Positions 1 through 64,000 of a DNA stretch of 64,000 bases are shown piece after piece (within the stretch, counting starts at the first letter, position 1; each line of letters begins with the position of its first letter). The notes under the pieces were generated by a model. It did no database searches. It was given only the letters and a program-made list of their open reading frames with translations, and had not been told where the DNA came from. A program made the position numbers and the translations under genes. The DNA comes from a virus. The DNA is taken from IMG/VR virus record IMGVR_UViG_3300048837_000795, positions 1 through 64,000 of that record; one strand, written 5' to 3'.

Positions 1-744
1 GTCGACGTACTGGCGCGAAACACCAACGGTTTTTGCAAGTTGCGTTTTGGTTGCGTCTGGTTGCGTTTCGTGCAACTCAAGGATGCGCTCGCGGTTGCTC
101 TTTTGCTGTTCCGGTTGCGTTGGTTGCGCAACCAACGCCTCCTGGGTTGCCCGATTCGCAACCTTCTGGTTGCGCAAGTTGCGCATCTCTCGCATCGCCG
201 TTTTCTGCTCTTCCGCGGCTTCTAACCTGCGCGCGTGCTGCCCACGCACGGCTAATATCAGCGCGGCGATCACGCTCAGCGATGACAACAGCCCTTTAGC
301 CACCTTCTCAACCGCGCCAGAGTCGTCCAGCAGCACGTTGACTACCAACACAACGACCATGTAGAACACGCCGGCGCTCAGCGTGAGCCAAACCGGCGCT
401 AACCCGCGAACCTTGCGTGGTTTGATTTTCCTGCCTCTACCCTTTGCCGGCCCGCGCACGCTATCACGCTTGCGGTCGTTGTAATCCCAGAGCGTGATCG
501 TGGTCGACACGGCAGATAAGCCCAGAAACTCGACCACAATAGCACCCAACCAAGCAATGGCCGCCGGCATTCCAAGCGCGTCCCTGAGCCCGATGTGTAC
601 CATCCATGCCGGAAGAAGTGGCGCTAACCAGGGTGCTGAGGCCGCGATTATATCAATCAAAAGCGACTCGACCGCCTGGATTAGCCGTTTCGAGTTTTTC
701 AAGAAGGCAACGACACGGGCGACAAAATCAGGCCTAGTCTCCAT
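1..744 (-). CDS. Membrane-anchored protein with C-terminal helix-turn-helix, 3' end cut by window edge
   Basis: Reading leftward from ATG at 744, the frame stays open for 248 codons to the window edge, so the C terminus is missing. The N-terminal half has several hydrophobic stretches, including APWLAPLLPAWMVHIG and a segment around VFYMVVVLVVNVLL. A basic linker follows (KGRGRKIKPRKVRG). The distal part is Gln/Thr/Asn-rich and ends in a helix-turn-helix-like segment (ERILELHETQPD, then TKTQLAKTVGVSRQYV). The start overlaps the stop of the upstream gene. It could tether phage DNA or a regulator to the membrane, but this is inference and the family is not recognised. Confidence 0.65.
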   Translation of the reverse strand, partial: METRPDFVARVVAFLKNSKRLIQAVESLLIDIIAASAPWLAPLLPAWMVHIGLRDALGMPAAIAWLGAIVVEFLGLSAVSTTITLWDYNDRKRDSVRGPAKGRGRKIKPRKVRGLAPVWLTLSAGVFYMVVVLVVNVLLDDSGAVEKVAKGLLSSLSVIAALILAVRGQHARRLEAAEEQKTAMREMRNLRNQKVANRATQEALVAQPTQPEQQKSNRERILELHETQPDATKTQLAKTVGVSRQYVD

Positions 745-1225
745 CCGAGTCCCCCTCCCCCATCATTGGCAGGCGAATCGCCGGCAGCCGGTTGGTCAAA
801 ATATCCACGTCAATCTCGCCGGCAGTCGGCGGCAGGCCTGCGCCGGACATAGCCCCAGGCAGCTCCAAAAAACCAAACAGCGCATGCGGGTGAGCTTCCG
901 CTGCGGTGAGGATCGCCTTCACGAACCAGGCAGCAATGCGGCCCATTTGATAGCGCGCCTGCTCGGATCCCTTACGTTTCTTGCGGTCGAATGACCAGAC
1001 TTTATCCGGGTATTTACACGGCAGTGGGGTGAAGAGAAAGCGGTATCCCCGCCCCTGCCACTCGAAACGCACCACCCAGGCAAAGCGCCCGCCGGCCTGG
1101 CCCTGAGTGACCATCTGGTTGTCCGCGCCAAAATCTTCCAGCATCTCCTGGATTTCACCCAGGCTTTTGGCCGGGTGAACCGTGGTCGACCAGTAGTTAG
1201 CGTCTTCTGCGAAACGTATATTCAT
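734..1225 (-). CDS. Hypothetical protein, 163 aa
   Basis: The start at 1225 is chosen because it follows AGGAGAACAGCC; a longer frame back to 1279 has no ribosome binding site. The protein has WVVRFEWQGRGYRFLF and a central basic stretch (FDRKKRKGSEQARYQMG) typical of small conserved phage proteins, and it ends in an acidic tail. Its stop overlaps the next start. No function is assigned. Confidence 0.7.
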   Translation of the reverse strand: MNIRFAEDANYWSTTVHPAKSLGEIQEMLEDFGADNQMVTQGQAGGRFAWVVRFEWQGRGYRFLFTPLPCKYPDKVWSFDRKKRKGSEQARYQMGRIAAWFVKAILTAAEAHPHALFGFLELPGAMSGAGLPPTAGEIDVDILTNRLPAIRLPMMGEGDSDGD

Positions 1226-1614
1226 GGCTGTTCTCCTAAATGCTTCTCCGCATAGACCGCCCATAGAGCGGTGCGGCAAACGACCAACGAGACGTTACGG
1301 TTAAACAGCAAGTACACGCGGTGGTCAGACAAATCGGTTACCTGTCCTATCGGAGTGATAAAGCAAACTACCCCAATTGGATCGAACTGGATATTGACAG
1401 TCATCGACCGACGAATCGCATCAATCACAGACAAAGTGTCTTTCCAAACGTTTGAAGGATCAAACATGTTATGAATGGTGTAAGAGTAAGAGAAAGGGGA
1501 TTGACTAGTTTTTTCACTGCGGCCCTGTTTCCATCCCATCACGTGCTCACCGATCAGGAGATTTAATTCCTTGCCGGCTTCGAGCTCTTCAACAAACATA
1601 CGGTCAATAATCAT
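1222..1614 (-). CDS. Phage ABA-sandwich-domain-like protein, 130 aa
   Basis: The N terminus (EELEAGKELNLLIGEHVMGW) is typical of the phage ABA sandwich family, whose function is unknown. The C terminus (VCRTALWAVYAEKHLGE) also fits. The start at 1614 is preferred over 1626 because GAGAACAGCC precedes it, the same leader as the next gene. A motif A promoter candidate lies directly upstream, so this starts a small operon of three genes (with 734-1225 and 1-744). The family assignment is by pattern recall. Confidence 0.65.
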   Translation of the reverse strand: MIIDRMFVEELEAGKELNLLIGEHVMGWKQGRSEKTSQSPFSYSYTIHNMFDPSNVWKDTLSVIDAIRRSMTVNIQFDPIGVVCFITPIGQVTDLSDHRVYLLFNRNVSLVVCRTALWAVYAEKHLGEQP

Positions 1615-1621
1615 GGCTGTT

Positions 1622-1647
1622 CTCATATAGACTTACTTTAGTAATGC
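1622..1647 (-). promoter_or_regulatory. Motif A copy 1 (promoter-like)
   Basis: On the minus strand it reads TTACTAAAGTAA, GT, CTATATG. It ends inside the 5' leader of the 1222-1614 gene. It is one of nine copies of the TTATYWAAGTAA-N2-CKATAGR element in the window. Confidence 0.6.
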
Positions 1648-1689
1648 TATACAATCGCCTGTGAGGCATATAGAATGACGTTGCCTTGC

Positions 1690-1795
1690 CTGAATAGCCC
1701 TGTGAGGGCTCCTGTGCGGCCCTGTGCGGCCCTGTGCGGTTCCTGTGCGGTGCCTTTGAGGCCTATGAGAGCCTTAGAGGGCTACGTGCCCTGCG
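1690..1795. repeat. Degenerate 10-bp tandem repeat array
   Basis: Four near-identical units of CCTGTGCGGY lie at 1711-1750. They are flanked on both sides by weaker 10-11 bp relatives (CCTGTGAGGG, CCTTTGAGG, CCTATGAGAG, CCTTAGAGGG). The period matches one helical turn. The array fills most of the gap between the FtsK-like gene and the next operon and runs just into the last codons of the FtsK-like gene. Iteron- or partition-site-like arrays look like this, but the role is unproven. Confidence 0.6.
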
Positions 1796-3071
1796 CGGAA
1801 ATACCCGCCAATTTCTCCAGTTCGGGTGTAGTTTTCCGCGAAGAAACTGCGTCAACCGGATGGGTCAGCCAGCCGCGGCGCTCCCACTCCTCGGCGGTGG
1901 TACGGATCTTCCATTCCGTCGCGCGCCCGTCCATCATTTCAGCCAGCCGCTTGATCTTGAACTGCCCCCCCATCGTCTCAATCGCTAAGCGCACCAGCGT
2001 GCATTCAATCTCGGTCAGCGCGTTGACCGGCGCGGTCCCGCCGCCCAACCAATCCGACTCGGCCTGCGGGTCGAGCATGTAGGTCTGGATGGGCTGGTAT
2101 TGGCCGGCCAGGCGCAAGACGGCCCTGCCTGGTCGCTGGATCTGGTTGGCATACAGGCCCCACGAGCGGTTATCCAGCGTTACCGACCCGCCGGTATCGT
2201 CGGCCATGCGGAAACATAACCGGGTCTGGAGCATGCCCGACAGCTCGCGGCTCACATCTTTCGCGCGCCAGTTGTGCGCGGCCAAAACCATGTGCAGGCC
2301 CCACTTGCGCCCGCGCCTGGCCACCTCACCCAGTAGCCGCACGATCTCCTTATCACCCATGACCGTGTTGGCCTCATCGACCAGCAGCAGCACGCGCTTG
2401 AGTTTGTCGGGCGAGACCAAGTTATAGGCATCCATATCATCCGGCGGCATGTCACCAATTGAGCGATACAGCGCCGCGCGCCGGGCAATCTCCGACTCCA
2501 GCAGCTCCAATAACTCTAAAACATCGTCGCCCGAGGATGCGATGGGCCGGCCGGTGACCCGCTCCCAGGCCGCGCCAAACGTATGACCATCCGGGTCGGC
2601 AAGGTAAATATCCCAGCCGTGCACCCGCGCCGTGTGGGAAAGCACGCGCAGGAAGGTGCTTTTACCCGAGCCTTGTCCGCCGCCGATCAGCATGTTTTGC
2701 CATGCCCGCGCGTCGGCCATGATCGGCCCGCGCATACCTATGCCGAAGTCAAAGTTTTCCGGGCCGGGGAATGCCGGCAGTTGTGCGCTGTCTGGCAGCG
2801 CCGGTTTATTCGACAGTAGCACGGCGTATCTCAGGCCGGTCGAATTGGAAATGACTACAGGCCGGCCGCCCAGCGCGGTCGAAAGTGAGTGAACCAGGTC
2901 CTGGGTGATGTACGGCGCGAGTTTTGGCAGCGCGGGTAATACCCCGATCAGCCAGGCGTAGCCGTCGCGCTCGACCAGCAGCCAGCGTTCGGGCGTCTGT
3001 AGCTGGCGCGCCGTCATCATCTCGACAATCAGAGTCTTGACTGCCTGCGCCTGAGCCAGATAACTTTTCAC
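1782..3071 (-). CDS. FtsK/HerA-like DNA-translocating ATPase
   Basis: The 429-residue protein has Walker A GGGQGSGKST (about residues 130-139), Walker B RVLLLVDEAN (about 230-238) and a RecA-fold core typical of the FtsK/SpoIIIE-HerA superfamily. After it, EWKIRTTAEEWERRGWLT resembles a small winged-helix tail. It lacks the multi-pass membrane domain of cellular FtsK, but the upstream gene encodes a two-helix membrane protein and overlaps it by 4 bp, so the two may form a complex. It could move or pair phage DNA during replication, segregation or plasmid-like maintenance. It is not the packaging terminase, which lies at 61.6-63.1 kb. Confidence 0.8.
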   Translation of the reverse strand: MKSYLAQAQAVKTLIVEMMTARQLQTPERWLLVERDGYAWLIGVLPALPKLAPYITQDLVHSLSTALGGRPVVISNSTGLRYAVLLSNKPALPDSAQLPAFPGPENFDFGIGMRGPIMADARAWQNMLIGGGQGSGKSTFLRVLSHTARVHGWDIYLADPDGHTFGAAWERVTGRPIASSGDDVLELLELLESEIARRAALYRSIGDMPPDDMDAYNLVSPDKLKRVLLLVDEANTVMGDKEIVRLLGEVARRGRKWGLHMVLAAHNWRAKDVSRELSGMLQTRLCFRMADDTGGSVTLDNRSWGLYANQIQRPGRAVLRLAGQYQPIQTYMLDPQAESDWLGGGTAPVNALTEIECTLVRLAIETMGGQFKIKRLAEMMDGRATEWKIRTTAEEWERRGWLTHPVDAVSSRKTTPELEKLAGISAQGT

Positions 3072-4030
3072 TTTCCACCCCCTTGCATCAACAGTTTGCG
3101 CTCAACCTCATCCAGAATATTACCCATCGCCGGGTCGCCCGGGTCGATAATCTCAATCTCGCCGGCAGTGCGCGGCGCATCTAGTGCCGGCGGGGGAAAG
3201 CTGGAAGGCGTGGCCCGCAGCAGGTCAATCTTCTGTTCGTTTTGCTTGACCAGCAGCTGGACGGCCGGCGGGGTCTGCTCGGGCGCGGCGGTATTCATCA
3301 CCGGGTTGACCTGCAAATTGGGGTTGATCGCCAGGCCGTTTTTGATTTGCACCGGGTATTTGCCCTGGGCATTGGCGTGCACCTCTTTGTACTCGGTCTT
3401 TTTCCACACCCAGCGGTAAGCCAGCAGCCCCAGCAGGCCCAGTAAAAAGGTGGGAATCGCCCATTTGGTCACGGCCCAAACGGTGACCATCGTTTTGCGC
3501 GATTGGATATCCAGGGCGCGTTTCTCCTGCTCAGCGTCGTTTTTTTCGGCGATGGCTGTGGCGGCCTCGTTGGTCACCGCCATCTCCGCGCTGAAAACCG
3601 CCTGGGTCTGGGTGCTGGCAATGGCGGAGGCCTTCCTGCGCTCGATCGCGTTATCGGTGGACATGATCGAGCCTGCCGTGGCCGTTTGACCGTCGATGCG
3701 CAGCCGGTAAGCAAACTCGGTCGCCTGCGCGTACTCGCCGGCCACACGGAACGCCTCAGCCGTGTTGGCTGCGCGCCAGGTACTATCGGCGTCGGCTACC
3801 ATGCGGGCAGCCACGGCAGTCTCTTCCAGCCCGCTGTATCCGCGGGGAGCTTCGAGCACAGGCAGGCGAAAGACCGCTGCGCTGGCAGGTTGGTTCGGAT
3901 CGCCCAGCGCGGAAGAGGCAAACGCCGCCATACCCAAACACACCAGGATGATCAGGAAGATCATTACCCCTGAGTTCCCGCCGGAAGACCTGGAACCACC
4001 GCCCTCGTGATGACCGCCGTATCCACTCAT
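3068..4030 (-). CDS. Membrane protein with two transmembrane segments, 320 aa
   Basis: The start at 4030 follows GGGAGGGATAAC. A Gly/Ser/His-rich head precedes a first hydrophobic segment (VMIFLIILVCLGMAAFASS). An Ala/Thr-rich region, probably extracytoplasmic, follows, then a second segment (FLLGLLGLLAYRWVW), then a Pro-rich cytoplasmic-type tail. The stop overlaps the FtsK-like gene, so it may be that ATPase's membrane partner. No family is recognised. Confidence 0.7.
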   Translation of the reverse strand: MSGYGGHHEGGGSRSSGGNSGVMIFLIILVCLGMAAFASSALGDPNQPASAAVFRLPVLEAPRGYSGLEETAVAARMVADADSTWRAANTAEAFRVAGEYAQATEFAYRLRIDGQTATAGSIMSTDNAIERRKASAIASTQTQAVFSAEMAVTNEAATAIAEKNDAEQEKRALDIQSRKTMVTVWAVTKWAIPTFLLGLLGLLAYRWVWKKTEYKEVHANAQGKYPVQIKNGLAINPNLQVNPVMNTAAPEQTPPAVQLLVKQNEQKIDLLRATPSSFPPPALDAPRTAGEIEIIDPGDPAMGNILDEVERKLLMQGGGK

Positions 4031-4031
4031 G

Positions 4032-4949
4032 TTATCCCTCCCAAAAGGGGATGAACCCTTTAACCTGCTTTGCGATCGCCCGATAAACGTCTTTATCAAT
4101 CAGTACGATCTTTACTTCCGGGTAGTACTTCGCCATTCGATCCAGCTTTGTTTTTGACTTTTGATCCATCCAACCTTTAACCTCGTGGTACTCGATCGAC
4201 CCGTCGCAGCCGTAAACCTTGAAATCTGGAAGATAGGATCTTGTACCGCGCTTTATAGCGTGAAACTCAAAAACATCCGGCTCGAATTCCCACTTTGCAA
4301 TCTGACCAATGGAGATAAGCCAATTCAGGTATCTTGCGTAATTGGCCTCCCAGGCGGAGCGAAAATACTTTCCGTCCAGGTCATCGCGCCTGCCCATTCT
4401 CCCGCTACTATATCCCTGGCGAAGCTTCCCCTCTTTTTGCATTGCAGTCATACGATCAGAGCATGCCTGTGATCTTTCGTCCGAATTCAATTTAGAATCA
4501 GGATTTGCCCATGCGAGAGTGATACCTTTTGACATCAATTCTCTGGTGCTTTCAGTATGCGTTTTCCCTCTGTGTCCTTTCGGATGCTCATGGGTTTTAT
4601 GCCATTCCTTTACAAGCAAAGACATCTTTCTTATTTGACCCCGTGACTTCTTCCTGTTCTGGTTGGTCAACCCGAGCTCCCGGGCCTTGCGAGAAATATT
4701 TGCCTTATCACGTGAAAACAAAACTTCAAGCGCATCCAGATTTATTTCATCTCCCTGGTAGTGTTCACGCAGTATCTCGATCTCTTTGTCGGTCCAGAAT
4801 TCATGGCGCTTTCTCCAACCCATCTTCCAGCATAGGTTTCTTACAGATGTTTCGTTGCGTCCAAGAACTGAAGCAATGTCTTTATACTCCAGGGTCTGGT
4901 AATTCAGTTTGACCAGCTCGATCTCGTGATCCTGCCATTTTCCCATCAT
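4032..4949 (-). CDS. Homing-type endonuclease: N-terminal helix-turn-helix repeats and C-terminal PD-(D/E)XK nuclease
   Basis: Two N-terminal helix-turn-helix modules (YKDIASVLGRNETSVRNLC and a second around LEVLFSRDKANISRKARELG) are followed by a basic linker. A PD-(D/E)XK-type core comes next: SAWEANYARYL, YLPDFKVY, and YHEVKGWMDQKSK, with WE, PDF and EVK as the likely catalytic residues. Free-standing phage homing endonucleases have this layout. The start at 4949 follows GGAGGGAGCG. It is wedged between a 53-aa gene and a membrane-protein gene in the replication operon, overlapping the former, which fits a mobile intruder. Specificity is unknown. Confidence 0.7.
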   Translation of the reverse strand: MMGKWQDHEIELVKLNYQTLEYKDIASVLGRNETSVRNLCWKMGWRKRHEFWTDKEIEILREHYQGDEINLDALEVLFSRDKANISRKARELGLTNQNRKKSRGQIRKMSLLVKEWHKTHEHPKGHRGKTHTESTRELMSKGITLAWANPDSKLNSDERSQACSDRMTAMQKEGKLRQGYSSGRMGRRDDLDGKYFRSAWEANYARYLNWLISIGQIAKWEFEPDVFEFHAIKRGTRSYLPDFKVYGCDGSIEYHEVKGWMDQKSKTKLDRMAKYYPEVKIVLIDKDVYRAIAKQVKGFIPFWEG

Positions 4950-5107
4950 ACCGCGCTCCCTCCATCCTGGCATACTTGCGCGCCGGGCCACAGCTGCGAA
5001 TACAATTCCTGCCTGCGCTGGATCTCCGCGGCAAGCTGGCGCTCAGCCGGCCAGTCACCGCGCAGAATTGCTAAACAGCGCTCGATTTCCAGCCGGGTGT
5101 CAGTCAT
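4946..5107 (-). CDS. Small hypothetical protein, 53 aa
   Basis: The start at 5107 follows GAGG with 8-base spacing and overlaps the end of the helicase-loader gene. The protein is helical and charged (LEIERCLAILRGDW, AAEIQRRQELYSQL). It may be a small accessory to the replication pair, by position only. Confidence 0.6.
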   Translation of the reverse strand: MTDTRLEIERCLAILRGDWPAERQLAAEIQRRQELYSQLWPGAQVCQDGGSAV

Positions 5108-6056
5108 TGTAAAGGCCTCGCTGAGCGCGGGCGCCCAAAATCTCGCGCACGTCGCAGCCCTCGACTTCAACCGGCACCCCGCCCGAAATGCGAGAGGCCA
5201 AATAGGCCATATCCTCGGGCAGCGAGTCGGGGTTGTTTTTCATGGCCAGCACGGTCAGCAATCCGCTCGATTCGTAGCGGGTATCCAGCAGGCGGTGCAT
5301 TGTCTGCATCACCCACGGCGTGTGGGCAATCTGGTCAAGCTCATCGATGGCCAGCACCGGGATCTGCCGCGTCTCGCGGATCGCCGCCTCGACCGCAATG
5401 CCGCCACGGTCATCGCCGAACATATCGCGGATCTCGGCGATCAGGTCGGAGGCGTTGACGTAGCGCGAGCGCACGCCAATCCCCCGAAAGCCGTTGACCA
5501 GGCTTTTGAGCAAATGGCTCTTTCCCCGGCCAGGCTGGCCCCAGAACGTGACGAAGCCCTCGGGCCGCTCATTCATACCCAGCATGTTGCGCGCAGCGCG
5601 CTGCGCGAGCTGCTTTTCCGCAAAATCGCCGGTCACACGGAACTGCTCCAGTGAGACAGACAAATCATCGCCTTTTAAACCGCAGTTTGCGCGGAGGTAA
5701 TCCTTCCACGCCTCACCGGTGCACCGCGGGCAGGGGCTGGAATGCGTCTCGCCAGTGTACCAGCCTGGGACGGGTGTCGGCAGCCACTTGACCTTACCGC
5801 CATTGGGTTGGGCGTAGGGGCCGGAGACGGACACAAAGACAAACATCAGCCGCGCCCCGCCGCAGTTACGGCAGAGATTGGCAACGGCATTATCAGGCGC
5901 GTCGACCAGCAGCTTTGTCGCCTTCGGGTTATCCAGCAGCGCAACCAGGTCAGCCGGCCATATTCTCCCGTCAGGGATAGGCCGCTCGGGCGGAAGCGAT
6001 TCTAATTCCGGCGCGTCTATCTGAATATCGCTGAGTATATTCTGAATAGTGGTCAT
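5100..6056 (-). CDS. DnaC-like replicative helicase loader (AAA+)
   Basis: The 318-residue AAA+ protein has Walker A FWGQPGRGKSH (about 172-182) and Walker B IPVLAIDELDQ. Two CxxC pairs (CRNCGG near 62 and CPRC near 109) form an N-terminal zinc-ribbon-like module. This matches DnaC/DnaI-type loaders, which deliver the host replicative helicase to the phage origin. Its start overlaps the end of the initiator gene. No replicative helicase or polymerase is in the window, so the phage either borrows the host's or encodes them elsewhere. Confidence 0.85.
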   Translation of the reverse strand: MTTIQNILSDIQIDAPELESLPPERPIPDGRIWPADLVALLDNPKATKLLVDAPDNAVANLCRNCGGARLMFVFVSVSGPYAQPNGGKVKWLPTPVPGWYTGETHSSPCPRCTGEAWKDYLRANCGLKGDDLSVSLEQFRVTGDFAEKQLAQRAARNMLGMNERPEGFVTFWGQPGRGKSHLLKSLVNGFRGIGVRSRYVNASDLIAEIRDMFGDDRGGIAVEAAIRETRQIPVLAIDELDQIAHTPWVMQTMHRLLDTRYESSGLLTVLAMKNNPDSLPEDMAYLASRISGGVPVEVEGCDVREILGARAQRGLYND

Positions 6057-7144
6057 GCTTTCACCCCTTTCCCGCGCAGGTAAATCTGATAATCGTTCTC
6101 AGTCACCGTCTCGCCGAATAAGTCCAGGTTCTTACGCTGGAAAACCTCGAAAGAGTCCACGTCAGTGAACGCCGGCTTACTGGCGCGCAGCTCCGCAGCC
6201 TTAGCGGTCACATAGTACGTCAGCGACCCGGGCCGGCCTGGCATAAACCGTTTGTCAATCTGCTGGCCTTTCCAATCCTCGTGGTATGCCCGTAAAGCAT
6301 TTAGGCCGAATTCGCCGCAAGCCTCACGCAGATCGCGGGCCTCGTTGATCCATAGGCCATGCTGCCCGGCCTTTTTTCCAGCCTTTGCCGGCGGAACAAG
6401 TTTCCACAAACGGCAGACCTCCCGAATGATCTCGCGGGTATCTTCCGGATAAGAGGAAAAATCGATCTCCCCTTTCCGCGCCTCGAACTTCTGCAAGGCT
6501 GCCAACGCGCCGGCGTTTTTGACCGTTCCGTTTCCGTTGGAGGCAGCGGGCGCGTCAGCGCCCAAATCTTTGTTAGTCTCTGAAGTACCCTCTGTAGGAA
6601 TAGTCTCTGTTAATGGTTCTCGCCGTTTGGCGAGAAGGTTTTCGCCGTTTGGCAATTCCCTTTTCGCCGTTTGGCGAGAACCACCGTTTTCGCCGTTTGG
6701 CGAAAAGGGAATTTTGGCATTCGCGAGCTTCGCTTCCGGGGTGTATGGATTGATAAATGGTTTAGCCGCCCACTCATTCCACAAAGCCAAAAAGCGATCT
6801 TCGACCAGCCGCAGGTGCAAGGTTGGGTCGCGATTGAACTGGAAGAGTTTCTTTTCGATCAGCCCGGTTTTTACCAAAATCGCCAGGATCCGGTCTGATT
6901 GATCAGGGGTAATCCTGACCCGCTCATACCATTCGTAACGGCGGGCAGCGATCCAGAACTTACCCTCGTGTTCCACGCGCAGCTTTGAGCCGCCCTCTTT
7001 GGTTGGGAGATACCAATAGACAATCTCGCTCAACACCAGGCCGGCCAGTACATCCCCGCCGGCCATATCCACGTAGATCTTTTTGAAATCAATCGTGTCG
7101 CGGGAAGCGCGCTCCCACTGGAAGAACCGATCCATCGATGACAT
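6053..7144 (-). CDS. Replication initiator / replisome organizer with origin iterons inside the gene
   Basis: The 363-residue protein has an N-terminal winged-helix-like domain (YERVRITPDQSDRILAILV, then TGLIEKKLF), a low-complexity linker encoded by the iteron array, and a C-terminal helical region. It sits directly before a DnaC-like loader, as lambda O sits before P. The linker (around residues 145-180) is translated from four palindromic repeats at 6617-6706. NLDLFGE near the C terminus resembles a sliding-clamp-binding pentapeptide. The start at 7144 (ATG, preceded by GGGGGA) overlaps the upstream stop as TGATG. The family is inferred from domains and context. Confidence 0.75.
   Translation of the reverse strand: MSSMDRFFQWERASRDTIDFKKIYVDMAGGDVLAGLVLSEIVYWYLPTKEGGSKLRVEHEGKFWIAARRYEWYERVRITPDQSDRILAILVKTGLIEKKLFQFNRDPTLHLRLVEDRFLALWNEWAAKPFINPYTPEAKLANAKIPFSPNGENGGSRQTAKRELPNGENLLAKRREPLTETIPTEGTSETNKDLGADAPAASNGNGTVKNAGALAALQKFEARKGEIDFSSYPEDTREIIREVCRLWKLVPPAKAGKKAGQHGLWINEARDLREACGEFGLNALRAYHEDWKGQQIDKRFMPGRPGSLTYYVTAKAAELRASKPAFTDVDSFEVFQRKNLDLFGETVTENDYQIYLRGKGVKA
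6617..6706. repeat. Four palindromic iterons inside the initiator gene: candidate replication origin
   Basis: Copies lie at 6617-6636, 6639-6655, 6661-6680 and 6687-6706. All share CGCCGTTTGGC. The first is the perfect palindrome TTCTCGCC-GTTT-GGCGAGAA. Start-to-start spacing is 22, 22 and 26 bp, about two helical turns. Iterons within an initiator gene are the arrangement known from lambdoid origins. Confidence 0.8.
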
Positions 7145-7497
7145 CACTCAGAGTCCCCCTCGGCACTCGATTCGGCCTCTTCCTGGCCTTCCACGCTCCG
7201 GATAGAGCCGGTGAAAGACGGCACCGCCTCGACCTCGACGAAAACGGTATAGATCCGGTTCGTGCGCGGGTCGCTGACGGTAATCGTCATAGAATTTGGA
7301 TAATCAAAGTCACCGAAACGATCTTCGAGGTATTCTTCAGCGGCCTTCTCCGGACTATCCGCGTAAACCGGTACAAGATCTTCCGGGTCATAATCTTCAG
7401 GCCCGCAGAGATACATCGGCGGGCATTTGTGCCCGTATAGAAAAGTTCTTTCTTTGCATGTCGGGCATTCGCCCCAGCTGTTCGCCCAGTCGCTCAT
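7144..7497 (-). CDS. Small zinc-ribbon protein, 117 aa
   Basis: The start at 7497 follows GAGGGGAGCGTGGCT. The N terminus has a possible zinc site (CPTCKER, then HKCPP and a further Cys). An acidic middle and a Glu/Ser-rich tail follow. It is the first gene of the leftward replication operon, behind a motif B element at 7539-7570. Function is unknown. Confidence 0.65.
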   Translation of the reverse strand: MSDWANSWGECPTCKERTFLYGHKCPPMYLCGPEDYDPEDLVPVYADSPEKAAEEYLEDRFGDFDYPNSMTITVSDPRTNRIYTVFVEVEAVPSFTGSIRSVEGQEEAESSAEGDSE

Positions 7498-7538
7498 AGC
7501 CACGCTCCCCTCACCAGTCAGAATATAAAAACATCTAA

Positions 7539-7570
7539 CCTAAAACCGGTTTCGCGTGAATTAATTAAGC
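7539..7570 (-). promoter_or_regulatory. Motif B copy 1
   Basis: Minus-strand copy of the repeated element: GCTTAA, a 12-base spacer, GAAACCGGTTTTAGG. It overlaps the stop codon of 7565-7828 and precedes the leftward replication operon. Confidence 0.75.
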
Positions 7571-7828
7571 AGCGTCCCAGTTATTGGCCTGACCGGCTTG
7601 AAACTCGTGCCCGAGCTGGGCCTGCGCTGCCAGAATCGAGCGGCGCACCCGCTCGATATCCGTCAGTACGGGCGTGAGCAGCTCGCGCATTTCTTCGCGC
7701 CGGCTGATCGCCTGGCGCACGCGCAGCTCATCATGCTCAAGGATGGCCAGCGCCGTGCCCAGCGAGTAGAGGCGGTCCTCGACCGACGCCTGGCGCGCGT
7801 CGGCCGATCTGGATAATTGGCCCTTCAT
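7565..7828 (-). CDS. Small coiled-coil protein, 87 aa
   Basis: Almost entirely helical with heptad-like spacing (VEDRLYSLGTALAILEHDEL, RREEMRELLTPVLTDIERV). Its start overlaps the stop of the membrane-protein gene upstream, so the pair is co-translated. Its stop lies inside the motif B element. Function is unknown. Confidence 0.65.
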   Translation of the reverse strand: MKGQLSRSADARQASVEDRLYSLGTALAILEHDELRVRQAISRREEMRELLTPVLTDIERVRRSILAAQAQLGHEFQAGQANNWDAA

Positions 7829-8187
7829 GGCCGCTCTTCCATCTGCCGGGCCCGCAGCGCCTCGCGCTCTTCTGCCTCGCGGGCGCGCAAACCGCGCTCG
7901 TGCCAGCTATCCAGCGCGTATAGAGCGCCAACCGTCAGGCCGGCGGAAACCACAATTGCCCATAGCGCTAAGGCCGCTGTGTAGGGTGATATATAACCAA
8001 TTTCAAATTGGCACCAAATTAGTAGGGCTGTATAAGGCAGCAAAATCCCTAACAGTCCTAGAATATAGTTATAGATAGGATGGAGTCGATCACGACCAAC
8101 AAGATAACGCCACGGCCAGTAATGCTCCCCAACCATGACCACCGCGGCAAAAATCGCAGCCAACATTACGGAAAATAGAATACTCAT
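7825..8187 (-). CDS. Membrane protein, about four transmembrane segments, 120 aa
   Basis: The start at 8187 follows GGGAGGTCTTCC. Hydrophobic stretches include ILFSVMLAAIFAAVVMV, YILGLLGILLPYTALLIW and AALALWAIVVSAGLTVGALY. The C terminus is a charged helix. The start codon shares CATG with a possible integrase start on the other strand. It could be a holin-like or superinfection-exclusion protein; nothing in the sequence decides. Confidence 0.65.
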   Translation of the reverse strand: MSILFSVMLAAIFAAVVMVGEHYWPWRYLVGRDRLHPIYNYILGLLGILLPYTALLIWCQFEIGYISPYTAALALWAIVVSAGLTVGALYALDSWHERGLRAREAEEREALRARQMEERP

Positions 8188-8209
8188 GGAAGACCTCCCA
8201 GAAACGAAT

Positions 8210-9115
8210 ATGTCACGGGAGCGGATCCTCGCTATTATAAAAAGCATGCTCAACGACGTGGACCGCTTCCTGAACGAAACAGACTACAGCCCAGCCACCG
8301 CGGTATCCTACGGGTACCATCTCAAACGGTTGGCGGACTGGTTAGATGCTGTTTGCATCCCCCCTGAGCATCTCAATGCGTCCTTACTGCGCACCTATCT
8401 CGGGTCCCACGGCTGGCGCAACAACTGTCAGCGGCTGGCCGGCAATGCCGCGAAAAGTTTTTTGAAGTGGCGTTACGGCGCGACTCATGCGGCGCTGAGC
8501 CTCAAGCTGCCAAAGGACGACTCTGCCCCCGGCCGCGCATTGGACCAGGTCGAGGTCGACCGGCTGCTGGCTGTGTTCGACACGACCAAAGCCGTCGGCT
8601 GGCGCGACCTGGCCATGCTGGCGTTGATGGTTGAGTCAGGCATCCGCGAGGCAGAAGTCTGCCGTCTGGAGCTGGATTACCTCGACCTGCGCAAGATGCG
8701 CTTCGATGTGCTGGCCAAAGGACGCGACTGGCGAGAGGGCGTCTTTTCGCCCATTACCGCGCAGTACCTGGATATCTGGCTGAATGCCAGAAAGGAGTTT
8801 GCCTATCCACCAAAATGCCCTTATGTGTTTGTGAGTGTGAATGGCAAGACCAAAGGGCGTCGTATGACGCCCGGCGGTCTGCGGGCCAATTTTCGTAAAA
8901 TGGGAGTACGGGCAGAATTGGGGAAATTCTCTCCGCACGTCATGCGCCGTACAATGGCAACGCTATTGATTTTAAACGGCGCGCCTACCCGGCTGGTGCA
9001 GGAGCTCGGAGGCTGGAGTGATATCCAGATGGTCGAGCGCTACACGCGCACGATCAATCCTCAACAAATCGAGCAGTATTCCCCGCTCTGCAATCCTATA
9101 GGGTTATCAAAGTAA
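8210..9115 (+). CDS. int: Tyrosine-recombinase integrase
   Basis: The protein has an N-terminal SAM-like core-binding domain and a C-terminal catalytic domain with the full active-site set: Arg in SGIREAEVCRL (about 146), Lys in LAKGRDW (about 170), HxxR in SPHVMRRTMA (about 243-246), Trp in GGWSD, and the nucleophile Tyr in MVERYTRTI (about 278). It should catalyse site-specific integration and excision of the prophage. Start choice is uncertain: ATGs at 8135 and 8186 are also in frame, but none has a strong ribosome binding site and the earlier ones overlap the divergent gene. A terminator and a tRNA-like attachment candidate lie just downstream. Confidence 0.9.
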   Translation: MSRERILAIIKSMLNDVDRFLNETDYSPATAVSYGYHLKRLADWLDAVCIPPEHLNASLLRTYLGSHGWRNNCQRLAGNAAKSFLKWRYGATHAALSLKLPKDDSAPGRALDQVEVDRLLAVFDTTKAVGWRDLAMLALMVESGIREAEVCRLELDYLDLRKMRFDVLAKGRDWREGVFSPITAQYLDIWLNARKEFAYPPKCPYVFVSVNGKTKGRRMTPGGLRANFRKMGVRAELGKFSPHVMRRTMATLLILNGAPTRLVQELGGWSDIQMVERYTRTINPQQIEQYSPLCNPIGLSK

Positions 9116-9124
9116 TCCGATAAG
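9104..9124 (+). promoter_or_regulatory. Motif A copy 2
   Basis: Reads TTATCAAAGTAA, TC, CGATAAG. It overlaps the integrase stop codon. A strong hairpin follows about 25 bp later, so a transcript started here would have to read through a terminator to reach the 9299-9622 gene. Confidence 0.6.
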
Positions 9125-9147
9125 ATGACTCCTACCCTACCCAAAAC

Positions 9148-9188
9148 AGCGGTCCTGCGGTAAAATAATAGCCGCAAGACCGCTTTTC
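9148..9188 (+). terminator. Rho-independent terminator after integrase
   Basis: AGCGGTC and TGCGG (one mismatch between) pair with CCGCA and GACCGCT across an AT-rich loop. TTTTC follows. Confidence 0.8.
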
Positions 9189-9190
9189 TT

Positions 9191-9250
9191 GGCTCACTAG
9201 CTCAATTGGCAGAGCAATTGACTCTTAATCAATGGGATTTAGGGTCAACG
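9191..9250 (+). other. attP: Partial tRNA-Lys(CUU)-like segment, candidate attP core
   Basis: The first 43 bases fold as a tRNA 5' portion: GGCTCAC acceptor strand, GCTC...GAGC D-stem with AATTGGCA loop, and ATTGA-CTCTTAA-TCAAT anticodon arm (anticodon CTT, lysine). The T-arm then degenerates and no GTGAGCC acceptor partner follows, so it is not a working tRNA gene. Its place directly after the integrase and terminator fits an attachment site shared with a host tRNA-Lys gene. Most phages carry the tRNA 3' end, so a 5'-side match is unusual. Confidence 0.6.
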
Positions 9251-9298
9251 GATCCGAGAAAATGCGGTTTTTTTGTTGTTAACGTGCTAGGTGACTAC

Positions 9299-9622
9299 AT
9301 GACTGAGAGCCTGAAACTCTTCAACGTTTTTGGGATGGTGACAGTCAGGCATAACCGCATCGTCGCATTGGCGACGGCAATTTTGCCAGGTGGCAGCAGC
9401 TGTGAGCGGACTCTGGCGCGCGACATCGACCCACCACTGAGCGTGATCGCGGATAACAAATCATTAACCTTGCTGTTTGCGGCCTCCCTGCGCGGGGAAA
9501 CCCGGGCCGAGGTGGCCGTCCAGCAGGTATCCGCGCGGACGGGCGCGGCGTCGGTGATCGACGAGCCGGCCGTGCAAAGCGCGATTGAGGATGTGATTGG
9601 TCTGGTGCGCAAAGCTCTATAA
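9299..9622 (+). CDS. Hypothetical protein, 107 aa
   Basis: ATG at 9299 follows AGGTG with short spacing. The sequence has beta-type segments (LKLFNVFGMVTVRHNRIVAL, LTLLFAASLRGETRAEVAVQ) and a helical C terminus. It lies between the attachment candidate and the repressor, a position often used for lysogeny or conversion genes. No family is recognised. Confidence 0.5.
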   Translation: MTESLKLFNVFGMVTVRHNRIVALATAILPGGSSCERTLARDIDPPLSVIADNKSLTLLFAASLRGETRAEVAVQQVSARTGAASVIDEPAVQSAIEDVIGLVRKAL

Positions 9623-9703
9623 GCCTCTACAGCCTACCGGCTGATACGGCGCCGCTGATCCTGGTGACACCTGGCTGGATCGACAGTTCAGCGGACATCG
9701 ATG

Positions 9704-9736
9704 CCCGGCCCCCATTTTGAGGGGCTGGGTTGTTTT
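9704..9736. terminator. Terminator between convergent genes
   Basis: A CCC/GGCCCC arm pairs with GGGGCTGGG around an ATTTTGA loop. TTGTTTTTA follows on the plus strand. It separates the 9299-9622 gene from the leftward repressor. Confidence 0.75.
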
Positions 9737-9739
9737 TAA

Positions 9740-9988
9740 TTATTTGGGTATACCCGAATCTCCTCCTGGGGTGTAGAATAGGATATCGCCGGGGTCCACC
9801 TGGCGACCCAACCGAGATGAGAAAAAATCGCACAGCGTTACCAGGGTGGCATAGCTGATTGCCCCGCCCTTGCCGTTGCGCAGGTTATACGCCGTAGTGG
9901 GGGAAATACCGGCACGGGCCAGATCGATCGGTGTGGCCTCAGCCTCAACTAACAAACTTTCAACACGCAGCTCTATTGTTCCCGGCAT
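9740..9988 (-). CDS. CI/Cro-type (XRE) helix-turn-helix repressor, 82 aa
   Basis: The protein is a single DNA-binding domain: ATPIDLARAGISPTTAYNLR is the helix-turn-helix, followed by GGAISYATLVTLCDFFSSRL, typical of short XRE regulators. It lacks a LexA-type cleavage domain. It is transcribed leftward from a consensus promoter (10008-10036) whose spacer holds a dyad, so it probably represses itself and the rightward promoter at 10090-10118. This makes it the likely lysogeny regulator. Confidence 0.75.
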   Translation of the reverse strand: MPGTIELRVESLLVEAEATPIDLARAGISPTTAYNLRNGKGGAISYATLVTLCDFFSSRLGRQVDPGDILFYTPGGDSGIPK

Positions 9989-10007
9989 AAAACCTCCATT
10001 TCGGTTT

Positions 10008-10036
10008 ATTGTATACTGTTAGTATTCCACTGTCAA
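10008..10036 (-). promoter_or_regulatory. Leftward sigma-70 promoter for the repressor, with internal dyad operator
   Basis: On the minus strand TTGACA, 17 bp, TACAAT. The dyad ATACT-GTT-AGTAT at 10013-10025 overlaps the -10 box and spacer and is a plausible repressor operator. Confidence 0.8.
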
Positions 10037-10089
10037 CAAAGGAAATGTGCCTATAAACTCATATAATCTAAGGAAATTCTTTTACACTG

Positions 10090-10118
10090 TTGACAATGCA
10101 CTAGAAAAGCCTTACAAT
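10090..10118 (+). promoter_or_regulatory. Rightward sigma-70 promoter
   Basis: TTGACA at 10090-10095, exactly 17 bp, TACAAT at 10113-10118, the same -10 box as the leftward promoter. It should drive the 10184-10834 genes, including the first sigma factor, and so act as the early lytic promoter. Confidence 0.85.
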
Positions 10119-10183
10119 GAACGTACCAAACAAACTGATCCAGCCAATCAGATGCAAGACCAGTCACCAGGAGTACCGTATCA

Positions 10184-10327
10184 ATGTCAGCCGTTTTCTT
10201 CACCCTTCACCCCACTGCTGCCCGCTCATTTGAGCAATGCAAAACCATCGCCGACCTGGCCCGCTCCGCTGTGGAGCTCGCGCCGGGTTTTCTGACGTTT
10301 TTCAAGATGCTCACAATTGGCCTTTAG
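10184..10327 (+). CDS. Small protein, 47 aa, leader of the sigma-factor operon
   Basis: ATG at 10184 follows CCAGGAGTACCGTATCA. The product starts MSAVFFTLHPTAARSFEQC and ends FFKMLTIGL. It lies 65 bp downstream of the rightward promoter and 9 bp before the sigma gene. A longer frame from 10047 is rejected because it spans the promoter. No family is recognised; a Cro-like or regulatory peptide role would be a guess. Confidence 0.6.
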   Translation: MSAVFFTLHPTAARSFEQCKTIADLARSAVELAPGFLTFFKMLTIGL

Positions 10328-10336
10328 GGGGACACG

Positions 10337-10834
10337 ATGACTATTCAAATTACCGAACTTGCACCCACGCTCGAACGCGTAGCTTATAAATTCACCAGCA
10401 CCGACGAAGATGCCGCCGACTTCCTGCAGGACGCCATGCTGGGCCTGGTAGAATTTACCCAGTCAGACCCGAACGCGCTGAGTAATTCCAGAACCTACCT
10501 GGTCAACCGCGGCAAATGGGCCGGTCAGCAGGCCGCCGATAAACACCGCACAATGGAGAACACGCGGTCGACCAGCCTGGACGGCCCCGGCGTAACCTTC
10601 GCCGAGCTGCTGCCCGCCGGTACCCTCGACCCGCAGGAAGCCGCCGAGCAGGCCGAAACGATCGAGGAGCTGCTTTCGATGACCGACGATATCCCCGACG
10701 GTCCGAAAATGGTCAAGCTGATTTATCTCGGTTATTCCGAGAAAGAGATCGCCGAGACCCTGCACGTCTCCGCCGCGGCCATCAGCCAGCGCAAACATAA
10801 GTTGATCGCGCGCTGGCGCAATCTGCAAATCTAA
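10337..10834 (+). CDS. Sigma-70 family factor (ECF-like size), 165 aa
   Basis: It has a region-2-like helix set (DAADFLQDAMLGLVEF and following) and a region-4 helix-turn-helix near the C terminus (GYSEKEIAETLHVSAAAISQ). The linker is short, as in group IV sigma factors. It follows RBS AGGGGGACACG and is the main product of the rightward early promoter. It is a strong candidate to read motif B or A promoters downstream. A terminator follows. Confidence 0.8.
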   Translation: MTIQITELAPTLERVAYKFTSTDEDAADFLQDAMLGLVEFTQSDPNALSNSRTYLVNRGKWAGQQAADKHRTMENTRSTSLDGPGVTFAELLPAGTLDPQEAAEQAETIEELLSMTDDIPDGPKMVKLIYLGYSEKEIAETLHVSAAAISQRKHKLIARWRNLQI

Positions 10835-10854
10835 TTCACGAGCCACGCACCAGA

Positions 10855-10883
10855 AGCCCCACGGAAACCCGCGGGGCTTTTTT
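10855..10883 (+). terminator. Rho-independent terminator
   Basis: AGCCCC pairs with GGGGCT, followed by six T. It ends the early sigma operon before motif B copy 2. Confidence 0.85.
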
Positions 10884-10892
10884 GATTCTCGT

Positions 10893-10929
10893 GCTTAATT
10901 TTTTGCCGCGAAACCGGTTTTAAGTACAC
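10893..10929 (+). promoter_or_regulatory. Motif B copy 2
   Basis: GCTTAA, TTTTTTGCCGC, GAAACCGGTTTTA, then AGTACAC. It lies directly upstream of the AGGAG of the 10944 gene. Confidence 0.8.
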
Positions 10930-10943
10930 AGGAGAACGGAACG

Positions 10944-11351
10944 ATGGAGCAAAGCCAGCCTACCACCCGGCGCTATTTTGTGCCTGTGCCGGCAGGCGTA
11001 ACGGATGCGCACGGCCTGCCCGTGCCCGATATCGAGATTACCCGCATTGATTTTTTGGTAACAGGAGCCACCACCACCGTCAACAAAATGGGCATGAATG
11101 TTTTTGAAAAAACAATCGTAGCCGAGGGCAAAACGCATAAAAATTTTGACCTCGCCGCGGCGCTGGATTGGCTGCGCGTGCGCGGTTGGACCGTGCGCGA
11201 ATGGCCCGGCGGCGCCAGGGCGTGGCGTGATGGGCTCAAGCCGATCCGCAGCGCGCGTGAAATTATCCGGCTGCGGGATGAGCTTCGCGCTTATCCACGG
11301 CCGGAATTAGAGGGCAAGGCGCATACCCTTGACCTGGCATTTGATCTTTAG
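10944..11351 (+). CDS. Hypothetical protein, 135 aa
   Basis: It starts after AGGAGAACGGAACG, behind motif B. The N-terminal half has alternating beta strands (RRYFVPVPAG, EITRIDFLVTGATTTV). The middle has a tryptophan-rich helix (LDWLRVRGWTVREWPGG) and the C terminus is charged. It is co-transcribed with a possible single-strand-binding protein, so a replication or recombination role is possible. Not recognised. Confidence 0.65.
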   Translation: MEQSQPTTRRYFVPVPAGVTDAHGLPVPDIEITRIDFLVTGATTTVNKMGMNVFEKTIVAEGKTHKNFDLAAALDWLRVRGWTVREWPGGARAWRDGLKPIRSAREIIRLRDELRAYPRPELEGKAHTLDLAFDL

Positions 11352-11360
11352 GAGGCCAGA

Positions 11361-12128
11361 ATGGAACGGGAGAACTATTTAGAACTAATGTGCTTGCACC
11401 TCAGCCGGATTGCCGACTCGCTGGAGATTTTATCCCGACCGGGTAAGGACTATTCGCCCGATTATGTAATGCCCATCGGCGAGTTTGCCGGTTTTGATTG
11501 GGGATCAGTCAATATCACCGTGGTACGCGCTGACCGCGATGGGCCGACCCATTTGCAGTGGAACGGCCAGGTATATACCCGGCGCAGCCCCAGCAATAAG
11601 TTTGACCCGGCGATCTGGTACTCACGCGCTTCCGGCAAAAGCGAGGACGGCGAAACCGAATATACCCGCCTGATCACCTTCCGTGAGATCAAAGACGCTG
11701 ATCCGCTGGGGGATAAGACGCGGGCCGTGGTTGACCGCAACCGCCCCCAACAGCCCACGAACGGAACCAACAAAACGCCGGCACCTGCCGCCAACGGCGC
11801 GACCAAGCAGCAGCCAGCGCCCTCGCCCAGCCAGGCACCAGCCCCAACGACAAACAGCGCCGTCAAACCACTGGCGTCTGGTGAGCTGGTCTCTTACACC
11901 GAGTACATGCGCCGCGCGAAGGCCGGCAATATCACTGCCGAGGCCGCCATGTGGATTGCTCAGCAGATTCCCGTAAAGCCAGAAGATGATCACTCGGTAC
12001 CCGCCTCGTACCTGCAATTTTTCTACAATGCGAAGCACGCCGGATTTAAGCTGAGCGAGGCATGGAGCCATCTCAAGGAGTCCGGCTTCGATACTGAGGC
12101 CGCTACCGCAAAGCTGCCGCCCTTCTAA
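11361..12128 (+). CDS. Hypothetical protein, possibly single-stranded-DNA-binding-like, 255 aa
   Basis: Three parts are visible. An N-terminal beta-rich domain (HLQWNGQVYTRRSPSNKFDP, YTRLITFREI) could be an OB-type fold. A Pro/Ala/Gln-rich linker covers roughly residues 130-170. A C-terminal helical domain (EYMRRAKAGNITAEAAMWIA) follows. Compact fold plus disordered linker recalls phage SSB-like proteins, but no diagnostic motif is seen. RBS is AGGAGG. A terminator follows the stop. Confidence 0.55.
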   Translation: MERENYLELMCLHLSRIADSLEILSRPGKDYSPDYVMPIGEFAGFDWGSVNITVVRADRDGPTHLQWNGQVYTRRSPSNKFDPAIWYSRASGKSEDGETEYTRLITFREIKDADPLGDKTRAVVDRNRPQQPTNGTNKTPAPAANGATKQQPAPSPSQAPAPTTNSAVKPLASGELVSYTEYMRRAKAGNITAEAAMWIAQQIPVKPEDDHSVPASYLQFFYNAKHAGFKLSEAWSHLKESGFDTEAATAKLPPF

Positions 12129-12155
12129 CCCTACCAACTTCCCTTATCGGTACCC

Positions 12156-12190
12156 GGCCCGGCAGTTCCCCTGACTGCCGGGCCCCTTTT
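12156..12190 (+). terminator. Rho-independent terminator
   Basis: An 11-bp perfect stem, GGCCCGGCAGT with ACTGCCGGGCC, followed by CCCTTTTT. Confidence 0.85.
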
Positions 12191-12199
12191 TGCCAATTT

Positions 12200-12231
12200 G
12201 CTTAATTATTTCCCGCGAAACCGGTTTTAGG
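12200..12231 (+). promoter_or_regulatory. Motif B copy 3
   Basis: GCTTAA, TTATTTCCCGC, GAAACCGGTTTTAGG. It precedes the operon of the second sigma factor. Confidence 0.8.
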
Positions 12232-12257
12232 AAAACAAAACTATTAGGAGTAGATCT

Positions 12258-12455
12258 ATGCCCCCAAAAATCAAACCTCAGACAAAAGCCGTCGTGATGA
12301 TCACCCCCACCGGCACCTGCATTGTACGCACCGATGACGGCCGTCACGTCGCGCTGGCCCCTCAGCTGGCCGTAGACGTGGCGCGGACCATCCTCGATGA
12401 GGGCAAGCCCGCCATTTCACCGCCGCCGGCAAAAAGCGCCGGTTGGGTGCAGTGA
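12258..12455 (+). CDS. Small hypothetical protein, 65 aa
   Basis: ATG follows AGGAGTAGATCT. The product is a compact beta-type peptide (KAVVMITPTGTCIVRTDDGR) with a Pro-rich tail. It is the first gene behind motif B copy 3, 22 bp before the second sigma factor. Function is unknown. Confidence 0.6.
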   Translation: MPPKIKPQTKAVVMITPTGTCIVRTDDGRHVALAPQLAVDVARTILDEGKPAISPPPAKSAGWVQ

Positions 12456-12477
12456 CCCAGTTACCCAGGGGGACCGC

Positions 12478-13245
12478 ATGATACATGACCTGCTGACGGC
12501 TGAGGAAGAGATCGACCTGATCACCTGCGCGCGCGCCGGCGATACTGCCGCGCTGGAGTCGCTGGTCGAGCATAACCAGCGCCTGGTCTTCTCCATCGCC
12601 AACCGCTATTTTCATTCGGGTTTCGGCGGTGACCAGGACCTGGAAGACCTGGCGCAGTGGGGCAATATGGGCATGATCCATGCGATACGCAAATTTGACG
12701 CCCGCCGAGGCACGCGCTTCTCCACTTACGCAGTGCATTGGATCGACGCTTATATCCGGCGCTACGCCGGCGAACAAGCCAGGACCATCAGCATGACCCA
12801 GCGCGATACTGAGCGCCTGCGCAAGATCCGGCGCAGCCGTTCAGCGCTCACCATCCGGCTGCAGCGGGCGCCAACCGCCGCGGAGATCGCCGCCGACTGC
12901 GATATGGACGCCGCGTACGTCGCCGACTGGCTGCCGGCCCTGACCGCGCACGTGCGCCTCGACCGCGAGGTTGACCACGCTGCCGGCAATGATGACGCGC
13001 TGCACGAGATTATCAGCGCTGCCGACGATGACCATGACCCCGAGCGGGCCCTGGAACGCAAAGAGCTGGCCGAGCTGTTGGGCCGGCTCGACCCGCGCTG
13101 CCGGGAAGTAATCAACCGCCGCTTTTTCAACGAGCCGCCCGAGTCGCGCGCTCACATTGCCCAGCAGCTGGGCGTGTCGGTCGACTGCGTGCGCCGGCTC
13201 GAACAGCAGGCGCTGGAGATTATCCGGCCGCATTTTGGGGCTTAA
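12478..13245 (+). CDS. Sigma-70 family factor with regions 2, 3 and 4, 255 aa
   Basis: The start at 12478 follows AGGGGGACCGC; an upstream frame to 12397 lacks an RBS. Region 2 is clear (LVEHNQRLVFSIANRYFHSG, FSTYAVHWIDAYIRRYAGE). Region 3 is RAPTAAEIAADCDMDAAYVA. Region 4 is SRAHIAQQLGVSVDCVRRLE. It looks like a group-3 sigma factor lacking region 1. A second phage sigma factor implies a timed switch of promoter class. Its last codons lie inside motif B copy 4. Confidence 0.9.
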   Translation: MIHDLLTAEEEIDLITCARAGDTAALESLVEHNQRLVFSIANRYFHSGFGGDQDLEDLAQWGNMGMIHAIRKFDARRGTRFSTYAVHWIDAYIRRYAGEQARTISMTQRDTERLRKIRRSRSALTIRLQRAPTAAEIAADCDMDAAYVADWLPALTAHVRLDREVDHAAGNDDALHEIISAADDDHDPERALERKELAELLGRLDPRCREVINRRFFNEPPESRAHIAQQLGVSVDCVRRLEQQALEIIRPHFGA

Positions 13246-13276
13246 GTTTTCTGCGTGAAACCGGTTTTAAATCAGG
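13240..13276 (+). promoter_or_regulatory. Motif B copy 4
   Basis: GCTTAA (containing the sigma gene stop), GTTTTCTGCGT, GAAACCGGTTTTA, then the AGGAG of nrdG. Confidence 0.8.
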
Positions 13277-13288
13277 AGACCAAACACT

Positions 13289-13930
13289 ATGAAAATCAGA
13301 ATACACCGCATTATTCCCCAGTCCAGAGTCGACGGCCCAGGCGTGCGCACAGTTGTGTTTTTGCAGGGGTGCAGCCTGGCATGCAAGGGCTGCCAGAACC
13401 GCCATATCTGGCCGGCTGACGGCGGGCATGAGACCAACACCGCCGACCTGGCGCAGGCCCTGACCATCCTTTCCGGGCGCATCGGCAATGTCACCATCAG
13501 CGGCGGCGAGCCCTTCCAGCAGCCGGCAGCGCTGGCCGCGCTGATCACTGATCTGCGCAAGCACGGCACGGTCAAGCACCTGATCGTTTACACCGGCTAC
13601 ACCTGGGAAGAGCTGCACAGCGCCACCCACCCGGCCCGGCCATACCTGAGCGAGATTTTGCAGGGCGTGGACGTGCTGGTCGACGGGCGCTTTATCGCAA
13701 AGCTCGACGATCCGATGATCACCTACCGCGGCAGCCGCAATCAGCGGCCCATCGACGTGGCTGAGAGCCTGACCGTAGATGAGCTGGTGGTGCTGGACTG
13801 GGATCACCCCGAGGTGATCATCGGCGATGACGGCGAGCTGCTGCTGCCAATCGGACTCGCGGACGTATTTGCCAGCATGGGGGCTGTCAGGCAAAGTCGC
13901 ATGTGCGGCGAGACAGTCGATGTCAAATGA
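13289..13930 (+). CDS. nrdG: NrdG-like anaerobic ribonucleotide reductase activase (radical SAM)
   Basis: The CxxxCxxC iron-sulfur motif (GCSLACKGCQN, Cys 28, 32 and 35) and GGEP motif (ISGGEPFQQP) define a radical-SAM activase. Opening SRVDGPGVRTVVFLQGC matches NrdG. In anaerobes it makes the glycyl radical of class III ribonucleotide reductase. No nrdD is in the window, so it either serves a host or distal phage NrdD or has another glycyl-radical or peptide target. Start follows AGGAG. Confidence 0.85.
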   Translation: MKIRIHRIIPQSRVDGPGVRTVVFLQGCSLACKGCQNRHIWPADGGHETNTADLAQALTILSGRIGNVTISGGEPFQQPAALAALITDLRKHGTVKHLIVYTGYTWEELHSATHPARPYLSEILQGVDVLVDGRFIAKLDDPMITYRGSRNQRPIDVAESLTVDELVVLDWDHPEVIIGDDGELLLPIGLADVFASMGAVRQSRMCGETVDVK

Positions 13931-14130
13931 GCATATCCGAGGAGCGGGTTGCCCGGTTCGACGCGTACCGCGAAACGCTGAGCAAGGATGAGCGCGCGGA
14001 GCTGGATCGCATGGTCGTGGAGTGCTGCGACACGTTCCGCCGGCCCGGCGGCCAGTTTGGCGAGCGCATGGCCAAAGAATTGATTATTGCGCTGGTGGAC
14101 TTCAACCCCCGCCGGCAGGTAGTGAGGTGA
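13927..14130 (+). CDS. Small hypothetical protein, 67 aa
   Basis: ATG overlaps the nrdG stop as ATGA. The product is helical and charged (EERVARFDAYRETLSKDERA, MAKELIIALVDFNPRRQ). It is translationally coupled to nrdG and to the DUF5131 gene. Function is unknown. Confidence 0.6.
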   Translation: MSISEERVARFDAYRETLSKDERAELDRMVVECCDTFRRPGGQFGERMAKELIIALVDFNPRRQVVR

Positions 14131-14133
14131 GAG

Positions 14134-14940
14134 ATGGGCGAAACAACTGGTATTAGCTGGTGTGATCATACGTTCAACCCCTGGATAGGCTGCACGAAGG
14201 TGTCAGCCGGTTGTGATCTATGTTATGCGGAAACGCAGAACAACCGTTTTCAGTGGAATCCTGCCGGATGGGGCAAGGGCGCGCCGCGCAAACTTACGGC
14301 AGACGCCAATTGGATAAAGCCGCTGGCATGGGCAAAGCAGGCGATTACCGACGGCGTCTTGCGCCGCGTATTTGCCGGCAGTTTATGCGATCCGTTTGAT
14401 GACGAGGTTCCAAGCGCCTGGCGCGATCGCTACTTCACCTTGATCGATGACGTTGGAGAATACTGCCGACACTTCCGCACCGTTCCGGGGTCCGGTTTGG
14501 AATTTATGATCCTGACCAAACGAATCAAGGGCGCGTGGAAAAAACTTCCTGGCGAGTGGGTCGAGTACCTTCCCGAGTATGTACGGCTGGGCGTCACTGC
14601 CGAAAACCAACCAAATGCCGACCGCCGAATCCATGAGCTTTTCAGTACCTGGCGCGGCAAGAACTTTATCAGTGTCGAGCCAATGCTGGGCCCGCTCGAC
14701 TTAACCCATGATCTCGACGGTTACAACCCTTATGGCGCGAGTCTTGATTGGGTCATTGTTGGAGGAGAGTCTGGCGCCGGCTGTCGGCCCATGAACATAG
14801 ACTGGGCACGAAGCGTGCGCGATCAATGCAAAGAAGCTGGCGTTCCCTTTTTCTTCAAACAGATCGGTGGGCACCCGAATAAGCAGCACGACCCCGCCAG
14901 ATGGCCCGCCGACTTGCGTATCCAGGAGTTTCCAAAATGA
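14134..14940 (+). CDS. Phage Gp37/Gp68-family protein (DUF5131), radical-SAM-like
   Basis: The 268-residue protein opens with ISWCDHTFNPWIGCTKVS and a CX6CX2C cluster (GCTKVSAGCDLCYAE, Cys 20, 27, 30). It continues with FAGSLCDPFDD, EFMILTKR, ISVEPMLGPLD and WVIVGGESGAGCRPM, all hallmarks of the Gp37/Gp68 family common in phages. A metal- or FeS-dependent reaction is likely but the substrate is unknown. It lies two genes after nrdG, another FeS enzyme. Confidence 0.85.
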   Translation: MGETTGISWCDHTFNPWIGCTKVSAGCDLCYAETQNNRFQWNPAGWGKGAPRKLTADANWIKPLAWAKQAITDGVLRRVFAGSLCDPFDDEVPSAWRDRYFTLIDDVGEYCRHFRTVPGSGLEFMILTKRIKGAWKKLPGEWVEYLPEYVRLGVTAENQPNADRRIHELFSTWRGKNFISVEPMLGPLDLTHDLDGYNPYGASLDWVIVGGESGAGCRPMNIDWARSVRDQCKEAGVPFFFKQIGGHPNKQHDPARWPADLRIQEFPK

Positions 14941-16088
14941 CCATCGACACGAAACTGATCCTGCGCTCGATCGACCCGCGCCCTGGGTTTTTGCTCACCT
15001 GCTACCAGATGGAGCTCATGCAAGGCTACGTCCGCGAACTGGTCACCGCATATGAGGCCCAGGCGCAGCAGATCGAGGATCTGAAAGGGCAGTTGCCCAA
15101 ACGCGTATCTATCGCCGATGCATGGCCCGAAGAGTCGGAGTCGGTTCTGATCTTCCTGAACGGGGACGTTATACCGGCTTTCTGGCAGGAAGAGCAGGAA
15201 GGCGACTTTGAGAACGGCTACAAAAAATACCGTCAGTTCTATTACTGCCCCGACTGGGATAAATTCGAGCCGTTAGATGCTTATGGCTGTACGTTCGATT
15301 GGCAGGCGTTCCCAAAACCATCAGCCGGCGATCTAACCGACTATTCCCGCGCCCTGGCCAAAACTTACCCCTGGAAGGGCACCAGTCACCGCGCTGACGG
15401 CAATGCTGATGAGTTTGTCTGCATCCACTGCGGAGCAAGCATCGTAGATGACCCGGCGCAGTCTGAGCCGGAACACCACACAGATACCTGTATCTGGGCC
15501 AAAGCCGTGGCTTGCACGAAGGAAACGACCATGAAAAACAGATTGCTTGACCTGGTTGACCGCCTGGCAATGGCATGGATCAACCGCCGCATGGACCAGG
15601 AAGTTGCCGAGCTCAAGAAAGAGCCGGGTTACGAATCGATCCAGCTCCGCAAAGCCGAATTTGACGAAAACGGCTGGAGCATGGATATGGTGCACCGTGA
15701 CGTTGCCATCCTGGCAGCCAGCGCCGCCGAAATGCTCACGAAGCAAAACGCCAAAAACTATGTGCAGATGGTTATGTACCCAAAGGTTGATATGCAACCG
15801 GTTGAGGTCACCGTGCGCTGGTATTGGGGTGGGTTGACGCCGGCGCAATTAAACAGCCAGCTCCAGGATGAGCTGGACGCGGCAAAGGCTTTCCATCCGC
15901 GCGCGATGAAGCTGATCGGAAAACGTAAAAACTTTGTCGTGGTCGCTGAGGATGAGCCGTACTTTCCGACGGTTTACGCCCTGATCCGCGCCTACGAATT
16001 CTCCAATGGCCGCTGGACGGATGAAGATGAGCGTATCTATAGAGAGGCTATGCAAAAGGCAGGGGTTAGCGATGTGCCGACTGTATAA
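14937..16088 (+). CDS. Hypothetical protein with DUF551-like segment and zinc site, 383 aa
   Basis: ATG at 14937 overlaps the previous stop. The N-terminal third has a short coiled coil then a DUF551-like stretch (VLIFLNGDVIPAFWQEE, QFYYCPDW). A zinc-type module follows (FVCIHCGASIV, then EHHTDTC). The C-terminal half, helical then beta, may be a separate domain: MKNRLLDLVDRLAMAWINRR starts with its own internal ATG. It may be a fusion of two small phage genes. Function is unknown. Confidence 0.65.
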   Translation: MTIDTKLILRSIDPRPGFLLTCYQMELMQGYVRELVTAYEAQAQQIEDLKGQLPKRVSIADAWPEESESVLIFLNGDVIPAFWQEEQEGDFENGYKKYRQFYYCPDWDKFEPLDAYGCTFDWQAFPKPSAGDLTDYSRALAKTYPWKGTSHRADGNADEFVCIHCGASIVDDPAQSEPEHHTDTCIWAKAVACTKETTMKNRLLDLVDRLAMAWINRRMDQEVAELKKEPGYESIQLRKAEFDENGWSMDMVHRDVAILAASAAEMLTKQNAKNYVQMVMYPKVDMQPVEVTVRWYWGGLTPAQLNSQLQDELDAAKAFHPRAMKLIGKRKNFVVVAEDEPYFPTVYALIRAYEFSNGRWTDEDERIYREAMQKAGVSDVPTV

Positions 16089-16368
16089 GACCAAGAAGGG
16101 TGATTACGTCCGTCTATGCTACTACCACGGCAAGCGCAGGGGCGAGCGGATTCCGTTCTTTGATCTTCCAAAAGATATCGGTGATGATTTTATTTCCAGG
16201 CGCATCTTTCACATACCAAGAACCAAAGCAACGCTGAAAGTGATAAAACCATCTTACAACAAGGCACTGATGAAAAAAGAGCCTGTGCGCTGCCGGAAAT
16301 GTGGAGCGCCGATGAACCGGTCGAATTACGCAATCGGTATTTGTGACCTCTGCCAAAGGGGGAGATGA
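16072..16368 (+). CDS. Small zinc-ribbon protein, 98 aa
   Basis: ATG at 16072 lies inside the end of the previous gene. The basic body ends in a four-Cys ribbon (VRCRKCGAPMNRSNYAIG, then ICDLCQRG). It probably binds zinc and nucleic acid. Overlap with both neighbours shows coupling. Confidence 0.6.
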   Translation: MCRLYKTKKGDYVRLCYYHGKRRGERIPFFDLPKDIGDDFISRRIFHIPRTKATLKVIKPSYNKALMKKEPVRCRKCGAPMNRSNYAIGICDLCQRGR

Positions 16369-16790
16369 TGTGGCACAACACCTTCCCGACTAAACCTTAC
16401 GGCGCCCGCGGCATGTATTTCTACGAGGATATTCTCGCCGCCGGCATCCCAGAAACCGCAAAGCCGTACTGCTGCTATATCTGCACGATCATTTTCTACA
16501 AGCAGCCTTACAAAGTGGTCGACGGTGAGTTTGAGCGGTGGGGCGAGGCCGTCACGCGCTGGAATCTAATCGGGGAGCGCTGGACAGACCAGGACATGGG
16601 ATTCGGCTCGCTCGCCCCGCTGGTTTTGCACAACGGCCAGGTATACGAGCTGGCGACCGGGAACGTGATTTGGAAAGATGGCAAATGGGTAAATCAATGG
16701 ATCGGCTGGCGATTGCCTGCCGATGATAACAGAATAATCGAGCTCAAAAGGTTAGGCTGGGACCCATTCCAGCCAGGAGTGACGGAATGA
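16365..16790 (+). CDS. Hypothetical protein, 141 aa
   Basis: Rich in Trp and Tyr, with a Cys cluster (KPYCCYICTIIFYKQPY) and a beta-type end (VYELATGNVIWKDGKW). It overlaps the previous stop by 4 bp and the next start. No family is recognised. Confidence 0.6.
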   Translation: MMWHNTFPTKPYGARGMYFYEDILAAGIPETAKPYCCYICTIIFYKQPYKVVDGEFERWGEAVTRWNLIGERWTDQDMGFGSLAPLVLHNGQVYELATGNVIWKDGKWVNQWIGWRLPADDNRIIELKRLGWDPFQPGVTE

Positions 16791-16966
16791 ACGGGTTTGT
16801 TGTTTTCCTGGTAGTGGTGGTGATCATCCTTATTTTGGCGGCTCTGGCTGCCGTATTCGGTGGATTCCGGCAGGGGGCTGCGCGTGATGCCCAGATGCTG
16901 GCGCTGAACCATAAGAGCATGACGCCGGCCGAGTATGAAAAAGTGCGCCGGAATTACGAGGGGTAG
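16787..16966 (+). CDS. Small single-pass membrane protein, 59 aa
   Basis: ATG overlaps the upstream stop as ATGA. One N-terminal membrane helix (FVVFLVVVVIILILAALAAV) is followed by a short basic cytoplasmic-type tail (MTPAEYEKVRRNYEG). It lies in a run of three membrane-protein genes. Confidence 0.65.
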   Translation: MNGFVVFLVVVVIILILAALAAVFGGFRQGAARDAQMLALNHKSMTPAEYEKVRRNYEG

Positions 16967-16970
16967 ACCG

Positions 16971-17387
16971 ATGAACCCTATTTTACCAATCCTGATCCTG
17001 ATTGTAATTTTAATCTTCGTCAGCCTGTACGCCGGCAAGAAACAGCAGCGCGTCAAGCAGCTCGAAGCGAAGCTGAAACGCCAGCGAGTGGCGGCAGCCG
17101 CGAAGAAAGCGAAGGCTAAACGCCCCCGCCGCAAACTGTTCGGCCTGTTCACCCTGATGCTGCTGTTATCCGCATGCGGCGCGCGCGTGGAATACATCGA
17201 CCCTGCCGGCGCCTTTGTCTACCCGGTGGATGGGGTAGCGGTGCTGGTCACTGAGAGTGGTGAGTATACGCTCACCGGCGCGAGTCTGCCCGCCGGATGC
17301 TACCAGCTCGACCCGCCGGCAGCCGGCCAGACTCGCGGCGCTGCCTCGTGGGTGGACGCGGACAGCTGCAAGGATGGTGCGCAATGA
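16971..17387 (+). CDS. Membrane protein with internal lipobox-like motif, 138 aa
   Basis: An N-terminal membrane helix (ILPILILIVILIFVSLYAG) is followed by a strongly basic, helical segment (QLEAKLKRQRVAAAAKKAKA). A second hydrophobic run ends in LLLSAC, a lipobox. A beta-type domain with two Cys follows. The layout recalls a fused or nested spanin pair, or an internal start making a lipoprotein, but neither is shown. Confidence 0.6.
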   Translation: MNPILPILILIVILIFVSLYAGKKQQRVKQLEAKLKRQRVAAAAKKAKAKRPRRKLFGLFTLMLLLSACGARVEYIDPAGAFVYPVDGVAVLVTESGEYTLTGASLPAGCYQLDPPAAGQTRGAASWVDADSCKDGAQ

Positions 17388-17857
17388 GAGCGCTGATCTA
17401 CGCTTCCCCCATCCTCACTGCCGGCCTGGCCGCGTCCCTCTATGGATGGACCGCGCTGGACATTGGCACAATCGTCGGCCACTGCATGGCGTTCTTCTTT
17501 GCCTACCTGCTGGTCTTGCAGGTGATCACGCTCTTATTCCTGGGCCGGCTGGCCAGGGCGATGTATTTTCAGGCCGGCTTCGCCCCGGTCGCGCTCGGTA
17601 TGCTTACCCTGTTTGGCCTGCTGCTGGGTAAGGCCCTGAACGCGCCGCTGACAGCGCTTTACCAGACTACCGCACCCACGTCGGCGGCCTTCCAGCTGAC
17701 CAATGCGCTGTACGGGGTGGTTGGCATCGCCATGCTGCTGTGGCCAGTGGCGACCATCGTCTGGGCGATTGCCGTGCCGCACTGTGACGAGGCTGAGGCG
17801 GAGATGCTGGCAAAAGAGCGGGCGTGGTTGTCTAGGCCTGCACGAGCCCCTGAGTGA
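17384..17857 (+). CDS. Multi-pass membrane protein, 157 aa
   Basis: ATG at 17384 overlaps the previous stop. About four hydrophobic segments are visible: MRALIYASPILTAGLAASLY, CMAFFFAYLLVLQVITLLFL, a third around PVALGMLTLFGLLLGKAL, and YGVVGIAMLLWPVATIVWAI. It ends with a short charged tail whose codons form the terminator stem. Function is unknown. Confidence 0.65.
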   Translation: MRALIYASPILTAGLAASLYGWTALDIGTIVGHCMAFFFAYLLVLQVITLLFLGRLARAMYFQAGFAPVALGMLTLFGLLLGKALNAPLTALYQTTAPTSAAFQLTNALYGVVGIAMLLWPVATIVWAIAVPHCDEAEAEMLAKERAWLSRPARAPE

Positions 17858-17872
17858 TCAGGGGCTTTTTTA
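17845..17872 (+). terminator. Rho-independent terminator overlapping a stop codon
   Basis: AGCCCCTGA pairs with TCAGGGGCT around GTGA, followed by six T. The stop of the membrane-protein gene lies inside it. Confidence 0.85.
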
Positions 17873-17890
17873 TTCCAGGGTCATTTCAGA

Positions 17891-17922
17891 ACGGATAGTT
17901 GCAGTTTGTTCTATTTATCCGT
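17891..17922. repeat. Inverted repeat, possible operator
   Basis: ACGGATA and TATCCGT, 7 bp each, 18 bp apart, lie just upstream of the 17930-17956 promoter. Confidence 0.45.
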
Positions 17923-17929
17923 AACCCCT

Positions 17930-17976
17930 TGTATTGTTTGATTGCGTGTGTATAATATAAGCATACACACGCAATC
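17930..17976 (+). promoter_or_regulatory. Promoter with a perfect 14-bp inverted repeat around its -10 box
   Basis: TTGTAT (about 17929-17934) with roughly 16-bp spacing precedes a perfect TATAAT at 17951-17956. GATTGCGTGTGTAT (17940-17953) is inverted exactly at 17963-17976, so a dimeric regulator bound here would block the promoter. It drives 18002-18965. Confidence 0.75.
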
Positions 17977-18001
17977 AATAAAGCAAACAGGGAGATAACA
18001 A

Positions 18002-18346
18002 ATGGACGCACTAGAGGGTTTTGAACACAAGCACAACAATCAGATTACGCTCAATTCGAGCATCGGCAAGATCGAACTGACCTACCGCACGCACGACGGC
18101 GAAGCGCAGGAATGGAAAGAGGGGATGGGGAGCCTTTTCGAAACACTAGAGGATCTTCCATATGAAGAACCCGCCCGCAATCAGCCCTCCCATTTCCAGG
18201 CGGTACTCGTCAGCGAAGACAACAAAATCCGCTTTATGGCCCGCGAAACCACCGCAAGTGAAGCTATCAAATCGCTCTACAAACAGGAGGCGGTCAGCCG
18301 CTTCGAGGCTGAGTTTTACCCCCAGGGCGCTGAAATCAACTACTAA
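18002..18346 (+). CDS. Hypothetical protein, 114 aa
   Basis: ATG follows GGGAGATAACAA. The sequence is beta-rich then helical (NQITLNSSIGKIELTYRTHD, TASEAIKSLYKQEAV), ending in a short strand. It is first in an operon with a ribbon-helix-helix candidate and an HTH protein. No family is recognised. Confidence 0.6.
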   Translation: MDALEGFEHKHNNQITLNSSIGKIELTYRTHDGEAQEWKEGMGSLFETLEDLPYEEPARNQPSHFQAVLVSEDNKIRFMARETTASEAIKSLYKQEAVSRFEAEFYPQGAEINY

Positions 18347-18390
18347 AAATCTGCCCCGCTGGTCGGGCCAAAGTCCAGCAAGGATATTCG

Positions 18391-18732
18391 ATGACCCCAC
18401 GCGGTGGATCTGGCAGAGGGCAAGGGCGAAAGCCACGCGAAAACGCCAAACGGCACAACGTAATTTTAGAAAATGATGTCTGGGAATATCTCAGCAAAAC
18501 CAACGCATCGGCAGAGATCGAAAGGATTACCAGGATGGAAATGGAAAAGAAACACTTACTCGAATTGGCAGAGGCGATCTACTCAGAGGTCAGCGGCGCG
18601 GACAATAAGACGGAGCACGCCACCACGGTTGGGGAGATCTACGATTGGCTGTACGAGGGCGATGATGATTACGCGACTGCGGATCTGGCATACCTGGTGC
18701 GCGAGTGGCGTGCATACAACAGTGCAGAATGA
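18391..18732 (+). CDS. Putative ribbon-helix-helix DNA-binding protein, 113 aa
   Basis: The N terminus GGSGRGQGRKPRENAKRHNV is the Gly/Arg-rich head often found before small phage DNA-binding domains. A strand and helix (HNVILENDVWEYLSKTNA) fit a ribbon-helix-helix fold. The C-terminal half is acidic. RBS is AAGGATATTCG. It may bind the dyads upstream of the operon; that is inference. Confidence 0.55.
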   Translation: MTPRGGSGRGQGRKPRENAKRHNVILENDVWEYLSKTNASAEIERITRMEMEKKHLLELAEAIYSEVSGADNKTEHATTVGEIYDWLYEGDDDYATADLAYLVREWRAYNSAE

Positions 18733-18965
18733 GCGGGCGCCCAGACATCAAAAGCCTCAACCACGTGGCGCGCGTCATCGCCCTGCAGCGCGCCCGGCGC
18801 ATGGGGTGGCTGGAAGGCAGATCGCTCCAGGAGATTGGAGCGGAGCTGGGGGTGAATAGGTCAACGGTAATGCGCAATCTCCGCGACCTGGACGAAATCG
18901 AGGCACTGGCAGAGGAATACCTGACAGCACTTGGACCAAAGATCATCACCAAAGCCCCGGCATAG
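18729..18965 (+). CDS. Helix-turn-helix protein, 78 aa
   Basis: ATG overlaps the previous stop. A clear helix-turn-helix (SLQEIGAELGVNRSTVMRNL) is followed by a short helix. It resembles terminase-small-like or sigma-region-4-like HTH modules. It could be the autoregulator acting on the 17940-17976 dyad. The terminator stem lies in its last codons. Confidence 0.65.
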   Translation: MSGRPDIKSLNHVARVIALQRARRMGWLEGRSLQEIGAELGVNRSTVMRNLRDLDEIEALAEEYLTALGPKIITKAPA

Positions 18966-18981
18966 GCCCGGGGCTTTTTTT
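18953..18981 (+). terminator. Rho-independent terminator
   Basis: AGCCCCGG with CCGGGGCT around CATAGGC, then seven T. It is followed at once by motif A and motif B. Confidence 0.85.
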
Positions 18982-18994
18982 ATTCCCTATGCAA

Positions 18995-19015
18995 TTATCA
19001 AAGTAATCCGATAGA
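18995..19015 (+). promoter_or_regulatory. Motif A copy 3
   Basis: TTATCAAAGTAA, TC, CGATAGA. It sits between the terminator and motif B copy 5, heading the 19071 operon. Confidence 0.65.
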
Positions 19016-19017
19016 TC

Positions 19018-19054
19018 GCTTAATTTTTTGCGCCGAAACCGGTTTTAAGTACAC
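19018..19054 (+). promoter_or_regulatory. Motif B copy 5
   Basis: GCTTAA, TTTTTTGCGCC, GAAACCGGTTTTA, AGTACAC. It begins 2 bp after motif A copy 3, forming a tandem pair. Confidence 0.8.
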
Positions 19055-19070
19055 ACCAACGGAGGCGCAA

Positions 19071-20309
19071 ATGTTACAAACAACCGATCCAAAAACCAGT
19101 ATCTCCGACCTGACCGGCCTCGCGCCCGAGCAGATCGGCGCGCAGTATTTACAGGTTGACGTGCTCAAGCAGGAAGGCGTTTTGATCAACCTGGATATCG
19201 CCGGCAGCAGCATGTTTGTCTGCGGCGCAGACTGGGGCGAGCTGGGGGTGAGCGGCGACTCGACCCGCGCCGCGCGCATGACCCCGGGCCGCAAATTCCT
19301 ATACCCCAAAGCCGCGGTAAACAAAATCAACAGCGTGGTCACCAGCATGCGCCAGGCATTGGAGCGTTACTCCTACGACCTGACCGGCTTCCGGCCCTCG
19401 CGTTATATGCACTATAAGGTTTACGGCCACTGGCGCAAGGAATGGGACCAGCTCCTGGAGCGCTTCAACGCGGTCAAGGCGGAGCTGATCGCCATGCACG
19501 ACCAGGCGGTTGATGAGCTGGCCGACGAATTCCGCTCAATCGCCGCCGAGGCCTGGGCTGCCAACGGGCACCAGCCGCTCTTTTTCAAGGGCGTCAAATA
19601 CTCGGACCTGGACGAATTCACCGACGCGGTCGTGGCCCGAGTGCTGTCAAAGATGCCCGACGTGGAAACGATCGAGGCCGGCATGCACGCTGATTACCGC
19701 GTATCGATGCTCTACGGCCTGGAAGAGATTGCCCGGGCCGAGGCCAACGCTACCCGCATCCGCGAACAGGCCGAGGCTGAGCTGGCAAAGGCGAAGGACG
19801 AACAGCAAGCCGCGTACCTCAACAGCGCTATTCTCCAGGAGCAATACAACCACCAGGAACGTATGCTGCGGCTGGAAGAGCAGGAGAAAGAACTGGCGAT
19901 CGAGGCCATGATGCACGCCGAAGCTGAGCACGCTCGTGCTCAGCTGAAAGAAATCGTCAGCCCGTATCAAGAGGTATTCATCGCGCTGCGCAACCAGATC
20001 GCGCAGGACGCCACCGAGATGCTGGCCAGTGTCCAGAAGAACGGATTCTGTAAAGGAAAAATAGCTGAGCGGGGCAGGGGATTGCTTGACCTGTACGAGC
20101 TGATGACCATCGGCGAGGACGCCACGCTGCGGGGCCGGCTGGTCGAGCTGCGCAACGCCATCGGCACGATCGGCGATGACCGGCCCAAAGACGCTGCCCC
20201 GCGCGATACCGCGCAGGTTGTTTCCGCGCTGGAGTCGATCCGCGAACTGGCTCATTCAGCCGCGCAGGACCTGGCTGCCGGACCGTCAAGATTTTCATTT
20301 TTGGAATAA
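19071..20309 (+). CDS. Large coiled-coil protein, 412 aa, unknown function
   Basis: The N-terminal domain (about residues 1-170) includes LKQEGVLINLDIAGSSMFVC and a helix around SVVTSMRQALERYSYDLTGF; it faintly recalls DUF3150 proteins. The centre (about 225-300) is a long coiled coil rich in Glu, Ala and Gln (NATRIREQAEAELAKAKDEQ). The C terminus ends PSRFSFLE, echoed by PSRFALLE at the end of 27708-27998. RBS is GGAGGCGCAA behind the tandem A/B element, so high regulated expression is likely. Confidence 0.6.
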   Translation: MLQTTDPKTSISDLTGLAPEQIGAQYLQVDVLKQEGVLINLDIAGSSMFVCGADWGELGVSGDSTRAARMTPGRKFLYPKAAVNKINSVVTSMRQALERYSYDLTGFRPSRYMHYKVYGHWRKEWDQLLERFNAVKAELIAMHDQAVDELADEFRSIAAEAWAANGHQPLFFKGVKYSDLDEFTDAVVARVLSKMPDVETIEAGMHADYRVSMLYGLEEIARAEANATRIREQAEAELAKAKDEQQAAYLNSAILQEQYNHQERMLRLEEQEKELAIEAMMHAEAEHARAQLKEIVSPYQEVFIALRNQIAQDATEMLASVQKNGFCKGKIAERGRGLLDLYELMTIGEDATLRGRLVELRNAIGTIGDDRPKDAAPRDTAQVVSALESIRELAHSAAQDLAAGPSRFSFLE

Positions 20310-20319
20310 GGGGAATCGC

Positions 20320-20724
20320 ATGGACTATCCTGAAATCGCGTACGACGAAATCAAGCATTCCATCCCCGACGGCCTGGCCGAGCGGGTGCTGGCTGAGCTG
20401 CAAAAGCACGTCGGCAAGGATAACCGCATCTCACGCCTGGCGCTGGTCGAGTCTACCTGCAACGTGCATTTAGAGCGCTCAGCGCTGGCCAACAGCACCT
20501 ATGACCGGCAGGTGCGCCTCGTGCTGGATGAGCTGCAAGGGCGTTACCCGATTCTTTCATCCTCGGGCGCCGGCGGCTACTACTACGCATCCAGTGCCGA
20601 CGAAATCGCCGCGTATGCCGCTGAGCTCAACAGCCGGGCGATGAAGCTGCTCAACAAATCAAAGCGGTTGGTACGCCAGGCAAAGCGCTTCCAGCGCGAT
20701 GTGCAGATGGGGCTGGGGATATGA
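20320..20724 (+). CDS. Hypothetical protein with winged-helix-like fold, 134 aa
   Basis: The start at 20320 follows AAGGGGAATCGC; the longer frame overlaps the previous gene. The sequence alternates helices and a possible wing (ISRLALVESTCNVH, VRLVLDELQGRYPILSSSGA, GGYYYASSADEIAAYAAEL), as in small winged-helix phage proteins. The tail is basic (KSKRLVRQAKRFQR). DNA binding is plausible. Confidence 0.55.
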   Translation: MDYPEIAYDEIKHSIPDGLAERVLAELQKHVGKDNRISRLALVESTCNVHLERSALANSTYDRQVRLVLDELQGRYPILSSSGAGGYYYASSADEIAAYAAELNSRAMKLLNKSKRLVRQAKRFQRDVQMGLGI

Positions 20725-20909
20725 AAGACAAGATCCTCGAATACTGTTCAATCTGCGACGCGCCGCTGGACGCCGATAACTGCTACGGCACGGATGATTA
20801 CCCGCTCTGCCGTGAGCATCACGAAAAGTTTTATGACGCGGTCGATTTTATGTTAACGCTGTCTGGGCATGAAAAGGCAGCGCCGGTTCAGCTCAGCCTG
20901 GAGATTTAA
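20721..20909 (+). CDS. Small zinc-finger protein ending in a clamp-binding-like peptide, 62 aa
   Basis: A four-ligand site (EYCSICDAPL, then YPLCREHHEKF) fits a treble-clef or zinc ribbon. The last six residues, QLSLEI, match the QxxLxL/F hexapeptide by which bacterial proteins bind the DNA polymerase sliding clamp. This may be a clamp-tethered adaptor. It overlaps the previous gene by 4 bp. Confidence 0.6.
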   Translation: MKDKILEYCSICDAPLDADNCYGTDDYPLCREHHEKFYDAVDFMLTLSGHEKAAPVQLSLEI

Positions 20910-20911
20910 CC

Positions 20912-21148
20912 ATGACCCACAAAATGATCCTAGACACCCACACGCCCGACTCTGCCCCGCTTGAATTCTACTGCCCGACCTGCGGCCGGCGCATCCAGAT
21001 CACTACCCAGCCGGCCGGCAGAGTCGTGCTGGTGCCAGGCGACGCCAATGCCCAGCACGTGGGCGGCGTGGGCGTCGAGATCCAGGCCGAGATCACCGAC
21101 CCATATCTGGCAGTCTGGGAGGCGTATCTCAAGGATAAGCTGGCATGA
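20912..21148 (+). CDS. Small zinc-ribbon protein, 78 aa
   Basis: The CPTCGRR knuckle follows an acidic head. The second half is beta-type (AGRVVLVPGDANAQHVGGVG). Only one CxxC pair is seen, so metal binding may need dimerisation. It is coupled to its neighbours. Confidence 0.55.
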   Translation: MTHKMILDTHTPDSAPLEFYCPTCGRRIQITTQPAGRVVLVPGDANAQHVGGVGVEIQAEITDPYLAVWEAYLKDKLA

Positions 21149-21345
21149 TCTGCGCTGAGCGCAACCGGCTGATCGACAAAACCCGGGCCGATCCAAAGGC
21201 GATCAACGAGCTGCGCTCTCACATTGCCGGCTGCCCGGAGTGCCTGGATTTTATCCGGTCCTTTCCAGCCGATGGCCCGCCGCCGCCGGAAGAGCCAGAG
21301 CCTGGCCATGCGCCGGCGGTGATCGGGCAGATAGCCATCGAATAG
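21145..21345 (+). CDS. Mini anti-sigma-like zinc protein, 66 aa
   Basis: The HxxxCxxC signature (SHIAGCPECLDFI) is that of zinc-binding anti-sigma (zf-HC2/ZAS) domains, with a further Cys at residue 3. The rest is a helix and a Pro/Glu-rich tail, so it is much shorter than membrane anti-sigmas. In a phage with two sigma factors it may hold one of them in check. Assignment rests on the signature alone. Confidence 0.45.
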   Translation: MICAERNRLIDKTRADPKAINELRSHIAGCPECLDFIRSFPADGPPPPEEPEPGHAPAVIGQIAIE

Positions 21346-21380
21346 CTTAAGTTTTTGCCGCGAAACCGGTTTTAGATCAG
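21345..21380 (+). promoter_or_regulatory. Motif B copy 6
   Basis: GCTTAA, GTTTTTGCCGC, GAAACCGGTTTTA, GATCAG. The previous stop abuts its first base. Confidence 0.8.
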
Positions 21381-21394
21381 AGGAAAAATTACCT

Positions 21395-23833
21395 ATGATG
21401 ACCTACGAAGAATATCTAGCAAGCAAAGTCACCAAAACGGAAATATCAGGATTTGAAGTGTCACTAGAGGCGCTCCATCCGATCCTGAAAGGTTGGCAGA
21501 AAGTCATTGTCCAGCATGCGCTCAAGATGGGTAAATACGCGCTGTTGGAAAATACCGGACTGGGTAAGACCTTGCAATATGGCGAATGGGCTAAGCACGT
21601 GGCTGCGCACACCGGTATGAAAGTGCTGATTGTTACCCCGCTTTCCGTGGCTGATCAAACGATACGCGAGCTCGATAAGAAGCTCCAGGTGGCCGCGCGC
21701 TACTGCCGGTCACAGGAAGAGGCCGAGTCGTGCGAAGAGCAGATCATCGTTACCAATTACGACATGCTCAAGGTGTTTGACCCGGAATACTTTTCCGGCC
21801 TGGTCCTGGATGAGTCAAGCATTCTTAAAAGCTACATGGGCAAGCTCAAGCAGTACATCCTGGAAACCTTCGCCAATACGCCCTATAAGCTGGCCTGCAC
21901 CGCTACCGCCGCGCCAAACGATCACATGGAATACGGCAATCATGCCGAATTTATCGATGCGATGAGCTCGACCGATGTTTTGCAGCGCTTTTTCATCAAC
22001 GACACGATGGAGGCCGGCGGCTATCGCTTGCTGGGATGGGCCGACACGACCAAGCCAATGGGGTTTTGGACGTGGCTTTCTTCATGGGCTGCCTGCATTT
22101 CTAAGCCGTCCGATATTCCAGGCTTTACCGATGATGACTTTGTTTTGCCTAACCTGGTAATCCACGAGGAAGTCGTTTCGATCGACCATACCCGCGCCTT
22201 CGATCAAGGGCAGCTCGTGATCTCGGGCAAGCTCAGCGCCACGGGCGTATGGAAGGAAAAGGCCCTTACGCTGGAAGATCGTTGCATCCGCGCGCGTGAG
22301 GTATACGACCGCATCCAGACGCATGAGCCGGTCGTTGTCTGGTGCCAGACGAACGATGAAGCTGATCGACTGGTGCAGCTCTTCCCTGATTTTGTCGAGG
22401 TGCGCGGGGAAGAAAAGCGCGAGGTAAAGCTGGCCAAGCTGCGCGATTTTGGAGACGGCAAATATCCCGGAATTATTACCAAAGCCGAGATCGCCGGCTA
22501 CGGCATGAACTGGCAGCACGCCGGCAATCATATCTTTGTTGGGGTAACGTACTCATTCGAGGATTTTTACCAGTCGATTCGCCGCTCTTACCGCTATATG
22601 CGCGAGGGCGATGTGCATGCCTGGCTGATCTATGCGGAAACCGAGGGCAATGTGCGCAAGGCCCTGGAGATGAAACAAAAAGAGTATGACCGCATGCAAT
22701 CCCGCATGAATGAGGCCATGCGCATTTATGGACTCGACCGGGCAGTAGACCGCAAGCAGGCCAATATTGAGATCGACGAAGATGTGGCCAGCGGGGAGGG
22801 ATGGACGAATTATTTAGGTGACTGCGTTCTGACCGCCCGTAAACATATTGCCGCCGATAGTGTTGACTTCTCTATCTTCTCGCCGCCATTCGCTGAGCTT
22901 TACCGCTACACCGACAAAGTCGCCGATATGGGCAACGTAGCCAATATGGACGAATTCTTTGAGGGGTTTGATTATATGATCCACGAGCTGTACCGGGTGA
23001 TCAAACCGGGCCGGCTGGTCGCTGTGCACTGCAAAGACCTTCCCCTGTACATGAACCGTGACGCGGCCGCCGGGCTGCGCGACTTTCCCGGTGAGATCGT
23101 CAATCATTTCCAGAAATACCAGTACGATCGTGACCATATCCCCAGCGAAGACCCGCAGTACAAAAACCGGCGCTGGATCCTGCACTCAAAGGTCACGATC
23201 TGGAAAGATCCGGTCATCGAAATGCAGCGCACGAAAAACCACGGCCTGTTGTGGAAAAACTTCATGGAGCGCGGAGAGGTCGTGCGCCAGGGCATGGCAG
23301 ATTATCTGTATGTTTTCCGCAAGTGGGTGGATATGGACGAAATGCCAGACAAGCAAATTCAGCGCGTTATGAAAGCGCCTGGCTTTCACGATGGCGAAGA
23401 TGAGCATGTTTTTATCGGCGAAAACCCGCCCTTGCGTTTCGATGGTGACCGTGACTACTCGATCCAGGTATGGCAGAAATACGCTTCGCCGGTCTGGGAT
23501 GATATCCGTCAGACCAATGTGCTCAACGGCCGCATTGCCCGCGAGGACCGCGACCAGAAACATATCTGCCCGCTTCAGCTCGACGTGATCGACCGCGGGA
23601 TCGACCTGTGGACAAACCCCGGCGATCTGGTATATGACCCTTATAACGGGGTTGGGTCCACCACCAGCAGGGCTGTGCAAATGCACCGGCGCGCGGTTGG
23701 GAGTGAGCTCAAGAAAACCTATTGGAAGCTGGGCAACAAACACAATAAACAGGCCGAGCAGGAAGCGCGAAACGTGGACCTCTTTGCCTACGCCGCGTCG
23801 CTGCCCATCGAAGAACAGGCCGCCGCAGATTAG
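21395..23833 (+). CDS. Fusion of SNF2/DEAD-type helicase and DNA methyltransferase, 812 aa
   Basis: The N-terminal half is a superfamily-2 ATPase: ENTGLGKTLQYGEW (Walker A, about 52-60), LDESS (motif II, about 138-142), TATAAP (motif III) and a helicase C domain (VVVWCQTNDEADRLVQLF, FYQSIRRSYRYMREG). From about residue 470 follows a DNA methyltransferase with catalytic SPPF (about 495-498) and AdoMet loop YDPYNGVGSTTSRAV (about 746). SPPF suggests N4-cytosine methylation, or N6-adenine. The fusion resembles type III/ISP-like restriction enzymes without a nuclease. NVDLF near the C terminus is clamp-motif-like. RBS is AGAGG behind motif B. Confidence 0.85.
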   Translation: MMTYEEYLASKVTKTEISGFEVSLEALHPILKGWQKVIVQHALKMGKYALLENTGLGKTLQYGEWAKHVAAHTGMKVLIVTPLSVADQTIRELDKKLQVAARYCRSQEEAESCEEQIIVTNYDMLKVFDPEYFSGLVLDESSILKSYMGKLKQYILETFANTPYKLACTATAAPNDHMEYGNHAEFIDAMSSTDVLQRFFINDTMEAGGYRLLGWADTTKPMGFWTWLSSWAACISKPSDIPGFTDDDFVLPNLVIHEEVVSIDHTRAFDQGQLVISGKLSATGVWKEKALTLEDRCIRAREVYDRIQTHEPVVVWCQTNDEADRLVQLFPDFVEVRGEEKREVKLAKLRDFGDGKYPGIITKAEIAGYGMNWQHAGNHIFVGVTYSFEDFYQSIRRSYRYMREGDVHAWLIYAETEGNVRKALEMKQKEYDRMQSRMNEAMRIYGLDRAVDRKQANIEIDEDVASGEGWTNYLGDCVLTARKHIAADSVDFSIFSPPFAELYRYTDKVADMGNVANMDEFFEGFDYMIHELYRVIKPGRLVAVHCKDLPLYMNRDAAAGLRDFPGEIVNHFQKYQYDRDHIPSEDPQYKNRRWILHSKVTIWKDPVIEMQRTKNHGLLWKNFMERGEVVRQGMADYLYVFRKWVDMDEMPDKQIQRVMKAPGFHDGEDEHVFIGENPPLRFDGDRDYSIQVWQKYASPVWDDIRQTNVLNGRIAREDRDQKHICPLQLDVIDRGIDLWTNPGDLVYDPYNGVGSTTSRAVQMHRRAVGSELKKTYWKLGNKHNKQAEQEARNVDLFAYAASLPIEEQAAAD

Positions 23834-23850
23834 CGGCGGTCTGTTTTCTT
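23820..23850 (+). terminator. Terminator-like hairpin
   Basis: CCGCCGC pairs with GCGGCGG around AGATTA, followed by TCTGTTTTCTTT. Confidence 0.7.
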
Positions 23851-23855
23851 TGGAA

Positions 23856-23876
23856 TTATCTTAGTAAGTCTATAGG
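23856..23876 (+). promoter_or_regulatory. Motif A copy 4
   Basis: TTATCTTAGTAA, GT, CTATAGG. The AGGAG ribosome binding site of the next gene starts inside its 3' end, so a transcript starting at the final G would have a leader of about 14 nt. It stands alone here, without motif B. Confidence 0.65.
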
Positions 23877-23887
23877 AGTGCTTATAT

Positions 23888-24145
23888 ATGAAGAACCCTC
23901 AGTTAAAGCCTGAAATTGCTCAATCCGTGAGTGACGCCGTTGCGGCAATTCAAAAACTTTTCTTCGAAGAGTCGCAAGAACCCCCGCGCAAAGCAAGCAT
24001 GCCCGAGCGGGTTAGAGCGCGCCTGTACTACGTCATGTATGACGTGTTTTACTGGATCACCTATTTTGTGTGGTCTTTTTTCGCCGGCATTATTGACGGT
24101 GTGAAAGATGCTGTCGGGGCGGTAAACGTAAAGAGGGACGTATGA
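23888..24145 (+). CDS. Small membrane protein, 85 aa
   Basis: A charged N-terminal helix is followed by an aromatic-rich membrane segment (LYYVMYDVFYWITYFVWSFF) and a short tail. It is first in the operon behind motif A copy 4, and its stop overlaps the DndC-like gene. Function is unknown. Confidence 0.6.
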   Translation: MKNPQLKPEIAQSVSDAVAAIQKLFFEESQEPPRKASMPERVRARLYYVMYDVFYWITYFVWSFFAGIIDGVKDAVGAVNVKRDV

Positions 24146-25290
24146 AGAGCCAGCCCTCACTGTTCGAAGGCATGAGAATGGATTTGAATTCATCCATCGA
24201 ATTAAGCATACAGAGTCTGGCGTCATACGGGAGTAGCTACCGGCATTGGGCGGTTGCTTATAGCGGCGGCAAGGACTCGACCGCTACAGCCGCATTTGTC
24301 GCCTGGGCAATCAAGGAGCGCCTTGTTCCGGCGCCGGAAACCCTGACTTTTTTGTATGCAGACACTCGTATGGAGCTCCCTCCGCTGCAACAAGGCGCGA
24401 TGCGGCTGCTTGACGCGATGCGGCGCGATGGCTTCGAGGCGCAAGTTGTTCTGCCTACTCTCAACGAGCGGTTTTTTGTCTATATGCTGGGCCGTGGCGT
24501 TCCACCGCCCAAAAACCGATTCCGGTGGTGCACGGTCCAGATAAAGGTCGAGCCTATGCAGGCGGCGCTGGCCGGCTTACGAGAGCAGGCAGGGGAGAAG
24601 TTATTGATGCTGACCGGAGTGCGCATGGGCGAAAGCGCCGCGCGCGATCAGAGAATTGCCTTAAGCTGCTCGAAGGACTCGGGCGAGTGCGGTCAGGGAT
24701 GGTTCCAAACCGCTACGGATAGCGCGATAGCTGACACTCTTGCGCCCCTGCTGCACTGGCGATTGTGCCATGTTTATGACTGGCTTTACCTAGATGACCG
24801 GCACAAATACGACGTGAGCGGGATTGCGGCTATCTATGGCGATGAGGACGTGCGCACTGGCTGCGCTGGATGCAATCTTGTCGATCGAGACACGGCATTG
24901 GAGCGGCTGGTAAAAAATCCAGCATGGGCACATATCGCACCGCTTCTTGAGCTCAAGCCGCTGTACAGGGAGCTGACAAAATCAAAATGGCGAAAGCGCA
25001 AGGCCGAGCCGGAATTGCGCAAGGACGGCAAGTATTCCAAAAACGGGCAGCGCATGGGGCCGCTGACAATGGCCGGGCGTAAGTTTGGCCTGGATAAAGT
25101 GCTAGACATACAGCGACGGGCCGGGGTTGACCTGATCAACGCAGAGGAAGAGGCCGCTATCCGTGAAATGTGGCAGACCAATACTTGGCCGAATAAGTGG
25201 TCAGATCAAGATATTGATGCAAATAAGCCCATCGATCTTGCTATCTCGGATGGCAGTCGAATTATCAGACAGGCCCTATTGGTAAGGTAG
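24142..25290 (+). CDS. PAPS-reductase/DndC-like PP-loop sulfurtransferase-type protein, 382 aa
   Basis: The PP-loop ATP-pyrophosphatase signature SGGKDST lies at residues 41-47. Downstream RFRWCTVQIKVEPM, GVRMGESAARDQR and a GCAGC cysteine pair match the PAPS reductase/DndC branch. DndC activates sulfur for DNA phosphorothioation, but no dndB, D or E is in the window, and phage orphans of this family are common and mostly uncharacterised. The N terminus QPSLFEG fits a clamp-binding pentapeptide (QxSLF). A Mom-like gene follows two genes later. RNA modification or a sulfur-metabolism role is also possible. Confidence 0.75.
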   Translation: MKSQPSLFEGMRMDLNSSIELSIQSLASYGSSYRHWAVAYSGGKDSTATAAFVAWAIKERLVPAPETLTFLYADTRMELPPLQQGAMRLLDAMRRDGFEAQVVLPTLNERFFVYMLGRGVPPPKNRFRWCTVQIKVEPMQAALAGLREQAGEKLLMLTGVRMGESAARDQRIALSCSKDSGECGQGWFQTATDSAIADTLAPLLHWRLCHVYDWLYLDDRHKYDVSGIAAIYGDEDVRTGCAGCNLVDRDTALERLVKNPAWAHIAPLLELKPLYRELTKSKWRKRKAEPELRKDGKYSKNGQRMGPLTMAGRKFGLDKVLDIQRRAGVDLINAEEEAAIREMWQTNTWPNKWSDQDIDANKPIDLAISDGSRIIRQALLVR

Positions 25291-25294
25291 CCCC

Positions 25295-25732
25295 ATGACA
25301 ACCCAACCCATCCCTAACGTCTCCAGCCTGACCCCGCTGGAAGGGGAGCGCTACCAGTACCGCGCCTGCCCGCGCTGCAACGGGGTTTTCCGCTGCTCAA
25401 CCGGCAACGCCTATGATCTGTGCCAGGCCTGCCAGACAGCGACCAAGCTGCCAAAGATCGACAAACGCAAGCACGTTGAGACCGGCAACGGAATCCCCTT
25501 TACCCTCACCTATGACCCGACCGGGGATTTCCCCGCCGGCAGCACCTTCGACGTGCCCGACTTCGCTTTCTCGCTGTTGACCGGAGTCTGGCCCATCGGC
25601 GCGATATTCGAGCGCGACGGCAGCACCTATACCGTAACTGGCATCGGCGAGATGGTCGACCAGGACGGCCGGCCGCGCTACGCCACAACGCAGCGAATCC
25701 GCAAGACGAAAAAGCGGGAAAAGAAAAAATGA
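25295..25732 (+). CDS. Zinc-ribbon protein, 145 aa
   Basis: A four-Cys ribbon (RACPRCNGVFRC with LCQACQ) is followed by a beta-rich domain (GIPFTLTYDPTGDFPAGSTF, IFERDGSTYTVTGIGEMVD) and a very basic tail (KTKKREKKK), consistent with nucleic-acid binding. It lies between the DndC-like and Mom-like genes. Confidence 0.6.
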   Translation: MTTQPIPNVSSLTPLEGERYQYRACPRCNGVFRCSTGNAYDLCQACQTATKLPKIDKRKHVETGNGIPFTLTYDPTGDFPAGSTFDVPDFAFSLLTGVWPIGAIFERDGSTYTVTGIGEMVDQDGRPRYATTQRIRKTKKREKKK

Positions 25733-26034
25733 AATATTACCTTTACTCGAATATTACCGGCTGTCACCCGTCCTGGACGGTGGCTGTGCTTGCGGTGAGT
25801 CGAAGCGATGCAAATCAGCGCATCAACGGCCCGATGTGGCGCGGTGGGAAATTCGCCGGCGAAGTAGAGTCCGGAAATGTCAAGGCCGATTGCGGGGATG
25901 TGACGGAAAAAGCAGGAGCTATTTTGCATGAACAGCTCGAAGAAGAGTATCTAAGAGCAAAGGCTGTCCAGGCGCGACTTACCAGAGCACTGGGCAGGGA
26001 GCCGACTTTGATGGAAACGGTGAATTCCTTATGA
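25729..26034 (+). CDS. Hypothetical protein, 101 aa
   Basis: It opens with beta strands (MKYYLYSNITGCHPSWTVAV) and ends in helices (LHEQLEEEYLRAKAVQARLT). It overlaps both neighbours by 4 bp, directly before the Mom-like gene. It could be a partner of that protein, by position only. Confidence 0.6.
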   Translation: MKYYLYSNITGCHPSWTVAVLAVSRSDANQRINGPMWRGGKFAGEVESGNVKADCGDVTEKAGAILHEQLEEEYLRAKAVQARLTRALGREPTLMETVNSL

Positions 26035-26750
26035 TCACGTTGATCCCCCTCGACCGCAAAGGCATTGCCTGGACGCAGCGGGTCGTCACTGAATATCACT
26101 ACCTGCATAAGCCAGTTGATGCGCGCTGCTCCGTCGAGGGGTACGAAATCCAGCTGTCAAACTATGGGTTTGCCGGCGTGCTGCTGTTTGGGCGTCCTCA
26201 AGCAACGAAGTGCCGGGACTGGTACGGCTCGGTCGAAGATGCGCAGGCCGGGCGATGCGAAGTGACTCGCTGGCAGGTGCTCAATCTGGCCCGGGTCTGG
26301 ATTTGTCCCGAATTCCAACCGGGCGGAGCGCATTGGGAATATTGGAAAGAAAACGGCGGTAATACGGCGCTGCGCTATTACCTTCCGGGCTTTGTGGATC
26401 GCAAAGACGTCTTTCGCTCTACCCTGGCCAGCGACGTGCTCAGGCTGGCAGCGGCGCAGATTGGCCTTGATTATCTTCTACGCCGGCCGCCCTGCTTTCT
26501 GGAAGAGCCTTACGAGATCCGCTGGCTGCTCTCATACTGCGATACCCGACTGCACAAAGGCACGATCTACCAGGCCGCCGGCTTCGAGCTGTATAGCACA
26601 AACGATGACGGCATTCAGACCTGGCGCATCCAGCTGCCCGCCCTGACTGACGATCAAGATAACCAGGTGCGGCAGGCCTCGCTGATCTCCCCACGCTCCA
26701 ACCGGTACCGAGCACAAAGATCCCAGCTCACGTTTGATTTTTCCGCTTAA
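26031..26750 (+). CDS. Mom-like DNA-modification acyltransferase-fold protein, 239 aa
   Basis: Features shared with the phage Mu Mom/GNAT-like group: an early YHYLHK motif (about 23-28), FAGVLLFGRP, LNLARVWICPEF, and the late KGTIYQAAGFELYS. Mu Mom converts adenine in DNA to a carbamoylmethyl form that blocks restriction. The last residues, QLTFDF, fit a sliding-clamp-binding hexapeptide, which would place modification at the replication fork. Assignment is by motif memory. It ends inside motif B copy 7 (GCTTAA supplies its stop). Confidence 0.65.
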   Translation: MITLIPLDRKGIAWTQRVVTEYHYLHKPVDARCSVEGYEIQLSNYGFAGVLLFGRPQATKCRDWYGSVEDAQAGRCEVTRWQVLNLARVWICPEFQPGGAHWEYWKENGGNTALRYYLPGFVDRKDVFRSTLASDVLRLAAAQIGLDYLLRRPPCFLEEPYEIRWLLSYCDTRLHKGTIYQAAGFELYSTNDDGIQTWRIQLPALTDDQDNQVRQASLISPRSNRYRAQRSQLTFDFSA

Positions 26751-26780
26751 TTTTTCCGCGCGAACCCGGTTATAGATCAG
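26745..26780 (+). promoter_or_regulatory. Motif B copy 7 (most divergent)
   Basis: GCTTAA, TTTTTCCGCGC, GAACCCGGTTATA, GATCAGGAG. It has two substitutions in the otherwise fixed core. Confidence 0.7.
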
Positions 26781-26793
26781 GAGAACAAACACC

Positions 26794-27021
26794 ATGAAAG
26801 AAATATCACGTCTTATGGCTGCGGTGGGTTATGTTGCCGGCATTTACGGCGTACTCGCCATTATCTATGCCTTCTACATGGCCAGCGAGACTACCAAGAT
26901 CATCGGCTACACCGGCGGCTGGGTTGCGTGGGGTATGCTGTACGGCGCAGCCCCGGTGCTGGTGGGGGCTTTGCTGCTCTTTGCCTCGGATTGGGTCTTT
27001 ATGGCCGGGAGGATGAAATGA
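26794..27021 (+). CDS. Small membrane protein, 75 aa
   Basis: Two membrane segments (VGYVAGIYGVLAIIYAFYMA and LYGAAPVLVGALLLFASDWV). RBS is AGGAG behind motif B. It overlaps the next membrane-protein gene. Size and topology would allow a holin-like role; this is not shown. Confidence 0.6.
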   Translation: MKEISRLMAAVGYVAGIYGVLAIIYAFYMASETTKIIGYTGGWVAWGMLYGAAPVLVGALLLFASDWVFMAGRMK

Positions 27022-27704
27022 AATCACTGGGCATAATCCTGCTGATTGGCGGGATGGCCGGCACCGGCATATCCTCGCAGGTGATACCAGGCCCCAACCC
27101 GGAGTGGGCGCTGCAAATGCAGTGCTGGTCACCGGCCGCGTTTCTCGCCGGCTGCCTGCTGCTGCTGCTGTTTTGCCCAAAGCCCGATCGGGGACCGCTG
27201 GGCGTCTTCCTGCTTCTCGCTGGCGCGCTGGGCCTCGCAATCTCGGGCGGCGTGTTCACCGATATCAATAACGATACCCGCGCCGTGATATGGGTGATCT
27301 ACTCTTTCGTCGCCATCGTCGTCGGCCTGCTGCTGATCGTATGGCCCTATGGCGAGGTCGAAATGCGGCGCGAGGAAGCCATGCCCGACGGTGGCTGGGA
27401 TGGTACCAGGCGCGAGTATGTAGAACGCCAGCCGGCGACGATCCGGGAGGAAGATTTGACGCCCGTGTTTAAAGGCGGGCTGTTCGGCGGCCTGTTTGGC
27501 GGGTTGTACACCACCGAGCCGGCCCCCGAGAACAGGCTGGAGTCTGCGCAGGTCGAAAATCTACCGGCCGGCGATACCTTCATCGATGTTAAATACCGGG
27601 ACGCGAACCCGGCCCAGCTGCAAGACTACAACGCTGAGGAAGTCGGCTCAGCGACCTGGCTGCACCCACGCCGGGTGGAAAACGAAGAGCAAAGGCGGTG
27701 GTGA
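27018..27704 (+). CDS. Multi-pass membrane protein, 228 aa
   Basis: The first 110 residues have about four hydrophobic helices (SLGIILLIGGMAGTGISSQ, FLAGCLLLLLFCPK, GVFLLLAGALGLAISGGV, VIYSFVAIVVGLLLIVWP). The rest is soluble with a Gly/Phe repeat (GGLFGGLFGGLY) and an acidic tail. ATG overlaps the upstream stop. Unknown function. Confidence 0.6.
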   Translation: MKSLGIILLIGGMAGTGISSQVIPGPNPEWALQMQCWSPAAFLAGCLLLLLFCPKPDRGPLGVFLLLAGALGLAISGGVFTDINNDTRAVIWVIYSFVAIVVGLLLIVWPYGEVEMRREEAMPDGGWDGTRREYVERQPATIREEDLTPVFKGGLFGGLFGGLYTTEPAPENRLESAQVENLPAGDTFIDVKYRDANPAQLQDYNAEEVGSATWLHPRRVENEEQRRW

Positions 27705-27707
27705 GAA

Positions 27708-27998
27708 ATGAGCGACTTTTACCCCGGCTGCCATATCCCGATCGATGACAACGAGATTTATACCGGGTCGGGATACCGGCCTCAGCGGCCCGCGACCTGG
27801 GACAGGAATCCCGACCGGCTGCGCGTGCTGCCCGACTGCCGCCCGAGCCCGGCCACACTGCCGGCCGCCGCGCCGCAACCAGCAAAGTCGGCCTCGTGGA
27901 AAGAGGTTTTTGACCAGCTCCTGGCGCTGGAGATCAAAGCCCCGGCAGCGCCGGCCAGCACACCAGAACAACCGTCACGATTTGCATTGTTGGAATGA
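27708..27998 (+). CDS. Hypothetical protein, 96 aa, with SRFxxLE tail
   Basis: A Pro/Arg-rich, probably disordered body carries one helix (SWKEVFDQLLALEIK). It ends PSRFALLE, matching PSRFSFLE at the end of the 412-aa protein at 19071-20309. Function is unknown. Confidence 0.55.
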   Translation: MSDFYPGCHIPIDDNEIYTGSGYRPQRPATWDRNPDRLRVLPDCRPSPATLPAAAPQPAKSASWKEVFDQLLALEIKAPAAPASTPEQPSRFALLE

Positions 27999-28007
27999 GA
28001 GGGTGAT

Positions 28008-28571
28008 ATGAGCGAAATCGAATTGAAACCGTGTCCGCTTTGCGGAAAGCCGGCCGAGTCACGCAGTAATGGAAAACTTGCGGCTTGCTCTAATCAGTTG
28101 TGCTGGTGGGCAATGGACGTTCCTGTTAAGTATTGGAACACTCGCCCCATCGAAGACGCCATTACCAAGCGCGCAGAGCGGGCGGAAGCGGCGAATGAGT
28201 GTCAGATCGCAGCAACGAAACGCATGGGTGAAATCGCGCAAGAATTTTCCAACCGTGCACTACAGGCGTATGCGGAACTGAAAGCGGTCAAGGCCGAACT
28301 GGCCGATTACAAGGCCAGCTACCAGCGCGTGCTGGATGAGCAGTGTGGGGAAGATGAACAACACTGCACCTGCGTGCCGGCGCTGCGCATCGCACTGAAA
28401 GCGGCCCAGGAAGATGCTAACCGGCTGGCTGATGCGCTGACTAACCTGAATAGAGCGTGCTGGCTTGCAGATATAGATGGGGATCTGAGCGCCTGGATTG
28501 ATGGATCGATGCTCACCGATAGCGACTCCGCCATCGCTGCCCACAACGCCCTGAAAGGCCCGCAGCCATGA
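28008..28571 (+). CDS. Lar-like restriction-alleviation-domain protein, 187 aa
   Basis: The N terminus (LKPCPLCGKPAE, then CSNQLCWW and VKYWNTRP) matches the Lar/restriction-alleviation zinc-ribbon family. The C-terminal part is a helical extension (QAYAELKAVKAELADYKASY) with further Cys. Rac-prophage Lar modulates type I restriction-modification; many phage members are untested. Proximity to the DNA-modification genes fits a counter-defence region. Confidence 0.65.
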   Translation: MSEIELKPCPLCGKPAESRSNGKLAACSNQLCWWAMDVPVKYWNTRPIEDAITKRAERAEAANECQIAATKRMGEIAQEFSNRALQAYAELKAVKAELADYKASYQRVLDEQCGEDEQHCTCVPALRIALKAAQEDANRLADALTNLNRACWLADIDGDLSAWIDGSMLTDSDSAIAAHNALKGPQP

Positions 28572-28696
28572 CTCCCGCCGATTGGGCCCTTGTTTACCGC
28601 GTCGCCGCGCTGCTGTTCGTCCTGCTGGCCTGGTATGCCATATTCGTGGCAGTTATCTTCCTGTTTTTGGAGGCGCTCCGTGGAAAACACAGTTGA
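28568..28696 (+). CDS. Very small membrane protein, 42 aa
   Basis: ATG overlaps the Lar-like stop. One membrane helix (ALLFVLLAWYAIFVAVIFLF) and a basic tail. It overlaps the next small membrane gene. Confidence 0.55.
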   Translation: MTPADWALVYRVAALLFVLLAWYAIFVAVIFLFLEALRGKHS

Positions 28697-28817
28697 CCCT
28701 GACGACTCTGCTGGCTGTGCGTGGCTGCTGCTGGGCATGCTCGTTTACCTGGCCGTCTCTATCGGCGGGTACTTCTTGATCAAGCTTTTGATTGACGCCT
28801 ATGCGGTGACCGTATGA
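28680..28817 (+). CDS. Very small membrane protein, GTG start, 45 aa
   Basis: GTG at 28680 is preceded by GGAGGCGCTCC inside the previous gene. One long hydrophobic helix (WLLLGMLVYLAVSIGGYFLI). The overlapping pair of tiny membrane proteins could be holin/antiholin- or spanin-like, but evidence is positional only. Confidence 0.55.
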   Translation: MENTVDPDDSAGCAWLLLGMLVYLAVSIGGYFLIKLLIDAYAVTV

Positions 28818-29170
28818 AAACCTGTTCTAGCTGCGAACGAAATCTACCAACCCCGCTGGACGAATACGGGCCGGCTGACGCGCCGCTGTGCCTGGGCTGT
28901 TTCTTCGACGGCGTGGACCAGGGCGACCCCACGCGCGAGTTGCAAGAGGCTGAGTGTTACCGGGACTCAATCCTGGCCGACCTGCAGGACCAGCATAACC
29001 TAGTTTCCGAAATGGAGACCCAAGAACAGTACAAAGGTAGCCGCGATCTTTACTACGAGCGCCGGGAATTAGAAGAGCTGAAAGCGCGCTACGACAATGC
29101 CTGCCGTCACGCGCAGGCAATCAAAGACCGGCCATTGCGCCAGTTGAAAGCATGGGGAGGGAAAGCATGA
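28814..29170 (+). CDS. Zinc-finger coiled-coil protein, 118 aa
   Basis: An N-terminal zinc site (TCSSCERNL, then LCLGCFF) is followed by a helical, coiled-coil body (YYERRELEELKARYDNACRH). It overlaps the previous stop. Confidence 0.6.
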   Translation: MKTCSSCERNLPTPLDEYGPADAPLCLGCFFDGVDQGDPTRELQEAECYRDSILADLQDQHNLVSEMETQEQYKGSRDLYYERRELEELKARYDNACRHAQAIKDRPLRQLKAWGGKA

Positions 29171-29379
29171 GTCTGGATTATATACGCAATTTTTACCAGG
29201 TCCCCGCTTACCGTGGAATGCCGGTCAAAGAAAAGCGCAGCGGCAAGCAGGGCATTATTAAATCCTCTCACGGTTCGCACCTGGTGGTTGTTCTGGATGG
29301 CGAAACAATCCGCAAATACTACCATCCTGGCGATCTGGAATATTTGGTTCATGAGTACAAGAAGGACGGCAAGCCATGA
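29167..29379 (+). CDS. Hypothetical protein, 70 aa
   Basis: Start at 29167 follows GGGAGGGAAAGC. Beta-type core (GKQGIIKSSHGSHLVVVLDG) resembling a small SH3-like barrel. It overlaps neighbours. Unknown function. Confidence 0.55.
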   Translation: MSLDYIRNFYQVPAYRGMPVKEKRSGKQGIIKSSHGSHLVVVLDGETIRKYYHPGDLEYLVHEYKKDGKP

Positions 29380-29909
29380 GCTACACCACGCTTTACAAAA
29401 TAACACCGTCGGGCAGAATCAGTGAGTATGCCGAATTCAAGAATTCGCACCGCGGGGCTATGCTGGTATGGTGCAACGTCTACAAGTGTTATCTGCCAGA
29501 GCGCATCGAAGCCGAAAAACTTATGAATGGCTTTGAGCCGCACGGCCCATTCAGGGAGGCCGATTACAAGGCATTATGGCCGTTGTTCAGAGACGTGCGC
29601 CTGCCCGATTACGTGCGCGCTGTGCTGGGATCAACGTATGACCGGGTTGTTTTGGAAAAGAAATATTTTCAGCGCTTCTATGATGACGTTCTGAAATATG
29701 CCGGCATGTTTGAGGCAGGAACGATGATCGAGCAGGCGCAGTCTATCCTTAGACTGCGCGGTAAGAAGGTTTTTGGCGTGTGCTGGAATCAAACCAGTGT
29801 AGGCAGTGGCTTCTGGCACAAAGGCAATATCCATAAAGTTGATGGTCCCTGGTCGCTGTACGGAGCGATTGACAGGATCAGCGCCGGCGAGAAAGGCGGT
29901 GAGGCATGA
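29376..29909 (+). CDS. Hypothetical protein, 177 aa
   Basis: Recurrent phage-type sequence: SHRGAMLVWCNVYKCYLP early, GFEPHGPFREADYKALWPLF in the middle, and KKVFGVCWNQTSVG later. No catalytic motif is recognised. It is coupled to the ASCH-domain gene. Confidence 0.6.
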   Translation: MSYTTLYKITPSGRISEYAEFKNSHRGAMLVWCNVYKCYLPERIEAEKLMNGFEPHGPFREADYKALWPLFRDVRLPDYVRAVLGSTYDRVVLEKKYFQRFYDDVLKYAGMFEAGTMIEQAQSILRLRGKKVFGVCWNQTSVGSGFWHKGNIHKVDGPWSLYGAIDRISAGEKGGEA

Positions 29910-30535
29910 AACAGCGACCGATTATTATGACGGCTGAAAGCGTGCGCGCGATCGAGGGCGATTGCAAAACGCAGACAAGGCGGGTGATCATGCCGCAGCC
30001 AACAGGCGGGTTTCTCGGTTTTATCAGAGAGCGCAAAACCCACTGGTTCAGGGGCGAAACAAGAACGCTTGAGGTCAAATGCCCCTACGGCCAACCTGGA
30101 GACCGACTCTGGGTGCGCGAAACGTGGGCATGCGTGAAATGGTTCGATCACTTCAAACCGAGCGAGATCCCGAAAGGTGACGAACGCTGGCCGTCCGTTT
30201 TTTTTAGCGCATGGACTGGAGCCGCGCGGAATGCCTGGTGCCGCGGCAAGTGGCGGTCAGCAAGGTTCATGCCCCGCTGGGCATCGCGATTCACCCTGGA
30301 GGTTATCAGCGTGCGAGTCGAGCGGCTGAATGAAATCAGCAAAGAAGACGCAAAAGCCGAGGGTATGTATTGCGGCTTCATCGGCGGAAGTTACGACTTC
30401 CCTATCGGCCCATACGATGCTTACACGGCAAATTACCGCAAAGCCTGGGATGAAATCAACGCCAAACGCGGCTATCCCTGGGAGTCAAATTGTTGGGTCT
30501 GGGTCATCGAATTCAAAAGGATCGAGCAGCCATGA
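29906..30535 (+). CDS. ASCH/PUA-like domain phage protein, 209 aa
   Basis: The opening RPIIMTAESVRAIEGDCKTQ, then CPYGQPGDRLWVRETW, FMPRWASRFTLEVISVRVER and LNEISKEDAKAEG are standard for the phage ASCH-like family. ASCH domains are RNA-binding-type beta barrels; the phage members are uncharacterised. The gene is coupled at both ends. Confidence 0.75.
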   Translation: MKQRPIIMTAESVRAIEGDCKTQTRRVIMPQPTGGFLGFIRERKTHWFRGETRTLEVKCPYGQPGDRLWVRETWACVKWFDHFKPSEIPKGDERWPSVFFSAWTGAARNAWCRGKWRSARFMPRWASRFTLEVISVRVERLNEISKEDAKAEGMYCGFIGGSYDFPIGPYDAYTANYRKAWDEINAKRGYPWESNCWVWVIEFKRIEQP

Positions 30536-30750
30536 TCGAAAAAATAGAGCTGGCCTGGGTGCCGATGAGTGAGCGACTGCCGCCTGCACCCGGAAAATAT
30601 CTTACCCAGCGCGTCACGCGCGTGACTGAGCATGGCCACGGCAAGCGCACCATCTACAGCGTGATCCTGTCCGCATATTGGGACGGGCAAACATTCAACC
30701 TACACGACCAGCCAACGCACTGGCGTGATCTACCAAAGGATATGCAATGA
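30532..30750 (+). CDS. DUF551-like small protein, 72 aa
   Basis: WVPMSERLPPAPGKYLTQRV and a YWDGQTFNLHD/THWRDLP ending fit DUF551, a small phage domain of unknown function. The start at 30532 overlaps the previous stop. Confidence 0.65.
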   Translation: MIEKIELAWVPMSERLPPAPGKYLTQRVTRVTEHGHGKRTIYSVILSAYWDGQTFNLHDQPTHWRDLPKDMQ

Positions 30751-31052
30751 GCGAAGATGTGCAGGAACTAACAGCAGAGGAAAAGCACGAGTCATGGCTG
30801 GAGTCTGGCAAGTGGGCCGGCATGACTCTGGGCGAGCTGGTCTCTAATATGATCGACGGGGGAGGCGGCGACGACGTACCCTTCGTGAGGGTTACAGAGC
30901 AGACTGAACGAAACGATCAGGGTGAATACATCATGCAGATGGAGATTCGTCTCGTACCTAACGGGCAAGTGATAGAAGAGGCCGCCAAAATCGGCTGCAA
31001 CCTATTCCACAACCGGCTGATCGAGGCGATCAACAAAGGATTGGTGAAATGA
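30747..31052 (+). CDS. Hypothetical protein, 101 aa
   Basis: An acidic helical head (AEEKHESWLESGKWAGMTLG) and a beta-type tail (IMQMEIRLVPNGQVI). It overlaps neighbours. No family is recognised. Confidence 0.55.
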   Translation: MSEDVQELTAEEKHESWLESGKWAGMTLGELVSNMIDGGGGDDVPFVRVTEQTERNDQGEYIMQMEIRLVPNGQVIEEAAKIGCNLFHNRLIEAINKGLVK

Positions 31053-31276
31053 GCGGTGATATCGGCAGCATACTCGAACTAGGGGCGATCGTCCAGAATG
31101 AGCTGAAGCTGCGTGATGAGGCCAACCGCCTGGCTGAGGCAATGCTTCATCCCAAACCGGCGCCGCGCAAAACCCCACGGCCAAAGCGCGCCCGCCCCGA
31201 TGCGCAGCTCGCAAAGCCGCACAAGCCGACCAACCGCGAGAAACGCCGGCAGCGCCGGCAGGCAAAGCGCAAGTAA
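31049..31276 (+). CDS. Very basic small protein, 75 aa
   Basis: A short helix (AIVQNELKLRDEANRLAEAM) is followed by an extremely basic tail of Lys, Arg and Pro ending in REKRRQRRQAKRK. This charge suggests nucleic-acid binding or condensation. Last gene of its operon; a terminator follows. Confidence 0.55.
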   Translation: MSGDIGSILELGAIVQNELKLRDEANRLAEAMLHPKPAPRKTPRPKRARPDAQLAKPHKPTNREKRRQRRQAKRK

Positions 31277-31280
31277 CCCA

Positions 31281-31310
31281 AAGGCCCCATCCCCGGGGCC
31301 TTTTATTTTT
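31281..31310 (+). terminator. Rho-independent terminator
   Basis: AAGGCCCC with GGGGCCTT around ATCCCC, then TTATTTTT. Confidence 0.85.
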
Positions 31311-31319
31311 CCTAACGAG

Positions 31320-31340
31320 TTATCAAAGTAACCCTATAGA
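31320..31340 (+). promoter_or_regulatory. Motif A copy 5
   Basis: TTATCAAAGTAA, CC, CTATAGA. It begins 10 bp after the terminator and 3 bp before motif B copy 8. Confidence 0.65.
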
Positions 31341-31342
31341 CT

Positions 31343-31380
31343 GCTTAATTTCTTGCGCTGAAACCGGTTTTAAGTACAGG
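31343..31380 (+). promoter_or_regulatory. Motif B copy 8
   Basis: GCTTAA, TTTCTTGCGCT, GAAACCGGTTTTA, AGTACAGG. It heads the AAA+ gene. Confidence 0.8.
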
Positions 31381-31391
31381 AGAACACGACC

Positions 31392-32936
31392 ATGAACCAG
31401 ATCCAAGCCATTGAAATTTTAGAGCGCTATATCCGCGCTCGTTATCCGATCATCGCCACACTCAGCCACGAAGAGACCCGCGTCATGGCGGCCATCCGCG
31501 CCGCCGCCAACAGCCGCAAGATGGAGCTCGTCGAATGGTCCATCACCACCGGCCTGTTGGGGGAGGGCTTTGACGCTTCCGGCACGCGCGACGTGGTCGC
31601 CGCGTTCGAGGCTATGCTGGGCGCATCCACTGACCGCTCGATCCTGTTTGTCATGCGCGACCTGCACGGCGCGCTGGGCAACGCGGACCGTGGGCATGAT
31701 CCGCTGATCACGCGCTACCTGCGCGACCTGGCTGAGAAATTCGCCGCCTGCCGCAATACTCTGGTGCTGCTGTCGCCGGCCTTCTCGATCCCCTCGGACC
31801 TCGACAAAACCATCGTACTGATCGACTGGCCGCTGCCCGACTCGGAAGAGCTGGGCGCGGTGCTCACAAAGGCCGAGATCGACCTGCCGGCGTCTATCCC
31901 CTACACCCTCAACGGCAACCGCGACCGGGTTATCCAGGCCATGCGCGGCCTGACGCTGTTCGAGGCCGAGTCGGTGCTCTCTTCCGGCATTGTCGCCACG
32001 CGGCAGTTGGGCGATAACATCATCCCCTTTATCGTCAAGGAAAAGGCGCAGATCATCCGCAAGGCCGGCGTGTTGGAATACTACGACACCGACGTGACCA
32101 TGAACCAGGTGGGCGGGCTGCAATATCTCAAGGAATATTCCGCGATCAAGCGCAAAGCCTTCTCACGCGAGGCTGCCGCCGCGGGTGTGGATGCGCCAAA
32201 GGGCTTGCTGCTGGTCGGCATCCCCGGCACCGGTAAATCCCTGGCCGCCAAAGCCATTGCCGGCGGGCAAATGCCCCTGCTGCGCATGGACGTGGGCGCG
32301 CTGATGGGTGGGCTGGTCGGGCAGAGTGAGGGCAATATGCGCGCCGCGCTCAAGGTTGCAGAGGCCGTTGCCCCGTGTGCGCTCTGGTTGGATGAAATCG
32401 AGAAAGCAATCTCGGGCGGCGGTGGGGAGCTGGACGGCGGCACGAGTGCGCGCGTCTTTGGCACGCTGCTGACCTGGATGCAGGAGACCACGGCGCCGGT
32501 TTACGTAATAGCCACCGCAAACGATATCCGCTCCCTGCGCCCCGAGCTGATCCGGCGCTTTGACGATATGATGTGGGTCGACCTGCCCAACCAGGCGGCG
32601 CGCGTCGAGATCCTGACGGTACACCTGTCCAAACGCCGGCAGGACGCTTCCCGCATCGACCTAGAGTCGGCCGCCCGGGCCACCTGGGGTTTCTCGGGCG
32701 CGGAGATCGAAAAGACGGTCAAGAGCGCGTTGGAACGGGCATTCTCACAGGGCCAGGAGCTCAGCACGGATTACCTGCTCAAGGCTGCCTCGAAAATTGT
32801 CCCCATCGCCGTGACGATGGAAAACAAGATCAAAGACCTGCGCGCCCAGGCCCAGCACGCGCTGCAGGCCGGCGATCCGCTGGAGACAAAGCCGGCAGCC
32901 GTTGCAAGCCGGGCGGTCGACCTGAGCGATTTATAA
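31392..32936 (+). CDS. Ycf46-like AAA+ ATPase, 514 aa
   Basis: An N-terminal domain with Ycf46-like features (ILERYIRARYPIIATLSHEE, WSITTGLLGEGF) is followed by one classical AAA+ module: LVGIPGTGKSLAAKAI (Walker A, about 275), CALWLDEIEKA (Walker B), VIATANDI (sensor 1) and LRPELIRRFDD (Arg finger). Ycf46 proteins are known from chloroplasts and cyanobacteria and their substrates are unsettled. It has its own A+B promoter pair, and DUF1257 and DUF2997 genes follow, so the set likely works as one system. Confidence 0.8.
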   Translation: MNQIQAIEILERYIRARYPIIATLSHEETRVMAAIRAAANSRKMELVEWSITTGLLGEGFDASGTRDVVAAFEAMLGASTDRSILFVMRDLHGALGNADRGHDPLITRYLRDLAEKFAACRNTLVLLSPAFSIPSDLDKTIVLIDWPLPDSEELGAVLTKAEIDLPASIPYTLNGNRDRVIQAMRGLTLFEAESVLSSGIVATRQLGDNIIPFIVKEKAQIIRKAGVLEYYDTDVTMNQVGGLQYLKEYSAIKRKAFSREAAAAGVDAPKGLLLVGIPGTGKSLAAKAIAGGQMPLLRMDVGALMGGLVGQSEGNMRAALKVAEAVAPCALWLDEIEKAISGGGGELDGGTSARVFGTLLTWMQETTAPVYVIATANDIRSLRPELIRRFDDMMWVDLPNQAARVEILTVHLSKRRQDASRIDLESAARATWGFSGAEIEKTVKSALERAFSQGQELSTDYLLKAASKIVPIAVTMENKIKDLRAQAQHALQAGDPLETKPAAVASRAVDLSDL

Positions 32937-32943
32937 AAATGAC

Positions 32944-32975
32944 CGGGCCGGATTGGGGTTACCTGATCCGGCCCG
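32944..32975 (+). terminator. Strong hairpin after AAA+ gene
   Basis: CGGGCCGGAT pairs with ATCCGGCCCG over 10 bp. No T-run follows, so it may be an mRNA-stabilising hairpin or weak terminator. Confidence 0.5.
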
Positions 32976-33053
32976 TAGCTTCACAGGAAGGCACTACAGC
33001 GATTTTGTGCACCAGAGTCGTATTTTCTCCCATTGGTTGATTATTCTATAACG

Positions 33054-33074
33054 TTGTTTAAGTAATTCGATAGG
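33054..33074 (+). promoter_or_regulatory. Motif A copy 6
   Basis: TTGTTTAAGTAA, TT, CGATAGG. It lies 13 bp before motif B copy 9. Confidence 0.65.
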
Positions 33075-33087
33075 ATTTAGGATTTGT

Positions 33088-33125
33088 GCTTAAGTTTTGG
33101 TGCTGAAACCGGTTTTAAGTACAGG
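33088..33125 (+). promoter_or_regulatory. Motif B copy 9
   Basis: GCTTAA, GTTTTGGTGCT, GAAACCGGTTTTA, AGTACAGG. It heads the DUF1257/DUF2997 operon. Confidence 0.8.
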
Positions 33126-33137
33126 AGGATCAAACAC

Positions 33138-33386
33138 ATGGCAGATCAAGAATTACCGACTCGTCTAAAATCGCTAACGCCCCGCAGCGCGCAGAACGCT
33201 ATCCGGCCCGAGCTGAGCGCGGCGGTTATCGATATGCTGAATGCGATTCTGTCCGGCTTCGTGGATGAAACCAGGGGCAGCAAAGTCAAGGTGCATGAAA
33301 ACATGGATAGCGTAAACATCCCCCTGCTGGTCAATGGCCAGCAGTTCACCGTCAAAGTTGAGATCTGGAACGGAGACCATCAGTAA
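33138..33386 (+). CDS. Small protein of the AAA+/DUF1257 cassette, 82 aa
   Basis: The start at 33138 follows AGGAGGATCAAACAC. The sequence is helical then beta (ELSAAVIDMLNAILSGFVDE, VNIPLLVNGQQFTVKVEIW). It ends 1 bp into the DUF1257 gene. It is not recognised, but its position makes it a likely fourth component. Confidence 0.6.
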   Translation: MADQELPTRLKSLTPRSAQNAIRPELSAAVIDMLNAILSGFVDETRGSKVKVHENMDSVNIPLLVNGQQFTVKVEIWNGDHQ

Positions 33387-33826
33387 TGTCAAAATATCGC
33401 GTTATCCAAACAGAATTCCGCAACCTGGACAGCCTGAAAAAGGCACTGGCCGATCTCGGCGTACCATACGACCTGGCAAAGAACCCGCTGCAACCCGACC
33501 TGCCGCTGTACGGGTATCTCGGCGATGAACGTCCGGAGCGCGGCTCGATCGTTATCCGCCGCAGCTGGCTGGATAACAACTGGTCAGGCAATGAGCACAT
33601 GGTTGGGCTGTCAAACGACATCGGCTTTGCCTGGGACGGGAAAGAGCTGACCGCACAGGTAAGCGAGTACGACGAAAGCAATCTCGGGGTAACCGCGGCA
33701 ATGAAGCACCTTCGCCAGCGCTACGCCTACCACGAGGTCATGCGCCTGGCGCACTCCCACGGCTACAACGTGCGCGAGTCGACCTCGCAAAACGGACAGA
33801 TGCGGGTCAAGATTGTGAGGATATGA
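33386..33826 (+). CDS. DUF1257 (Ycf35-like) protein, 146 aa
   Basis: The N terminus (RVIQTEFRNLDSLKKALADL) and C terminus (LRQRYAYHEVMRLAHSHGYN, then MRVKIVRI) match DUF1257, which includes chloroplast Ycf35. The family often neighbours DUF2997 and an AAA+ ATPase in bacteria and phages; function is unknown. It overlaps the gene before it. Confidence 0.8.
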   Translation: MSKYRVIQTEFRNLDSLKKALADLGVPYDLAKNPLQPDLPLYGYLGDERPERGSIVIRRSWLDNNWSGNEHMVGLSNDIGFAWDGKELTAQVSEYDESNLGVTAAMKHLRQRYAYHEVMRLAHSHGYNVRESTSQNGQMRVKIVRI

Positions 33827-33828
33827 TC

Positions 33829-34029
33829 ATGGCCACCAAACCACAACCGCACGAGATCACCATCATCATTGACGCCGACGGGCACATCGAGTCGACCGTC
33901 GGCGGGGTAGAGGGCCCGGCCTGTGCTGAGCTCACCAAATGGCTGGAAGAGTTGGGCACCGTCGAGATCGACTCCCAGACGGCCGACTTCCGCAAGCTGC
34001 CCAGGCAGACCACCCGGGCAGGAAAATAA
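33829..34029 (+). CDS. DUF2997-like small protein, 66 aa
   Basis: HEITIIIDADGHIESTVGGV followed by GPACAELTKWLEELG fits DUF2997, the usual partner of DUF1257. ATG at 33829 is preferred to 33823 because of GAGG spacing. Confidence 0.75.
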   Translation: MATKPQPHEITIIIDADGHIESTVGGVEGPACAELTKWLEELGTVEIDSQTADFRKLPRQTTRAGK

Positions 34030-34055
34030 TTATCAGGAACGAAAGGAAAATCACC

Positions 34056-34229
34056 ATGAGCGAAGAGAGAAAGGACGGTGCGAGCTGCGGTCAGTTATTG
34101 GCCGTGTTTGCTATACTGATCGTCGGGGCATTGATCATCAACGCGATCGGCGGAGATGCGTTCTCATTGTCACGGGCGCTCGGAATTCCCGACTGGGTAA
34201 TTCCGACGATGATCATCTTCTCGAAATAA
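34056..34229 (+). CDS. Small membrane protein, 57 aa
   Basis: Start follows GAAAGGAAAATCACC. One hydrophobic helix (LLAVFAILIVGALIINAIGG) and a second weaker one. Last gene of the DUF1257 operon. It could anchor the cassette to the membrane. Confidence 0.55.
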   Translation: MSEERKDGASCGQLLAVFAILIVGALIINAIGGDAFSLSRALGIPDWVIPTMIIFSK

Positions 34230-34231
34230 AG

Positions 34232-34264
34232 ACCGCAGCCAGCGAGGGGGGCGCTGGCTGCGGT
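34232..34264 (+). terminator. Long hairpin, probable terminator
   Basis: A 13-bp stem (ACCGCAGCCAGCG with CGCTGGCTGCGGT) around a G-rich loop, with only TTGG after it. Confidence 0.55.
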
Positions 34265-34271
34265 TGGCCGG

Positions 34272-34330
34272 CTGCGTTATTTGCCCGGCGAAAATTATTA
34301 TAACGCAGAAATCTGGGTCTATAATCATGG
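34272..34330 (+). promoter_or_regulatory. Inverted repeat and TATAAT box upstream of 34354 gene
   Basis: CTGCGTTAT (34272-34280) is inverted exactly at 34300-34308. A TATAAT follows near 34320. The inverted half reads GCGTTATAAT on the minus strand, the motif C core. It is a regulated promoter candidate. Confidence 0.45.
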
Positions 34331-34353
34331 TATCACCTGCATAGGAGCCAACC

Positions 34354-34620
34354 ATGACTACAGACCCAGATTTATTATTTGAGAAGGTCGTTACCAAATT
34401 CAACGCCATCCGCGTCTACCGCAACCGCGTCGTTTACTCCGAGGGCACGTTCTTTGCCAAAGAGACCACCATCCTGATACGCTCGATTACTGCCGTAACG
34501 CTGGACGGGCCGGCGAAGTTCCTCAAGATCACCACCCAGGACGGGCAGGTACATAAACCCAAATTCGCCGCAGGCAGCATTGCCCAGGAAGCGCAGAAAG
34601 CCATCCTGAGCGTGTTGTAA
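34354..34620 (+). CDS. Small PH-like-fold protein, 88 aa
   Basis: A run of beta strands (VYRNRVVYSEGTFFAKETTI, ITAVTLDGPAKFLKITTQDG) and a C-terminal helix (SIAQEAQKAILSVL) is the pattern of short bacterial PH (bPH/YokE-like) domains. RBS is AGGAGCCAACC. Role unknown. Confidence 0.55.
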   Translation: MTTDPDLLFEKVVTKFNAIRVYRNRVVYSEGTFFAKETTILIRSITAVTLDGPAKFLKITTQDGQVHKPKFAAGSIAQEAQKAILSVL

Positions 34621-34628
34621 ACAAAAAG

Positions 34629-34654
34629 CCCGGCAAATGCCGGGCTCATTTTCT
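34629..34654. terminator. Bidirectional terminator
   Basis: AGCCCGGCA with TGCCGGGCT, A-run before and TTTT after. It separates the rightward module from the leftward late module. Confidence 0.85.
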
Positions 34655-34665
34655 ACAGGGGCCGT

Positions 34666-34980
34666 TTACCGCGGGCCGTTGGGCGGCCAGATCGGGTGCT
34701 TGACCCATTTGACGCACTTACGCGCGCCACCGGTCTGCACCACATACTGAAGACAGCGCCCAGCCGCGCCGCCGATGATTTTATCGGCCGGCTGTTTTGC
34801 GATATCGACCGGGCGCGACTCGGCCCGGTTGTCATCAACCGTCACGACCTGCGCCGGTGGGCTGGTCATCCTGGAGCCGGCAGGCACGCGCCCGGGGCTT
34901 GCGTCTGGCATGGGCTTTGCGGCGGTCAGCAGCAGCACGATCAGGATCACGAGGATCAAACGATACAGATTGGTTTTCAT
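34666..34980 (-). CDS. Secreted or membrane-anchored small protein, 104 aa
   Basis: N-terminal signal or anchor (LYRLILVILIVLLLTAAKP) without lipobox, followed by a Pro/Ser-rich then basic periplasmic-type domain with two Cys. It lies just downstream of the lysin gene. A role in lysis is possible. RBS is GGGGAGTAAGGCA. Confidence 0.6.
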   Translation of the reverse strand: MKTNLYRLILVILIVLLLTAAKPMPDASPGRVPAGSRMTSPPAQVVTVDDNRAESRPVDIAKQPADKIIGGAAGRCLQYVVQTGGARKCVKWVKHPIWPPNGPR

Positions 34981-34984
34981 TGCC

Positions 34985-36910
34985 TTACTCCCCTTTCACA
35001 AATGGTTTTACTTCAACGGTAACAGCCCATTCTTCGAGCTGCGTAATCCTGTTCTCCTGCCTCGTGTCCGCGCCTTTCAGCGCGTCGCCCATGACCTTCG
35101 TCAGCTCGACCAGACCCCTCACTGCCGACTCTGCCGCGTCCAGTCTTGCTAATATTGCGGTCAGGTCCTGGGGTGGGGGAGGGGTGGCAACGGTCACAGA
35201 AACGGTATTGCTCTTTGCGGAGCGGTTGCCAGCGGCGTCATACGCCTCGACCTGGTACTGATAGGTGCCGGCGGGTTTGTTGAGCAGGGTAAACGTCGGG
35301 CTGGTGGTGTTGTAGGTCTGCACGCCGTTCTCGAACAGGTGATACCCAACCGCGCCACCAGCGCTGTCTGTGGACGGCTGCCAGTTCAAAACGACGGTGC
35401 TGCCGGCTACCTGCGCGGTCAGCCCGGCCGGGGCAGTGGGCGGGGTGGTGTCGGCGGGAGGCGGCTGCGTTGGTTTGCCCAGGGCGGCCGCGAGCTGCGC
35501 AGCAGTGCCTTTGTAGAGATAGAGCGTCGGGCGATAGCTCACAAACTCCCAGCCGTCGCTCGCCCCGATGTGGGCGGGCCGTGTATCAGCAGGCGGGTAT
35601 GATTCGTCAAGCGCGCCAAGCGGAAGCTGCTGGTCGACGATGGTCTCGTGCTGGTGTATCCATGCCAGCGCGCCAGGCGCGTACTGCGCCAGAAACGCGT
35701 GGCTGGTGCGTACATACACTTTTACGCCCGGATGCGCCTTTTCCGCGATTTCTTTCGCCTTGTTGATAAACTCGCGCATGGTGAAATTGAGCCACGCCGC
35801 GTTGCCCGGCTTGCCGCTGTGATCGTTGGGATCGAGCACGGTGATAATATAACCATCAGCATTGCGCGGCTTGCAGATATCCGCGAAGGTCTGCAACGGA
35901 TAGTCCTGGTCAAAGTCGGGCCACATTGCCGGGTCGAGAGGGTACTGGTTTTCGGTGTAGTACGCCATTGAAAACCGGTATTCGATCAATACCTGCTTGC
36001 CTTGCGCGCGTGCCTTCTCCTCCATCGGCTTGAGCACCTGGTTGGGCTGCTCGTAGCCCGCGCCGCCGGCCAAAACGTAGAAGTGGTACCCCGGATTGCC
36101 CCAGCCGGAATCGGTCGGCGTTTTGGCGTAGTAGCCAATCGCATTGTCCTTGTAAAGATTCGCCATCATTTCACCTTCCTTTAGCCATTCAGTGAACTGC
36201 TCTTCCGAGCCAAAGAAAACATCCCAGTCGATGTCTTTGCTGCCGTCCATGCCCAGCTCCAACCCATACGCCGGGGTGCCAGCCTGCCAGAACGTAGCCC
36301 GCTCCCACTGGCCCAGCGTGTTGGGGGTAAAACCCAGCCGCTCGATATAATCGATAAACGCTTCCAGAGTCATGCCTGCCGGCAGCTTTGGCCAGGCCGC
36401 AATCCACAAAGGCATGACCCGCAGCCAGGCAGGCAGCGGCACAAAAACGCCGTTTTCACTGGTCAGGTATTGGATCATCGCCAGGTTCATGTAAGCGCCC
36501 ATGCGTTTCCCGCTGGCTAGCTCGCCGGCGTCTTTGTAAAGCTTCATCTTGGCGAGGCACTGCGCACGCGGGGGCAGGGGCGGCCAGTCTGCGCCAGGCT
36601 TTTCCCAGTCGCCCCAGATCACGGGCATCTCGGATGGATAAGCGCGTTCGACCTCGCCAAATGCGCGGCCCTGGACAGCGTCGGCCGCTGCGCCTATACG
36701 GTAATCCCACCAGCCATATGCGCCGCGCACATAACCATGCACGGCCTGCGCAGTGTAGTTGCGCACAAAGTCGGCGTCAATCGTTGCGGCGTTGGTCAAC
36801 CGGTTGATCACAAAGCGCACGTGCCGCGTTTTGGGTTTCGACCAGTCGATCACCTGCGGGGTGTCGGGATTATCCTGATGGGTAGATACATCAATGCCGT
36901 GTACTCTCAT
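34985..36910 (-). CDS. GH25-type endolysin with extra domains, 641 aa
   Basis: The N-terminal GH25 lysozyme-like domain has GIDVSTHQ at residues 5-12 and the catalytic-type IWGDWEKP. A second TIM-barrel-like domain covers about residues 245-490. A fibronectin type III domain follows (PTAPAGLTAQVAGSTVVLNW, YQVEAYDAAGNRS). A C-terminal coiled coil ends the protein. It should cut peptidoglycan glycan strands at lysis or, given the FN3 and coiled coil, act as a virion-associated lysin. It is the last large late gene. Upstream TTATCAAAATCAACTAGG is a weak relative of motif A. Confidence 0.8.
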   Translation of the reverse strand: MRVHGIDVSTHQDNPDTPQVIDWSKPKTRHVRFVINRLTNAATIDADFVRNYTAQAVHGYVRGAYGWWDYRIGAAADAVQGRAFGEVERAYPSEMPVIWGDWEKPGADWPPLPPRAQCLAKMKLYKDAGELASGKRMGAYMNLAMIQYLTSENGVFVPLPAWLRVMPLWIAAWPKLPAGMTLEAFIDYIERLGFTPNTLGQWERATFWQAGTPAYGLELGMDGSKDIDWDVFFGSEEQFTEWLKEGEMMANLYKDNAIGYYAKTPTDSGWGNPGYHFYVLAGGAGYEQPNQVLKPMEEKARAQGKQVLIEYRFSMAYYTENQYPLDPAMWPDFDQDYPLQTFADICKPRNADGYIITVLDPNDHSGKPGNAAWLNFTMREFINKAKEIAEKAHPGVKVYVRTSHAFLAQYAPGALAWIHQHETIVDQQLPLGALDESYPPADTRPAHIGASDGWEFVSYRPTLYLYKGTAAQLAAALGKPTQPPPADTTPPTAPAGLTAQVAGSTVVLNWQPSTDSAGGAVGYHLFENGVQTYNTTSPTFTLLNKPAGTYQYQVEAYDAAGNRSAKSNTVSVTVATPPPPQDLTAILARLDAAESAVRGLVELTKVMGDALKGADTRQENRITQLEEWAVTVEVKPFVKGE

Positions 36911-36971
36911 GGTAATTTCCTAGTTGATTTTGATAAGATTTATTAAGAAAAGAATGAATTTATCAGAAACA

Positions 36972-37442
36972 TCACGCACCCGCGCTCTTGCTGTGGGAGT
37001 AAATTCCCCAAATCCAAACTGCTAGCCGTTGCCATTTCTCCATTTCGGCAGCCACATGCACATGATCCATGCTGTTCTGCTGCTGGTTGCCAAGCGCGAG
37101 ATTTTCCAGACGGTTATCTTTCTTGTCTCCATTCAGGTGACGCACAACCTCACGAGTCATGAGAGGCCGCCCGATATGTCGGGCCATCACTAAACGATGC
37201 TCAAGCACATAATGCAGTTTGGTATTCGCTAGTATCCGATCATTATCGGAAAGAGCATTAACCGGAACCGCGTTATAACCCTGAACGTCATGCGTTCTGT
37301 AACCCCGGTTTATATTTGCGGTATGCGTCATTCCAGACAAAACACCGGCGCATTTTCGGCTGCACGCTGTTCGGTTGGCCGGGCTTTTGTAAAAAGCCCT
37401 GGTAATTCCTTTTCCGCAAACAACACAATTTCTTGTTTCCAT
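36972..37442 (-). CDS. HNH homing endonuclease, 156 aa
   Basis: The HNH core is YVLEHRLVMARHIGRPL then EVVRHLNGDKKDNRLENLAL. The N terminus has two CxxC-type pairs (CVVCGKG and CSRKCAG). ATG at 37442 follows GGGGAGCGGTG. Inserted between tail and lysin genes with its own motif C box, as free-standing homing endonucleases are. Confidence 0.85.
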   Translation of the reverse strand: METRNCVVCGKGITRAFYKSPANRTACSRKCAGVLSGMTHTANINRGYRTHDVQGYNAVPVNALSDNDRILANTKLHYVLEHRLVMARHIGRPLMTREVVRHLNGDKKDNRLENLALGNQQQNSMDHVHVAAEMEKWQRLAVWIWGIYSHSKSAGA

Positions 37443-37482
37443 CACCGCTCCCCTTTTTAGAACACCTATTCGGTCTCACTGT

Positions 37483-37494
37483 CAGTATAACGCG
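37483..37494 (-). promoter_or_regulatory. Motif C box before HNH gene
   Basis: Minus strand reads CGCGTTATACTG. It shares GCGTTATAMTG with boxes at 52.7, 55.7 and 58.9 kb. Confidence 0.5.
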
Positions 37495-37513
37495 CCGGCC
37501 ATTTTGGCCTTTT

Positions 37514-38284
37514 TCACACCCCAAACGCCGCGCGAGTCTGCTGGAAGAGATTGTCGATCGCGGCCAACGGCACCGCTGCGGCGGACACAAAACACAGCCC
37601 GGCATAACCGTTGAACGCCGCGGCTGCGCTGATTCCGCCCACCAGCAACGCAGCGGATGAGTCCTTGATACTGGCCGGCACGCCAGCCACAACAGTGGTT
37701 CGAACCCCGTTGCAGGAGACCGACAACTGGCTTGACGGGATAAACCGCCCGACCGTAAAGCTCCACGCTCCCTCCGCCACGCAGCCGGCCGCGGAGGACG
37801 CAAACACCGCCGCGCCGGCGGTGCCGTCTGGCGAAACGCCCATGATCGCCTCGCCCGTGGTTGCTACTTGCAGCGAGTAGCTGCGCTGGTCGCCGGACGC
37901 GTCCCATTTCGACATAGCTACCTGCGCAGCCAGCAAGCTGTTATGTTTGAACCACCCCCCCAGGGTCAGCGTTCCGGTAATATCCAGCCCGGCATCATCC
38001 GCCCGTGAGAAATACTGCGTGGTGCCGTTCATGCTGGCGTAGGGTACCAGCCCCTCCGTGCTGCGCGGCGCGCCGCCGTTATTAGTCAGGGTCCTGCCCT
38101 GCCCCGACAGGTCGATGGCGTTGCCCGATTCGTTGATCGAGGAAAACGACCAGAGCGCGCGCAGGCCCGGCAGCATGAGCATGGTCGGGATTGCATTTGC
38201 AATGGCGAACTGCGGCTCGTTGCGGCCCTGAAAATCAATTGACATCAAGTTGGCCAGCTCGGCGTTATGTTTTTGGGTTGTCAT
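37514..38284 (-). CDS. LamG-like (concanavalin fold) tail protein, 256 aa
   Basis: The start at 38284 overlaps the upstream stop as ATGA; the frame to 38488 is not used. After a helical head, a jelly-roll lectin domain is visible (GTLTLGGWFKHNSLLAAQVA, SYSLQVATTGEAIMGVSPDG, AWSFTVGRF). It probably decorates the tail tip and binds host sugars. Two other LamG proteins lie at 53.0-54.7 and 57.7-58.5 kb. Confidence 0.7.
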   Translation of the reverse strand: MTTQKHNAELANLMSIDFQGRNEPQFAIANAIPTMLMLPGLRALWSFSSINESGNAIDLSGQGRTLTNNGGAPRSTEGLVPYASMNGTTQYFSRADDAGLDITGTLTLGGWFKHNSLLAAQVAMSKWDASGDQRSYSLQVATTGEAIMGVSPDGTAGAAVFASSAAGCVAEGAWSFTVGRFIPSSQLSVSCNGVRTTVVAGVPASIKDSSAALLVGGISAAAAFNGYAGLCFVSAAAVPLAAIDNLFQQTRAAFGV

Positions 38285-39423
38285 GCAGCACCTCCACCCA
38301 GACCCAACTGCGCCAATATCTGCGGCAGCCGGCGCACCTTGCCGCCGTTGATCGATATACCGTAGGGCGCGGTGAAATTGACCGATTCGATAAAGACGCT
38401 GCGCGGATCGCGGCGCAGCTTCGCGCCCGAGGCGCTGCCGGGTAGGAAGTCGGGGTAAAACAGCCACTGGCCGGGCCGCACGTTCCACGGATTGACCACG
38501 TCGCCGTGATAAACGCTCAGCAGGCTTTCCGCCAGGCTGTATTCGTAGGCATACGTGGTCGGAGCCGGCGCGTAGACCGGCTCGCGGTTCTCGTAGACCC
38601 CAAAGGTATAGCGGTTGTAAGCAACGTCGCCCAGCGCTACCAATCCCTTGATCACATCCAGCCCCATACGGTCGTTGTTTTCAAGCAGCGGCACGAGGAT
38701 GGTATTACTGGCAATCGAGCGGGCATTGACTGCCAGCCAGCCGTTTGGCTCGGCATTCAGCACGGCCAGAATCTTGTCACTCAGCGCCCCGGTGCCGGTC
38801 GCGGCCGAGTTATAAACCGCCTTTTTGAGGATTTCACCATAGCCGGCGCATTTGACGGTCACCGACGCCACGCCGCCTTCCAGCGACAGCGTCTCGGTGG
38901 TTTCCGGCCAGGCGTTCTCTTCCAGGAAGGTCGCCACAATATTGGCGACAGTCGCCGCGGCGCTCGCCGCATCAACGTTTGAGGTCGAGTAGACCCCGCC
39001 CATAATGCCGTACAGCGCCTGTGAGTCGAGCTGATTGGTAAAGGCGGGCTTTTCGCCGGCGGCAACGGGAGCCGGCGTCACGGTCGTGTTGATTGTGGTG
39101 TAGAGCATGCGCAGATGGTTGACGATATCCAGCACCGGTCCGCGCTCGACAGAACGCCCGCCAATGGTCAGCGCCACCGCGTTGACAAAACCCTGCCATA
39201 CCACCGCGCCGGCTTCGTCCCGCGTGGTTACTTCGCGCATCAGCCCGTTCTCGTACCAATCCTCCAGGTAACCCAGCGGTCCGGTCAGGCTGAAATTGGC
39301 GCTTTTGAACCCGCCAAACACCTCGCTGGCGTGGTCGTAGCCGGTGACAATATCCGCCAGCGTTTCCAGCGGAGCCGCGCCCTTTAAGCGCGGCTCGCTC
39401 ACGTCGATCGATATACCTATCAT
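38281..39423 (-). CDS. Tail-tip (baseplate hub-like) protein, 380 aa
   Basis: Position after the tape measure and distal-tail-like genes, plus NFSLTGPLGYLEDWYENGLM, an EVTTRDEAGAVVWQGFV stretch and a C-terminal LRRDPRSVFIESVNFTAPYG, fit the hub/Tal family of siphovirus tails. No enzymatic motif is seen. It overlaps neighbours by 4 bp. Confidence 0.6.
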   Translation of the reverse strand: MIGISIDVSEPRLKGAAPLETLADIVTGYDHASEVFGGFKSANFSLTGPLGYLEDWYENGLMREVTTRDEAGAVVWQGFVNAVALTIGGRSVERGPVLDIVNHLRMLYTTINTTVTPAPVAAGEKPAFTNQLDSQALYGIMGGVYSTSNVDAASAAATVANIVATFLEENAWPETTETLSLEGGVASVTVKCAGYGEILKKAVYNSAATGTGALSDKILAVLNAEPNGWLAVNARSIASNTILVPLLENNDRMGLDVIKGLVALGDVAYNRYTFGVYENREPVYAPAPTTYAYEYSLAESLLSVYHGDVVNPWNVRPGQWLFYPDFLPGSASGAKLRRDPRSVFIESVNFTAPYGISINGGKVRRLPQILAQLGLGGGAA

Positions 39424-41918
39424 GAGTCGCCTCGCATGGACAAATAACGGAAGACCGCCTCGGTCTCCAGCTTGATCACCTGCGACGGCGAGGGCCAGGT
39501 TTCCAGGATCTGGATGCCAATCAATTGATCTTTATTGGGCGCCAGAGACAGCGGAGCCACGGTCACCGCCGAAAAGCCGCCGTCGGCAATCACCCCGCCA
39601 GTCGTGTCCAACACGCCGAATGTGCGGTGCATGCGCCGCGGGTAAATCGCGTCAACCAGGGCGTGTTTGGTATTGCTGATCTCGCTGACCGTGCCGGCCG
39701 GGGTTATCTCTACCACCGACTCGTCGATCGGGATCAGGATCAGGTCGTAAAGCCGCACAACGCTGCCACTAGACCCCGCTGCGCCGTCCAGCCGGATATG
39801 GAATTGGATTTCATCTATCGTTATGGCGCTGCCAATCTCCAGGCTGGGTATCTGCACCTTGCCCAGGTCGAGCAGGCTAAACTGGGTAGCGTGCACCAGG
39901 TTGATATACGCCTTCGGCCCGGCCACCTGTGATGTCGAAACGGTGAGCAGCCTGGCCGAAACGGTGCTGACGGCGCCGGCGGTCTGCTTGACCCGCAGGA
40001 AGGCCCGGAACACTCCCTTGTAGTGGTTGGCCAGCGGCGCGGTCATCTTGATATAAAACGTGGCCGTCGGGTTGATCACCGGAACGGTCCACTGCACCGC
40101 GCGCCCGGTCGGGGCTGCTCCGTCAGTAACCCATGCCTGGGAGGCCACAAATGAGGCGAACATGCTAATCTCGGAATTGTCCTGGATATCCGACAGGTTG
40201 ATATAGGGCGTGAAGCGCGTTCCTCGAGACAGTGTACGCGACCACAAGATAAAGCGCCTGTTGAGTCCCCCAACGCTCATCATTGAAAAGCGGTGCCGCA
40301 GTAGAGCGCGGATATCGCCGCCAACCAGCCCGCCGCGCACGTTGACGGACGGCCAGCTGGCCGCGTAGATCTCCCGGTTTTGCTGGCGCGGAACCGGAAC
40401 GCCGCCGGTCACCGCTGTGACCCGCAGGCGTACCCAGTAGCCGTACGCGCCGTTGATAGTAATCTTGCCCCAGTCGCTGGGAGCCTCCCAGGCCATCCCG
40501 CACACACCCGCGCCGCCCAACTGGCCCTCGGTGGTCGGCGCGCTCGAGAGGCGCGTCTCGTCTTCGTAAGCCGCGATCTGCGTCCAGGTGGCCGGCGAGT
40601 ATTCCAGCACCATCGCCAGGTAGCCCGTGCCGGCCTGCACCAGATCAAAGACCAGCGAGCGGAACGTGCCGCTGATCACCGCCGCGTCATCCACGCCGAA
40701 ATAGATGCAGTCATTCACGGCCGGCGCGGCCGGCAGCAAATTGACCGGTTTGGCCGCGCCCAGCAAATTGGCCGAGAAAGTGCCGGCCGAGTCGTCGTAA
40801 TGATAAATATCCGAGATCTGGCCCTGCTGCGCCTGGCCAAAGTAGGACTCGCGCTCACATATCTCTGTCCGCCCGAGCGTTACCGCTGTTTCCCGGCGCA
40901 GCACCACGTAATCAAAGCGCGCCTCCTGACCGTTGGTATTGGGACATTGCAGCACCAGGCCGATGGTATTGCAGCCAGGTGGGACGGAAATGCGCTGGCT
41001 GAGCGTGCGGAAAGGGACGGTCGCAACGTCCGGGATTGGGGTAGGAGAAAGCGAATTGATCGGAATGATATCCCCGCCAGATGTGATGTTGGCGACTCGG
41101 AAACGCGGCGCGTCGACAAAGCTGGGTGACAGCGTCCGGCTGGCGTAGAAAAATAAGCGGTAATTGGCCCCGGCCGTGACGGCAATATTCTGCTGGATGT
41201 TTGTGTTGCGGTTTGGCCCGGCCGTCAGCAAGGCCCGCTTTGTTCCGTGCGGTCCGCCCGCCTCGGATACGATGGACCCGTCGCTGGCCGTCTCTGTCCA
41301 GTTGGCAAACACATCCGCCCCACCCCCGCCGGCCGTCTCGAATGAGCCGTTCAGCACCAGATTCGCCCCGTAGGTGTAGGCCGCGCCATTGGCCGACAAT
41401 GGCAAACATGCGCCCACGTCCGGAATCTCGGACAGCCAGTGCCCGCGCTCAAGGCTAAGTGGCCAGTCACTCATCATGGGCAGCGGGCCGCCAAATTCCG
41501 GGGCATACGGGTCGCCGTCGGACGGCGCGCGGTAATCGTGGATGATGGCATAGCGGCTGTATGTTTCGCGGCTGGAACGCGCCTCGATCCACACCGGGCC
41601 ATACAGCGCCGGATCTGTCCAGTAGCCGCGCCCCTGCTCGAGTAGCGCCCGCAGCGCCCGTGTATCCTCGATGACCGCCTCCTGGGTCAGTCCGTTCACA
41701 TCCAGGGTCAGCGCTTCGATCACCGTCGCCCATCTGCGCATGACCATTCTCCGCCCATCAGCCAGCGGCGAGTCGCTCCATACCCCGCCGCCTTTTGGTT
41801 CGGCAATAGCCGGACGCATGCTGTTCAAGTGAAAGCCGTGCTCGCCCGCGAGTTTGATCAGATTGATAGACGTTGTGCCGTCCGTAATTTTGAGTATTGC
41901 GTAATTGAGCTCTGGCAT
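39420..41918 (-). CDS. Distal-tail-like protein with carbohydrate-binding insert, 832 aa
   Basis: The N terminus (AILKITDGTTSINLIKLA) and early ALTLDVNGLTQEAVIEDTRA resemble distal tail (Dit-like) proteins. A CBM-type module starts with NLVLNGSFETAGGG and continues through beta strands. Several further beta-sandwich segments follow. Such evolved Dit proteins carry sugar-binding inserts that help host recognition. A motif A element lies 9 bp upstream of the start. Confidence 0.65.
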   Translation of the reverse strand: MPELNYAILKITDGTTSINLIKLAGEHGFHLNSMRPAIAEPKGGGVWSDSPLADGRRMVMRRWATVIEALTLDVNGLTQEAVIEDTRALRALLEQGRGYWTDPALYGPVWIEARSSRETYSRYAIIHDYRAPSDGDPYAPEFGGPLPMMSDWPLSLERGHWLSEIPDVGACLPLSANGAAYTYGANLVLNGSFETAGGGGADVFANWTETASDGSIVSEAGGPHGTKRALLTAGPNRNTNIQQNIAVTAGANYRLFFYASRTLSPSFVDAPRFRVANITSGGDIIPINSLSPTPIPDVATVPFRTLSQRISVPPGCNTIGLVLQCPNTNGQEARFDYVVLRRETAVTLGRTEICERESYFGQAQQGQISDIYHYDDSAGTFSANLLGAAKPVNLLPAAPAVNDCIYFGVDDAAVISGTFRSLVFDLVQAGTGYLAMVLEYSPATWTQIAAYEDETRLSSAPTTEGQLGGAGVCGMAWEAPSDWGKITINGAYGYWVRLRVTAVTGGVPVPRQQNREIYAASWPSVNVRGGLVGGDIRALLRHRFSMMSVGGLNRRFILWSRTLSRGTRFTPYINLSDIQDNSEISMFASFVASQAWVTDGAAPTGRAVQWTVPVINPTATFYIKMTAPLANHYKGVFRAFLRVKQTAGAVSTVSARLLTVSTSQVAGPKAYINLVHATQFSLLDLGKVQIPSLEIGSAITIDEIQFHIRLDGAAGSSGSVVRLYDLILIPIDESVVEITPAGTVSEISNTKHALVDAIYPRRMHRTFGVLDTTGGVIADGGFSAVTVAPLSLAPNKDQLIGIQILETWPSPSQVIKLETEAVFRYLSMRGDS

Positions 41919-41926
41919 TTGTTGCC

Positions 41927-41947
41927 CCTATAGAATTATTTAAATAA
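41927..41947 (-). promoter_or_regulatory. Motif A copy 7
   Basis: Minus strand TTATTTAAATAA, TT, CTATAGG; GGGGC and the ATG at 41918 follow at once, so it would start a nearly leaderless tail-tip transcript. Confidence 0.65.
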
Positions 41948-41958
41948 CCGCAAAGGAT

Positions 41959-44343
41959 TTATGCCTTTACTGCCCTGGCCACGACCTGCTCGATGCGTGC
42001 CTCAAGCACGGAGAAATCGAGGGCGCTGTTGATGTTATTGCCGCCAAAGTTGAAGGCGTTGTTGATGGTGGTCGAGCGCGTCATCGCCGGGGTGGAAGGC
42101 ATGGAGCTGAATGAGCCTGCACTGCCGCGCACACCCGCGCCCTGACTGCCCGCGCCTGGGGATTTGGCATTGTGTACCACCACGCCGTCTACCAGGTAGG
42201 TATGGTCGGGATGGTCGACTTCGATGTTATAGATATCAAACTCGCCCGGGTAGGCTTCTACAAACGCGACAAAGGCCGGCGTTTTGGAAACCAGCATCTC
42301 GCCGGGCGCAAGATCGCATGCTTCGACCCAGCCGCGGGCAAATGTTTTAAATCTGTGATTGGGTGAGCAGTGATACTGCCGTCCGTCATCGATATACACG
42401 CTGACCAGGTCGCTGCGCACCGAATGGATGGTCTTTGCCACCAGCGCCGCGACTTGCTCGCCGTCATCGCGCATCAACAAAACTTTGTCGCCCACGCGCA
42501 GATCAGCAATCATGGTCATGCCGCCCGGCACATTGACCGGGGTTGACGCCACAAAGCAGGTGCCAGGCGGGTCAGATGCCGGGCCTGAGCGCGCGCCGTT
42601 GATCAGCCGCACCAAATTGTTAAACCACTTGGTCAGGTCCTGGAGTTTGCCCGACGCCCACTCGAAGGCCCGCCCTAAAACGTCGCGGATGGTTTTGGCG
42701 GCGTCCTCGATCAGCGGGCCAAATGTCTGCGAGAGCCAGTCGCCAAACCCGGTCAGCAGCGGGAACAGGGTCTCGCTGATAAACTTCCACACTTCGGTCA
42801 GCGCGGGTAACAGCGTCTCGGTCCAGACCTTACCCAATTCCTCCAGCGCCAGGCCAAACACCGCGCCGAGGAAATCGGTAAACGACTGGAAAAACGGGAA
42901 CAGCACCGTGGTCATCCATGTCCACACACGCTGGATTGCCGGCAGCAGCGTATCTTCCCAGAAGGCCCTGAGTGACTCGATAGCCAGCGGAATATTGGTC
43001 GCCAGCCAGTCCCACATGGTTTGGAAGAGCGGGAAGAGGTTGGCCTGGATCCACTCCCACACCGACATAATCGCCGGCAGTAATGTCTCTTCCCAGAAGC
43101 CTTTCAAAATCTCGATGGCCGCCGGCACGTTGACCGCCAGCCAGTTCCACAGCTGCTGTAAGGCCGGCCTTACCGTACCCTCCCAGAACTGGGTCAGGGC
43201 GTCGCGCATGCCCAAAAAGTTGTTTTCCCAGGCGTAGGCCAGCGCGGCCACGACCGCGGCGACCAGCAGCAGCACGCCGATCAGCGGCGCGGCAGCGGTG
43301 ACCATCGCTACGATCGCCGGGATGGCCGCGGCGATGGTGGTATAGGCCCATACTGCCACAGCCACGGCAATGGCCGCCAGCACCCCCACAATAATAGGCT
43401 TATTGGCCATCAGCCAGTTGAATCCGGCCTGGAGGATATTAAAGGCGATGGGCATGGCGGTAATAATCACGTTGGCAATGCGCGAGATAAGGCCGGCGAT
43501 TTGCGGCAATATCTCGCGCACCTTCGGCAGCGCTTTGCGGGCCAGCTCCATAAAACGTTTGGCCAGGTCCATCACTGCCGGCATAAGTTCTTTGCCAAGC
43601 TGCACAAACAGGCCCTGCCCGGCCATCTTCAAAAACTCAAGCTGTTTCTGCAGCTCGATCGACCCGTCAACAGTATCCCCGCTCAGCGACAGGCCCAATT
43701 CTTTGGCCATCGCGTCAGCCTCGGCAAAGCCGTCGGTGGTCAGCGCGCCTAACGTGTCGGTCAAATCTTTGCCCGACTTGCCAAACAGCTCAACCATCAG
43801 CTTGGTCTTTTCCAGCCCGTCCGGCATGAGCGCCAGTTTATCGGCCACGGCGGTGATGATATCGGTCGACGGTAGTATGTTGCCGTTCGCGTCGCGGAAA
43901 GCAATGCCCAGCTTATCCATTACCGCCCCGGTTGCGCCCAGCTCGCCCTTGCTGTCGACCAGCCCGCGGGTAAGGAAGGCCATCTGCCCGGTAATGCCCT
44001 CGACATTGCCGCCCACGCGCTGGATTGCCACGGCCAGCGCCGACGACTCTTCGGCCGACGTGCCCAGCACATCGCCAATGCTGTCGACCGTGCCGGCCCA
44101 GCCCATCATGGCCGGGATCGCCGCGAGCGCCGCGCCGGCCAGCGTGCCGACCGCCGCGGCGGCAGCGCCTAACGCCCCCATCACCACCGCCCCACCCACG
44201 CGGGACAAACCTTCGGTCATACGCGCGCCCGCGCTCTCAGTCTCATCCTTGCCGGTCTTTGTCGCGGCTAAGTATTCCCGCATACCAGCCAGGAAGTCCG
44301 CGTTTTTGAAAATAGCCTCAAGGCCGATCTGCTCTAAACCCAT
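41959..44343 (-). CDS. Tail tape measure protein with internal Hint domain, 794 aa
   Basis: The N-terminal third is Ala/Gly-rich helical (LSRVGGAVVMGALGAAAAAV). Central hydrophobic helices (IIVGVLAAIAVAVAVWAYTT, LIGVLLLVAAVVAALAYAW) are typical of tape measures. Trp-rich repeats (TLLPAIQRVWTWMTTVLFPF and relatives) follow. From Cys596 to Asn725 lies a Hint/intein-like domain. A short Ser/Asn-rich tail ends the protein. It sets tail length and aids DNA ejection. Start follows AAAGGACGGTAATC. Confidence 0.85.
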   Translation of the reverse strand: MGLEQIGLEAIFKNADFLAGMREYLAATKTGKDETESAGARMTEGLSRVGGAVVMGALGAAAAAVGTLAGAALAAIPAMMGWAGTVDSIGDVLGTSAEESSALAVAIQRVGGNVEGITGQMAFLTRGLVDSKGELGATGAVMDKLGIAFRDANGNILPSTDIITAVADKLALMPDGLEKTKLMVELFGKSGKDLTDTLGALTTDGFAEADAMAKELGLSLSGDTVDGSIELQKQLEFLKMAGQGLFVQLGKELMPAVMDLAKRFMELARKALPKVREILPQIAGLISRIANVIITAMPIAFNILQAGFNWLMANKPIIVGVLAAIAVAVAVWAYTTIAAAIPAIVAMVTAAAPLIGVLLLVAAVVAALAYAWENNFLGMRDALTQFWEGTVRPALQQLWNWLAVNVPAAIEILKGFWEETLLPAIMSVWEWIQANLFPLFQTMWDWLATNIPLAIESLRAFWEDTLLPAIQRVWTWMTTVLFPFFQSFTDFLGAVFGLALEELGKVWTETLLPALTEVWKFISETLFPLLTGFGDWLSQTFGPLIEDAAKTIRDVLGRAFEWASGKLQDLTKWFNNLVRLINGARSGPASDPPGTCFVASTPVNVPGGMTMIADLRVGDKVLLMRDDGEQVAALVAKTIHSVRSDLVSVYIDDGRQYHCSPNHRFKTFARGWVEACDLAPGEMLVSKTPAFVAFVEAYPGEFDIYNIEVDHPDHTYLVDGVVVHNAKSPGAGSQGAGVRGSAGSFSSMPSTPAMTRSTTINNAFNFGGNNINSALDFSVLEARIEQVVARAVKA
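42169..42558 (-). other. Hint (intein-like / BIL) domain inside the tape measure protein
   Basis: 130 residues. They begin with CFVASTPVNVPGGM (N1 Cys), carry HCSPNHRF (TxxH-like block B), and end YLVDGVVVHN (His-Asn terminus). The residue after Asn is Ala, not Ser, Thr or Cys, so normal splicing is unlikely. Bacterial intein-like domains of this type cleave or splice weakly. No homing endonuclease is inserted. Confidence 0.75.
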
Positions 44344-44345
44344 GA

Positions 44346-44531
44346 TTACCGTCCTTTCTTACCACGTTTGGATGTGGCCTCTTCCGACTTGCGCTCCTGT
44401 TCCTGCGCTTCCCAGCTGCGCATCCTGGAAACAGTCGAGGAGTAGGCCATCATTACCGCTAAGTCATCTTCGGGCAGGCACAGATCAAATTCGCTTGGCA
44501 GCCGGTTCCAGTCGTGGCAGGTATCGATCAT
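44346..44531 (-). CDS. Downstream tail assembly chaperone frame (frameshift product part), at least 61 codons
   Basis: This frame is open upstream through the end of the 44566-45168 gene (readable as LKEGDWSYQAYFAM before MIDTCHDW), in the +1 (equivalently -2) frame. That is the usual arrangement of tail chaperone G/GT pairs. WNRLPSEFDLCLPEDD and a basic tail (TSKRGKKGR) fit the T domain. It is probably made mainly as a frameshift extension rather than from its own ATG. Confidence 0.65.
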   Translation of the reverse strand: MIDTCHDWNRLPSEFDLCLPEDDLAVMMAYSSTVSRMRSWEAQEQERKSEEATSKRGKKGR

Positions 44532-44565
44532 GGCGAAATACGCCTGGTAGCTCCAGTCACCTTCT

Positions 44566-45168
44566 TTAAGCGGAAGGCTTAAGACCTTCTGCCGCTTTTT
44601 CCATTTGACGCCGAAACATATCTTGCGCGGCGGCCCGAGCCTCCTCGCTCACGTTGGTTACCGTGGAAGTCACGGAGAAAATCAGCTCGGTAATATCGTC
44701 GGTCGAGCGGATAACCCAGGTACGACCAAACAGCAATAATCGCTCGCCCTCATCCTCGGGGATGGTGATTTTCAGCGCCTTCATGCGCATTTTCCAGCGA
44801 GGGTAATCGTTGGGCTCAGCATCGATGCACAGATAGCACGAGGCCATAAATCGCTCGGTGAAATCGGCCTGGAATGCGGTTTCGGTCTTTTCGTAGGCGT
44901 CCCACATCGCTATGAGTTCCGGCGTGTCGGCGTCTTCGCGGCTGTCCAGCTCGATGCGCTGCACTTCGCCGGCGGCAGTGGTGGCCTCGTAGTACGGCTT
45001 TGTTGGCAGCTCGCGCCCCGCCTCTAGCCACTCCGACTCGACCTGCTGTTGGATGACCTGCTCTTCGAGCGGGTTGAGCGGGAAAAGCTTAAATGTTTCT
45101 TTTTGTGAATTGGTAAAGGCGAATTCTTTCTTCGCCGGTTTTGCCACTTTTGGTTTCGACTGTTTCAT
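44566..45168 (-). CDS. Tail assembly chaperone, 200 aa
   Basis: It lies between tail tube and tape measure genes. It has a basic N terminus, ETFKLFPLNPLEEQVIQQQV, a central helical body and an end at LKPSA, where the overlapping +1 frame takes over. This is the position and size of G-type chaperones. RBS is GGGGAGTATTGGC. Confidence 0.7.
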   Translation of the reverse strand: MKQSKPKVAKPAKKEFAFTNSQKETFKLFPLNPLEEQVIQQQVESEWLEAGRELPTKPYYEATTAAGEVQRIELDSREDADTPELIAMWDAYEKTETAFQADFTERFMASCYLCIDAEPNDYPRWKMRMKALKITIPEDEGERLLLFGRTWVIRSTDDITELIFSVTSTVTNVSEEARAAAQDMFRRQMEKAAEGLKPSA

Positions 45169-45287
45169 GCCAATACTCCCCAGTGTTGGTGTCTTCGCAC
45201 CAGACCATCCAGGAGGCGGGGGAGCGGCGCCTGTTCCCTGGATGATCCGTGCGCAAAGTTTTAATGAACGACTCCCCGACGGTGTTG

Positions 45288-46769
45288 TTAGTTTTCGTTG
45301 ATCTTGAGCAGCAGCCCGGTGCCGCCGTTGGCCTCGCCAACCGCGTAGCAGCTGTTTTCCGTCAGCGCCTTGACCGCGTTCAGCCCGCTGTTGAGCGGGG
45401 TGGTCAGCGCTAACCAGTTAGCCCCACCGTCAATGGTGCGCAGCACGGTGCCGACCGGAGCCGCGGTGTTGGAGGCCATAAACCCAACGAAGTCATTGAC
45501 GTAATCGATATCGCGCACCTGTCCGATGCCCGAGCCTGTCCAACCAGTGATGCCGACCCAGGTCGTGCCGAAATCGTTGGACTGGTAGAGCAGGCCTGTC
45601 GCGGTGCCGACCTGCACGCGCCGGTCGTTGAAGACAAAGACGCAGTTGAGGCCAGGTGTACCGGTCACTACCGCGCCGGCGGTCCAGGTCTCGCCGCCGT
45701 CGCGGGTCACCGCGGTCACGCCAGAAGCTGCCACGGCCACGCCGTATTTTTCGTCGGCAAAATGCACGTGGCTGTATGCGCCGGCAGTGATCACGCCGCT
45801 TTCAACCGCGCGCCAGGTCTCGCCGCCGTCAGTCGATTTGTAGATATAACCAGCCTTGCCGGCCAGCAAAATCATGTCACGCGATAAGGCAAACAGGCAG
45901 CCGCCTGCCGAAGCGCCGTGGCCAGCCGCCGCGCCGCCAATCGATTTCAGCGTCCAGGATGCCCCGGCGTTGTCCGAGTATGCGACCTGACCCTGACCGC
46001 CCGCCGGGCCTTCCTTACCGGCTAAATATCGCCGGCCTGTTTTGCCAATCGGGAAGGCGGTGATGGCCATCGTGTTGATCCCTGCCCCAAACGGGTCCGC
46101 AGCGCCGGCGGCCCAGGTCGCACCGTCCGAGGTGAACAGAATATTGCCGGTGGCGGGTCCTGCCGCGCTGTCAGCCGCGATAACAGCCACGTCGCCAGGA
46201 TCGACCGCCTGGCCGCAGTCGCCCAAACACTGCCCGGCCGCGTCGGCCCAGATATCATTCAGCGACTGGGTTTCGGACAGCGCCACGCGCCCCACCGAAA
46301 CCTCCACCGCCTCGATCAGCGGAGGCCAGGCCTGCACGCTCATGGCGTGGGTAGCGTCGTTGGCCTCATTGTGATGCACGCGGCCTGCGTAGGTGATCGA
46401 GTCGATGTTGATGTGATGCAGCACCTGCGCCCGCTCGTAGTTGAGCGGGTTGCTTTTATTGCTGCAGGTCGACAGCATGATGTACAGCGCGCCGTTGGAG
46501 CAGCGCGCCTTTTCGAGATAGTCGCGGGTTTTCTTGCTCATGCCGGTAATGGTGGTGGTCACCGGCTCAGGCGGGGCTTTGCGCTGTCCGATCACGTCCC
46601 AGCCAGAGCGGTCGGCGCGAAAAGCTTGATTGATTTCAATTTCCCCCTGGGGGGCCTCAATATCATCGACGTCGTGGCAGCCGAGCCATTTGAGCTCAGT
46701 TCCCGGCCCATCGGGCTGGAAGAAAACTGACCCGTCGCCGGAATTGTATACATAATCACCAGTAGGCAT
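45288..46769 (-). CDS. Major tail tube protein fused to a six-bladed Asp-box beta-propeller, 493 aa
   Basis: The N-terminal 180 residues sit at the tail tube position and have tube-like features (KWLGCHDVDDIEAPQGEIEI, VTTTITGMSKKTRDYLEKAR). After it come six Asp boxes (S/T-x-D-x-G-x-T-W type) near residues 213, 265, 312, 355, 397 and 445, such as KSTDGGETWRAV and TRDGGETWTAG. This is a BNR/sialidase or Ycf48-type propeller. No sialidase active-site set is evident, so a binding role is likelier. If every tube subunit carries it, the whole tail is decorated. Confidence 0.75.
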   Translation of the reverse strand: MPTGDYVYNSGDGSVFFQPDGPGTELKWLGCHDVDDIEAPQGEIEINQAFRADRSGWDVIGQRKAPPEPVTTTITGMSKKTRDYLEKARCSNGALYIMLSTCSNKSNPLNYERAQVLHHINIDSITYAGRVHHNEANDATHAMSVQAWPPLIEAVEVSVGRVALSETQSLNDIWADAAGQCLGDCGQAVDPGDVAVIAADSAAGPATGNILFTSDGATWAAGAADPFGAGINTMAITAFPIGKTGRRYLAGKEGPAGGQGQVAYSDNAGASWTLKSIGGAAAGHGASAGGCLFALSRDMILLAGKAGYIYKSTDGGETWRAVESGVITAGAYSHVHFADEKYGVAVAASGVTAVTRDGGETWTAGAVVTGTPGLNCVFVFNDRRVQVGTATGLLYQSNDFGTTWVGITGWTGSGIGQVRDIDYVNDFVGFMASNTAAPVGTVLRTIDGGANWLALTTPLNSGLNAVKALTENSCYAVGEANGGTGLLLKINEN

Positions 46770-46771
46770 TT

Positions 46772-47149
46772 TTACGCTCCTTGATGCGCCGCTGTTTCCG
46801 CGGCATGGATCAGCGCCGCTAAATCGACGCCGTAAACAGACTGAATCGCGCCAAACGCCGCCGGCTGGTTGCGTTCCAGGTCGGCCAGCGTCCAGATACC
46901 GCGCACGCGCAGCGCATTGGCCAGCGATGCGCCGGTAGCGCTCAGCACGGCAATCGACTCCCAGGGCAGGCCGTAGGGTACGCCCATATCAAGATCGGTT
47001 TCGCTGGCCTGATCCTCGACAATTGCATCCGCCGGCACGATCACCCGGTATAACCCGACGCCGGCCTTGTCGTATTCGACCACGGCCGATTCGCCGCGCT
47101 GTTCTACCAGCCGGACACTGACCATGATTACCTCAGACTCTTCGCTCAT
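46772..47149 (-). CDS. Hypothetical tail/connector protein, 125 aa
   Basis: The start at 47149 follows AGGAAAAAGCAA; the ATG at 47164 supplies that RBS. It sits in the tail-terminator position. Beta strands come first (MVSVRLVEQRGESAVVEYDK), and the C-terminal helices (LANALRVRGIWTLADLERNQ) look like a helix-hairpin-helix. Role inferred from place only. Confidence 0.55.
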   Translation of the reverse strand: MSEESEVIMVSVRLVEQRGESAVVEYDKAGVGLYRVIVPADAIVEDQASETDLDMGVPYGLPWESIAVLSATGASLANALRVRGIWTLADLERNQPAAFGAIQSVYGVDLAALIHAAETAAHQGA

Positions 47150-47160
47150 TTGCTTTTTCC

Positions 47161-47676
47161 TCATGTGCCGTGCCCGGAGGCTTTCGCGGCGTTGCGCATG
47201 GCCGCGCTCATCCAGCGCTCAAACAGCGGCTGGTTATCCTTGATAATCAGGTCCTTCCATTCCCGCGCCGCGGTGCCGGGGTGGTTGACCTCGTCTTTCG
47301 AGGCCCATCCGCCCGACCTGGATGCGCGGCTGGTAAAGGTGGTGCCGGGTTTGGAGCCTGCCGAATACCCGGTCTGGAAGTGCAGGCGCTTGCCGGCCTT
47401 CGCGCGGATCTTATGCGGCTTGGTGCCGTAGTTGAGCCAGTTCCATTTCTCGCGGCCGTGCGCGCTGCCGGCGAGCCGGATCTGGATGGTGATGCCTGCG
47501 CCGTCCATCTTCAGCACGGGGGTGAATTTTGGCTTGTCGCCCTGCCAGCCGGCGGTGGTTTTCTCGAAGTCTTTGACCAGGAACGGCGCGAATTTCTCCA
47601 TCTCGCCGCGCAATGTGCGCATCACGGCGTCGGAGTTGAATTCCTTTGGAACGATCGCCCGTACCTGTCCTGGCAT
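47161..47676 (-). CDS. HK97 gp10-like head-tail joining protein, 171 aa
   Basis: LNYGTKPHKIRAKAGKRLHF and NHPGTAAREWKDLIIK are typical of the HK97-gp10 family, found between connector and tail tube genes. TAATG coupling links it to the 47676-47864 gene. Confidence 0.8.
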   Translation of the reverse strand: MPGQVRAIVPKEFNSDAVMRTLRGEMEKFAPFLVKDFEKTTAGWQGDKPKFTPVLKMDGAGITIQIRLAGSAHGREKWNWLNYGTKPHKIRAKAGKRLHFQTGYSAGSKPGTTFTSRASRSGGWASKDEVNHPGTAAREWKDLIIKDNQPLFERWMSAAMRNAAKASGHGT

Positions 47677-47864
47677 TAGATCCTCTCAAAAACCTTGAAA
47701 CCATCCTCGACTGTTTCGAGCAGCGCCTGCGCGTCTCTTGCGTCGACATAACCGCGCTGGTGGAAGAGCCCAAAGGGGTAAGCCGTTCCGGTCACCTGGC
47801 CGGGGTAGGTGTCGATATCCATGTACCCGGTGTATCGCACCGCGACTAAGCCCGCCTCGCCAAT
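47676..47864 (-). CDS. Small head-tail gene with a non-ATG start, about 62 codons
   Basis: The frame is open from a stop at 47913-47915 to the TAA at 47676-47678. It reads IGEAGLVAVRYTGYMDIDTY, then PGQVTGTAYPFGLFHQRGYV, ending ETVEDGFKVFERI. No ATG occurs before the internal Met; AGGGA lies upstream of an ATT codon at 47862-47864, with GTG at 47838-47840 as an alternative. The TAATG junction with gp10 shows it is translated. It fills an otherwise empty gap in the connector cluster. Confidence 0.6.
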   Translation of the reverse strand: MGEAGLVAVRYTGYMDIDTYPGQVTGTAYPFGLFHQRGYVDARDAQALLETVEDGFKVFERI

Positions 47865-47923
47865 TGTTAATTCCCTCGCCGAGGGCGCCGGTTGTGTCCG
47901 GCTGCGTCCCCCTCAGCCCATCG

Positions 47924-48364
47924 CTACGGCCGCCGCCTGCGCGCATTGTCGATAATCTGCGCCTCGTTCCAGACGGTATATCCAAACTCGGCCACGCCAA
48001 AAGCCGGGAAGTCCGCGCCGGTATCACCCGCACACAGCGGCACACGCCCCGTGCGGATCAGCTCGTACTGGCGTTCCAGCCATTCGCCCAGCACCTGCTT
48101 TCGTTCGTTATCGATGCGGCCGCAAGGGCAGCCCTTGATCACGGCCGCATCGATGATGTTGAGCTTTTTCAAATATTCCGCCGCCCATGACTCTAATGTG
48201 CAGTTGCATGCCCCTGCGGCGGCCAGCGCCACGTGGATATCCGAAGCGGCCAGGTCGAGGTAGGTATTGACAGTGTTTACCTCGCCGGCGTTGCCTAAAT
48301 CAACTCCAGCGCAGAACAGGTTTTCATAATCCGCCGCTTGAGCATATCGACCAGTACAGGGCAT
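47924..48364 (-). CDS. Head-tail connector-like protein, 146 aa
   Basis: Acidic helical N terminus, four or more Cys (AGACNCTLESWAAEYLKKL, IKGCPCGRIDNERKQVLGEW), and the gp6-like position after capsid genes suggest a head completion adaptor. The Cys could bind metal. Start ATG at 48364. Confidence 0.6.
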   Translation of the reverse strand: MPCTGRYAQAADYENLFCAGVDLGNAGEVNTVNTYLDLAASDIHVALAAAGACNCTLESWAAEYLKKLNIIDAAVIKGCPCGRIDNERKQVLGEWLERQYELIRTGRVPLCAGDTGADFPAFGVAEFGYTVWNEAQIIDNARRRRP

Positions 48365-48421
48365 GGGTTTCTCCTTGCCGGCAGGCGCAGTAGTAAAGGC
48401 GCAGCACCGGTAAGCCAGGGA

Positions 48422-49096
48422 TTAGGCCGCGGCAGTCACGACCGAAGCGGGTGATAACGGCTTGTAGACCATGTACCACTTGATGTTCCCGGTCTGCGGA
48501 GCGCTTGCCAACGCGGCAACCGTGCCAGGCGACAGGATCAGATCGGTTTCCTCGACAGTGACCGGGTCAGACAGTACAAGACCCAGCGCGGTCGAAGGAG
48601 TAAAGACCGATGTTGCGCCCACGTTGCGGTAGAAGGTGCCAACCGCATCGTTGTCAATCGCAACCGGTGCGGCGCTGAGCGTCACGGTAGCGGCCGGCGC
48701 GACGGTAGCGATTTGCAAACTCATATTGGCCGCCCCGCCGATGACAGTTGTCACCAGGCCGAAAATCTTGGCTTTCACCGGCCCGCCGGAAACGACGAAA
48801 ATGGGATCGCCCACGCCGGCAGCGTTGAGCACCGCGCCGTCCGACTTTTCGACGCAGCGCTCCGCCAGGGCAGGCACGTATGACTGCAAGAATTCCAGCC
48901 GCTCCATAACCGAGCCGTCCGCGTTGGCGGCAACCAGGTTAGAGGCAAAGGCATTGTTCGCGCTGTTCGCGCCAATCGCGCCGAGCACGGAGAGAGCTGA
49001 GTCCGTGACGGTTGTTCCGTCCGTCCCCAGCGCGGCTTCCGGGTCGCCGACGTCGGTGGGGTCTATGCCCCAGTTAATAGGTTTGAGAGGAAACAT
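48422..49096 (-). CDS. Hypothetical virion protein, 224 aa
   Basis: Ala/Val/Thr-rich with many beta strands (AATVTLSAAPVAIDNDAVGT) after a helical head. This composition fits a capsid decoration or head fibre protein. Adjacent genes abut. No family is recognised. Confidence 0.55.
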   Translation of the reverse strand: MFPLKPINWGIDPTDVGDPEAALGTDGTTVTDSALSVLGAIGANSANNAFASNLVAANADGSVMERLEFLQSYVPALAERCVEKSDGAVLNAAGVGDPIFVVSGGPVKAKIFGLVTTVIGGAANMSLQIATVAPAATVTLSAAPVAIDNDAVGTFYRNVGATSVFTPSTALGLVLSDPVTVEETDLILSPGTVAALASAPQTGNIKWYMVYKPLSPASVVTAAA

Positions 49097-49375
49097 TTAG
49101 CCCTCCAGGGTCCGATCTCTTGTCCAGCCGGGCTTAGTCGAGATCACCACGGGCTGCGCGCCGAGCTGTGCCAGGAAGGCTTCCGCCTTCTCTTGCATCT
49201 CATAGGGCCAGCTTTGCGGGTTGGCTTTGCGCTCTTTGATGATGGTCTCGGCCTTTTCTTTGGTCATCTGATAGCCGATTTGAACCATCTGCTCGTGCTG
49301 CTGTGAGCCGGGCTTGACATAGTTTTTCTCACGCAGTGCATCGGCGAGTTTTTGGGTTTTTGGTTGAGTTGCCAT
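49097..49375 (-). CDS. Hypothetical small protein, 92 aa
   Basis: Charged helical sequence (MTKEKAETIIKERKANPQSW, PYEMQEKAEAFLAQLGAQPV). It lies between capsid and the 224-aa virion protein. Unknown. Confidence 0.55.
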   Translation of the reverse strand: MATQPKTQKLADALREKNYVKPGSQQHEQMVQIGYQMTKEKAETIIKERKANPQSWPYEMQEKAEAFLAQLGAQPVVISTKPGWTRDRTLEG

Positions 49376-49422
49376 TGGATAGGTGCTCCCCTATTTTGAG
49401 TGAATATGATTTGGCGCGGCTC

Positions 49423-50571
49423 TTAAGGAGTCGTGCCGCTGGAGTAGTAGATCCCGTTGGGGTCGATGACTCCGACCCAGGCCGCGTCATCCCATCCGCC
49501 GATGACGTCGTTGACCATATACTCGATATCGCCAGTCTCGAAAGAGCCCATCAGGAACGCGGCCGGCGCGCTGCCGGAGATAACGCTGATGTTCGAGGTC
49601 TTCTGGGCAACCAGCGGGGCCTCCCAGCCGGTAAGGCGGGCCACGGGCAGGGCCTGGATTTCGTTCGGGTCAGCGAACAGATACCAGGGGATATTCGGCG
49701 CGGCGGTGCCAATGTAGGGGTCGACCCGGTAACCGCGGATGAACTGCGGGATAACGTTTTTGTCGTTGAGTGCCGAGCCGGCAGCCAGCGTCGAGCCCAG
49801 AATGACCTGCGCCTGCATTTCCAGGATCTTAGGAATTACCAGCCAGATCCCGTTGATCGTGATCGGGTTGCCGGCAGCGTCCAGGCGCGAATTCATGGCG
49901 TTGATACCGATCGCCAGGTTGGCCGAGGTAAGGCGGCCGGTGCCGGCATACGCAGCACCCAAAGCGATCAGCGCGGCCTGCGTCAGGGCATTGTCGTACT
50001 GCGCCGAAACAAAGCTGTCCTCGAAGCGGCGTACCGCGTTGAGCATGCGCATCGGTGTCTGGCGGATCTTGCCCAGATCGTCATTCATAACGGCGCGCCA
50101 GGAAACGTCAAACTGGCGGGCGAATTCTTCCACGCCGTAGGAAACAACCGAGTCGGAGATGTGCGTGGCCTTCGCCTCCGCTTTCTCGCGCCGGCGGTGG
50201 AGCGTGCCGGGCTCGGTCATGCGGAACCGGTCCACATCCCGGAAGTCGGGCGCGCTGTCGGGGAAGGTGTAATCGCGCCACGATCCACCCTGATAGGCGT
50301 AATCCTTGAGGAACGCCCGACTGATCGCATCGGCGAAGTACACGTCAAAATGCGCGGTTGTCATGGCTTCACGGAACTGGCCGATATCCATGTGTTTGTA
50401 CGTGTTTTGCAACTCGATCATGGCGTGGAATTCAGCCTGACCGGACTCGCCCAACCGTTCCGCTGCCCACTGGGGGACGGCGGAGGCGCGAGACAGCGCT
50501 TCGATCTGATTTGCATCGAAACCGCGCTCGGCCAGAGCGATTGATTTAACCCACTGCATTACCTGATACAT
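49423..50571 (-). CDS. Major capsid protein, 382 aa
   Basis: HK97-fold size and place, after the protease-scaffold and decoration genes. Features include a helical N arm, SVVSYGVEEFARQFDVSWRA (Mu gpT-like), a spine around ALTQAALIALGAAYAG, and a C-terminal VVIGGWDDAAWVG-like end. No long scaffolding delta domain is seen, consistent with the separate scaffold region at 51.1 kb. Confidence 0.8.
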   Translation of the reverse strand: MYQVMQWVKSIALAERGFDANQIEALSRASAVPQWAAERLGESGQAEFHAMIELQNTYKHMDIGQFREAMTTAHFDVYFADAISRAFLKDYAYQGGSWRDYTFPDSAPDFRDVDRFRMTEPGTLHRRREKAEAKATHISDSVVSYGVEEFARQFDVSWRAVMNDDLGKIRQTPMRMLNAVRRFEDSFVSAQYDNALTQAALIALGAAYAGTGRLTSANLAIGINAMNSRLDAAGNPITINGIWLVIPKILEMQAQVILGSTLAAGSALNDKNVIPQFIRGYRVDPYIGTAAPNIPWYLFADPNEIQALPVARLTGWEAPLVAQKTSNISVISGSAPAAFLMGSFETGDIEYMVNDVIGGWDDAAWVGVIDPNGIYYSSGTTP

Positions 50572-50607
50572 AGTAGAGTCCTCCTCTTTTTCAGGTTTCG
50601 ACGAATG

Positions 50608-51105
50608 TTAGCGACCAGCGCCAACCTGCATCACGCCAACGGTCTGCGTGGAAGCCACTCCGCCGGCGCCCTTCGGGTACAGGGCCATATCTGCGTCGGA
50701 CATGGGAACGATAAAGCCAAAGAGCGGGTTGGCCGTGCCGGCCGAGTCCAGCGGGGACTTCGACAGGTAGGTGCCGACCGGCATGGTGGCGCTGCGATCG
50801 TAGTACACGGGGTCGCCAATCGCCTCGGTGCCCCAGGTAGCCTCGACGTTCGCCGCGTAGGTCAGTACGTTGCGCACTGTCTGGCGGTACACCATCGAGC
50901 TGGTCACGTCCAGAATGGCGACGCTGGTGCCCGGGTCTACGGTCAGGATGGTCCCGGTGAGCTGCGTGCCGGGGACGGCAGACAGAACAGCAGCGGGGTT
51001 GGACGGAGTCGGGGTAGCGTCTTCCAGGCGAGCATAAGGAACTTCCCAATGCCGCACTGCGCCCTCAGAGCTCACTTCATAGTCGTTGTGGATAATTTCA
51101 GTCAT
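50608..51105 (-). CDS. Capsid decoration protein (DUF2190-like), 165 aa
   Basis: GTILTVDPGTSVAILDVTSS, EAIGDPVYYDRSATMPVG and LFGFIVPMSDADM fit DUF2190-type head decoration proteins lying between protease and capsid. Confidence 0.7.
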   Translation of the reverse strand: MTEIIHNDYEVSSEGAVRHWEVPYARLEDATPTPSNPAAVLSAVPGTQLTGTILTVDPGTSVAILDVTSSMVYRQTVRNVLTYAANVEATWGTEAIGDPVYYDRSATMPVGTYLSKSPLDSAGTANPLFGFIVPMSDADMALYPKGAGGVASTQTVGVMQVGAGR

Positions 51106-51111
51106 CTTGCA

Positions 51112-52629
51112 TTACCTCCCAATACCAAAGCGAGTATTGATCTTGTCCATCGTCTCCTCGATCTGCGACCGCGAGACTGGACGTGTGCTATCGGGCGCGG
51201 CTGCGCTTTCGCCCAGTCCAAATGGACGCCCGGAACCGCTGATTTCTTTCAGCCGCCGCACCTCGGCTGCGACCGCGGCGCTCAAGGCCGCTTCGTTCTC
51301 CCACCTGTTGAAAGCCAGCGTCAAGAGCGATTCGGCCGGCAGCCGGGTCTTGGATAACACCGCGCGCACCTCGGCCTCACCCAAAACCGGGTCAGGCGCG
51401 GGAGGCTCTTCCACGGGGGCCGGCGCTTCAACCTGGTCTGCGTCAGCGGCCGGGGGAGTCTCTTCCCCGCTCTCGGGCTGCTCGACCTGCACGGCGGTCT
51501 GGTCTTCCTCGCGGATCGTGACTTCCGCGGTCGGCTCCGCCTCGGTGGCAGGCACCGTCTCCTCGGTCTGCGCGTCGCTTTCAGCCAGCGCGAGCGCTTT
51601 ACCGCCTGCCCCGGCCCTGGTTACCCAGTCGACGCTGGCAACGGCAACGATTGACTCGACCACCTTGCCCTTGCGCCCATCCCGCTCGAAGCCTGGCCGG
51701 GCTTTGCCGTCGGCTAAGATCGAGCATTCCAGGCTTTCCAGCATGCCGGCTTTGGCGCGGTTGCGGGCCGCCTCGGCAAAGTCGGGGTCGAACACCACCA
51801 CGCGGGCAATCGGCGCGCCCTGCTCGGTAAAGCCGACAATGCGCTTGATCTGTGAGACCTCGCTGCGCACGTTCTTCTCCGACTGCACGTGATCGGTGGC
51901 GTACATTTTCGCGCCCTCAAACACTTTTGCATCGCGCCTGAGCATATCCGCCGGGTAGTAATGGTTGTCTCTGTTATTGCCCCACCCAGGCCGGATAATT
52001 TGCACGTCCATTTCCAGCGGCCCGCGCGGATTGGTCACCGCGTCGCCCTCGGCCTCGACCAGCGCGATGGCCGGCGCGAACGATTCAGTAAACGACTCGG
52101 CCTCACCGCCCATCACGCTGGCGTCTTCGTCCTGACCGGTCAGGACGTCGCCAACCACCTGCACAAATTCATCGAAGAGCGTCTGCGCCGCGGCGATTTT
52201 GTCGGGGGCGTCGCTCCAAAAGAAGATATTGTTGAGCATGCTTTGAAACTGGCCCACACGCTCGCGCATGTTCTCAGCCACTTCGCGGGCCGCGTTGGCC
52301 TGGTCGAGCTGGGTAAAGGTGATCACGCTGGACGGCACATAGTCACCGTAGTAATCTCCTTCCTCGATATCTGATTCCTTCGCCCCAGCTACGCCGCGAT
52401 GACCCTGCTCCTGGCCGGCCTCCTTCTCCAGCTCTGCCCATGTCTTTTTGAGCGAGCTGCTGAAAGTTTCGACCTGCTTGCGCAGCGCCTCTGGCAAAGT
52501 CTTGTTGGCCAGCAAGCTGGCCAGCTCGCGCGATAACCTGCGCACGTTGGCCTTGATGGTTGCCGCCTCAGCTACGGGCGCGGCGTCGTTTTCCCACAAA
52601 ACAACATCTTCAATTATGGTTTCTGGCAT
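51112..52629 (-). CDS. Prohead protease fused to scaffold-like C terminus, 505 aa
   Basis: Central region has RPGWGNNRDNHYYPADMLRR, MYATDHVQSEKN (His in DH) and GMLESLECSILADG (Ser candidate), a pattern of herpes/Mu-type prohead proteases. About 100 residues of Glu/Pro/Ala-rich linker follow, then a helical C terminus (ESLLTLAFNRWENEAALSAA), the usual scaffold layout. It also has a long helical N-terminal region. It should self-process and shape the procapsid. Confidence 0.7.
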   Translation of the reverse strand: MPETIIEDVVLWENDAAPVAEAATIKANVRRLSRELASLLANKTLPEALRKQVETFSSSLKKTWAELEKEAGQEQGHRGVAGAKESDIEEGDYYGDYVPSSVITFTQLDQANAAREVAENMRERVGQFQSMLNNIFFWSDAPDKIAAAQTLFDEFVQVVGDVLTGQDEDASVMGGEAESFTESFAPAIALVEAEGDAVTNPRGPLEMDVQIIRPGWGNNRDNHYYPADMLRRDAKVFEGAKMYATDHVQSEKNVRSEVSQIKRIVGFTEQGAPIARVVVFDPDFAEAARNRAKAGMLESLECSILADGKARPGFERDGRKGKVVESIVAVASVDWVTRAGAGGKALALAESDAQTEETVPATEAEPTAEVTIREEDQTAVQVEQPESGEETPPAADADQVEAPAPVEEPPAPDPVLGEAEVRAVLSKTRLPAESLLTLAFNRWENEAALSAAVAAEVRRLKEISGSGRPFGLGESAAAPDSTRPVSRSQIEETMDKINTRFGIGR

Positions 52630-52644
52630 TATGTACCTCGCAAA

Positions 52645-52679
52645 ACAAAAAGCGCCAATCCCGGTCAGGAGATTGGCGC
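52645..52679 (-). terminator. Terminator immediately upstream of the protease gene
   Basis: On the minus strand GCGCCAATC pairs with GATTGGCGC, then TTTTTG. Only about 16 bp separate it from the protease start, and a motif C box lies upstream. Confidence 0.8.
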
Positions 52680-52711
52680 AGAGGCTCAGAAAATAGGGTT
52701 GTTATCGAATT

Positions 52712-52730
52712 GTCATAATCATTATAACGC
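52712..52730 (-). promoter_or_regulatory. Motif C box
   Basis: Minus strand GCGTTATAATGATTATGAC, with a perfect TATAAT. It lies between the 52738 stop and the leader terminator. Confidence 0.6.
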
Positions 52731-52737
52731 AGCCCAT

Positions 52738-53046
52738 TTACGGGTAAAAATGCGACTGCGCCACGCTCAGCGCGCCTTCGCCGGCTACGACCCGGCTGCC
52801 CGTGCCCTCCACCCTGTAGAACCAGGTGCCGGCGCGGGTAAAGGTGACATAGAAGTGGTACTGGCCCTGCGAGTCTCGGACTACCTCGGGAGCAGCGCCG
52901 TAGACCCAGGTCGTGCGCAGACCGCCCGGGTCGGGCGAGTCGACCTTGACGGTAACCACATCCGGGTCGAGCGGCAGGCCGGTGACCAGGTCGGTAAATA
53001 TTACGGTGATCAGTGCGCGGTCACCAACGTTCCAGATATTCTCCAT
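52738..53046 (-). CDS. Ig-like/BppU-type small structural protein, 102 aa
   Basis: NVGDRALITVIFTDLVTGLP and GQYHFYVTFTRAGTWFYRVE show a single immunoglobulin-like beta sandwich, common in phage baseplate and adhesin gene sets. It directly follows the repeat protein. Confidence 0.6.
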   Translation of the reverse strand: MENIWNVGDRALITVIFTDLVTGLPLDPDVVTVKVDSPDPGGLRTTWVYGAAPEVVRDSQGQYHFYVTFTRAGTWFYRVEGTGSRVVAGEGALSVAQSHFYP

Positions 53047-54723
53047 CTATGCCTCGCTTTCCACGAATGTTAACGCTGTCTCGCGCGCCTCGTAAAACAT
53101 CAAGGCGGCCTGGGCCTCCTCGGAAATTGTCACACCGGTATTCCGGCTGACCCACCATTGCAGCCCGCCCAGACTCGCCCCGCTGCCAACGTGGCCCGCG
53201 CCCGTACCTGTAATGTCACCAATCGTGGCCGCGCCCTCACCCTGTACCAGAGTCGTCCCCGATGCACTGCCGGTAATATCCGCAATGGCAGCTGCGCCCT
53301 CGCCCTGCACGAGCACCGTTCCCGCGCCTGATCCGACGATATCGCCGATGGTGGCAGCGCCTTCCCCGGTGATCGGCGTAGAACCAACCACGCCCGTACC
53401 GGTGCCAATGATATTGGCAATCGTTGCGCTGCCAGATCCTTGCACCAGAGTCTTTCCTGCCCCGCTGCCGGTAATGTCGCCAATTGCAGCGCTACCTGCG
53501 CCCTGAATGAGAACCGTGCCGGCTCCTGTGCCGGTGATATCCGCGATGGTAGCAGCGCCCGAGCCGGTGATCGGCGACGATCCGACTGTTCCTGTGCCTG
53601 ATCCGGTAATATCGTCGACGGCAGCACTTCCCGCGCCTTGTACCAGTACGGTGCCGGCACCCGAACCGGTCAGGTCGGCAATGGTCGCGCTGCCTGCGCC
53701 TTGTACTAATACAGTACCTGCCGCGGACCCGGTAATATCAGCGATGGTAGAAGCACCTGCGCCCTGCACGAGAGTCTTGCCAGTGCTAGCGCCGGTTATG
53801 TCGCCGACCGTAGATGTCCCGGCTCCCTGCACCAACACCGTTCCCGCGCCAGAGACGGTCACATCGCCGATGACAGCCGCGCCCGCGCCAGTGATGGGCG
53901 CAGGAGCCGGCGGAGGAACCAGCCAGGGCATCTGGCTGACCGGGATACGAAAAAGGTCGTATTGGGTTTGTGGCGCGTACATGTGCGCGGCCAGGCTGTC
54001 ACCAGGGTATTTTTTGTAGACGCGTAAATCAGACAGCGCGCCGCGAAAATTCCAGATTGTGCCGGTTCCGCCTGCAACATAGATCCCGCCAAATCTCGGA
54101 ACGCCGCCCGATGGAATACCAGTGGCCCCGGTGGCGTCTGCGGTGGTGTCACGCAGCACCCCATTTACCAACAGCCGCCATTCGCCGCCCTTCCAGCCGC
54201 CAAGCGCATGCGTCCACTTATTGGCCGCGATAGTGCTGTCATAAGTCCAGCTCGCTACCACGTGAGTCGCGCCTGCGTTCCACCGCCCGACCTTGATCTG
54301 CTTGACGCCCGAAACATCATCGAGCCACATGCCCCAACCCAATGCGAACGTTGAGGAAGCGCCGCCGCCGCCGATGGCAATGCCGTCATTTACGCCGCTC
54401 GGCAGCACCGTGGGGTAAATCCATGCGCTGATCGCAATTTCCCCGCTGATATTGAGGTTCGCCGGGGCGTTTGCAGTCAATTGACCGTATGGGGAGATTG
54501 ACGGCTCGTTGCTGTCGGGCAGATACAGGCCCCGCCGGCCATCTGCCTCCACCCATGACATAACTTCGGGATGCACCAGCTCGCCCTGGTTGCCGCTGAT
54601 TTTGTCGATGAAATGATTTTGAGAGATGGTGATCGACTCTTCACCCATTAACGGCAGCCAATACGCAAGATTGGCTGCTTGCGGGCTGAGGTAATTAGGG
54701 GTGATCGGTGAAAACCGGTTCAT
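53047..54723 (-). CDS. LamG domain plus glycine-rich tandem repeat adhesin, 558 aa
   Basis: An N-terminal LamG jelly roll (ISGEIAISAWIYPTVLPSGV, WRLLVNGVLRD) is followed by about eleven 21-residue repeats of the form QGAGSATIADITGSGAGTVL. The repeats may form a beta-solenoid or flexible stalk. A 55-residue C-terminal tail follows. It is likely a receptor-binding or capsid-surface fibre. Confidence 0.7.
   Translation of the reverse strand: MNRFSPITPNYLSPQAANLAYWLPLMGEESITISQNHFIDKISGNQGELVHPEVMSWVEADGRRGLYLPDSNEPSISPYGQLTANAPANLNISGEIAISAWIYPTVLPSGVNDGIAIGGGGASSTFALGWGMWLDDVSGVKQIKVGRWNAGATHVVASWTYDSTIAANKWTHALGGWKGGEWRLLVNGVLRDTTADATGATGIPSGGVPRFGGIYVAGGTGTIWNFRGALSDLRVYKKYPGDSLAAHMYAPQTQYDLFRIPVSQMPWLVPPPAPAPITGAGAAVIGDVTVSGAGTVLVQGAGTSTVGDITGASTGKTLVQGAGASTIADITGSAAGTVLVQGAGSATIADLTGSGAGTVLVQGAGSAAVDDITGSGTGTVGSSPITGSGAATIADITGTGAGTVLIQGAGSAAIGDITGSGAGKTLVQGSGSATIANIIGTGTGVVGSTPITGEGAATIGDIVGSGAGTVLVQGEGAAAIADITGSASGTTLVQGEGAATIGDITGTGAGHVGSGASLGGLQWWVSRNTGVTISEEAQAALMFYEARETALTFVESEA
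53185..53905 (-). repeat. Eleven 63-bp (some 72-bp) coding repeats
   Basis: Units encode QGAG-SATIADITGSGAG-TVLV variants. Third-base divergence between units is high, so the array is old or selected at protein level. Two units carry a 3-residue insertion (GSSPI or GSTPI). Confidence 0.75.
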
Positions 54724-55169
54724 TAGCTGGCTTGCATGTTGTAACGGCTGTAGCTGAGGATGTTCCCGCTGGCGGCAAACGCCTGCCCAGTCACGTTGAA
54801 AATCACTATTTTAAAATCAAAGGGTGGCAGCGGAATTTGCCTGGCGATGACCAGCCGCGCCGTGGTAGCTGCGTCAAGCTGGAAGTTTGCGACCAGTAGC
54901 GCGCCGGCAGGCTTCAGGTTGGTCGCGCCATACGAATAGTTTGAGCCGTCCAGCGTCGGCACAAGGTACAGCTCGCACACGGCCCCGGCTTCGCGGGCGC
55001 CGCCCTGCGTAGCCAGGTTAAGCGCGAAGTCGGCATACAGGTACAACTCCGCCGCGTCGTCGTTGGAAACGTTCGCCGAGACAACGCCGGTATCGTCGGC
55101 CAGCGAGTTCAGCTCGGTGGTCAGTAGATTCGCGGGGGATGTTGGCCCGCCCCATTTAATTACACCCAT
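54723..55169 (-). CDS. Small virion protein, 148 aa
   Basis: WGGPTSPANLLTTELNSLAD opens a compact beta fold with ELYLYADFALNLATQGG and IVIFNVTGQAFAASG. It resembles structural proteins found next to phage adhesins. It overlaps the LamG-repeat gene by 1 bp. Confidence 0.6.
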   Translation of the reverse strand: MGVIKWGGPTSPANLLTTELNSLADDTGVVSANVSNDDAAELYLYADFALNLATQGGAREAGAVCELYLVPTLDGSNYSYGATNLKPAGALLVANFQLDAATTARLVIARQIPLPPFDFKIVIFNVTGQAFAASGNILSYSRYNMQAS

Positions 55170-55178
55170 AACCCCTCC

Positions 55179-55580
55179 TTACGCGTTTGGCCCGGTGAGG
55201 GTAAAGCTGGTGATGGTGATCTGCTGGGTAGCCACAACTACGTTGTTATCCAGGGTAATATCCCCGCCCCCACCTGTGATGGTGACCGAGCCTTGATCGT
55301 GACAGGTCGCGCCCTGCTTGATGCGGAAGTGCGCGACGGTGCCGGGATTGTCAGCGCTCAAATCCTGCCACGTACCCAACAACGCCTTGCTGCCGGCATT
55401 GGCTGCCGCCATCCAGTCAGCCGGTAATGCCAACGACGCGACTAACGTGCCGCTGTCTGCCGCGGCGCAGTTGGCCGGCTGCGCGCCGGTGCGCAGCTCA
55501 AGCGTCGGGGAAGCGCCGATAGTCGACTCGTACACGTCCAGGATCGCATTGCGGACCGCCACGGAAAATTGATGTGCCAT
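55179..55580 (-). CDS. Small virion protein, 133 aa
   Basis: FSVAVRNAILDVYESTIGAS, LELRTGAQPANCAAADSGTL and VAHFRIKQGATCHDQGSVTI match a family of phage appendage proteins seen near tail fibres. It has an RBS (AAGGAGC) right after a terminator. Confidence 0.65.
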   Translation of the reverse strand: MAHQFSVAVRNAILDVYESTIGASPTLELRTGAQPANCAAADSGTLVASLALPADWMAAANAGSKALLGTWQDLSADNPGTVAHFRIKQGATCHDQGSVTITGGGGDITLDNNVVVATQQITITSFTLTGPNA

Positions 55581-55600
55581 TTTTATGCTCCTTAAAAATA

Positions 55601-55630
55601 AAGCGCCAGTCTCGGGGTGAGAAAGGCGCA
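55601..55630 (-). terminator. Terminator immediately upstream of 55179-55580 gene
   Basis: Minus strand GCGCC, TCTC, then GAGA, GGCGC and TTTATTTTT. The flank GGCGCAGAGGCTCA is shared with the 52.65 kb terminator. Confidence 0.75.
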
Positions 55631-55647
55631 GAGGCTCAAATCGTTAC

Positions 55648-55661
55648 AGTCATTATAACGC
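55648..55661 (-). promoter_or_regulatory. Motif C box
   Basis: Minus strand CGCGTTATAATGAC. It lies between motif A copy 8 and the leader terminator. Confidence 0.6.
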
Positions 55662-55687
55662 GGAGAGCAAAACCGTTTCTTTCGAAG

Positions 55688-55708
55688 TCTATAGAATTAT
55701 TTTAGTAA
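55688..55708 (-). promoter_or_regulatory. Motif A copy 8
   Basis: Minus strand TTACTAAAATAA, TT, CTATAGA, upstream of motif C and the terminator. Confidence 0.65.
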
Positions 55709-55714
55709 TCGAAT

Positions 55715-55930
55715 AACCATTTTGATATAGATCGATGTATAATTAATTGTATGAACAACGCAGCGTGCTTTTGTGTGAAAGGCTCAACGGCGGGATCTAG
55801 CCCGCCAAAGCGGGTGCAACGCCCACCAAAGCGCGAACGGTAAACGATCCTGGCGGCCACCGGGGTCGTTTGCGTTTAATGGGTGGTAAAGAGCTGCAAA
55901 ACAGCTAGAACAGGTAATAAGAATTAGCGG
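55715..55930. other. Structured intergenic region, possible non-coding RNA
   Basis: No credible gene in about 215 bp. TATAAT at 55738-55743 (plus strand) precedes dense hairpins: GGCGGG/CCCGCC, GGTG/CACC, an 8-bp CGCGAACG/CGTTTGCG stem enclosing AACGATCC/GGGTCGTT, and AGCTG/CAGCT. A tiny frame at 55752 would give only about 30 codons. An RNA on either strand, or a 3' UTR of the tail spike gene, is possible. Confidence 0.45.
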
Positions 55931-55932
55931 AC

Positions 55933-57645
55933 TTAGTCCGGGTCGTAGACCGTGTTATTGTCCTGTGTGCTGTTGACTCCCAGCGCCGTGACTAGCAACG
56001 GCGTGGATACCCGATAAATCAGGTTGTCATCAACCTTGACGTAATTAATCGCGGTCAGACTGCCCTTTGCGAACGAAATCCCTATCTGTGTGTTGAGCGT
56101 GCCGTCCTCGTCAATCCACAGCCGGTTACCCGATACGCTTGCCATACTGTACGTTCCCACCTCGCCAGCGTCCAGCGCCATTTCTAGGTAGATCCCCGAT
56201 CTCCCCGCCTGAGCCGCACCCCAATCGCGGATGATGTTTTTATCCACCACCAAACCAATGATCCCGTTGGTTGCGTCCAGGTAGGCGGTAGACGAATATT
56301 TGACGTGCAACCCGGCGTATGCGGAGGTCAGAATGGTATTGTCGATAATGATGGGCTGTTTAGAATTTTGTACGTAGATACCCCGCGCCGTAGAGGACAG
56401 CACTTGATTACCCTCAATGGTCAGATCGTTGATCTGTGAACAGTAGATCCCCGCATCAGTGGCGGTGGCGGTGGCGGTAGAAACAACGTTATTGACAATC
56501 CGTGCCTGGGAGCCATCATTCACCCCATCGCGCAGGTAGATCGGCATTGATCCACTGCTGACAATGCGGTTGTCGCTTATTTCTAATCCCTGCACGCCCA
56601 CGCCATAAATACCATAGCCGGGTACTTCGATCTCGCAACCCCGAATTTGCACGTCCTTATGGGCAAGAACCCCATCGGCCAGGGAAATCCCCAACGCACC
56701 GCTTTGCGCGCTGACCAGCGTGCAGTTAGATATAGTTAGATGCTGACAAGCCGGAGTGGTTTCCTGATCCTGGTAATATGCGATTATTCCGCGTGCTGTA
56801 AAATCATACGCCTGTACGTTGTTTATCTTGATCCCGTTCCAGGGTATATTGCCCTCGGTCTTGATCCTGATGGCCGTGTCCCATCCTTTTAGCACACAAT
56901 CACTCAGGATAAAATTTGTCACGCTGGAAATATCAAATGCCTCGTCAGCGGTCGCCAGGGTTTGTTCCCCCCGAATGTGCTGGCAAACCACATTGTCCGT
57001 CTGGTAGAAATCAACCAACTCGCCCACGTCCAGCCCAAACACATTTTGAATGAGTACATACCGGCAGTCATGCAAAAAGGAAATCAACCCCTCGCCGTTG
57101 TCGTACCCCTCGCAGCCATCAATCTTGATCCAATCAGCCTGTTTCCACTCCAAGAAGCCGTGACCGCCCTCTTGCCACACATTATCAACCTCGGTGCGGT
57201 CTGCGTTCTCGAAATAGATGCGCCCGAACCCGTGGTTATCAGGGGTTGGCACTACCCCGTCCCAGTTGGTCGCGTCAATACCCATGTCACGGACAGTGAT
57301 ATTGGTCAGATGCGGGGAGGCCGGGCCAATCGCGTACAGTACCCGCCCGTCCATTGCAGCATCTGGTTTGAGTAGGGTCAGGCGCATCCCTGCGCCAATA
57401 ATCGTCAGGTTGGATTTCATCACCAGGGGAGCCGTTACCCGGTAGGTTCCAGGCGGCAGGTAAATCACGCTCTCACCGTCAATGGCCGCCTGAAGTGCTA
57501 TGGTGTCATCGGTTGTGCCATCCCCCACCACACCGTACTCCTTGACACTGGCCGCCCTGCCGTTGAGCCGCTTGCCGATCAGGTTATGCTCGGCTACGTG
57601 CGCGGCATTCCCCGCCGCCCAATCAATCTTGAATGTAGTTGTCAT
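55933..57645 (-). CDS. Tail spike with pectate-lyase-type beta-helix, 570 aa
   Basis: A short N-terminal head precedes VKEYGVVGDGTTDDTIALQA, the classic start of Pectate_lyase_3 beta-helix spikes. About 15 coils follow with repeated NxxI/NxI turns (ISNCTLVSA, LTIEGNQVLSS, PIIIDNTILTS). It probably binds or degrades host surface polysaccharide. No virion-binding domain is obvious beyond the first 35 residues. Confidence 0.85.
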   Translation of the reverse strand: MTTTFKIDWAAGNAAHVAEHNLIGKRLNGRAASVKEYGVVGDGTTDDTIALQAAIDGESVIYLPPGTYRVTAPLVMKSNLTIIGAGMRLTLLKPDAAMDGRVLYAIGPASPHLTNITVRDMGIDATNWDGVVPTPDNHGFGRIYFENADRTEVDNVWQEGGHGFLEWKQADWIKIDGCEGYDNGEGLISFLHDCRYVLIQNVFGLDVGELVDFYQTDNVVCQHIRGEQTLATADEAFDISSVTNFILSDCVLKGWDTAIRIKTEGNIPWNGIKINNVQAYDFTARGIIAYYQDQETTPACQHLTISNCTLVSAQSGALGISLADGVLAHKDVQIRGCEIEVPGYGIYGVGVQGLEISDNRIVSSGSMPIYLRDGVNDGSQARIVNNVVSTATATATDAGIYCSQINDLTIEGNQVLSSTARGIYVQNSKQPIIIDNTILTSAYAGLHVKYSSTAYLDATNGIIGLVVDKNIIRDWGAAQAGRSGIYLEMALDAGEVGTYSMASVSGNRLWIDEDGTLNTQIGISFAKGSLTAINYVKVDDNLIYRVSTPLLVTALGVNSTQDNNTVYDPD

Positions 57646-57700
57646 GTGATCCTCTCCTGCATAATGTCACCTATCGCGCTGTAACCCGTAAGCCCGGCGG

Positions 57701-58480
57701 CTAGTGAAAATTTGCGTAATCACTTGCTACCTCCGCGATGGTCGCCGCCCGGTTGAGCAGAACCACATGAGCGATATACCCGTCCCATACGTTTGTACCG
57801 CTGGTAGAGTGGTTGCCAATAACGGTGTTAATAGCCGCTGGTTTGGTCGCTCCCCACGCGCCGTTTGCCGCCTTATCAGTATCGACTTGCGCACCGTTGA
57901 TAAAGCCGCGAAAAGCATTTCCAGCCACGTCCCAAGTCAGCGCAAGGCGCAGCCAGCCCGAAACATTGTAGGCGGGCGCGGCGATCAATACACTCGCTGT
58001 GGAGGTCACGCCCCCCGCGACACGCTGCAACCAGAGTTGATTAACGGTGGTTGTCTTGCGTATTCGCACAAAGGTGGTGGTCGTATTGGCGGCGATGTTG
58101 AACAGGTTGCGGTTTGTCACGCCAGCCCACACGTCCGGACTGAGGGGCTTCATCCACAAAAACAGCGATCCTGCATCACCGTTGAACGCATCCCGCAGGC
58201 TGACGGTGTACCAGTCAATCACAGAGGTGGAGGCTGGCACAAACAGTGCGGCGGTTTTACCATCCCCAATACCGGCATCTCCCAAAGTTACATTAGAGTA
58301 TGACCCGTTGCGACTGTTCCCGCTGATGTCCTCAGCAGTCGTACTGCCTGCCGCATCCCACAAAGGCAGGTAAGCGAGGATCGACGTGCCAAACAACGCC
58401 TTGACCTTTTCGGCGTATGGTGGTGCCCCGCCCCCTCCCTGCCCCAGCCGCCTGACCCTGCTCAATCGTTGCATCCTCAT
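57701..58480 (-). CDS. LamG-like protein, 259 aa
   Basis: Signature LamG segments: ILAYLPLWDAAGSTTAEDIS, AGSLFLWMKPLSPDVWAGVT and GWLRLALTWDVAGNAFRGFI. Probably a sugar-binding accessory to the spike just downstream. A 55-bp gap with no signal separates it from the spike gene. Confidence 0.7.
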   Translation of the reverse strand: MRMQRLSRVRRLGQGGGGAPPYAEKVKALFGTSILAYLPLWDAAGSTTAEDISGNSRNGSYSNVTLGDAGIGDGKTAALFVPASTSVIDWYTVSLRDAFNGDAGSLFLWMKPLSPDVWAGVTNRNLFNIAANTTTTFVRIRKTTTVNQLWLQRVAGGVTSTASVLIAAPAYNVSGWLRLALTWDVAGNAFRGFINGAQVDTDKAANGAWGATKPAAINTVIGNHSTSGTNVWDGYIAHVVLLNRAATIAEVASDYANFH

Positions 58481-58529
58481 GCCCCACCTCCCTCAGTACA
58501 GGTAATGTTCGTTATCCTGCACACCTCGA

Positions 58530-58847
58530 TCACGCCTGCCACTGATACTCAAGCACAGCGCCGGCGGCTTCGCGGAAGAAGCGGATATCCGCGCCAGCCA
58601 CGCCGATGATGACCGGCGTGATTTCCTTCTGGAGCTGGAAACCGATTGCCGCGGTCGGGTCTACACCGTCCAGGCGGAATCGGGCATTTTGAGCAGTGAC
58701 CTGCACCATGATCTGCACCGCGCCGGCGGGCCGGGTCAGCACCGCGGCAGCCGCGCCCAGCGCAACCTGGGTATGCGCGCCGACGGGCTCGTAGTATTCG
58801 GTCAGGTAAACGGGAGTAACCTCTTGTCCATTATCGAGTGATTTCAT
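58530..58847 (-). CDS. Small virion protein, 105 aa
   Basis: TRPAGAVQIMVQVTAQNARF and AGADIRFFREAAGAVLEYQW form a small beta sandwich common in phage virion gene sets. RBS is GGAGGCAGA. A terminator sits just upstream. Confidence 0.6.
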   Translation of the reverse strand: MKSLDNGQEVTPVYLTEYYEPVGAHTQVALGAAAAVLTRPAGAVQIMVQVTAQNARFRLDGVDPTAAIGFQLQKEITPVIIGVAGADIRFFREAAGAVLEYQWQA

Positions 58848-58870
58848 TCTGCCTCCAAAACTTGGCTAAA

Positions 58871-58903
58871 CAAAAAGCCCCCACGAATATACTCGTGAGG
58901 GCT
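58871..58903 (-). terminator. Terminator immediately upstream of 58530-58847 gene
   Basis: Minus strand AGCCCTCACGA/TCGTGGGGGCT hairpin, then TTTTTG. Confidence 0.8.
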
Positions 58904-58917
58904 CAAGGCGCTGATAT

Positions 58918-58928
58918 CAGTATAACGC
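58918..58928 (-). promoter_or_regulatory. Motif C box
   Basis: Minus strand GCGTTATACTG, directly after the 58934 stop and before the terminator. Confidence 0.5.
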
Positions 58929-58933
58929 GAATC

Positions 58934-59158
58934 CTATTCCGCCTCAGCCCGCCGCTTCAGCTCGATAAACGCCAGGTTCAACCGCAGCGGACCAGCCTCG
59001 CATCGGTAGTCACACCGCTCTAGCTGCGACACAATCTCGCTTAGCGTCGCGTCGGCAAAGATGTTGGGCTGCGCCGGCTCGATGCGGAAATAGCCCGACA
59101 CTACCGGCAGCGCCGGCTGAGTTCCCGCTGGCTTTGGACAGCGGTTATATTTACGCAT
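58934..59158 (-). CDS. Hypothetical small protein, 74 aa
   Basis: The start at 59158 follows GGGGAGCACGACC; the ATG at 59173 is too early. It has four Cys (NRCPKPAG, LERCDYRCEAG) and a helical end. Unknown; in the portal operon. Confidence 0.55.
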   Translation of the reverse strand: MRKYNRCPKPAGTQPALPVVSGYFRIEPAQPNIFADATLSEIVSQLERCDYRCEAGPLRLNLAFIELKRRAEAE

Positions 59159-59375
59159 GGTCGTGCTCCCCATCCTCTCTATGAGATTGTTTAAGTAAGT
59201 CTATAAAGGTTTCCAGCGCCTCGAAAGGCACGACAAACCGCGGCCCGCCCAGCAGGGCCGCGCGGTGCGGGTCTTTCTCGTAGAACTCCAGGCCCTGGCT
59301 GCCGTTGTATTTAAACGGCAGCTTCGCGCCCTTCCACCAGACAAAGCCGTCAGCAGCCACGATCAAATCAGACAT
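59151..59375 (-). CDS. Hypothetical small protein, 74 aa
   Basis: LIVAADGFVWWKGAKLPFKY opens a beta-type fold. The C-terminal helix (FEALETFIDLLKQSHR) is encoded by an antisense copy of motif A. One base separates it from the portal stop. Confidence 0.55.
   Translation of the reverse strand: MSDLIVAADGFVWWKGAKLPFKYNGSQGLEFYEKDPHRAALLGGPRFVVPFEALETFIDLLKQSHREDGEHDHA
59187..59207 (+). promoter_or_regulatory. Motif A copy 9, antisense within a gene
   Basis: Plus strand TTGTTTAAGTAA, GT, CTATAAA. It points against the portal and terminase genes, unlike the other eight copies. Confidence 0.45.
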
Positions 59376-59376
59376 A

Positions 59377-61566
59377 TCATCCCCCTGGCCGGCGCGGGTG
59401 GCCGCGAGTGAGGCGCGTACCTTTTGGCACCGGGATTAAAGAACATTTACAGTTGTAACCATGACATGCCAAATCAGGACTCTGAGTCTCCCATCCATAT
59501 TTCGCCCATGTACTGGCGCGGTAGACCTTTCCGTTAGCATATACGCAGTCATCGCAATGGTCGGTGTCCCCGTACTGCCAACGGAGCGGCGGATTGCTCC
59601 CCGCCATCAGCAGCGCCCTGCTGCGCAGCTGGTTCCAGCGGTTTGCCCACAGCTCGATCCGCCCTTGCAGCGCGGCTAACTTGCCGCCGTTGGCTTTGCT
59701 GCCGGCCTCGATCGCGTCAGCAAAGCCGGCGATGTGCCGGTATTCATCCAGCACGGCCTGGGTCAGGGCATTCTCCTCTTCCTGGGTAAAATCCTCCGCG
59801 CCAATACCCAGCGCGTCCATGCCCTCCGCCCACGCGCCGTGCAAACCCGACTCGATGGCGGTTTTCATCGCCCCGGTAAAATCCGTGCGGGATAATGCCC
59901 CGGTCCATAAACCGCGGACAATGCTGCGCAGCGCCGAACGATATTGGCCCACGGTCGCCTTAGCCTCTACCAGCGAAAAAGGGGGCTGGCTCTCGCCGGC
60001 CTCCGTTGGCTCGGGCTCGGGCGGCGCGTTTGGATCAGGCGGAACGGGCGGAACTATTGGCGGCGGCATGGGATTTTCCTCGGGCGGCTTGATCAGCTTC
60101 AGCAGCTCATCAAAGCCATGCAAGCCCAACGTTTCGAAGACGACTCTCAACAGGCTCTTGATAATCTCCTGGCCGGCCTCATCATCCAGTAGCCCGCGGT
60201 CAATCATGTCATAAACCATGTCGCTGGCAGCTTTGATATCTTCTTGTGACATGGTAATAATGCGGTCGGTGGATATGGTCGACTCCAGCGACTGAAACGA
60301 CTTGCCGCCGTGGCGCTCGGCCATCATCGCCACGATGCAAAACAAATCGCGCCACACCGATGACCAGAAAGCCTGGTAGCGGTTAAAGCTTTTCAGCGTC
60401 GGGCCTTCCATCGCCGTGGATGTGGCTAACCGGTAGGTATCGCCGCGGCCTAAATAGTGCGGGTACAGCTTCGCGGCTAAACCCAGCTGGGTTAAGAGCG
60501 CCATGCCGTCTTTCTCGGCGTCGGCTGAATTGGTCGGGCGGTTCATCCACTGCCGGTCGACCGCGTCATTTTCCAGCCAGGCAGAGCCGGCCGGCGGCGG
60601 CGGGTTGGTGTCGAAGGCGTCATTCGCATTGCCCAGCGTCGAGCCGATGCGGCTTTTCATCATGTCGACCGCGCGCTGACCGCCCTTGACTTTGATCTTT
60701 TCCACCGCCGACGCGGCAGCCCTGGCCACGGCGGCGCGGTTGGTGAGGAACTGCTTGTACTCACGCGACCAGTCAATGCCGGCGGTCATCAGCGGCCATC
60801 CGCGCCCGCCCACCTCGCGGAAAGCAGCCTGCATTACCACCACGTCGGTCCAACTGTCTAAGCTGGTCTCGTTGGCCTTTTTGGCGTCGGGCGGCAGCTT
60901 TGCGCGGCTCAAAGCCTCGGGGCTGGCTGACCAATCTGGATAATAGACGGTCTCAAAATTACCATTGGCGGTCACGCTGTCACGGCGGTAATACAGGTTA
61001 ATGCTGGCGTCGGCAGGGTCTTTGACAACCTCCTTGATCTGATCGGTAGGGATGGTGCGCACGGTCGAAAGCCCGTCCAGAGTCGAGACAAAGATCACGA
61101 AGAAAATCTCACCGTCGACCAGCAGAGTTTCAGATTGTTTGTGCAGCTTGCGGTCACCTAATACCGGCGCGTTGCGGTCCGCAGTCCAGAACTCTTCCCA
61201 CAGCTCCTGCGCGGTCTTGTCCTCTGCGGTCAAGTTGGGGGTATTGCCAAAGGCATAGTCTGTCCACAGCTCGACCGCGAACTGGGTGACCGGGTCGGTC
61301 AGGTACAGTGAGCGCGACTCGCGAACGATCTGCAAGCGGAAGTTTTCCGACGTGTCCATGCCGAAGGAGTAGTCCTGGATGCGCCTTGTTAGCAGGTCGG
61401 CCAGCCGGCTGTCAAACTCGGCCAGCTGCTCGATAAGCGCCTCGGGCGAGCGCTGGGCAAGGTACGGCACCATGCGCCAGTCGTTGGCGACTTCGCGGGT
61501 TAATGCGCTCAGCCGTTCCATTTCCGGCCTGAGCAGCCATCGTGATAATATTTTTCGTAGATCCAT
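59377..61566 (-). CDS. Portal protein fused to a MuF-like head morphogenesis domain, 729 aa
   Basis: The start at 61566 follows AGGACGGTACATATA; upstream Mets lack an RBS. The first 480 residues fit a portal (NFRLQIVRESRSLYLTDPVT, MAFGNT-like wing, TNRAAVARAAASAVEKI). The C-terminal 200 residues are MuF-like, ending with a Cys-rich module (DTDHCDDCVYANGKVYRAST, LACHGYNCKCSLIPVPKGTR). The portal is the DNA gate; MuF-type proteins join the head interior. Fusion of the two is uncommon but known. Confidence 0.75.
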   Translation of the reverse strand: MDLRKILSRWLLRPEMERLSALTREVANDWRMVPYLAQRSPEALIEQLAEFDSRLADLLTRRIQDYSFGMDTSENFRLQIVRESRSLYLTDPVTQFAVELWTDYAFGNTPNLTAEDKTAQELWEEFWTADRNAPVLGDRKLHKQSETLLVDGEIFFVIFVSTLDGLSTVRTIPTDQIKEVVKDPADASINLYYRRDSVTANGNFETVYYPDWSASPEALSRAKLPPDAKKANETSLDSWTDVVVMQAAFREVGGRGWPLMTAGIDWSREYKQFLTNRAAVARAAASAVEKIKVKGGQRAVDMMKSRIGSTLGNANDAFDTNPPPPAGSAWLENDAVDRQWMNRPTNSADAEKDGMALLTQLGLAAKLYPHYLGRGDTYRLATSTAMEGPTLKSFNRYQAFWSSVWRDLFCIVAMMAERHGGKSFQSLESTISTDRIITMSQEDIKAASDMVYDMIDRGLLDDEAGQEIIKSLLRVVFETLGLHGFDELLKLIKPPEENPMPPPIVPPVPPDPNAPPEPEPTEAGESQPPFSLVEAKATVGQYRSALRSIVRGLWTGALSRTDFTGAMKTAIESGLHGAWAEGMDALGIGAEDFTQEEENALTQAVLDEYRHIAGFADAIEAGSKANGGKLAALQGRIELWANRWNQLRSRALLMAGSNPPLRWQYGDTDHCDDCVYANGKVYRASTWAKYGWETQSPDLACHGYNCKCSLIPVPKGTRLTRGHPRRPGG

Positions 61567-61582
61567 TATATGTACCGTCCTT

Positions 61583-63103
61583 TTATGCCTCACGAACACT
61601 GATGCGCTCTCTGCTCGCCCATTCTTCTTCAATCAGCAGCGGCCCGACAATAGCCTGGATAACCGAGTCGCCGTAGTCTGTAGACTTCCCGCGCCGGCGT
61701 CTGATCAAATCCTTCGACTCGATCAGGATCTGGCCGCTGGATGTGTAGGTGTAGCGCGGCGCGACTAAATCGTTGAATAACTCCTGGTTCGGCGGCAAAC
61801 ACACCTCGAAACCCGAGCCGGGTTCCAGCATTTCCCGCAGCAGCCACCATGCACAGGCCCGCCAGTTAGCGAAGCCGTACAAATTCGACTTATCGCGCAG
61901 CTCGGTCGAAGCCGCGGCCTTGAACGGGTACACCCGCATTCCCAATTCTGCGGCCCGGTGGTAAACGCCGGCGCCAATGCCGATCACGTCGATATAGCCG
62001 GCTGCCTGACGCTGGCTATCCAGCAATGCGGTGAGCTGCCCAACGACCTCCATCGTGACCTGGTCAGGATTGGAAATTACCAGCTCTTCAACACTTTTGA
62101 CTTTGACCCCGTCGTAGGTCGGTGCGAATGTGGATTTATCGCTCTGCGCCCCACCCCCGCCGACGTCGTTGCCAACCGCAGTTAGAACGCCGGGAAAGCC
62201 CTCTTTCTCCCACTGCCGCCAGCGCAGAATCGCATCACGGACGTGCGTCGCCGGGATGACCTGGTAATCGGCATCCCGCGCGCCGGCCATCCAATCGCCG
62301 TGCAGTAGCTGCGAGCGGAAAGGCTCAGGCATGGCGTTGAGGTTGCGCCGGTATTGGTCGTCGTTGGCCAGGAATGGGTTATCTTCCAGCTTGGCCGGGA
62401 TGAAGGTGCGGCTGACCCCGTCAGGATCATCCGCCGTGGTCTCGATCTCGGTCTTGCCGTCATCGGCCCGTTTGTAGTAGCGCAGCTCGCCGGCCTTCGC
62501 CGGCCGCGGATGGGCCGGGTCAAGCCATGCTGCCCAGCGCCGGAACACCCACCCGCCCGGGTCGGGGTTCGCGCAGGCCAGCATGCGCACGCGCTGGTAG
62601 CGTTTATCCGTGCGCGCGCGAGAAACCATGTACTCGTACTGCAACTGCGAGAACTGCGGCAGTTCATCGAAGCCAATAAAATCATACGCCGCGGACTGGT
62701 GACCAAACACCGAGTCGTCGCGTTCTAAGTGGCTGAACCAGATTATTCGATTGTCAAGGTGCCATGTATATTTCGATCCGTTGAAACCATCACTTGTGCC
62801 GCGGTTGTAAAACTCTATTGATCTTGGGATAACCGACTGTTCCAGGTCTTTGTACGTGCGCCGGAAGATGACCGCCCGGCGGTGCTCGAACCGCGCGATA
62901 CCGAGCAGCAAATCGCTCTTGCCTCCGCCGGCTGCCCCGCCGTACAAAGTCTCAAACGCTCTCGTCAGCAGCGCCATCCACTGCGGCTGACTCTGCGGAG
63001 CCCAGGGGATTCGCCTCTCCTGTACCGCCTGTAGATATGAGAGCTCCGAGGGCTTGAGCGAGTGCAGATACTGTTCGATCATGCTGCTCGTCGTTAAGCT
63101 CAA
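61583..63103 (-). CDS. terL: Terminase large subunit, TTG start, 506 aa
   Basis: Walker A LYGGAAGGGKSDLLL, Walker B AYDFIGFDELPQF and a nuclease domain with TAVGNDVGGGG, YIDVIGIGAG and RGKSTDYGDSV. It is the packaging motor and endonuclease. TTG at 63103 is chosen because GGAGGACCGA precedes it; ATG at 63082 is the alternative. It overlaps TerS by about 150 bp. Confidence 0.9.
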   Translation of the reverse strand: MSLTTSSMIEQYLHSLKPSELSYLQAVQERRIPWAPQSQPQWMALLTRAFETLYGGAAGGGKSDLLLGIARFEHRRAVIFRRTYKDLEQSVIPRSIEFYNRGTSDGFNGSKYTWHLDNRIIWFSHLERDDSVFGHQSAAYDFIGFDELPQFSQLQYEYMVSRARTDKRYQRVRMLACANPDPGGWVFRRWAAWLDPAHPRPAKAGELRYYKRADDGKTEIETTADDPDGVSRTFIPAKLEDNPFLANDDQYRRNLNAMPEPFRSQLLHGDWMAGARDADYQVIPATHVRDAILRWRQWEKEGFPGVLTAVGNDVGGGGAQSDKSTFAPTYDGVKVKSVEELVISNPDQVTMEVVGQLTALLDSQRQAAGYIDVIGIGAGVYHRAAELGMRVYPFKAAASTELRDKSNLYGFANWRACAWWLLREMLEPGSGFEVCLPPNQELFNDLVAPRYTYTSSGQILIESKDLIRRRRGKSTDYGDSVIQAIVGPLLIEEEWASRERISVREA

Positions 63104-63731
63104 TCGGTCCTCCGTTCTTGCCCGTCATTTCGTGCTTGGAAATACGCCCGCCGGTCTCCTTCGCCAGATCATCCAGCACGCCGCGGTACTGGTCGAGAAT
63201 GGCGCTGTTGAAGCGGTAGATATCGACCCGCTGCGCGCCGGCGCCCTGGCCGATGGATTTGACATCGTGTACCCAGATATTGGGGTAGGTCGAGCCCACT
63301 GTGAATGAGGTTGCTTCGCCGGCATTTTCCGAATCGCTATCGGCTTGCGGGGTAGTGGTGATGATGATCGGCGCTTGAGCGTAGACCTGCGCTTCGAGAA
63401 AATCGGCCATCTTTTTGAGCTTGACCACCCGCTCATAATCCAGCGCCAGGCCCGAATCCATAATCTCTTTCGCCCGTAGATTCTTCTCTTCTTCCAGGCG
63501 TTTGTCGTACGTGGCGGCGCGGTCAGCCCAAGTGAACCTTGATGACCACTGCTCTAATGTCTGCTTTGAGTGTGTCGGCGCTGAATTTACTTGACTCGTA
63601 TTGAATTTCTGGATCAAAAGCACCAACGACCGTCCAGGCCCGAGACGCAAATAATCGTTGCAGGCCTGGACGGCTTTATTACTTTCTCCAGGTTGGCGTT
63701 CCCCCGCCAACGGCTCGACTCTGTCTGCCAT
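62952..63731 (-). CDS. terS: Terminase small subunit, 259 aa
   Basis: LRLGPGRSLVLLIQKF followed by LEQWSSRFTWADRAATYDKR is the usual start of this TerS family. A coiled coil and a Gly/Glu-rich tail follow. It selects phage DNA for packaging. The long overlap with terL is unusual. TAATG links it to the gene at 63731. Confidence 0.8.
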   Translation of the reverse strand: MADRVEPLAGERQPGESNKAVQACNDYLRLGPGRSLVLLIQKFNTSQVNSAPTHSKQTLEQWSSRFTWADRAATYDKRLEEEKNLRAKEIMDSGLALDYERVVKLKKMADFLEAQVYAQAPIIITTTPQADSDSENAGEATSFTVGSTYPNIWVHDVKSIGQGAGAQRVDIYRFNSAILDQYRGVLDDLAKETGGRISKHEMTGKNGGPIELNDEQHDRTVSALAQALGALISTGGTGEANPLGSAESAAVDGAADESV

Positions 63732-64000
63732 TAGATCTTCTTTCTGGGTCTCTGCGCCGCCGTCGCTACCTGCGCATCGATCGCCTGGCGCTGCTGGTCG
63801 CTGAGAAGCACGTCAAACCTGGCATCATCGACGGCGATATGGTTGGTCACCGTTCCGGTCAGGTGGGTAACCTTTTCGATCAGGCCGTCCACCAGCTCCG
63901 CGACTTTGCGGCTGCTGTCCGACAGTTGATTGATCGATGTAGCCATGTCAGCCAGTTGTTCGCGGTTGCGCTCCTCTTCCCGCGCCGATACTGCCTGCAT
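63731..64000 (-). CDS. Coiled-coil protein at window edge, at least 89 aa
   Basis: Helical with heptads (NQLSDSSRKVAELVDGLIEK, THLTGTVTNHIAVDDARFDV) and a basic tail. An ATG falls on the last base of the window, so the true start may lie beyond. It is coupled to terS. Confidence 0.5.
   Translation of the reverse strand: MQAVSAREEERNREQLADMATSINQLSDSSRKVAELVDGLIEKVTHLTGTVTNHIAVDDARFDVLLSDQQRQAIDAQVATAAQRPRKKI

What the first reader, a model, noticed from the sequence alone, without database searches (positions are those of the whole stretch)
42169..42558. Hint/BIL-like domain in the tape measure protein with Ala at the +1 position
The domain keeps Cys1, HxxF-type block B and terminal His-Asn but is followed by Ala. 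It may self-cleave the tape measure, releasing its 69-residue C terminus or N part during assembly or ejection.
Basis: partly seen in the sequence, partly recalled or inferred. Interest (0 to 1): 0.75.

Follow-up and report, generated by a model that had tools for sequence, protein, structure and literature searches.

The report
Self-processing domain in phage tape measure
The protein that sets the length of this phage's tail carries a complete intein-like self-processing domain just before its C-terminal anchor, and it belongs to a broad set of such domains in phage virion proteins that nearly always carry a lysine one or two residues after the cut site, suggesting an unusual, testable way for phages to cut or re-join their tail proteins.

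Summary
Residues 596-725 of the tape measure protein (TMP; 42169-42558, minus strand) form a complete Hint domain: Cys596, Ser660-x-x-His663, His714, His724-Asn725, followed by Ala726-Lys727. AlphaFold2 gives pLDDT 89. [quoted passage not shown] A relative, L005 (78% identical capsid), has the same TMP without the domain. Removing the 130 residues leaves a 54-residue linker against 53 in L005, so the domain is a clean insertion before the conserved C-terminal anchor. +1 Ala does not single this domain out. In IMG/VR, Hint domains without a +1 Cys/Ser/Thr carry Lys at +1 or +2 in 24 of 29 independent cases (0/38 for +1 Cys/Thr inteins; 3/38 for bacterial BIL/PT-HINT). Where typed, the hosts are tail proteins, including another TMP (L024). 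The window's HN-AK follows this rule. BIL2 is reported to splice onto a lysine side chain, a precedent. Best reading: a BIL-type domain that excises itself from the TMP, probably by amine ligation, with cleavage of the 69-residue C terminus as the alternative. Activity is inferred, not shown.

The parts
41959..44343 (-). Tail tape measure protein gene, 794 aa, containing the Hint domain
   Evidence: ORF; PHROG tape measure hits up to 8.1e-22, PF10145 1.1e-5 below cut-off; 50% identity over 560 columns to the TMP of L005
42169..42558 (-). Hint (BIL-type) domain, residues 596-725, 130 aa, no homing endonuclease
   Evidence: Pfam, PDB sequence hits, AF2 pLDDT 89.2, structural Z 20.3 to 2LWY
42556..42558 (-). 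Cys596 codon: Cys1, nucleophile for the N-S acyl shift
   Evidence: sequence; invariant in 39 aligned phage Hint domains although not imposed by the search pattern
42355..42366 (-). Block B S660-P-N-H663 (TxxH-type) with the catalytic His
   Evidence: His invariant in 39 aligned phage Hint domains; numbering
42169..42174 (-). His724-Asn725: block G, Asn cyclisation site
   Evidence: sequence; aligned with block G of inteins/BIL
42163..42168 (-). Ala726 (+1) and Lys727 (+2): start of the C-extein; Lys at +1/+2 is the recurring feature of non-nucleophile phage Hint domains
41962..42168 (-). C-extein, 69 aa: flexible linker plus conserved TMP C terminus
41980..42090 (-). Conserved TMP C-terminal segment (residues 752-788, NNAFNFGGNNINSALDF...), likely hub anchor by analogy with T5 and 80alpha
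   Evidence: 47% identity to the C terminus of the L005 TMP, E 1e-8; analogy from PMC10038345
42559..44343 (-). N-extein: tape measure body (residues 1-595), ending in a Gly/Pro/Ser linker (SGPASDPPGT)

Best explanation
A complete BIL-type Hint domain has been inserted into the linker between the helical body of the tape measure and its conserved C-terminal anchor. SHOWN by sequence and model: fold, Cys1, block-B Ser-x-x-His, His-Asn end, non-nucleophilic +1 with Lys at +2, and a clean insertion relative to a close homologue. INFERRED: the domain is active and removes itself from the TMP. Cys596 takes the Thr595 acyl group as a thioester, Asn725 cyclises and frees the C-terminal piece, and an amine (the alpha-amine of Ala726 as in type A BILs, or the epsilon-amine of Lys727 as reported for BIL2) takes over the acyl group, re-joining body (595 aa) and anchor (69 aa) into a 664-residue tape of normal geometry. 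Failure of the last step gives the cleaved pair. Either way a globular domain is cleared from a protein that must fit inside the tail tube, and a body/anchor break would mimic the C-terminal TMP cleavage known in lambda and T5.
For: Fold and active site. Insertion in a length-conserved linker (54 against 53 residues after removal) of a Hint-less homologue. Lys at +1/+2 in 24/29 independent non-nucleophile viral Hint domains, against 0/38 canonical phage inteins and 3/38 bacterial BIL/PT-HINT (Fisher 1e-13 and 2e-10); confined to +1/+2 and at background at +3 to +12; seen outside the search pattern too (L013 HN-KTPP, L266 HN-IKQQ, second L058 HN-VKPVV). Chemistry precedents: type A BIL aminolysis (PMC4031507) and BIL2 isopeptide formation (PMC8616854). 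TMP C-terminal processing is known in lambda and T5.
Against: No activity data. Type A BILs mostly give cleavage in the test tube, and the Magnetospirillum BIL needed a +1 Cys to splice (PMC4031507). The Hint tree is poorly resolved and does not place the window domain with the main Lys clades; its highest identity (38%) is to a +1 Cys phage intein, so it could be a decayed intein. Only one phage of this lineage carries the insertion in the collections searched. The Lys rule has exceptions (L017, L062, L130, second Hint of L118).
Confidence: 0.5

Rival explanations
1. Cleavage only: N-S shift plus hydrolysis and Asn cyclisation cut the TMP into body, Hint and a 69-residue C terminus, which stays as a hub plug or is lost, as in the lambda gpH and T5 pb2 processing.
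For: No +1 nucleophile; cleavage dominates in type A BILs (PMC4031507); T5 TMP is cut and its C-terminal 35 residues remain as a trimer in the hub (PMC10038345); lambda H is cleaved during tail assembly (PMC3224144).
Against: Does not explain why Lys is held at +1/+2 across divergent phage Hint domains, even where the C-extein is only 2-4 residues. The linker on both sides keeps the length of the uncut homologue.
Confidence: 0.3
2. A decayed class 1 intein (parasite) that lost its endonuclease and +1 nucleophile and is now inert or barely active; the phage tolerates it because it sits in a flexible linker.
For: Highest identity is to a +1 Cys phage intein (38%); absent from the relative L005; found in one phage only.
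Against: All catalytic residues are intact with no frameshift or decay. Lys at +2 matches the phage rule. Unlike the +1 Cys/Thr phage inteins sampled, which lie mainly in terminases and helicases, it sits in a non-conserved linker, and a folded 130-aa domain in a tail lumen should be costly.
Confidence: 0.13
3. The domain transfers the TMP body to an amine on another tail protein or on a host molecule (intermolecular isopeptide, hedgehog/BUBL-like) instead of re-joining its own C terminus.
For: BIL2 conjugates its N-extein to lysines of other proteins (PMC8616854); several phage Hint domains end the protein with a 2-5 residue C-extein, where re-joining would be pointless.
Against: In this TMP the C-extein is a conserved functional segment, so intramolecular re-joining is the simpler reading.
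Confidence: 0.07

Closest known systems
Bacterial intein-like (BIL) domains type A, e.g. Clostridium thermocellum BIL4 (PDB 2LWY)
   Same: Hint fold (Z 20.3, 1.6 A over 130 residues, 28% identity), Cys1, block-B His, C-terminal His-Asn, no +1 Cys/Ser/Thr, no endonuclease
   Different: The window domain sits in a phage TMP and has Lys at +2; in the bacterial BIL/PT-HINT sample +2 is mostly Cys (38/88) or Asn, with Lys at +1/+2 in only 3/38
Tetrahymena BUBL1 BIL2 domain (PDB 6Y75, 6TMM)
   Same: Second-best structural match (Z 20.1); best sequence match of the phage Hint profile (9.3e-23); bacterial-intein-like, lacking the +1 nucleophile (the latter from my own knowledge)
   Different: Eukaryotic ubiquitin locus; its isopeptide product is reported (PMC8616854), whereas for the phage domains it is only inferred; C-extein residues of BIL2 not compared here
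Class 1 mini-inteins (gp41-1, Ssp DnaB M86) and the atypical VidaL intein
   Same: Fold (Z 17-20) and catalytic blocks A, B, F, G
   Different: No +1 Cys/Ser/Thr; inserted in a variable linker of a structural protein rather than a conserved enzyme site
Pretoxin HINT (PF07591) of polymorphic toxins
   Same: Best Hint-type Pfam match (9.5e-5, below cut-off)
   Different: No toxin domain follows; the C-extein is the TMP C terminus
C-terminal processing of tape measure proteins (lambda gpH, T5 pb2)
   Same: Break between tape body and C-terminal segment
   Different: No Hint domain is described for those cleavages in the papers read; here the enzyme would be built in

Membership tests
BIL domain, type A | Hint fold | tested here: met
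   AF2 pLDDT 89.2; Z 20.3 to 2LWY
BIL domain, type A | Cys1 and block-B His | tested here: met
   Cys596, S660-P-N-H663; invariant in alignment A2
BIL domain, type A | C-terminal His-Asn | tested here: met
   His724-Asn725
BIL domain, type A | No nucleophile at +1 | tested here: met
   Ala726
BIL domain, type A | Groups with bacterial BIL domains in a tree | tested here: inconclusive
   Tree poorly resolved; window domain in no supported clade
BIL domain, type A | Autocleavage or aminolysis splicing | not testable with these tools
   needs a wet-lab assay
Canonical class 1 intein | Cys, Ser or Thr at +1 | tested here: not met
   Ala726
Canonical class 1 intein | Insertion at a conserved site of a conserved protein, present/absent between homologues | tested here: inconclusive
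   Clean presence/absence against L005, but the site is a variable linker
Pretoxin HINT (PF07591) | Score above the curated cut-off | tested here: not met
   23.1 bits against 27.7
Pretoxin HINT (PF07591) | Toxin domain after the Hint | tested here: not met
   The C-extein is homologous to a TMP C terminus
Phage non-nucleophile Hint set (defined here) | Lys at +1 or +2 after His-Asn | tested here: met
   HN-A-K; rule holds in 24/29 independent cases
Isopeptide-forming BIL (BIL2-like) | Isopeptide product on a lysine epsilon-amine | not testable with these tools
   reported for BIL2 in PMC8616854; not assayed here

The most novel reading that the evidence does not exclude
Phage virion proteins (tape measures, gpJ-like tail tips, fibres) carry a widespread, undescribed class of Hint domains whose conserved +1/+2 lysine serves as the acyl acceptor, so that they splice or conjugate through an isopeptide bond instead of a Cys/Ser/Thr ester; in this phage the class acts inside the tape measure during tail assembly.
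Probability: 0.35. Interest if true: 0.88.

Novelty: new variant of a known kind. Interest (0 to 1): 0.68.

Why it matters
If the domain is active, it is a built-in processing enzyme of a tape measure, and it makes a long-standing question (how and why TMP C termini are cut during siphophage tail assembly) testable by single point mutations. The lysine rule points to a set of natural Hint domains with an amine acceptor in phage virions, a possible parallel to the ATP-free, ligase-free isopeptide formation reported for BIL2, and a possible source of protein-ligation tools that need no cysteine acceptor.

Tried and rejected
Close relatives of the TMP or of the Hint in IMG/VR by peptide patterns: none; alignment search in genome contigs: none; TMP C-terminal pattern: only the L005 contig. 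The 95% capsid relative L004 ends before the TMP. PF07591 in L005 and in the window's own record gave no match; the negative in the window's record, where the domain is present but below cut-off, shows that this search is not sensitive enough to prove absence in L005, where the ORF reading and tblastn decide instead. Considered and dropped: that +1 Ala itself is unusual (it is also the commonest +1 residue in the bacterial BIL sample); that the domain carries a homing endonuclease (130 aa, contiguous); that Lys is a compositional effect (background at +3 to +12; 0 of 20,000 within-sequence shuffles reach the observed count; that set includes one HN-SK case chosen for its Lys); that the Lys rule comes from near-copies (it holds at 70, 50, 40 and 35% dereplication). 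Tree placement of the window domain is left open. Literature: no paper found in the library describes Hint domains in tape measures or a lysine rule; bioRxiv and most subscription journals are not held.

Full report
CHECK OF THE OBSERVATION. The ORF 41959-44343 (-) encodes 794 aa and is a tape measure protein by PHROG (best 8.1e-22) and weakly by Pfam (PF10145, 1.1e-5), lying among capsid, tail and tail-tip genes. Residues 596-725 match PT-HINT (9.5e-5), Hint_2 and Intein_splicing in Pfam, all just below their curated cut-offs, and solved inteins/BIL by sequence. The codon positions in the finding are exact: Cys596, His724-Asn725, then Ala726-Lys727 and a 69-residue C terminus. An alignment with 38 other phage Hint domains (A2) keeps Cys1 and the block-B His in every row; neither was imposed by the search pattern, whereas HTY, G and HN were. 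AlphaFold2 with A2 gives pLDDT 89.2 and pTM 0.82, all beta. The top structural matches are CthBIL4 2LWY (Z 20.3, 1.6 A over 130 residues) and Tetrahymena BUBL1 BIL2 6Y75 (Z 20.1), then mini-inteins at 18-20 and hedgehog at 17; rows within 1 Z unit are tied. A profile search of PDB sequences gives the same two families at the top.

THE INSERTION. The capsid protein finds two relatives in IMG/VR, of which L005 (78% capsid identity) covers the TMP. Its TMP is 50% identical over 560 aligned columns, has no Hint in its ORF (no tblastn match to the Hint above background), and shares the C-terminal segment NNxxxNFGGxNINxxxDF (47% over 38 aa, E 1e-8). Measured between the conserved helix and that C-terminal segment, the linker is 184 residues in the window TMP, 54 after removal of the Hint, and 53 in L005. 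The domain is therefore a clean 130-residue insertion into a linker of otherwise fixed length, next to the part of the TMP that in T5 and phage 80alpha sits as a trimer in the tail hub (PMC10038345).

A WIDER CLASS. In the pooled set the residue after HN was Lys, Cys, Thr, Ala, Ser, Ile and others. Two groups separate cleanly. Where +1 is Cys or Thr, Lys never follows at +1/+2 (0/47), and the ten host proteins tested are mainly terminases and helicases, with a QueE-like enzyme and some ambiguous ones: ordinary inteins. Where +1 is not Cys/Ser/Thr, Lys sits at +1 or +2 in 32/39, or 24/29 after dereplication at 50% identity, against 0/38 for +1 Cys/Thr and 3/38 for a bacterial BIL/PT-HINT sample; Fisher p 1e-13 and 2e-10, and the rule holds at 70, 40 and 35% as well. 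At +3 to +12 Lys is at background. Further cases outside the pattern: L013 HN-KTPP, L266 HN-IKQQ and a second L058 domain HN-VKPVV; against the rule, the second L118 domain HN-DGTW and L002 HN-LC. In bacterial BIL/PT-HINT domains the +2 residue is instead Cys (38/88) or Asn.

HOST PROTEINS. Among the non-nucleophile set, the proteins that PHROG can type are mostly tail or virion proteins: gpJ-like tail tip (L073, 1e-132; L018, L022, L059, L087), tail proteins and fibres (L023, L123, L118, L090), and a tape measure by gene order (L024: major tail proteins, tail assembly chaperone, then the 1521-aa Hint protein), with a likely second one (L021). Many others match no family or only families of unknown function, and a few carry only weak hits caused by the Hint itself. 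The domains are often flanked by Gly- or Pro-rich stretches, and several stand at the very C terminus with only 2-5 residues after HN, nearly always including Lys (GK, NK, SKD, KIA, ATKL). In those, re-joining a C-extein would make no sense as such, so the Lys probably serves the chemistry or folding of the domain.

MECHANISM. Established: type A BILs have His-Asn, lack the +1 nucleophile, form the Cys1 thioester, cyclise Asn and can ligate the flanks by the freed amine, although cleavage dominates (PMC4031507). BIL2 is reported to splice with formation of a lysine epsilon-amine isopeptide bond and to conjugate its N-extein to other proteins (PMC8616854). Inference: the window domain follows the same path, with Ala726 alpha-amine or Lys727 epsilon-amine as acceptor, giving a 664-residue TMP without the globular domain; incomplete ligation gives a TMP body and a 69-residue anchor, as in the processed TMPs of T5 and lambda. 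The alternative roles of Lys (charge stabilisation of the C-terminal cut, or a structural clasp) are not excluded.

LIMITS. No activity, no virion data, one phage of this lineage. A tree of 66 domains is poorly resolved: it needs 4 label changes for the non-nucleophile phage set and leaves the window domain outside supported clades, with its highest identity (38%) to a +1 Cys phage intein. So the lysine feature may be ancestral in part and convergent in part.

VERDICT. A real, intact, probably active BIL-type Hint domain in a tape measure; a new variant of a known kind.

Noticed in passing
window 45288-46769 (-): Protein upstream of the TMP (tail-tube-like position and N terminus) carries C-terminal BNR/YCF48-type propeller repeats; L005 has a homologous protein of the same length. 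Unusual tail decoration.
   Followed up: no
window 34985-36910 (-): GH25 lysozyme-like domain (3e-7) fused to PKD/Fn3-like repeats in the distal part of the tail gene block.
   Followed up: no
window 21395-23833 (+): 812-aa protein matching DNA helicase and DNA methyltransferase PHROGs, apparently a fusion.
   Followed up: no
window 36972-37445 (-): Free-standing HNH_3 endonuclease gene (5.5e-11) in the tail module.
   Followed up: no
L145-L262 (bacterial BIL/PT-HINT sample): Bacterial BIL/PT-HINT domains are followed at +2 by Cys in 38 of 88 and by Asn in many others, whatever +1 is; a possible +2 nucleophile not mentioned in the review passages read.
   Followed up: partly
L114 and L080: Two tandem Hint domains, both HN-K, in one phage protein, Pro-rich in L114.
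   Followed up: no
L265:2017-3459 (Erwinia phage pEa_SNUABM_30 gp107): Collagen-like virion structural protein of a named, isolated jumbo phage ends in a Hint with HN-TDIVAKAEKK; a possible laboratory model for virion Hint domains.
   Followed up: partly
L012 and L013: Acidic protein with GTDG repeats carrying a Hint (HN-KTPP), encoded beside genes that look like virion structural genes.
   Followed up: partly
L021:6159-6764 (+): GIY-YIG type homing endonuclease gene just downstream of the Hint-bearing TMP-like gene.
   Followed up: no

What the first reader, a model, noticed from the sequence alone, without database searches (positions are those of the whole stretch)
45288..46769. Tail tube subunit fused to a six-bladed Asp-box propeller
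Six Asp boxes at regular 40-50 residue spacing follow a tube-like N domain. If all tube subunits carry it, the tail would be covered with binding propellers, a rare virion design.
Basis: partly seen in the sequence, partly recalled or inferred. Interest (0 to 1): 0.75.

Follow-up and report, generated by a model that had tools for sequence, protein, structure and literature searches.

The report
Tail-tube protein fused to seven-bladed propeller
An uncultivated virus with a long flexible tail appears to build the tail from subunits that each carry a large propeller-shaped domain, which would coat the tail with roughly 150 possible binding modules, a kind of decoration we found no published example of.

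Summary
In detail: 45288-46769 (minus strand) is one 493-aa ORF with six Asp boxes after a ~160-aa N-terminal domain. A deep-alignment AlphaFold2 model (pLDDT 85.9, pTM 0.86) gives a beta-sandwich with one helix, in the strand order of phage tail-tube proteins, followed by a propeller. The propeller is seven-bladed, not six-bladed; blade 7 has no Asp box.

The gene fills the tail-tube slot, just before the chaperone and tape-measure genes. I found 19 complete homologous genes on 17 viral contigs, plus two truncated ones. All complete ones are fused. Two contigs carry two fused copies in tandem. No relative has a separate tube gene, a conserved frameshift site or a conserved internal start, so every subunit should carry the propeller.

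Two cysteine pairs look placed to staple the propeller's stalk to the tube domain (inference). The propeller is more conserved than the tube domain, which weakens a simple host-range arms-race reading.

Tail tubes with C-terminal Ig, FN3 or carbohydrate-binding domains are known. A propeller on every tube subunit was not found in the literature held here. The tube fold is not proven by superposition, and the function (weak multivalent adhesion or tail stabilisation) is inferred.

The parts
45288..46769 (-). gene of the tube-propeller fusion protein, 493 aa
   Evidence: one ORF without internal stop, strong SD, 19 complete homologous genes on 17 contigs including the window
46308..46769 (-). 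N-terminal tail-tube-like domain, residues 1 to about 154
   Evidence: predicted strands 13-18, 27-30, 44-50, 57-64, 70-75, helix 79-90, strands 94-99, 113-128, 140-155; same order as the minimal MTP fold in PMC8718954
46197..46307 (-). connecting segment, residues 155-191, with C181 and C185 (motif CxxxCG); strands 157-161 and 170-175 are included in the propeller alignment
   Evidence: C185 and C90 invariant in 20 rows, C181/C102 mostly present or lost together; propeller alignments begin at residues 154-158
45291..46196 (-). C-terminal seven-bladed Asp-box propeller, residues 192-493
   Evidence: Pfam PSII_BNR/BNR, Foldseek Ycf48 E 2e-12, alignment with seven-bladed propellers Z about 30
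41959..44343 (-). tape measure protein (794 aa, of which 130 aa are a Hint domain)
   Evidence: PHROG tape measure 8e-22, TIGR01760 above cut-off
44566..45168 (-). 200-aa protein in the tail-assembly chaperone position
   Evidence: position only; homologue in L003 (52% identity); no family match
44346..44531 (-). 61-aa protein in the second chaperone position
   Evidence: position; 66% identical homologue in L003
46772..47164 (-). 130-aa protein in the tail-terminator position of the related virus Blf4; not recognisable as a terminator
   Evidence: gene order against Blf4; no convincing family match
47161..47676 (-). 171-aa neck/tail-completion-like protein, by position
   Evidence: gene order against Blf4 and L031
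49423..50571 (-). major capsid protein, used to find relatives
   Evidence: PHROG major head/protease 4e-32; 29% identity to Blf4 over 94%

Best explanation
The gene encodes the only tail tube subunit of a long-tailed, non-contractile virus. Residues 1 to about 154 form the ring-building tube domain (inferred from gene slot and predicted strand order). Residues about 155-493 form a closed seven-bladed Asp-box propeller (shown by a confident model and fold matches), stapled to the tube domain by cysteine pairs C90-C185 and C102-C181 (inferred). Because the fusion is a single uninterrupted ORF with no recoding site, every subunit carries the propeller (inferred). Scaling tail length by the tape measure protein, and calibrating on the related virus Blf4 (820 aa, 125 nm), gives about 100-120 nm, 25-30 rings and 150-180 propellers per tail. 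The most likely role is a multivalent weak-binding array that helps the virion stay on or roll along the host surface before the tail tip finds its receptor, like the Ig, FN3 and carbohydrate-binding domains on other tail tubes (inferred). A tail-stabilising role may be combined with it. The confidence given is for the architecture; I give the adhesion role alone about 0.5.
For: Fusion in all 19 complete homologous genes on 17 contigs (down to 23% overall identity to the window protein) and in the truncated L002; L027 ends inside the N domain. All full members match PSII_BNR. Gene order MCP - small genes - neck - variable gene - this gene - chaperone-position gene - tape measure matches Blf4, whose gene in this slot is a recognised major tail protein. 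The nearest outgroup with the slot covered, L031, has a 192-aa propeller-free gene there between a recognised terminator and the tape measure. AF2 model pLDDT 85.9, pTM 0.86, with the strand-helix order of the minimal MTP fold. Propeller matched to seven-bladed folds. No conserved slippery site or internal start; SD-like sequence before each copy, including both tandem copies. C90/C185 invariant; C102/C181 absent together in three members. In lactococcal 936 phages a tube-borne carbohydrate-binding extension was shown to bind host cells (PMC6669499).
Against: No sequence or profile match of the N domain to any known tube, and no structural superposition on a solved tube, because propeller hits filled the lists. 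The propeller is more conserved than the tube domain in 95% of pairs, unlike a fast-evolving host-range determinant. No ligand, host or virion data. Cysteine pairing is inferred from conservation and covariation; distances could not be measured.
Confidence: 0.7

Rival explanations
1. Same tube-propeller architecture, but the propeller is mainly structural: propellers pack against each other or against the next ring and stiffen or protect the tail, with no specific ligand.
For: The propeller is more conserved than the tube domain (mean pairwise identity 36% against 27%); the cysteine pattern suggests rigid coupling. In lambda, removal of the tube's Ig domain lowers activity 100-fold although tails still form (PMC8718954).
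Against: Part of the conservation is the Asp-box Trp/Gly/Asp skeleton; tube-borne domains in T5 and YSD1 protrude loosely; no interface could be modelled.
Confidence: 0.3
2. The propeller is present only on a minority of subunits, because a short form is made by recoding or internal initiation or the propeller is cut off after assembly.
For: SPP1 and 936 phages make mixed tubes by programmed frameshift. The window alone has a weak TTTGGGC site at codon 181 and a GTG with an SD-like stretch at codon 159.
Against: Neither element is conserved in the homologues; the long form is the uninterrupted frame in all of them, the reverse of SPP1 and 936. Proteolysis cannot be tested here.
Confidence: 0.1
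3. The protein is not the tube but another tail or neck decoration; the real tube is an unrecognised gene such as the 130-aa protein at 46772-47164.
For: The N domain has no detectable match to known tubes. No tail terminator is recognisable in this clade, so the slot assignment is by position.
Against: The 130-aa neighbour is variable across relatives (92 aa and unlike in L010, 155 aa in L028) and has no tube-like sequence; nothing else between the neck genes and the tape measure is long enough. Predicted strand order fits a tube.
Confidence: 0.1
4. The propeller is a glycosidase (sialidase or xyloglucanase type) that digests host surface polysaccharide along the whole tail.
For: Asp-box propellers include sialidases and GH74; GH74 structures are among the Foldseek hits.
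Against: Beyond the Asp boxes, only R247, R384, D339 and D420 are charged and conserved in at least 75% of members: no arginine triad as in sialidases, and GH74 needs two propellers (family knowledge). The closest sequence and fold matches are Ycf48, a non-enzymatic binder.
Confidence: 0.06

Closest known systems
Lambda gpV, T5 pb6, YSD1_22: major tail proteins with a C-terminal Ig-like domain (PMC8718954)
   Same: single-gene tube domain followed by an outward C-terminal domain on every subunit; position before chaperone and tape measure genes
   Different: here the extra domain is a ~300-residue propeller instead of a ~90-residue Ig fold, and conserved cysteines seem to tie it to the tube domain
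SPP1 gp17.1* and lactococcal 936 MTP-TpeX
   Same: tube subunit carrying an FN3 or carbohydrate-binding module; TpeX was shown to bind host cells (PMC6669499)
   Different: there the long form comes from programmed frameshifting on a fraction of subunits; here no recoding, all subunits
Ycf48/HCF136 seven-bladed Asp-box propellers
   Same: closest sequence and fold match of the C-terminal domain
   Different: photosystem II assembly factor, not a virion protein; no shared N domain
Methanoculleus virus Blf4 tail module
   Same: related capsid protein (29%) and the same gene order; its tube slot holds a PHROG 'major tail protein with Ig-like domain'
   Different: 266-aa tube protein without a propeller and without sequence similarity to this one
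BFVD entry A0A1P8DJ39 (497 aa, no name in the tables at hand)
   Same: best full-length fold match, TM-score 0.73 both ways over 528 columns, 19% identity, so it may share the two-domain architecture
   Different: unannotated; its genome could not be identified here
phrog_8700 / outer capsid protein of Vibrio phages VP2, VP5 and phiVC8
   Same: Asp-box propeller of similar length
   Different: only the propeller part matches; annotated as a capsid protein. That phrog_8700 is this Vibrio protein is a guess from the matching regions

Membership tests
Phage major tail (tube) protein | gene between neck/terminator genes and chaperone/tape measure genes | tested here: met
   kept in every clade member whose contig covers the slot
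Phage major tail (tube) protein | beta-sandwich flanked by one helix, order beta1-2-(long loop)-3-alpha-4-5-6 (PMC8718954) | tested here: met
   secondary-structure order of a confident model only against the published description; not a superposition
Phage major tail (tube) protein | 3D superposition of the N domain on a solved tube | tested here: inconclusive
Phage major tail (tube) protein | sequence or profile match to a known tube family | tested here: inconclusive
   no match in PHROGs, PDB or hhalign against three tube sets; these sets were small and tube families often share no detectable sequence similarity
Phage major tail (tube) protein | hexameric rings, high copy number in the virion | not testable with these tools
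   needs mass spectrometry or cryo-EM
Asp-box (BNR) beta-propeller, Ycf48-like | repeated Asp boxes, about one per blade | tested here: met
   six boxes, PSII_BNR in all 19 full members
Asp-box (BNR) beta-propeller, Ycf48-like | seven-bladed closed ring | tested here: met
   (predicted model)
Asp-box sialidase / GH74 glycosidase | catalytic residues (arginine triad; or paired Asp between two propellers) | tested here: not met
   conserved non-Asp-box charged residues are only R247, R384, D339, D420 in 19 sequences
Frameshift-extended tube (SPP1 / TpeX type) | stop codon and conserved slippery site at the tube/extension junction | tested here: not met
   one ORF and no conserved slippery site in 19 genes

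The most novel reading that the evidence does not exclude
A clade of uncultivated long-tailed viruses whose tail is formed entirely of tube subunits each bearing a covalently stapled seven-bladed propeller, giving a dense propeller coat of about 150-180 copies along the tail; in some members two paralogous fused subunits build one tail. This would be a new class of tube decoration.
Probability: 0.65. Interest if true: 0.65.

Novelty: new variant of a known kind. Interest (0 to 1): 0.55.

Why it matters
Tail-tube decorations known so far are small Ig/FN3 domains or frameshift-made carbohydrate-binding extensions, and what they do is still open. A constitutive propeller on every subunit, conserved across a diverse clade and more conserved than the tube itself, is a clean system for asking whether tail decorations serve adhesion or tail mechanics. 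It would also be a natural self-assembling scaffold displaying a large propeller.

Tried and rejected
First AF2 job with three sequences gave a useless model (pLDDT 38.6); finding more relatives through the capsid protein fixed this. Direct searches of the phage collection with the window protein, its domains and four relatives found no relative (nothing, or only chance-level or propeller-only hits), and two scans of bacterial/archaeal genomes found none. Profile comparison of the N domain with three outgroup tube sets gave nothing. The structural searches list no solved tube; propellers fill the lists, so this is no evidence against a tube. Six blades: rejected. Separate tube gene: none found. 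Frameshift or internal start: window-only elements, not conserved. Truncated relatives (L008, L017, L029, L088, L101 and others) were checked to see whether any clade member lacks the fusion; their contigs end before the slot. C192/C469 (start of propeller / last blade) are both Cys or both not in all 19 full rows, but the tree needs only about two changes, so this is modest support for ring closure.

Full report
What is there. The window is 64 kb of a 65.4-kb uncultivated virus record. Its structural module runs on the minus strand: terminase small and large subunits (62952-63731, 61583-63103), portal (59377-61632), head maturation protease (51112-52629), major capsid protein (49423-50571), neck-region genes, the gene in question (45288-46769), two chaperone-position genes, the tape measure protein (41959-44343) and tip proteins. 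The gene is one 493-aa ORF with a strong ribosome-binding site. Six Asp boxes start at residues 213, 265, 312, 355, 397 and 445; shuffles of the protein average 0.067 strict boxes against five observed. Pfam BNR and PSII_BNR (Ycf48) exceed their gathering scores.

Relatives. Direct searches with the protein found only two relatives. Scanning with the capsid protein gave about 150 loci, and a profile of the N domain then found 19 complete genes of the family on 17 contigs, the window included (two of these contigs, L010 and L013, come from one metagenome and are close relatives), plus two truncated ones, L002 and L027. All complete ones are 483-526 aa, and all carry the same N domain followed by a propeller. 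The truncated clade members that were checked simply end before the slot. L012 and L025 have two fused copies in tandem, each with an SD-like sequence; L025's copies are 82% identical in the N domain and 64% in the propeller.

Slot. In Methanoculleus virus Blf4 (capsid protein 29% identical over 94%) the order is capsid - neck genes - terminator - tube (PHROG major tail protein with Ig-like domain) - chaperone - small gene - tape measure. The window and its relatives have the same order with the fusion gene in the tube position. L031 (capsid 43% identical over its alignable part), the nearest outgroup with the slot covered, has a 192-aa propeller-free gene between a recognised terminator and a 131-aa chaperone-position gene. 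The one neighbour that might compete, the 130-aa gene at 46772-47164, is variable in size and sequence among relatives.

Structure. With 20 sequences AlphaFold2 gave pLDDT 85.9 and pTM 0.86. The N domain has strands 13-18, 27-30, 44-50, 57-64, 70-75, helix 79-90, strand 94-99 and two long strands 113-128 and 140-155. This is the order beta1-beta2-loop-beta3-alpha-beta4-beta5-beta6 described for the minimal tail-tube fold (PMC8718954), with one or two extra short strands before the helix. The rest aligns with seven-bladed propellers (Z about 30, 2.4-2.6 A over 281-288 residues, model range beginning near residue 155), and Foldseek's best hits are Ycf48 (E 2e-12). So the propeller has seven blades, six with an Asp box. 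The tube assignment is therefore strong by slot and strand order, but not proven.

Cysteines. C90 (tube domain) and C185 (connector) are invariant in 20 rows; C102 and C181 are both absent in L020, L021 and L157 (only C102 is missing in one L012 copy); positions 192 and 469 are both Cys or both not in all 19 full rows, with about two changes on the tree. I infer disulfides or another tight contact that fix the propeller to the tube domain and close the ring. Distances were not measured.

All subunits or some? In SPP1 and the 936 phages the extended tube form is made by programmed frameshifting. Here the long form is the uninterrupted frame in every relative, and no slippery site or internal start near the junction is conserved. 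Hence all subunits should carry the propeller unless it is cut off later. Blf4's 820-aa tape measure goes with a 125-nm tail (PMC8540584). By the same ratio the window's 664-794 aa (without or with the Hint domain) give about 100-120 nm, or 25-30 rings of 4 nm (ring thickness from PMC8718954) and 150-180 propellers. This is an estimate.

Function. Tube-borne domains elsewhere are proposed or shown to bind cell-surface carbohydrate (PMC8718954, PMC6669499), which makes a weak multivalent adhesion array the most likely role. Against a simple host-range role, the propeller is more conserved than the tube domain in 95% of pairs (mean identity 36% against 27%), so a structural role remains a serious rival. 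Catalysis is unlikely: no conserved arginine triad and a single propeller only.

Novelty. The literature searches returned no description of a propeller on a tail tube protein, within the open-access library held. One unnamed BFVD entry, A0A1P8DJ39, matches the whole model (TM 0.73 both ways), so the architecture may already lie unannotated in public databases. I rate it a new variant of a known kind (decorated tail tubes).

Noticed in passing
41959-44343, minus strand, protein residues 596-725: A 130-aa Hint/intein-like domain interrupts the tape measure protein (CFVASTPV...VVVHN followed by Ala, not Cys/Ser/Thr), so it may be a bacterial intein-like or self-cleaving type; absent from the tape measure proteins of L003, L009, L030 and L100.
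   Followed up: partly
L012:14584-17586 and L025:14132-17197: Two tandem tube-propeller genes, each with its own SD-like sequence; the tail may contain two kinds of subunit.
   Followed up: partly
46772-47164: No recognisable tail terminator in this clade; the gene in that position is variable (92-155 aa) among relatives.
   Followed up: no
48422-49096 and relatives (e.g. L003:11467-12777, L008, L017, L029): Relatives carry one to three proteins of about 300-340 aa behind the capsid gene that look beta-helix-like by eye ('FYVDPNHANANDNNDGTDP...'); the window keeps only a 224-aa protein matching the C-terminal part of L003's 436-aa copy.
   Followed up: no
53047-54723, 57701-58480, 37514-38488, 55933-57645, minus strand: Three LamG/concanavalin-like proteins and a pectate-lyase-like beta-helix protein in the virion gene region; 53047-54723 also has a run of Gly/Ala-rich repeats.
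   Followed up: no
39420-41918, minus strand, residues 185-260: The large protein after the tape measure, in the distal-tail position, carries a CBM_4_9-like carbohydrate-binding insertion (E 1.7e-4, below the Pfam cut-off).
   Followed up: no
L003:16846-19230: The tape measure protein of the relative L003 holds several near-identical units of about 45 aa ('FWTTVLLPAILSVWAWVQGTLFPLLAQLWAWLQ...'), a possible way of changing tail length.
   Followed up: no
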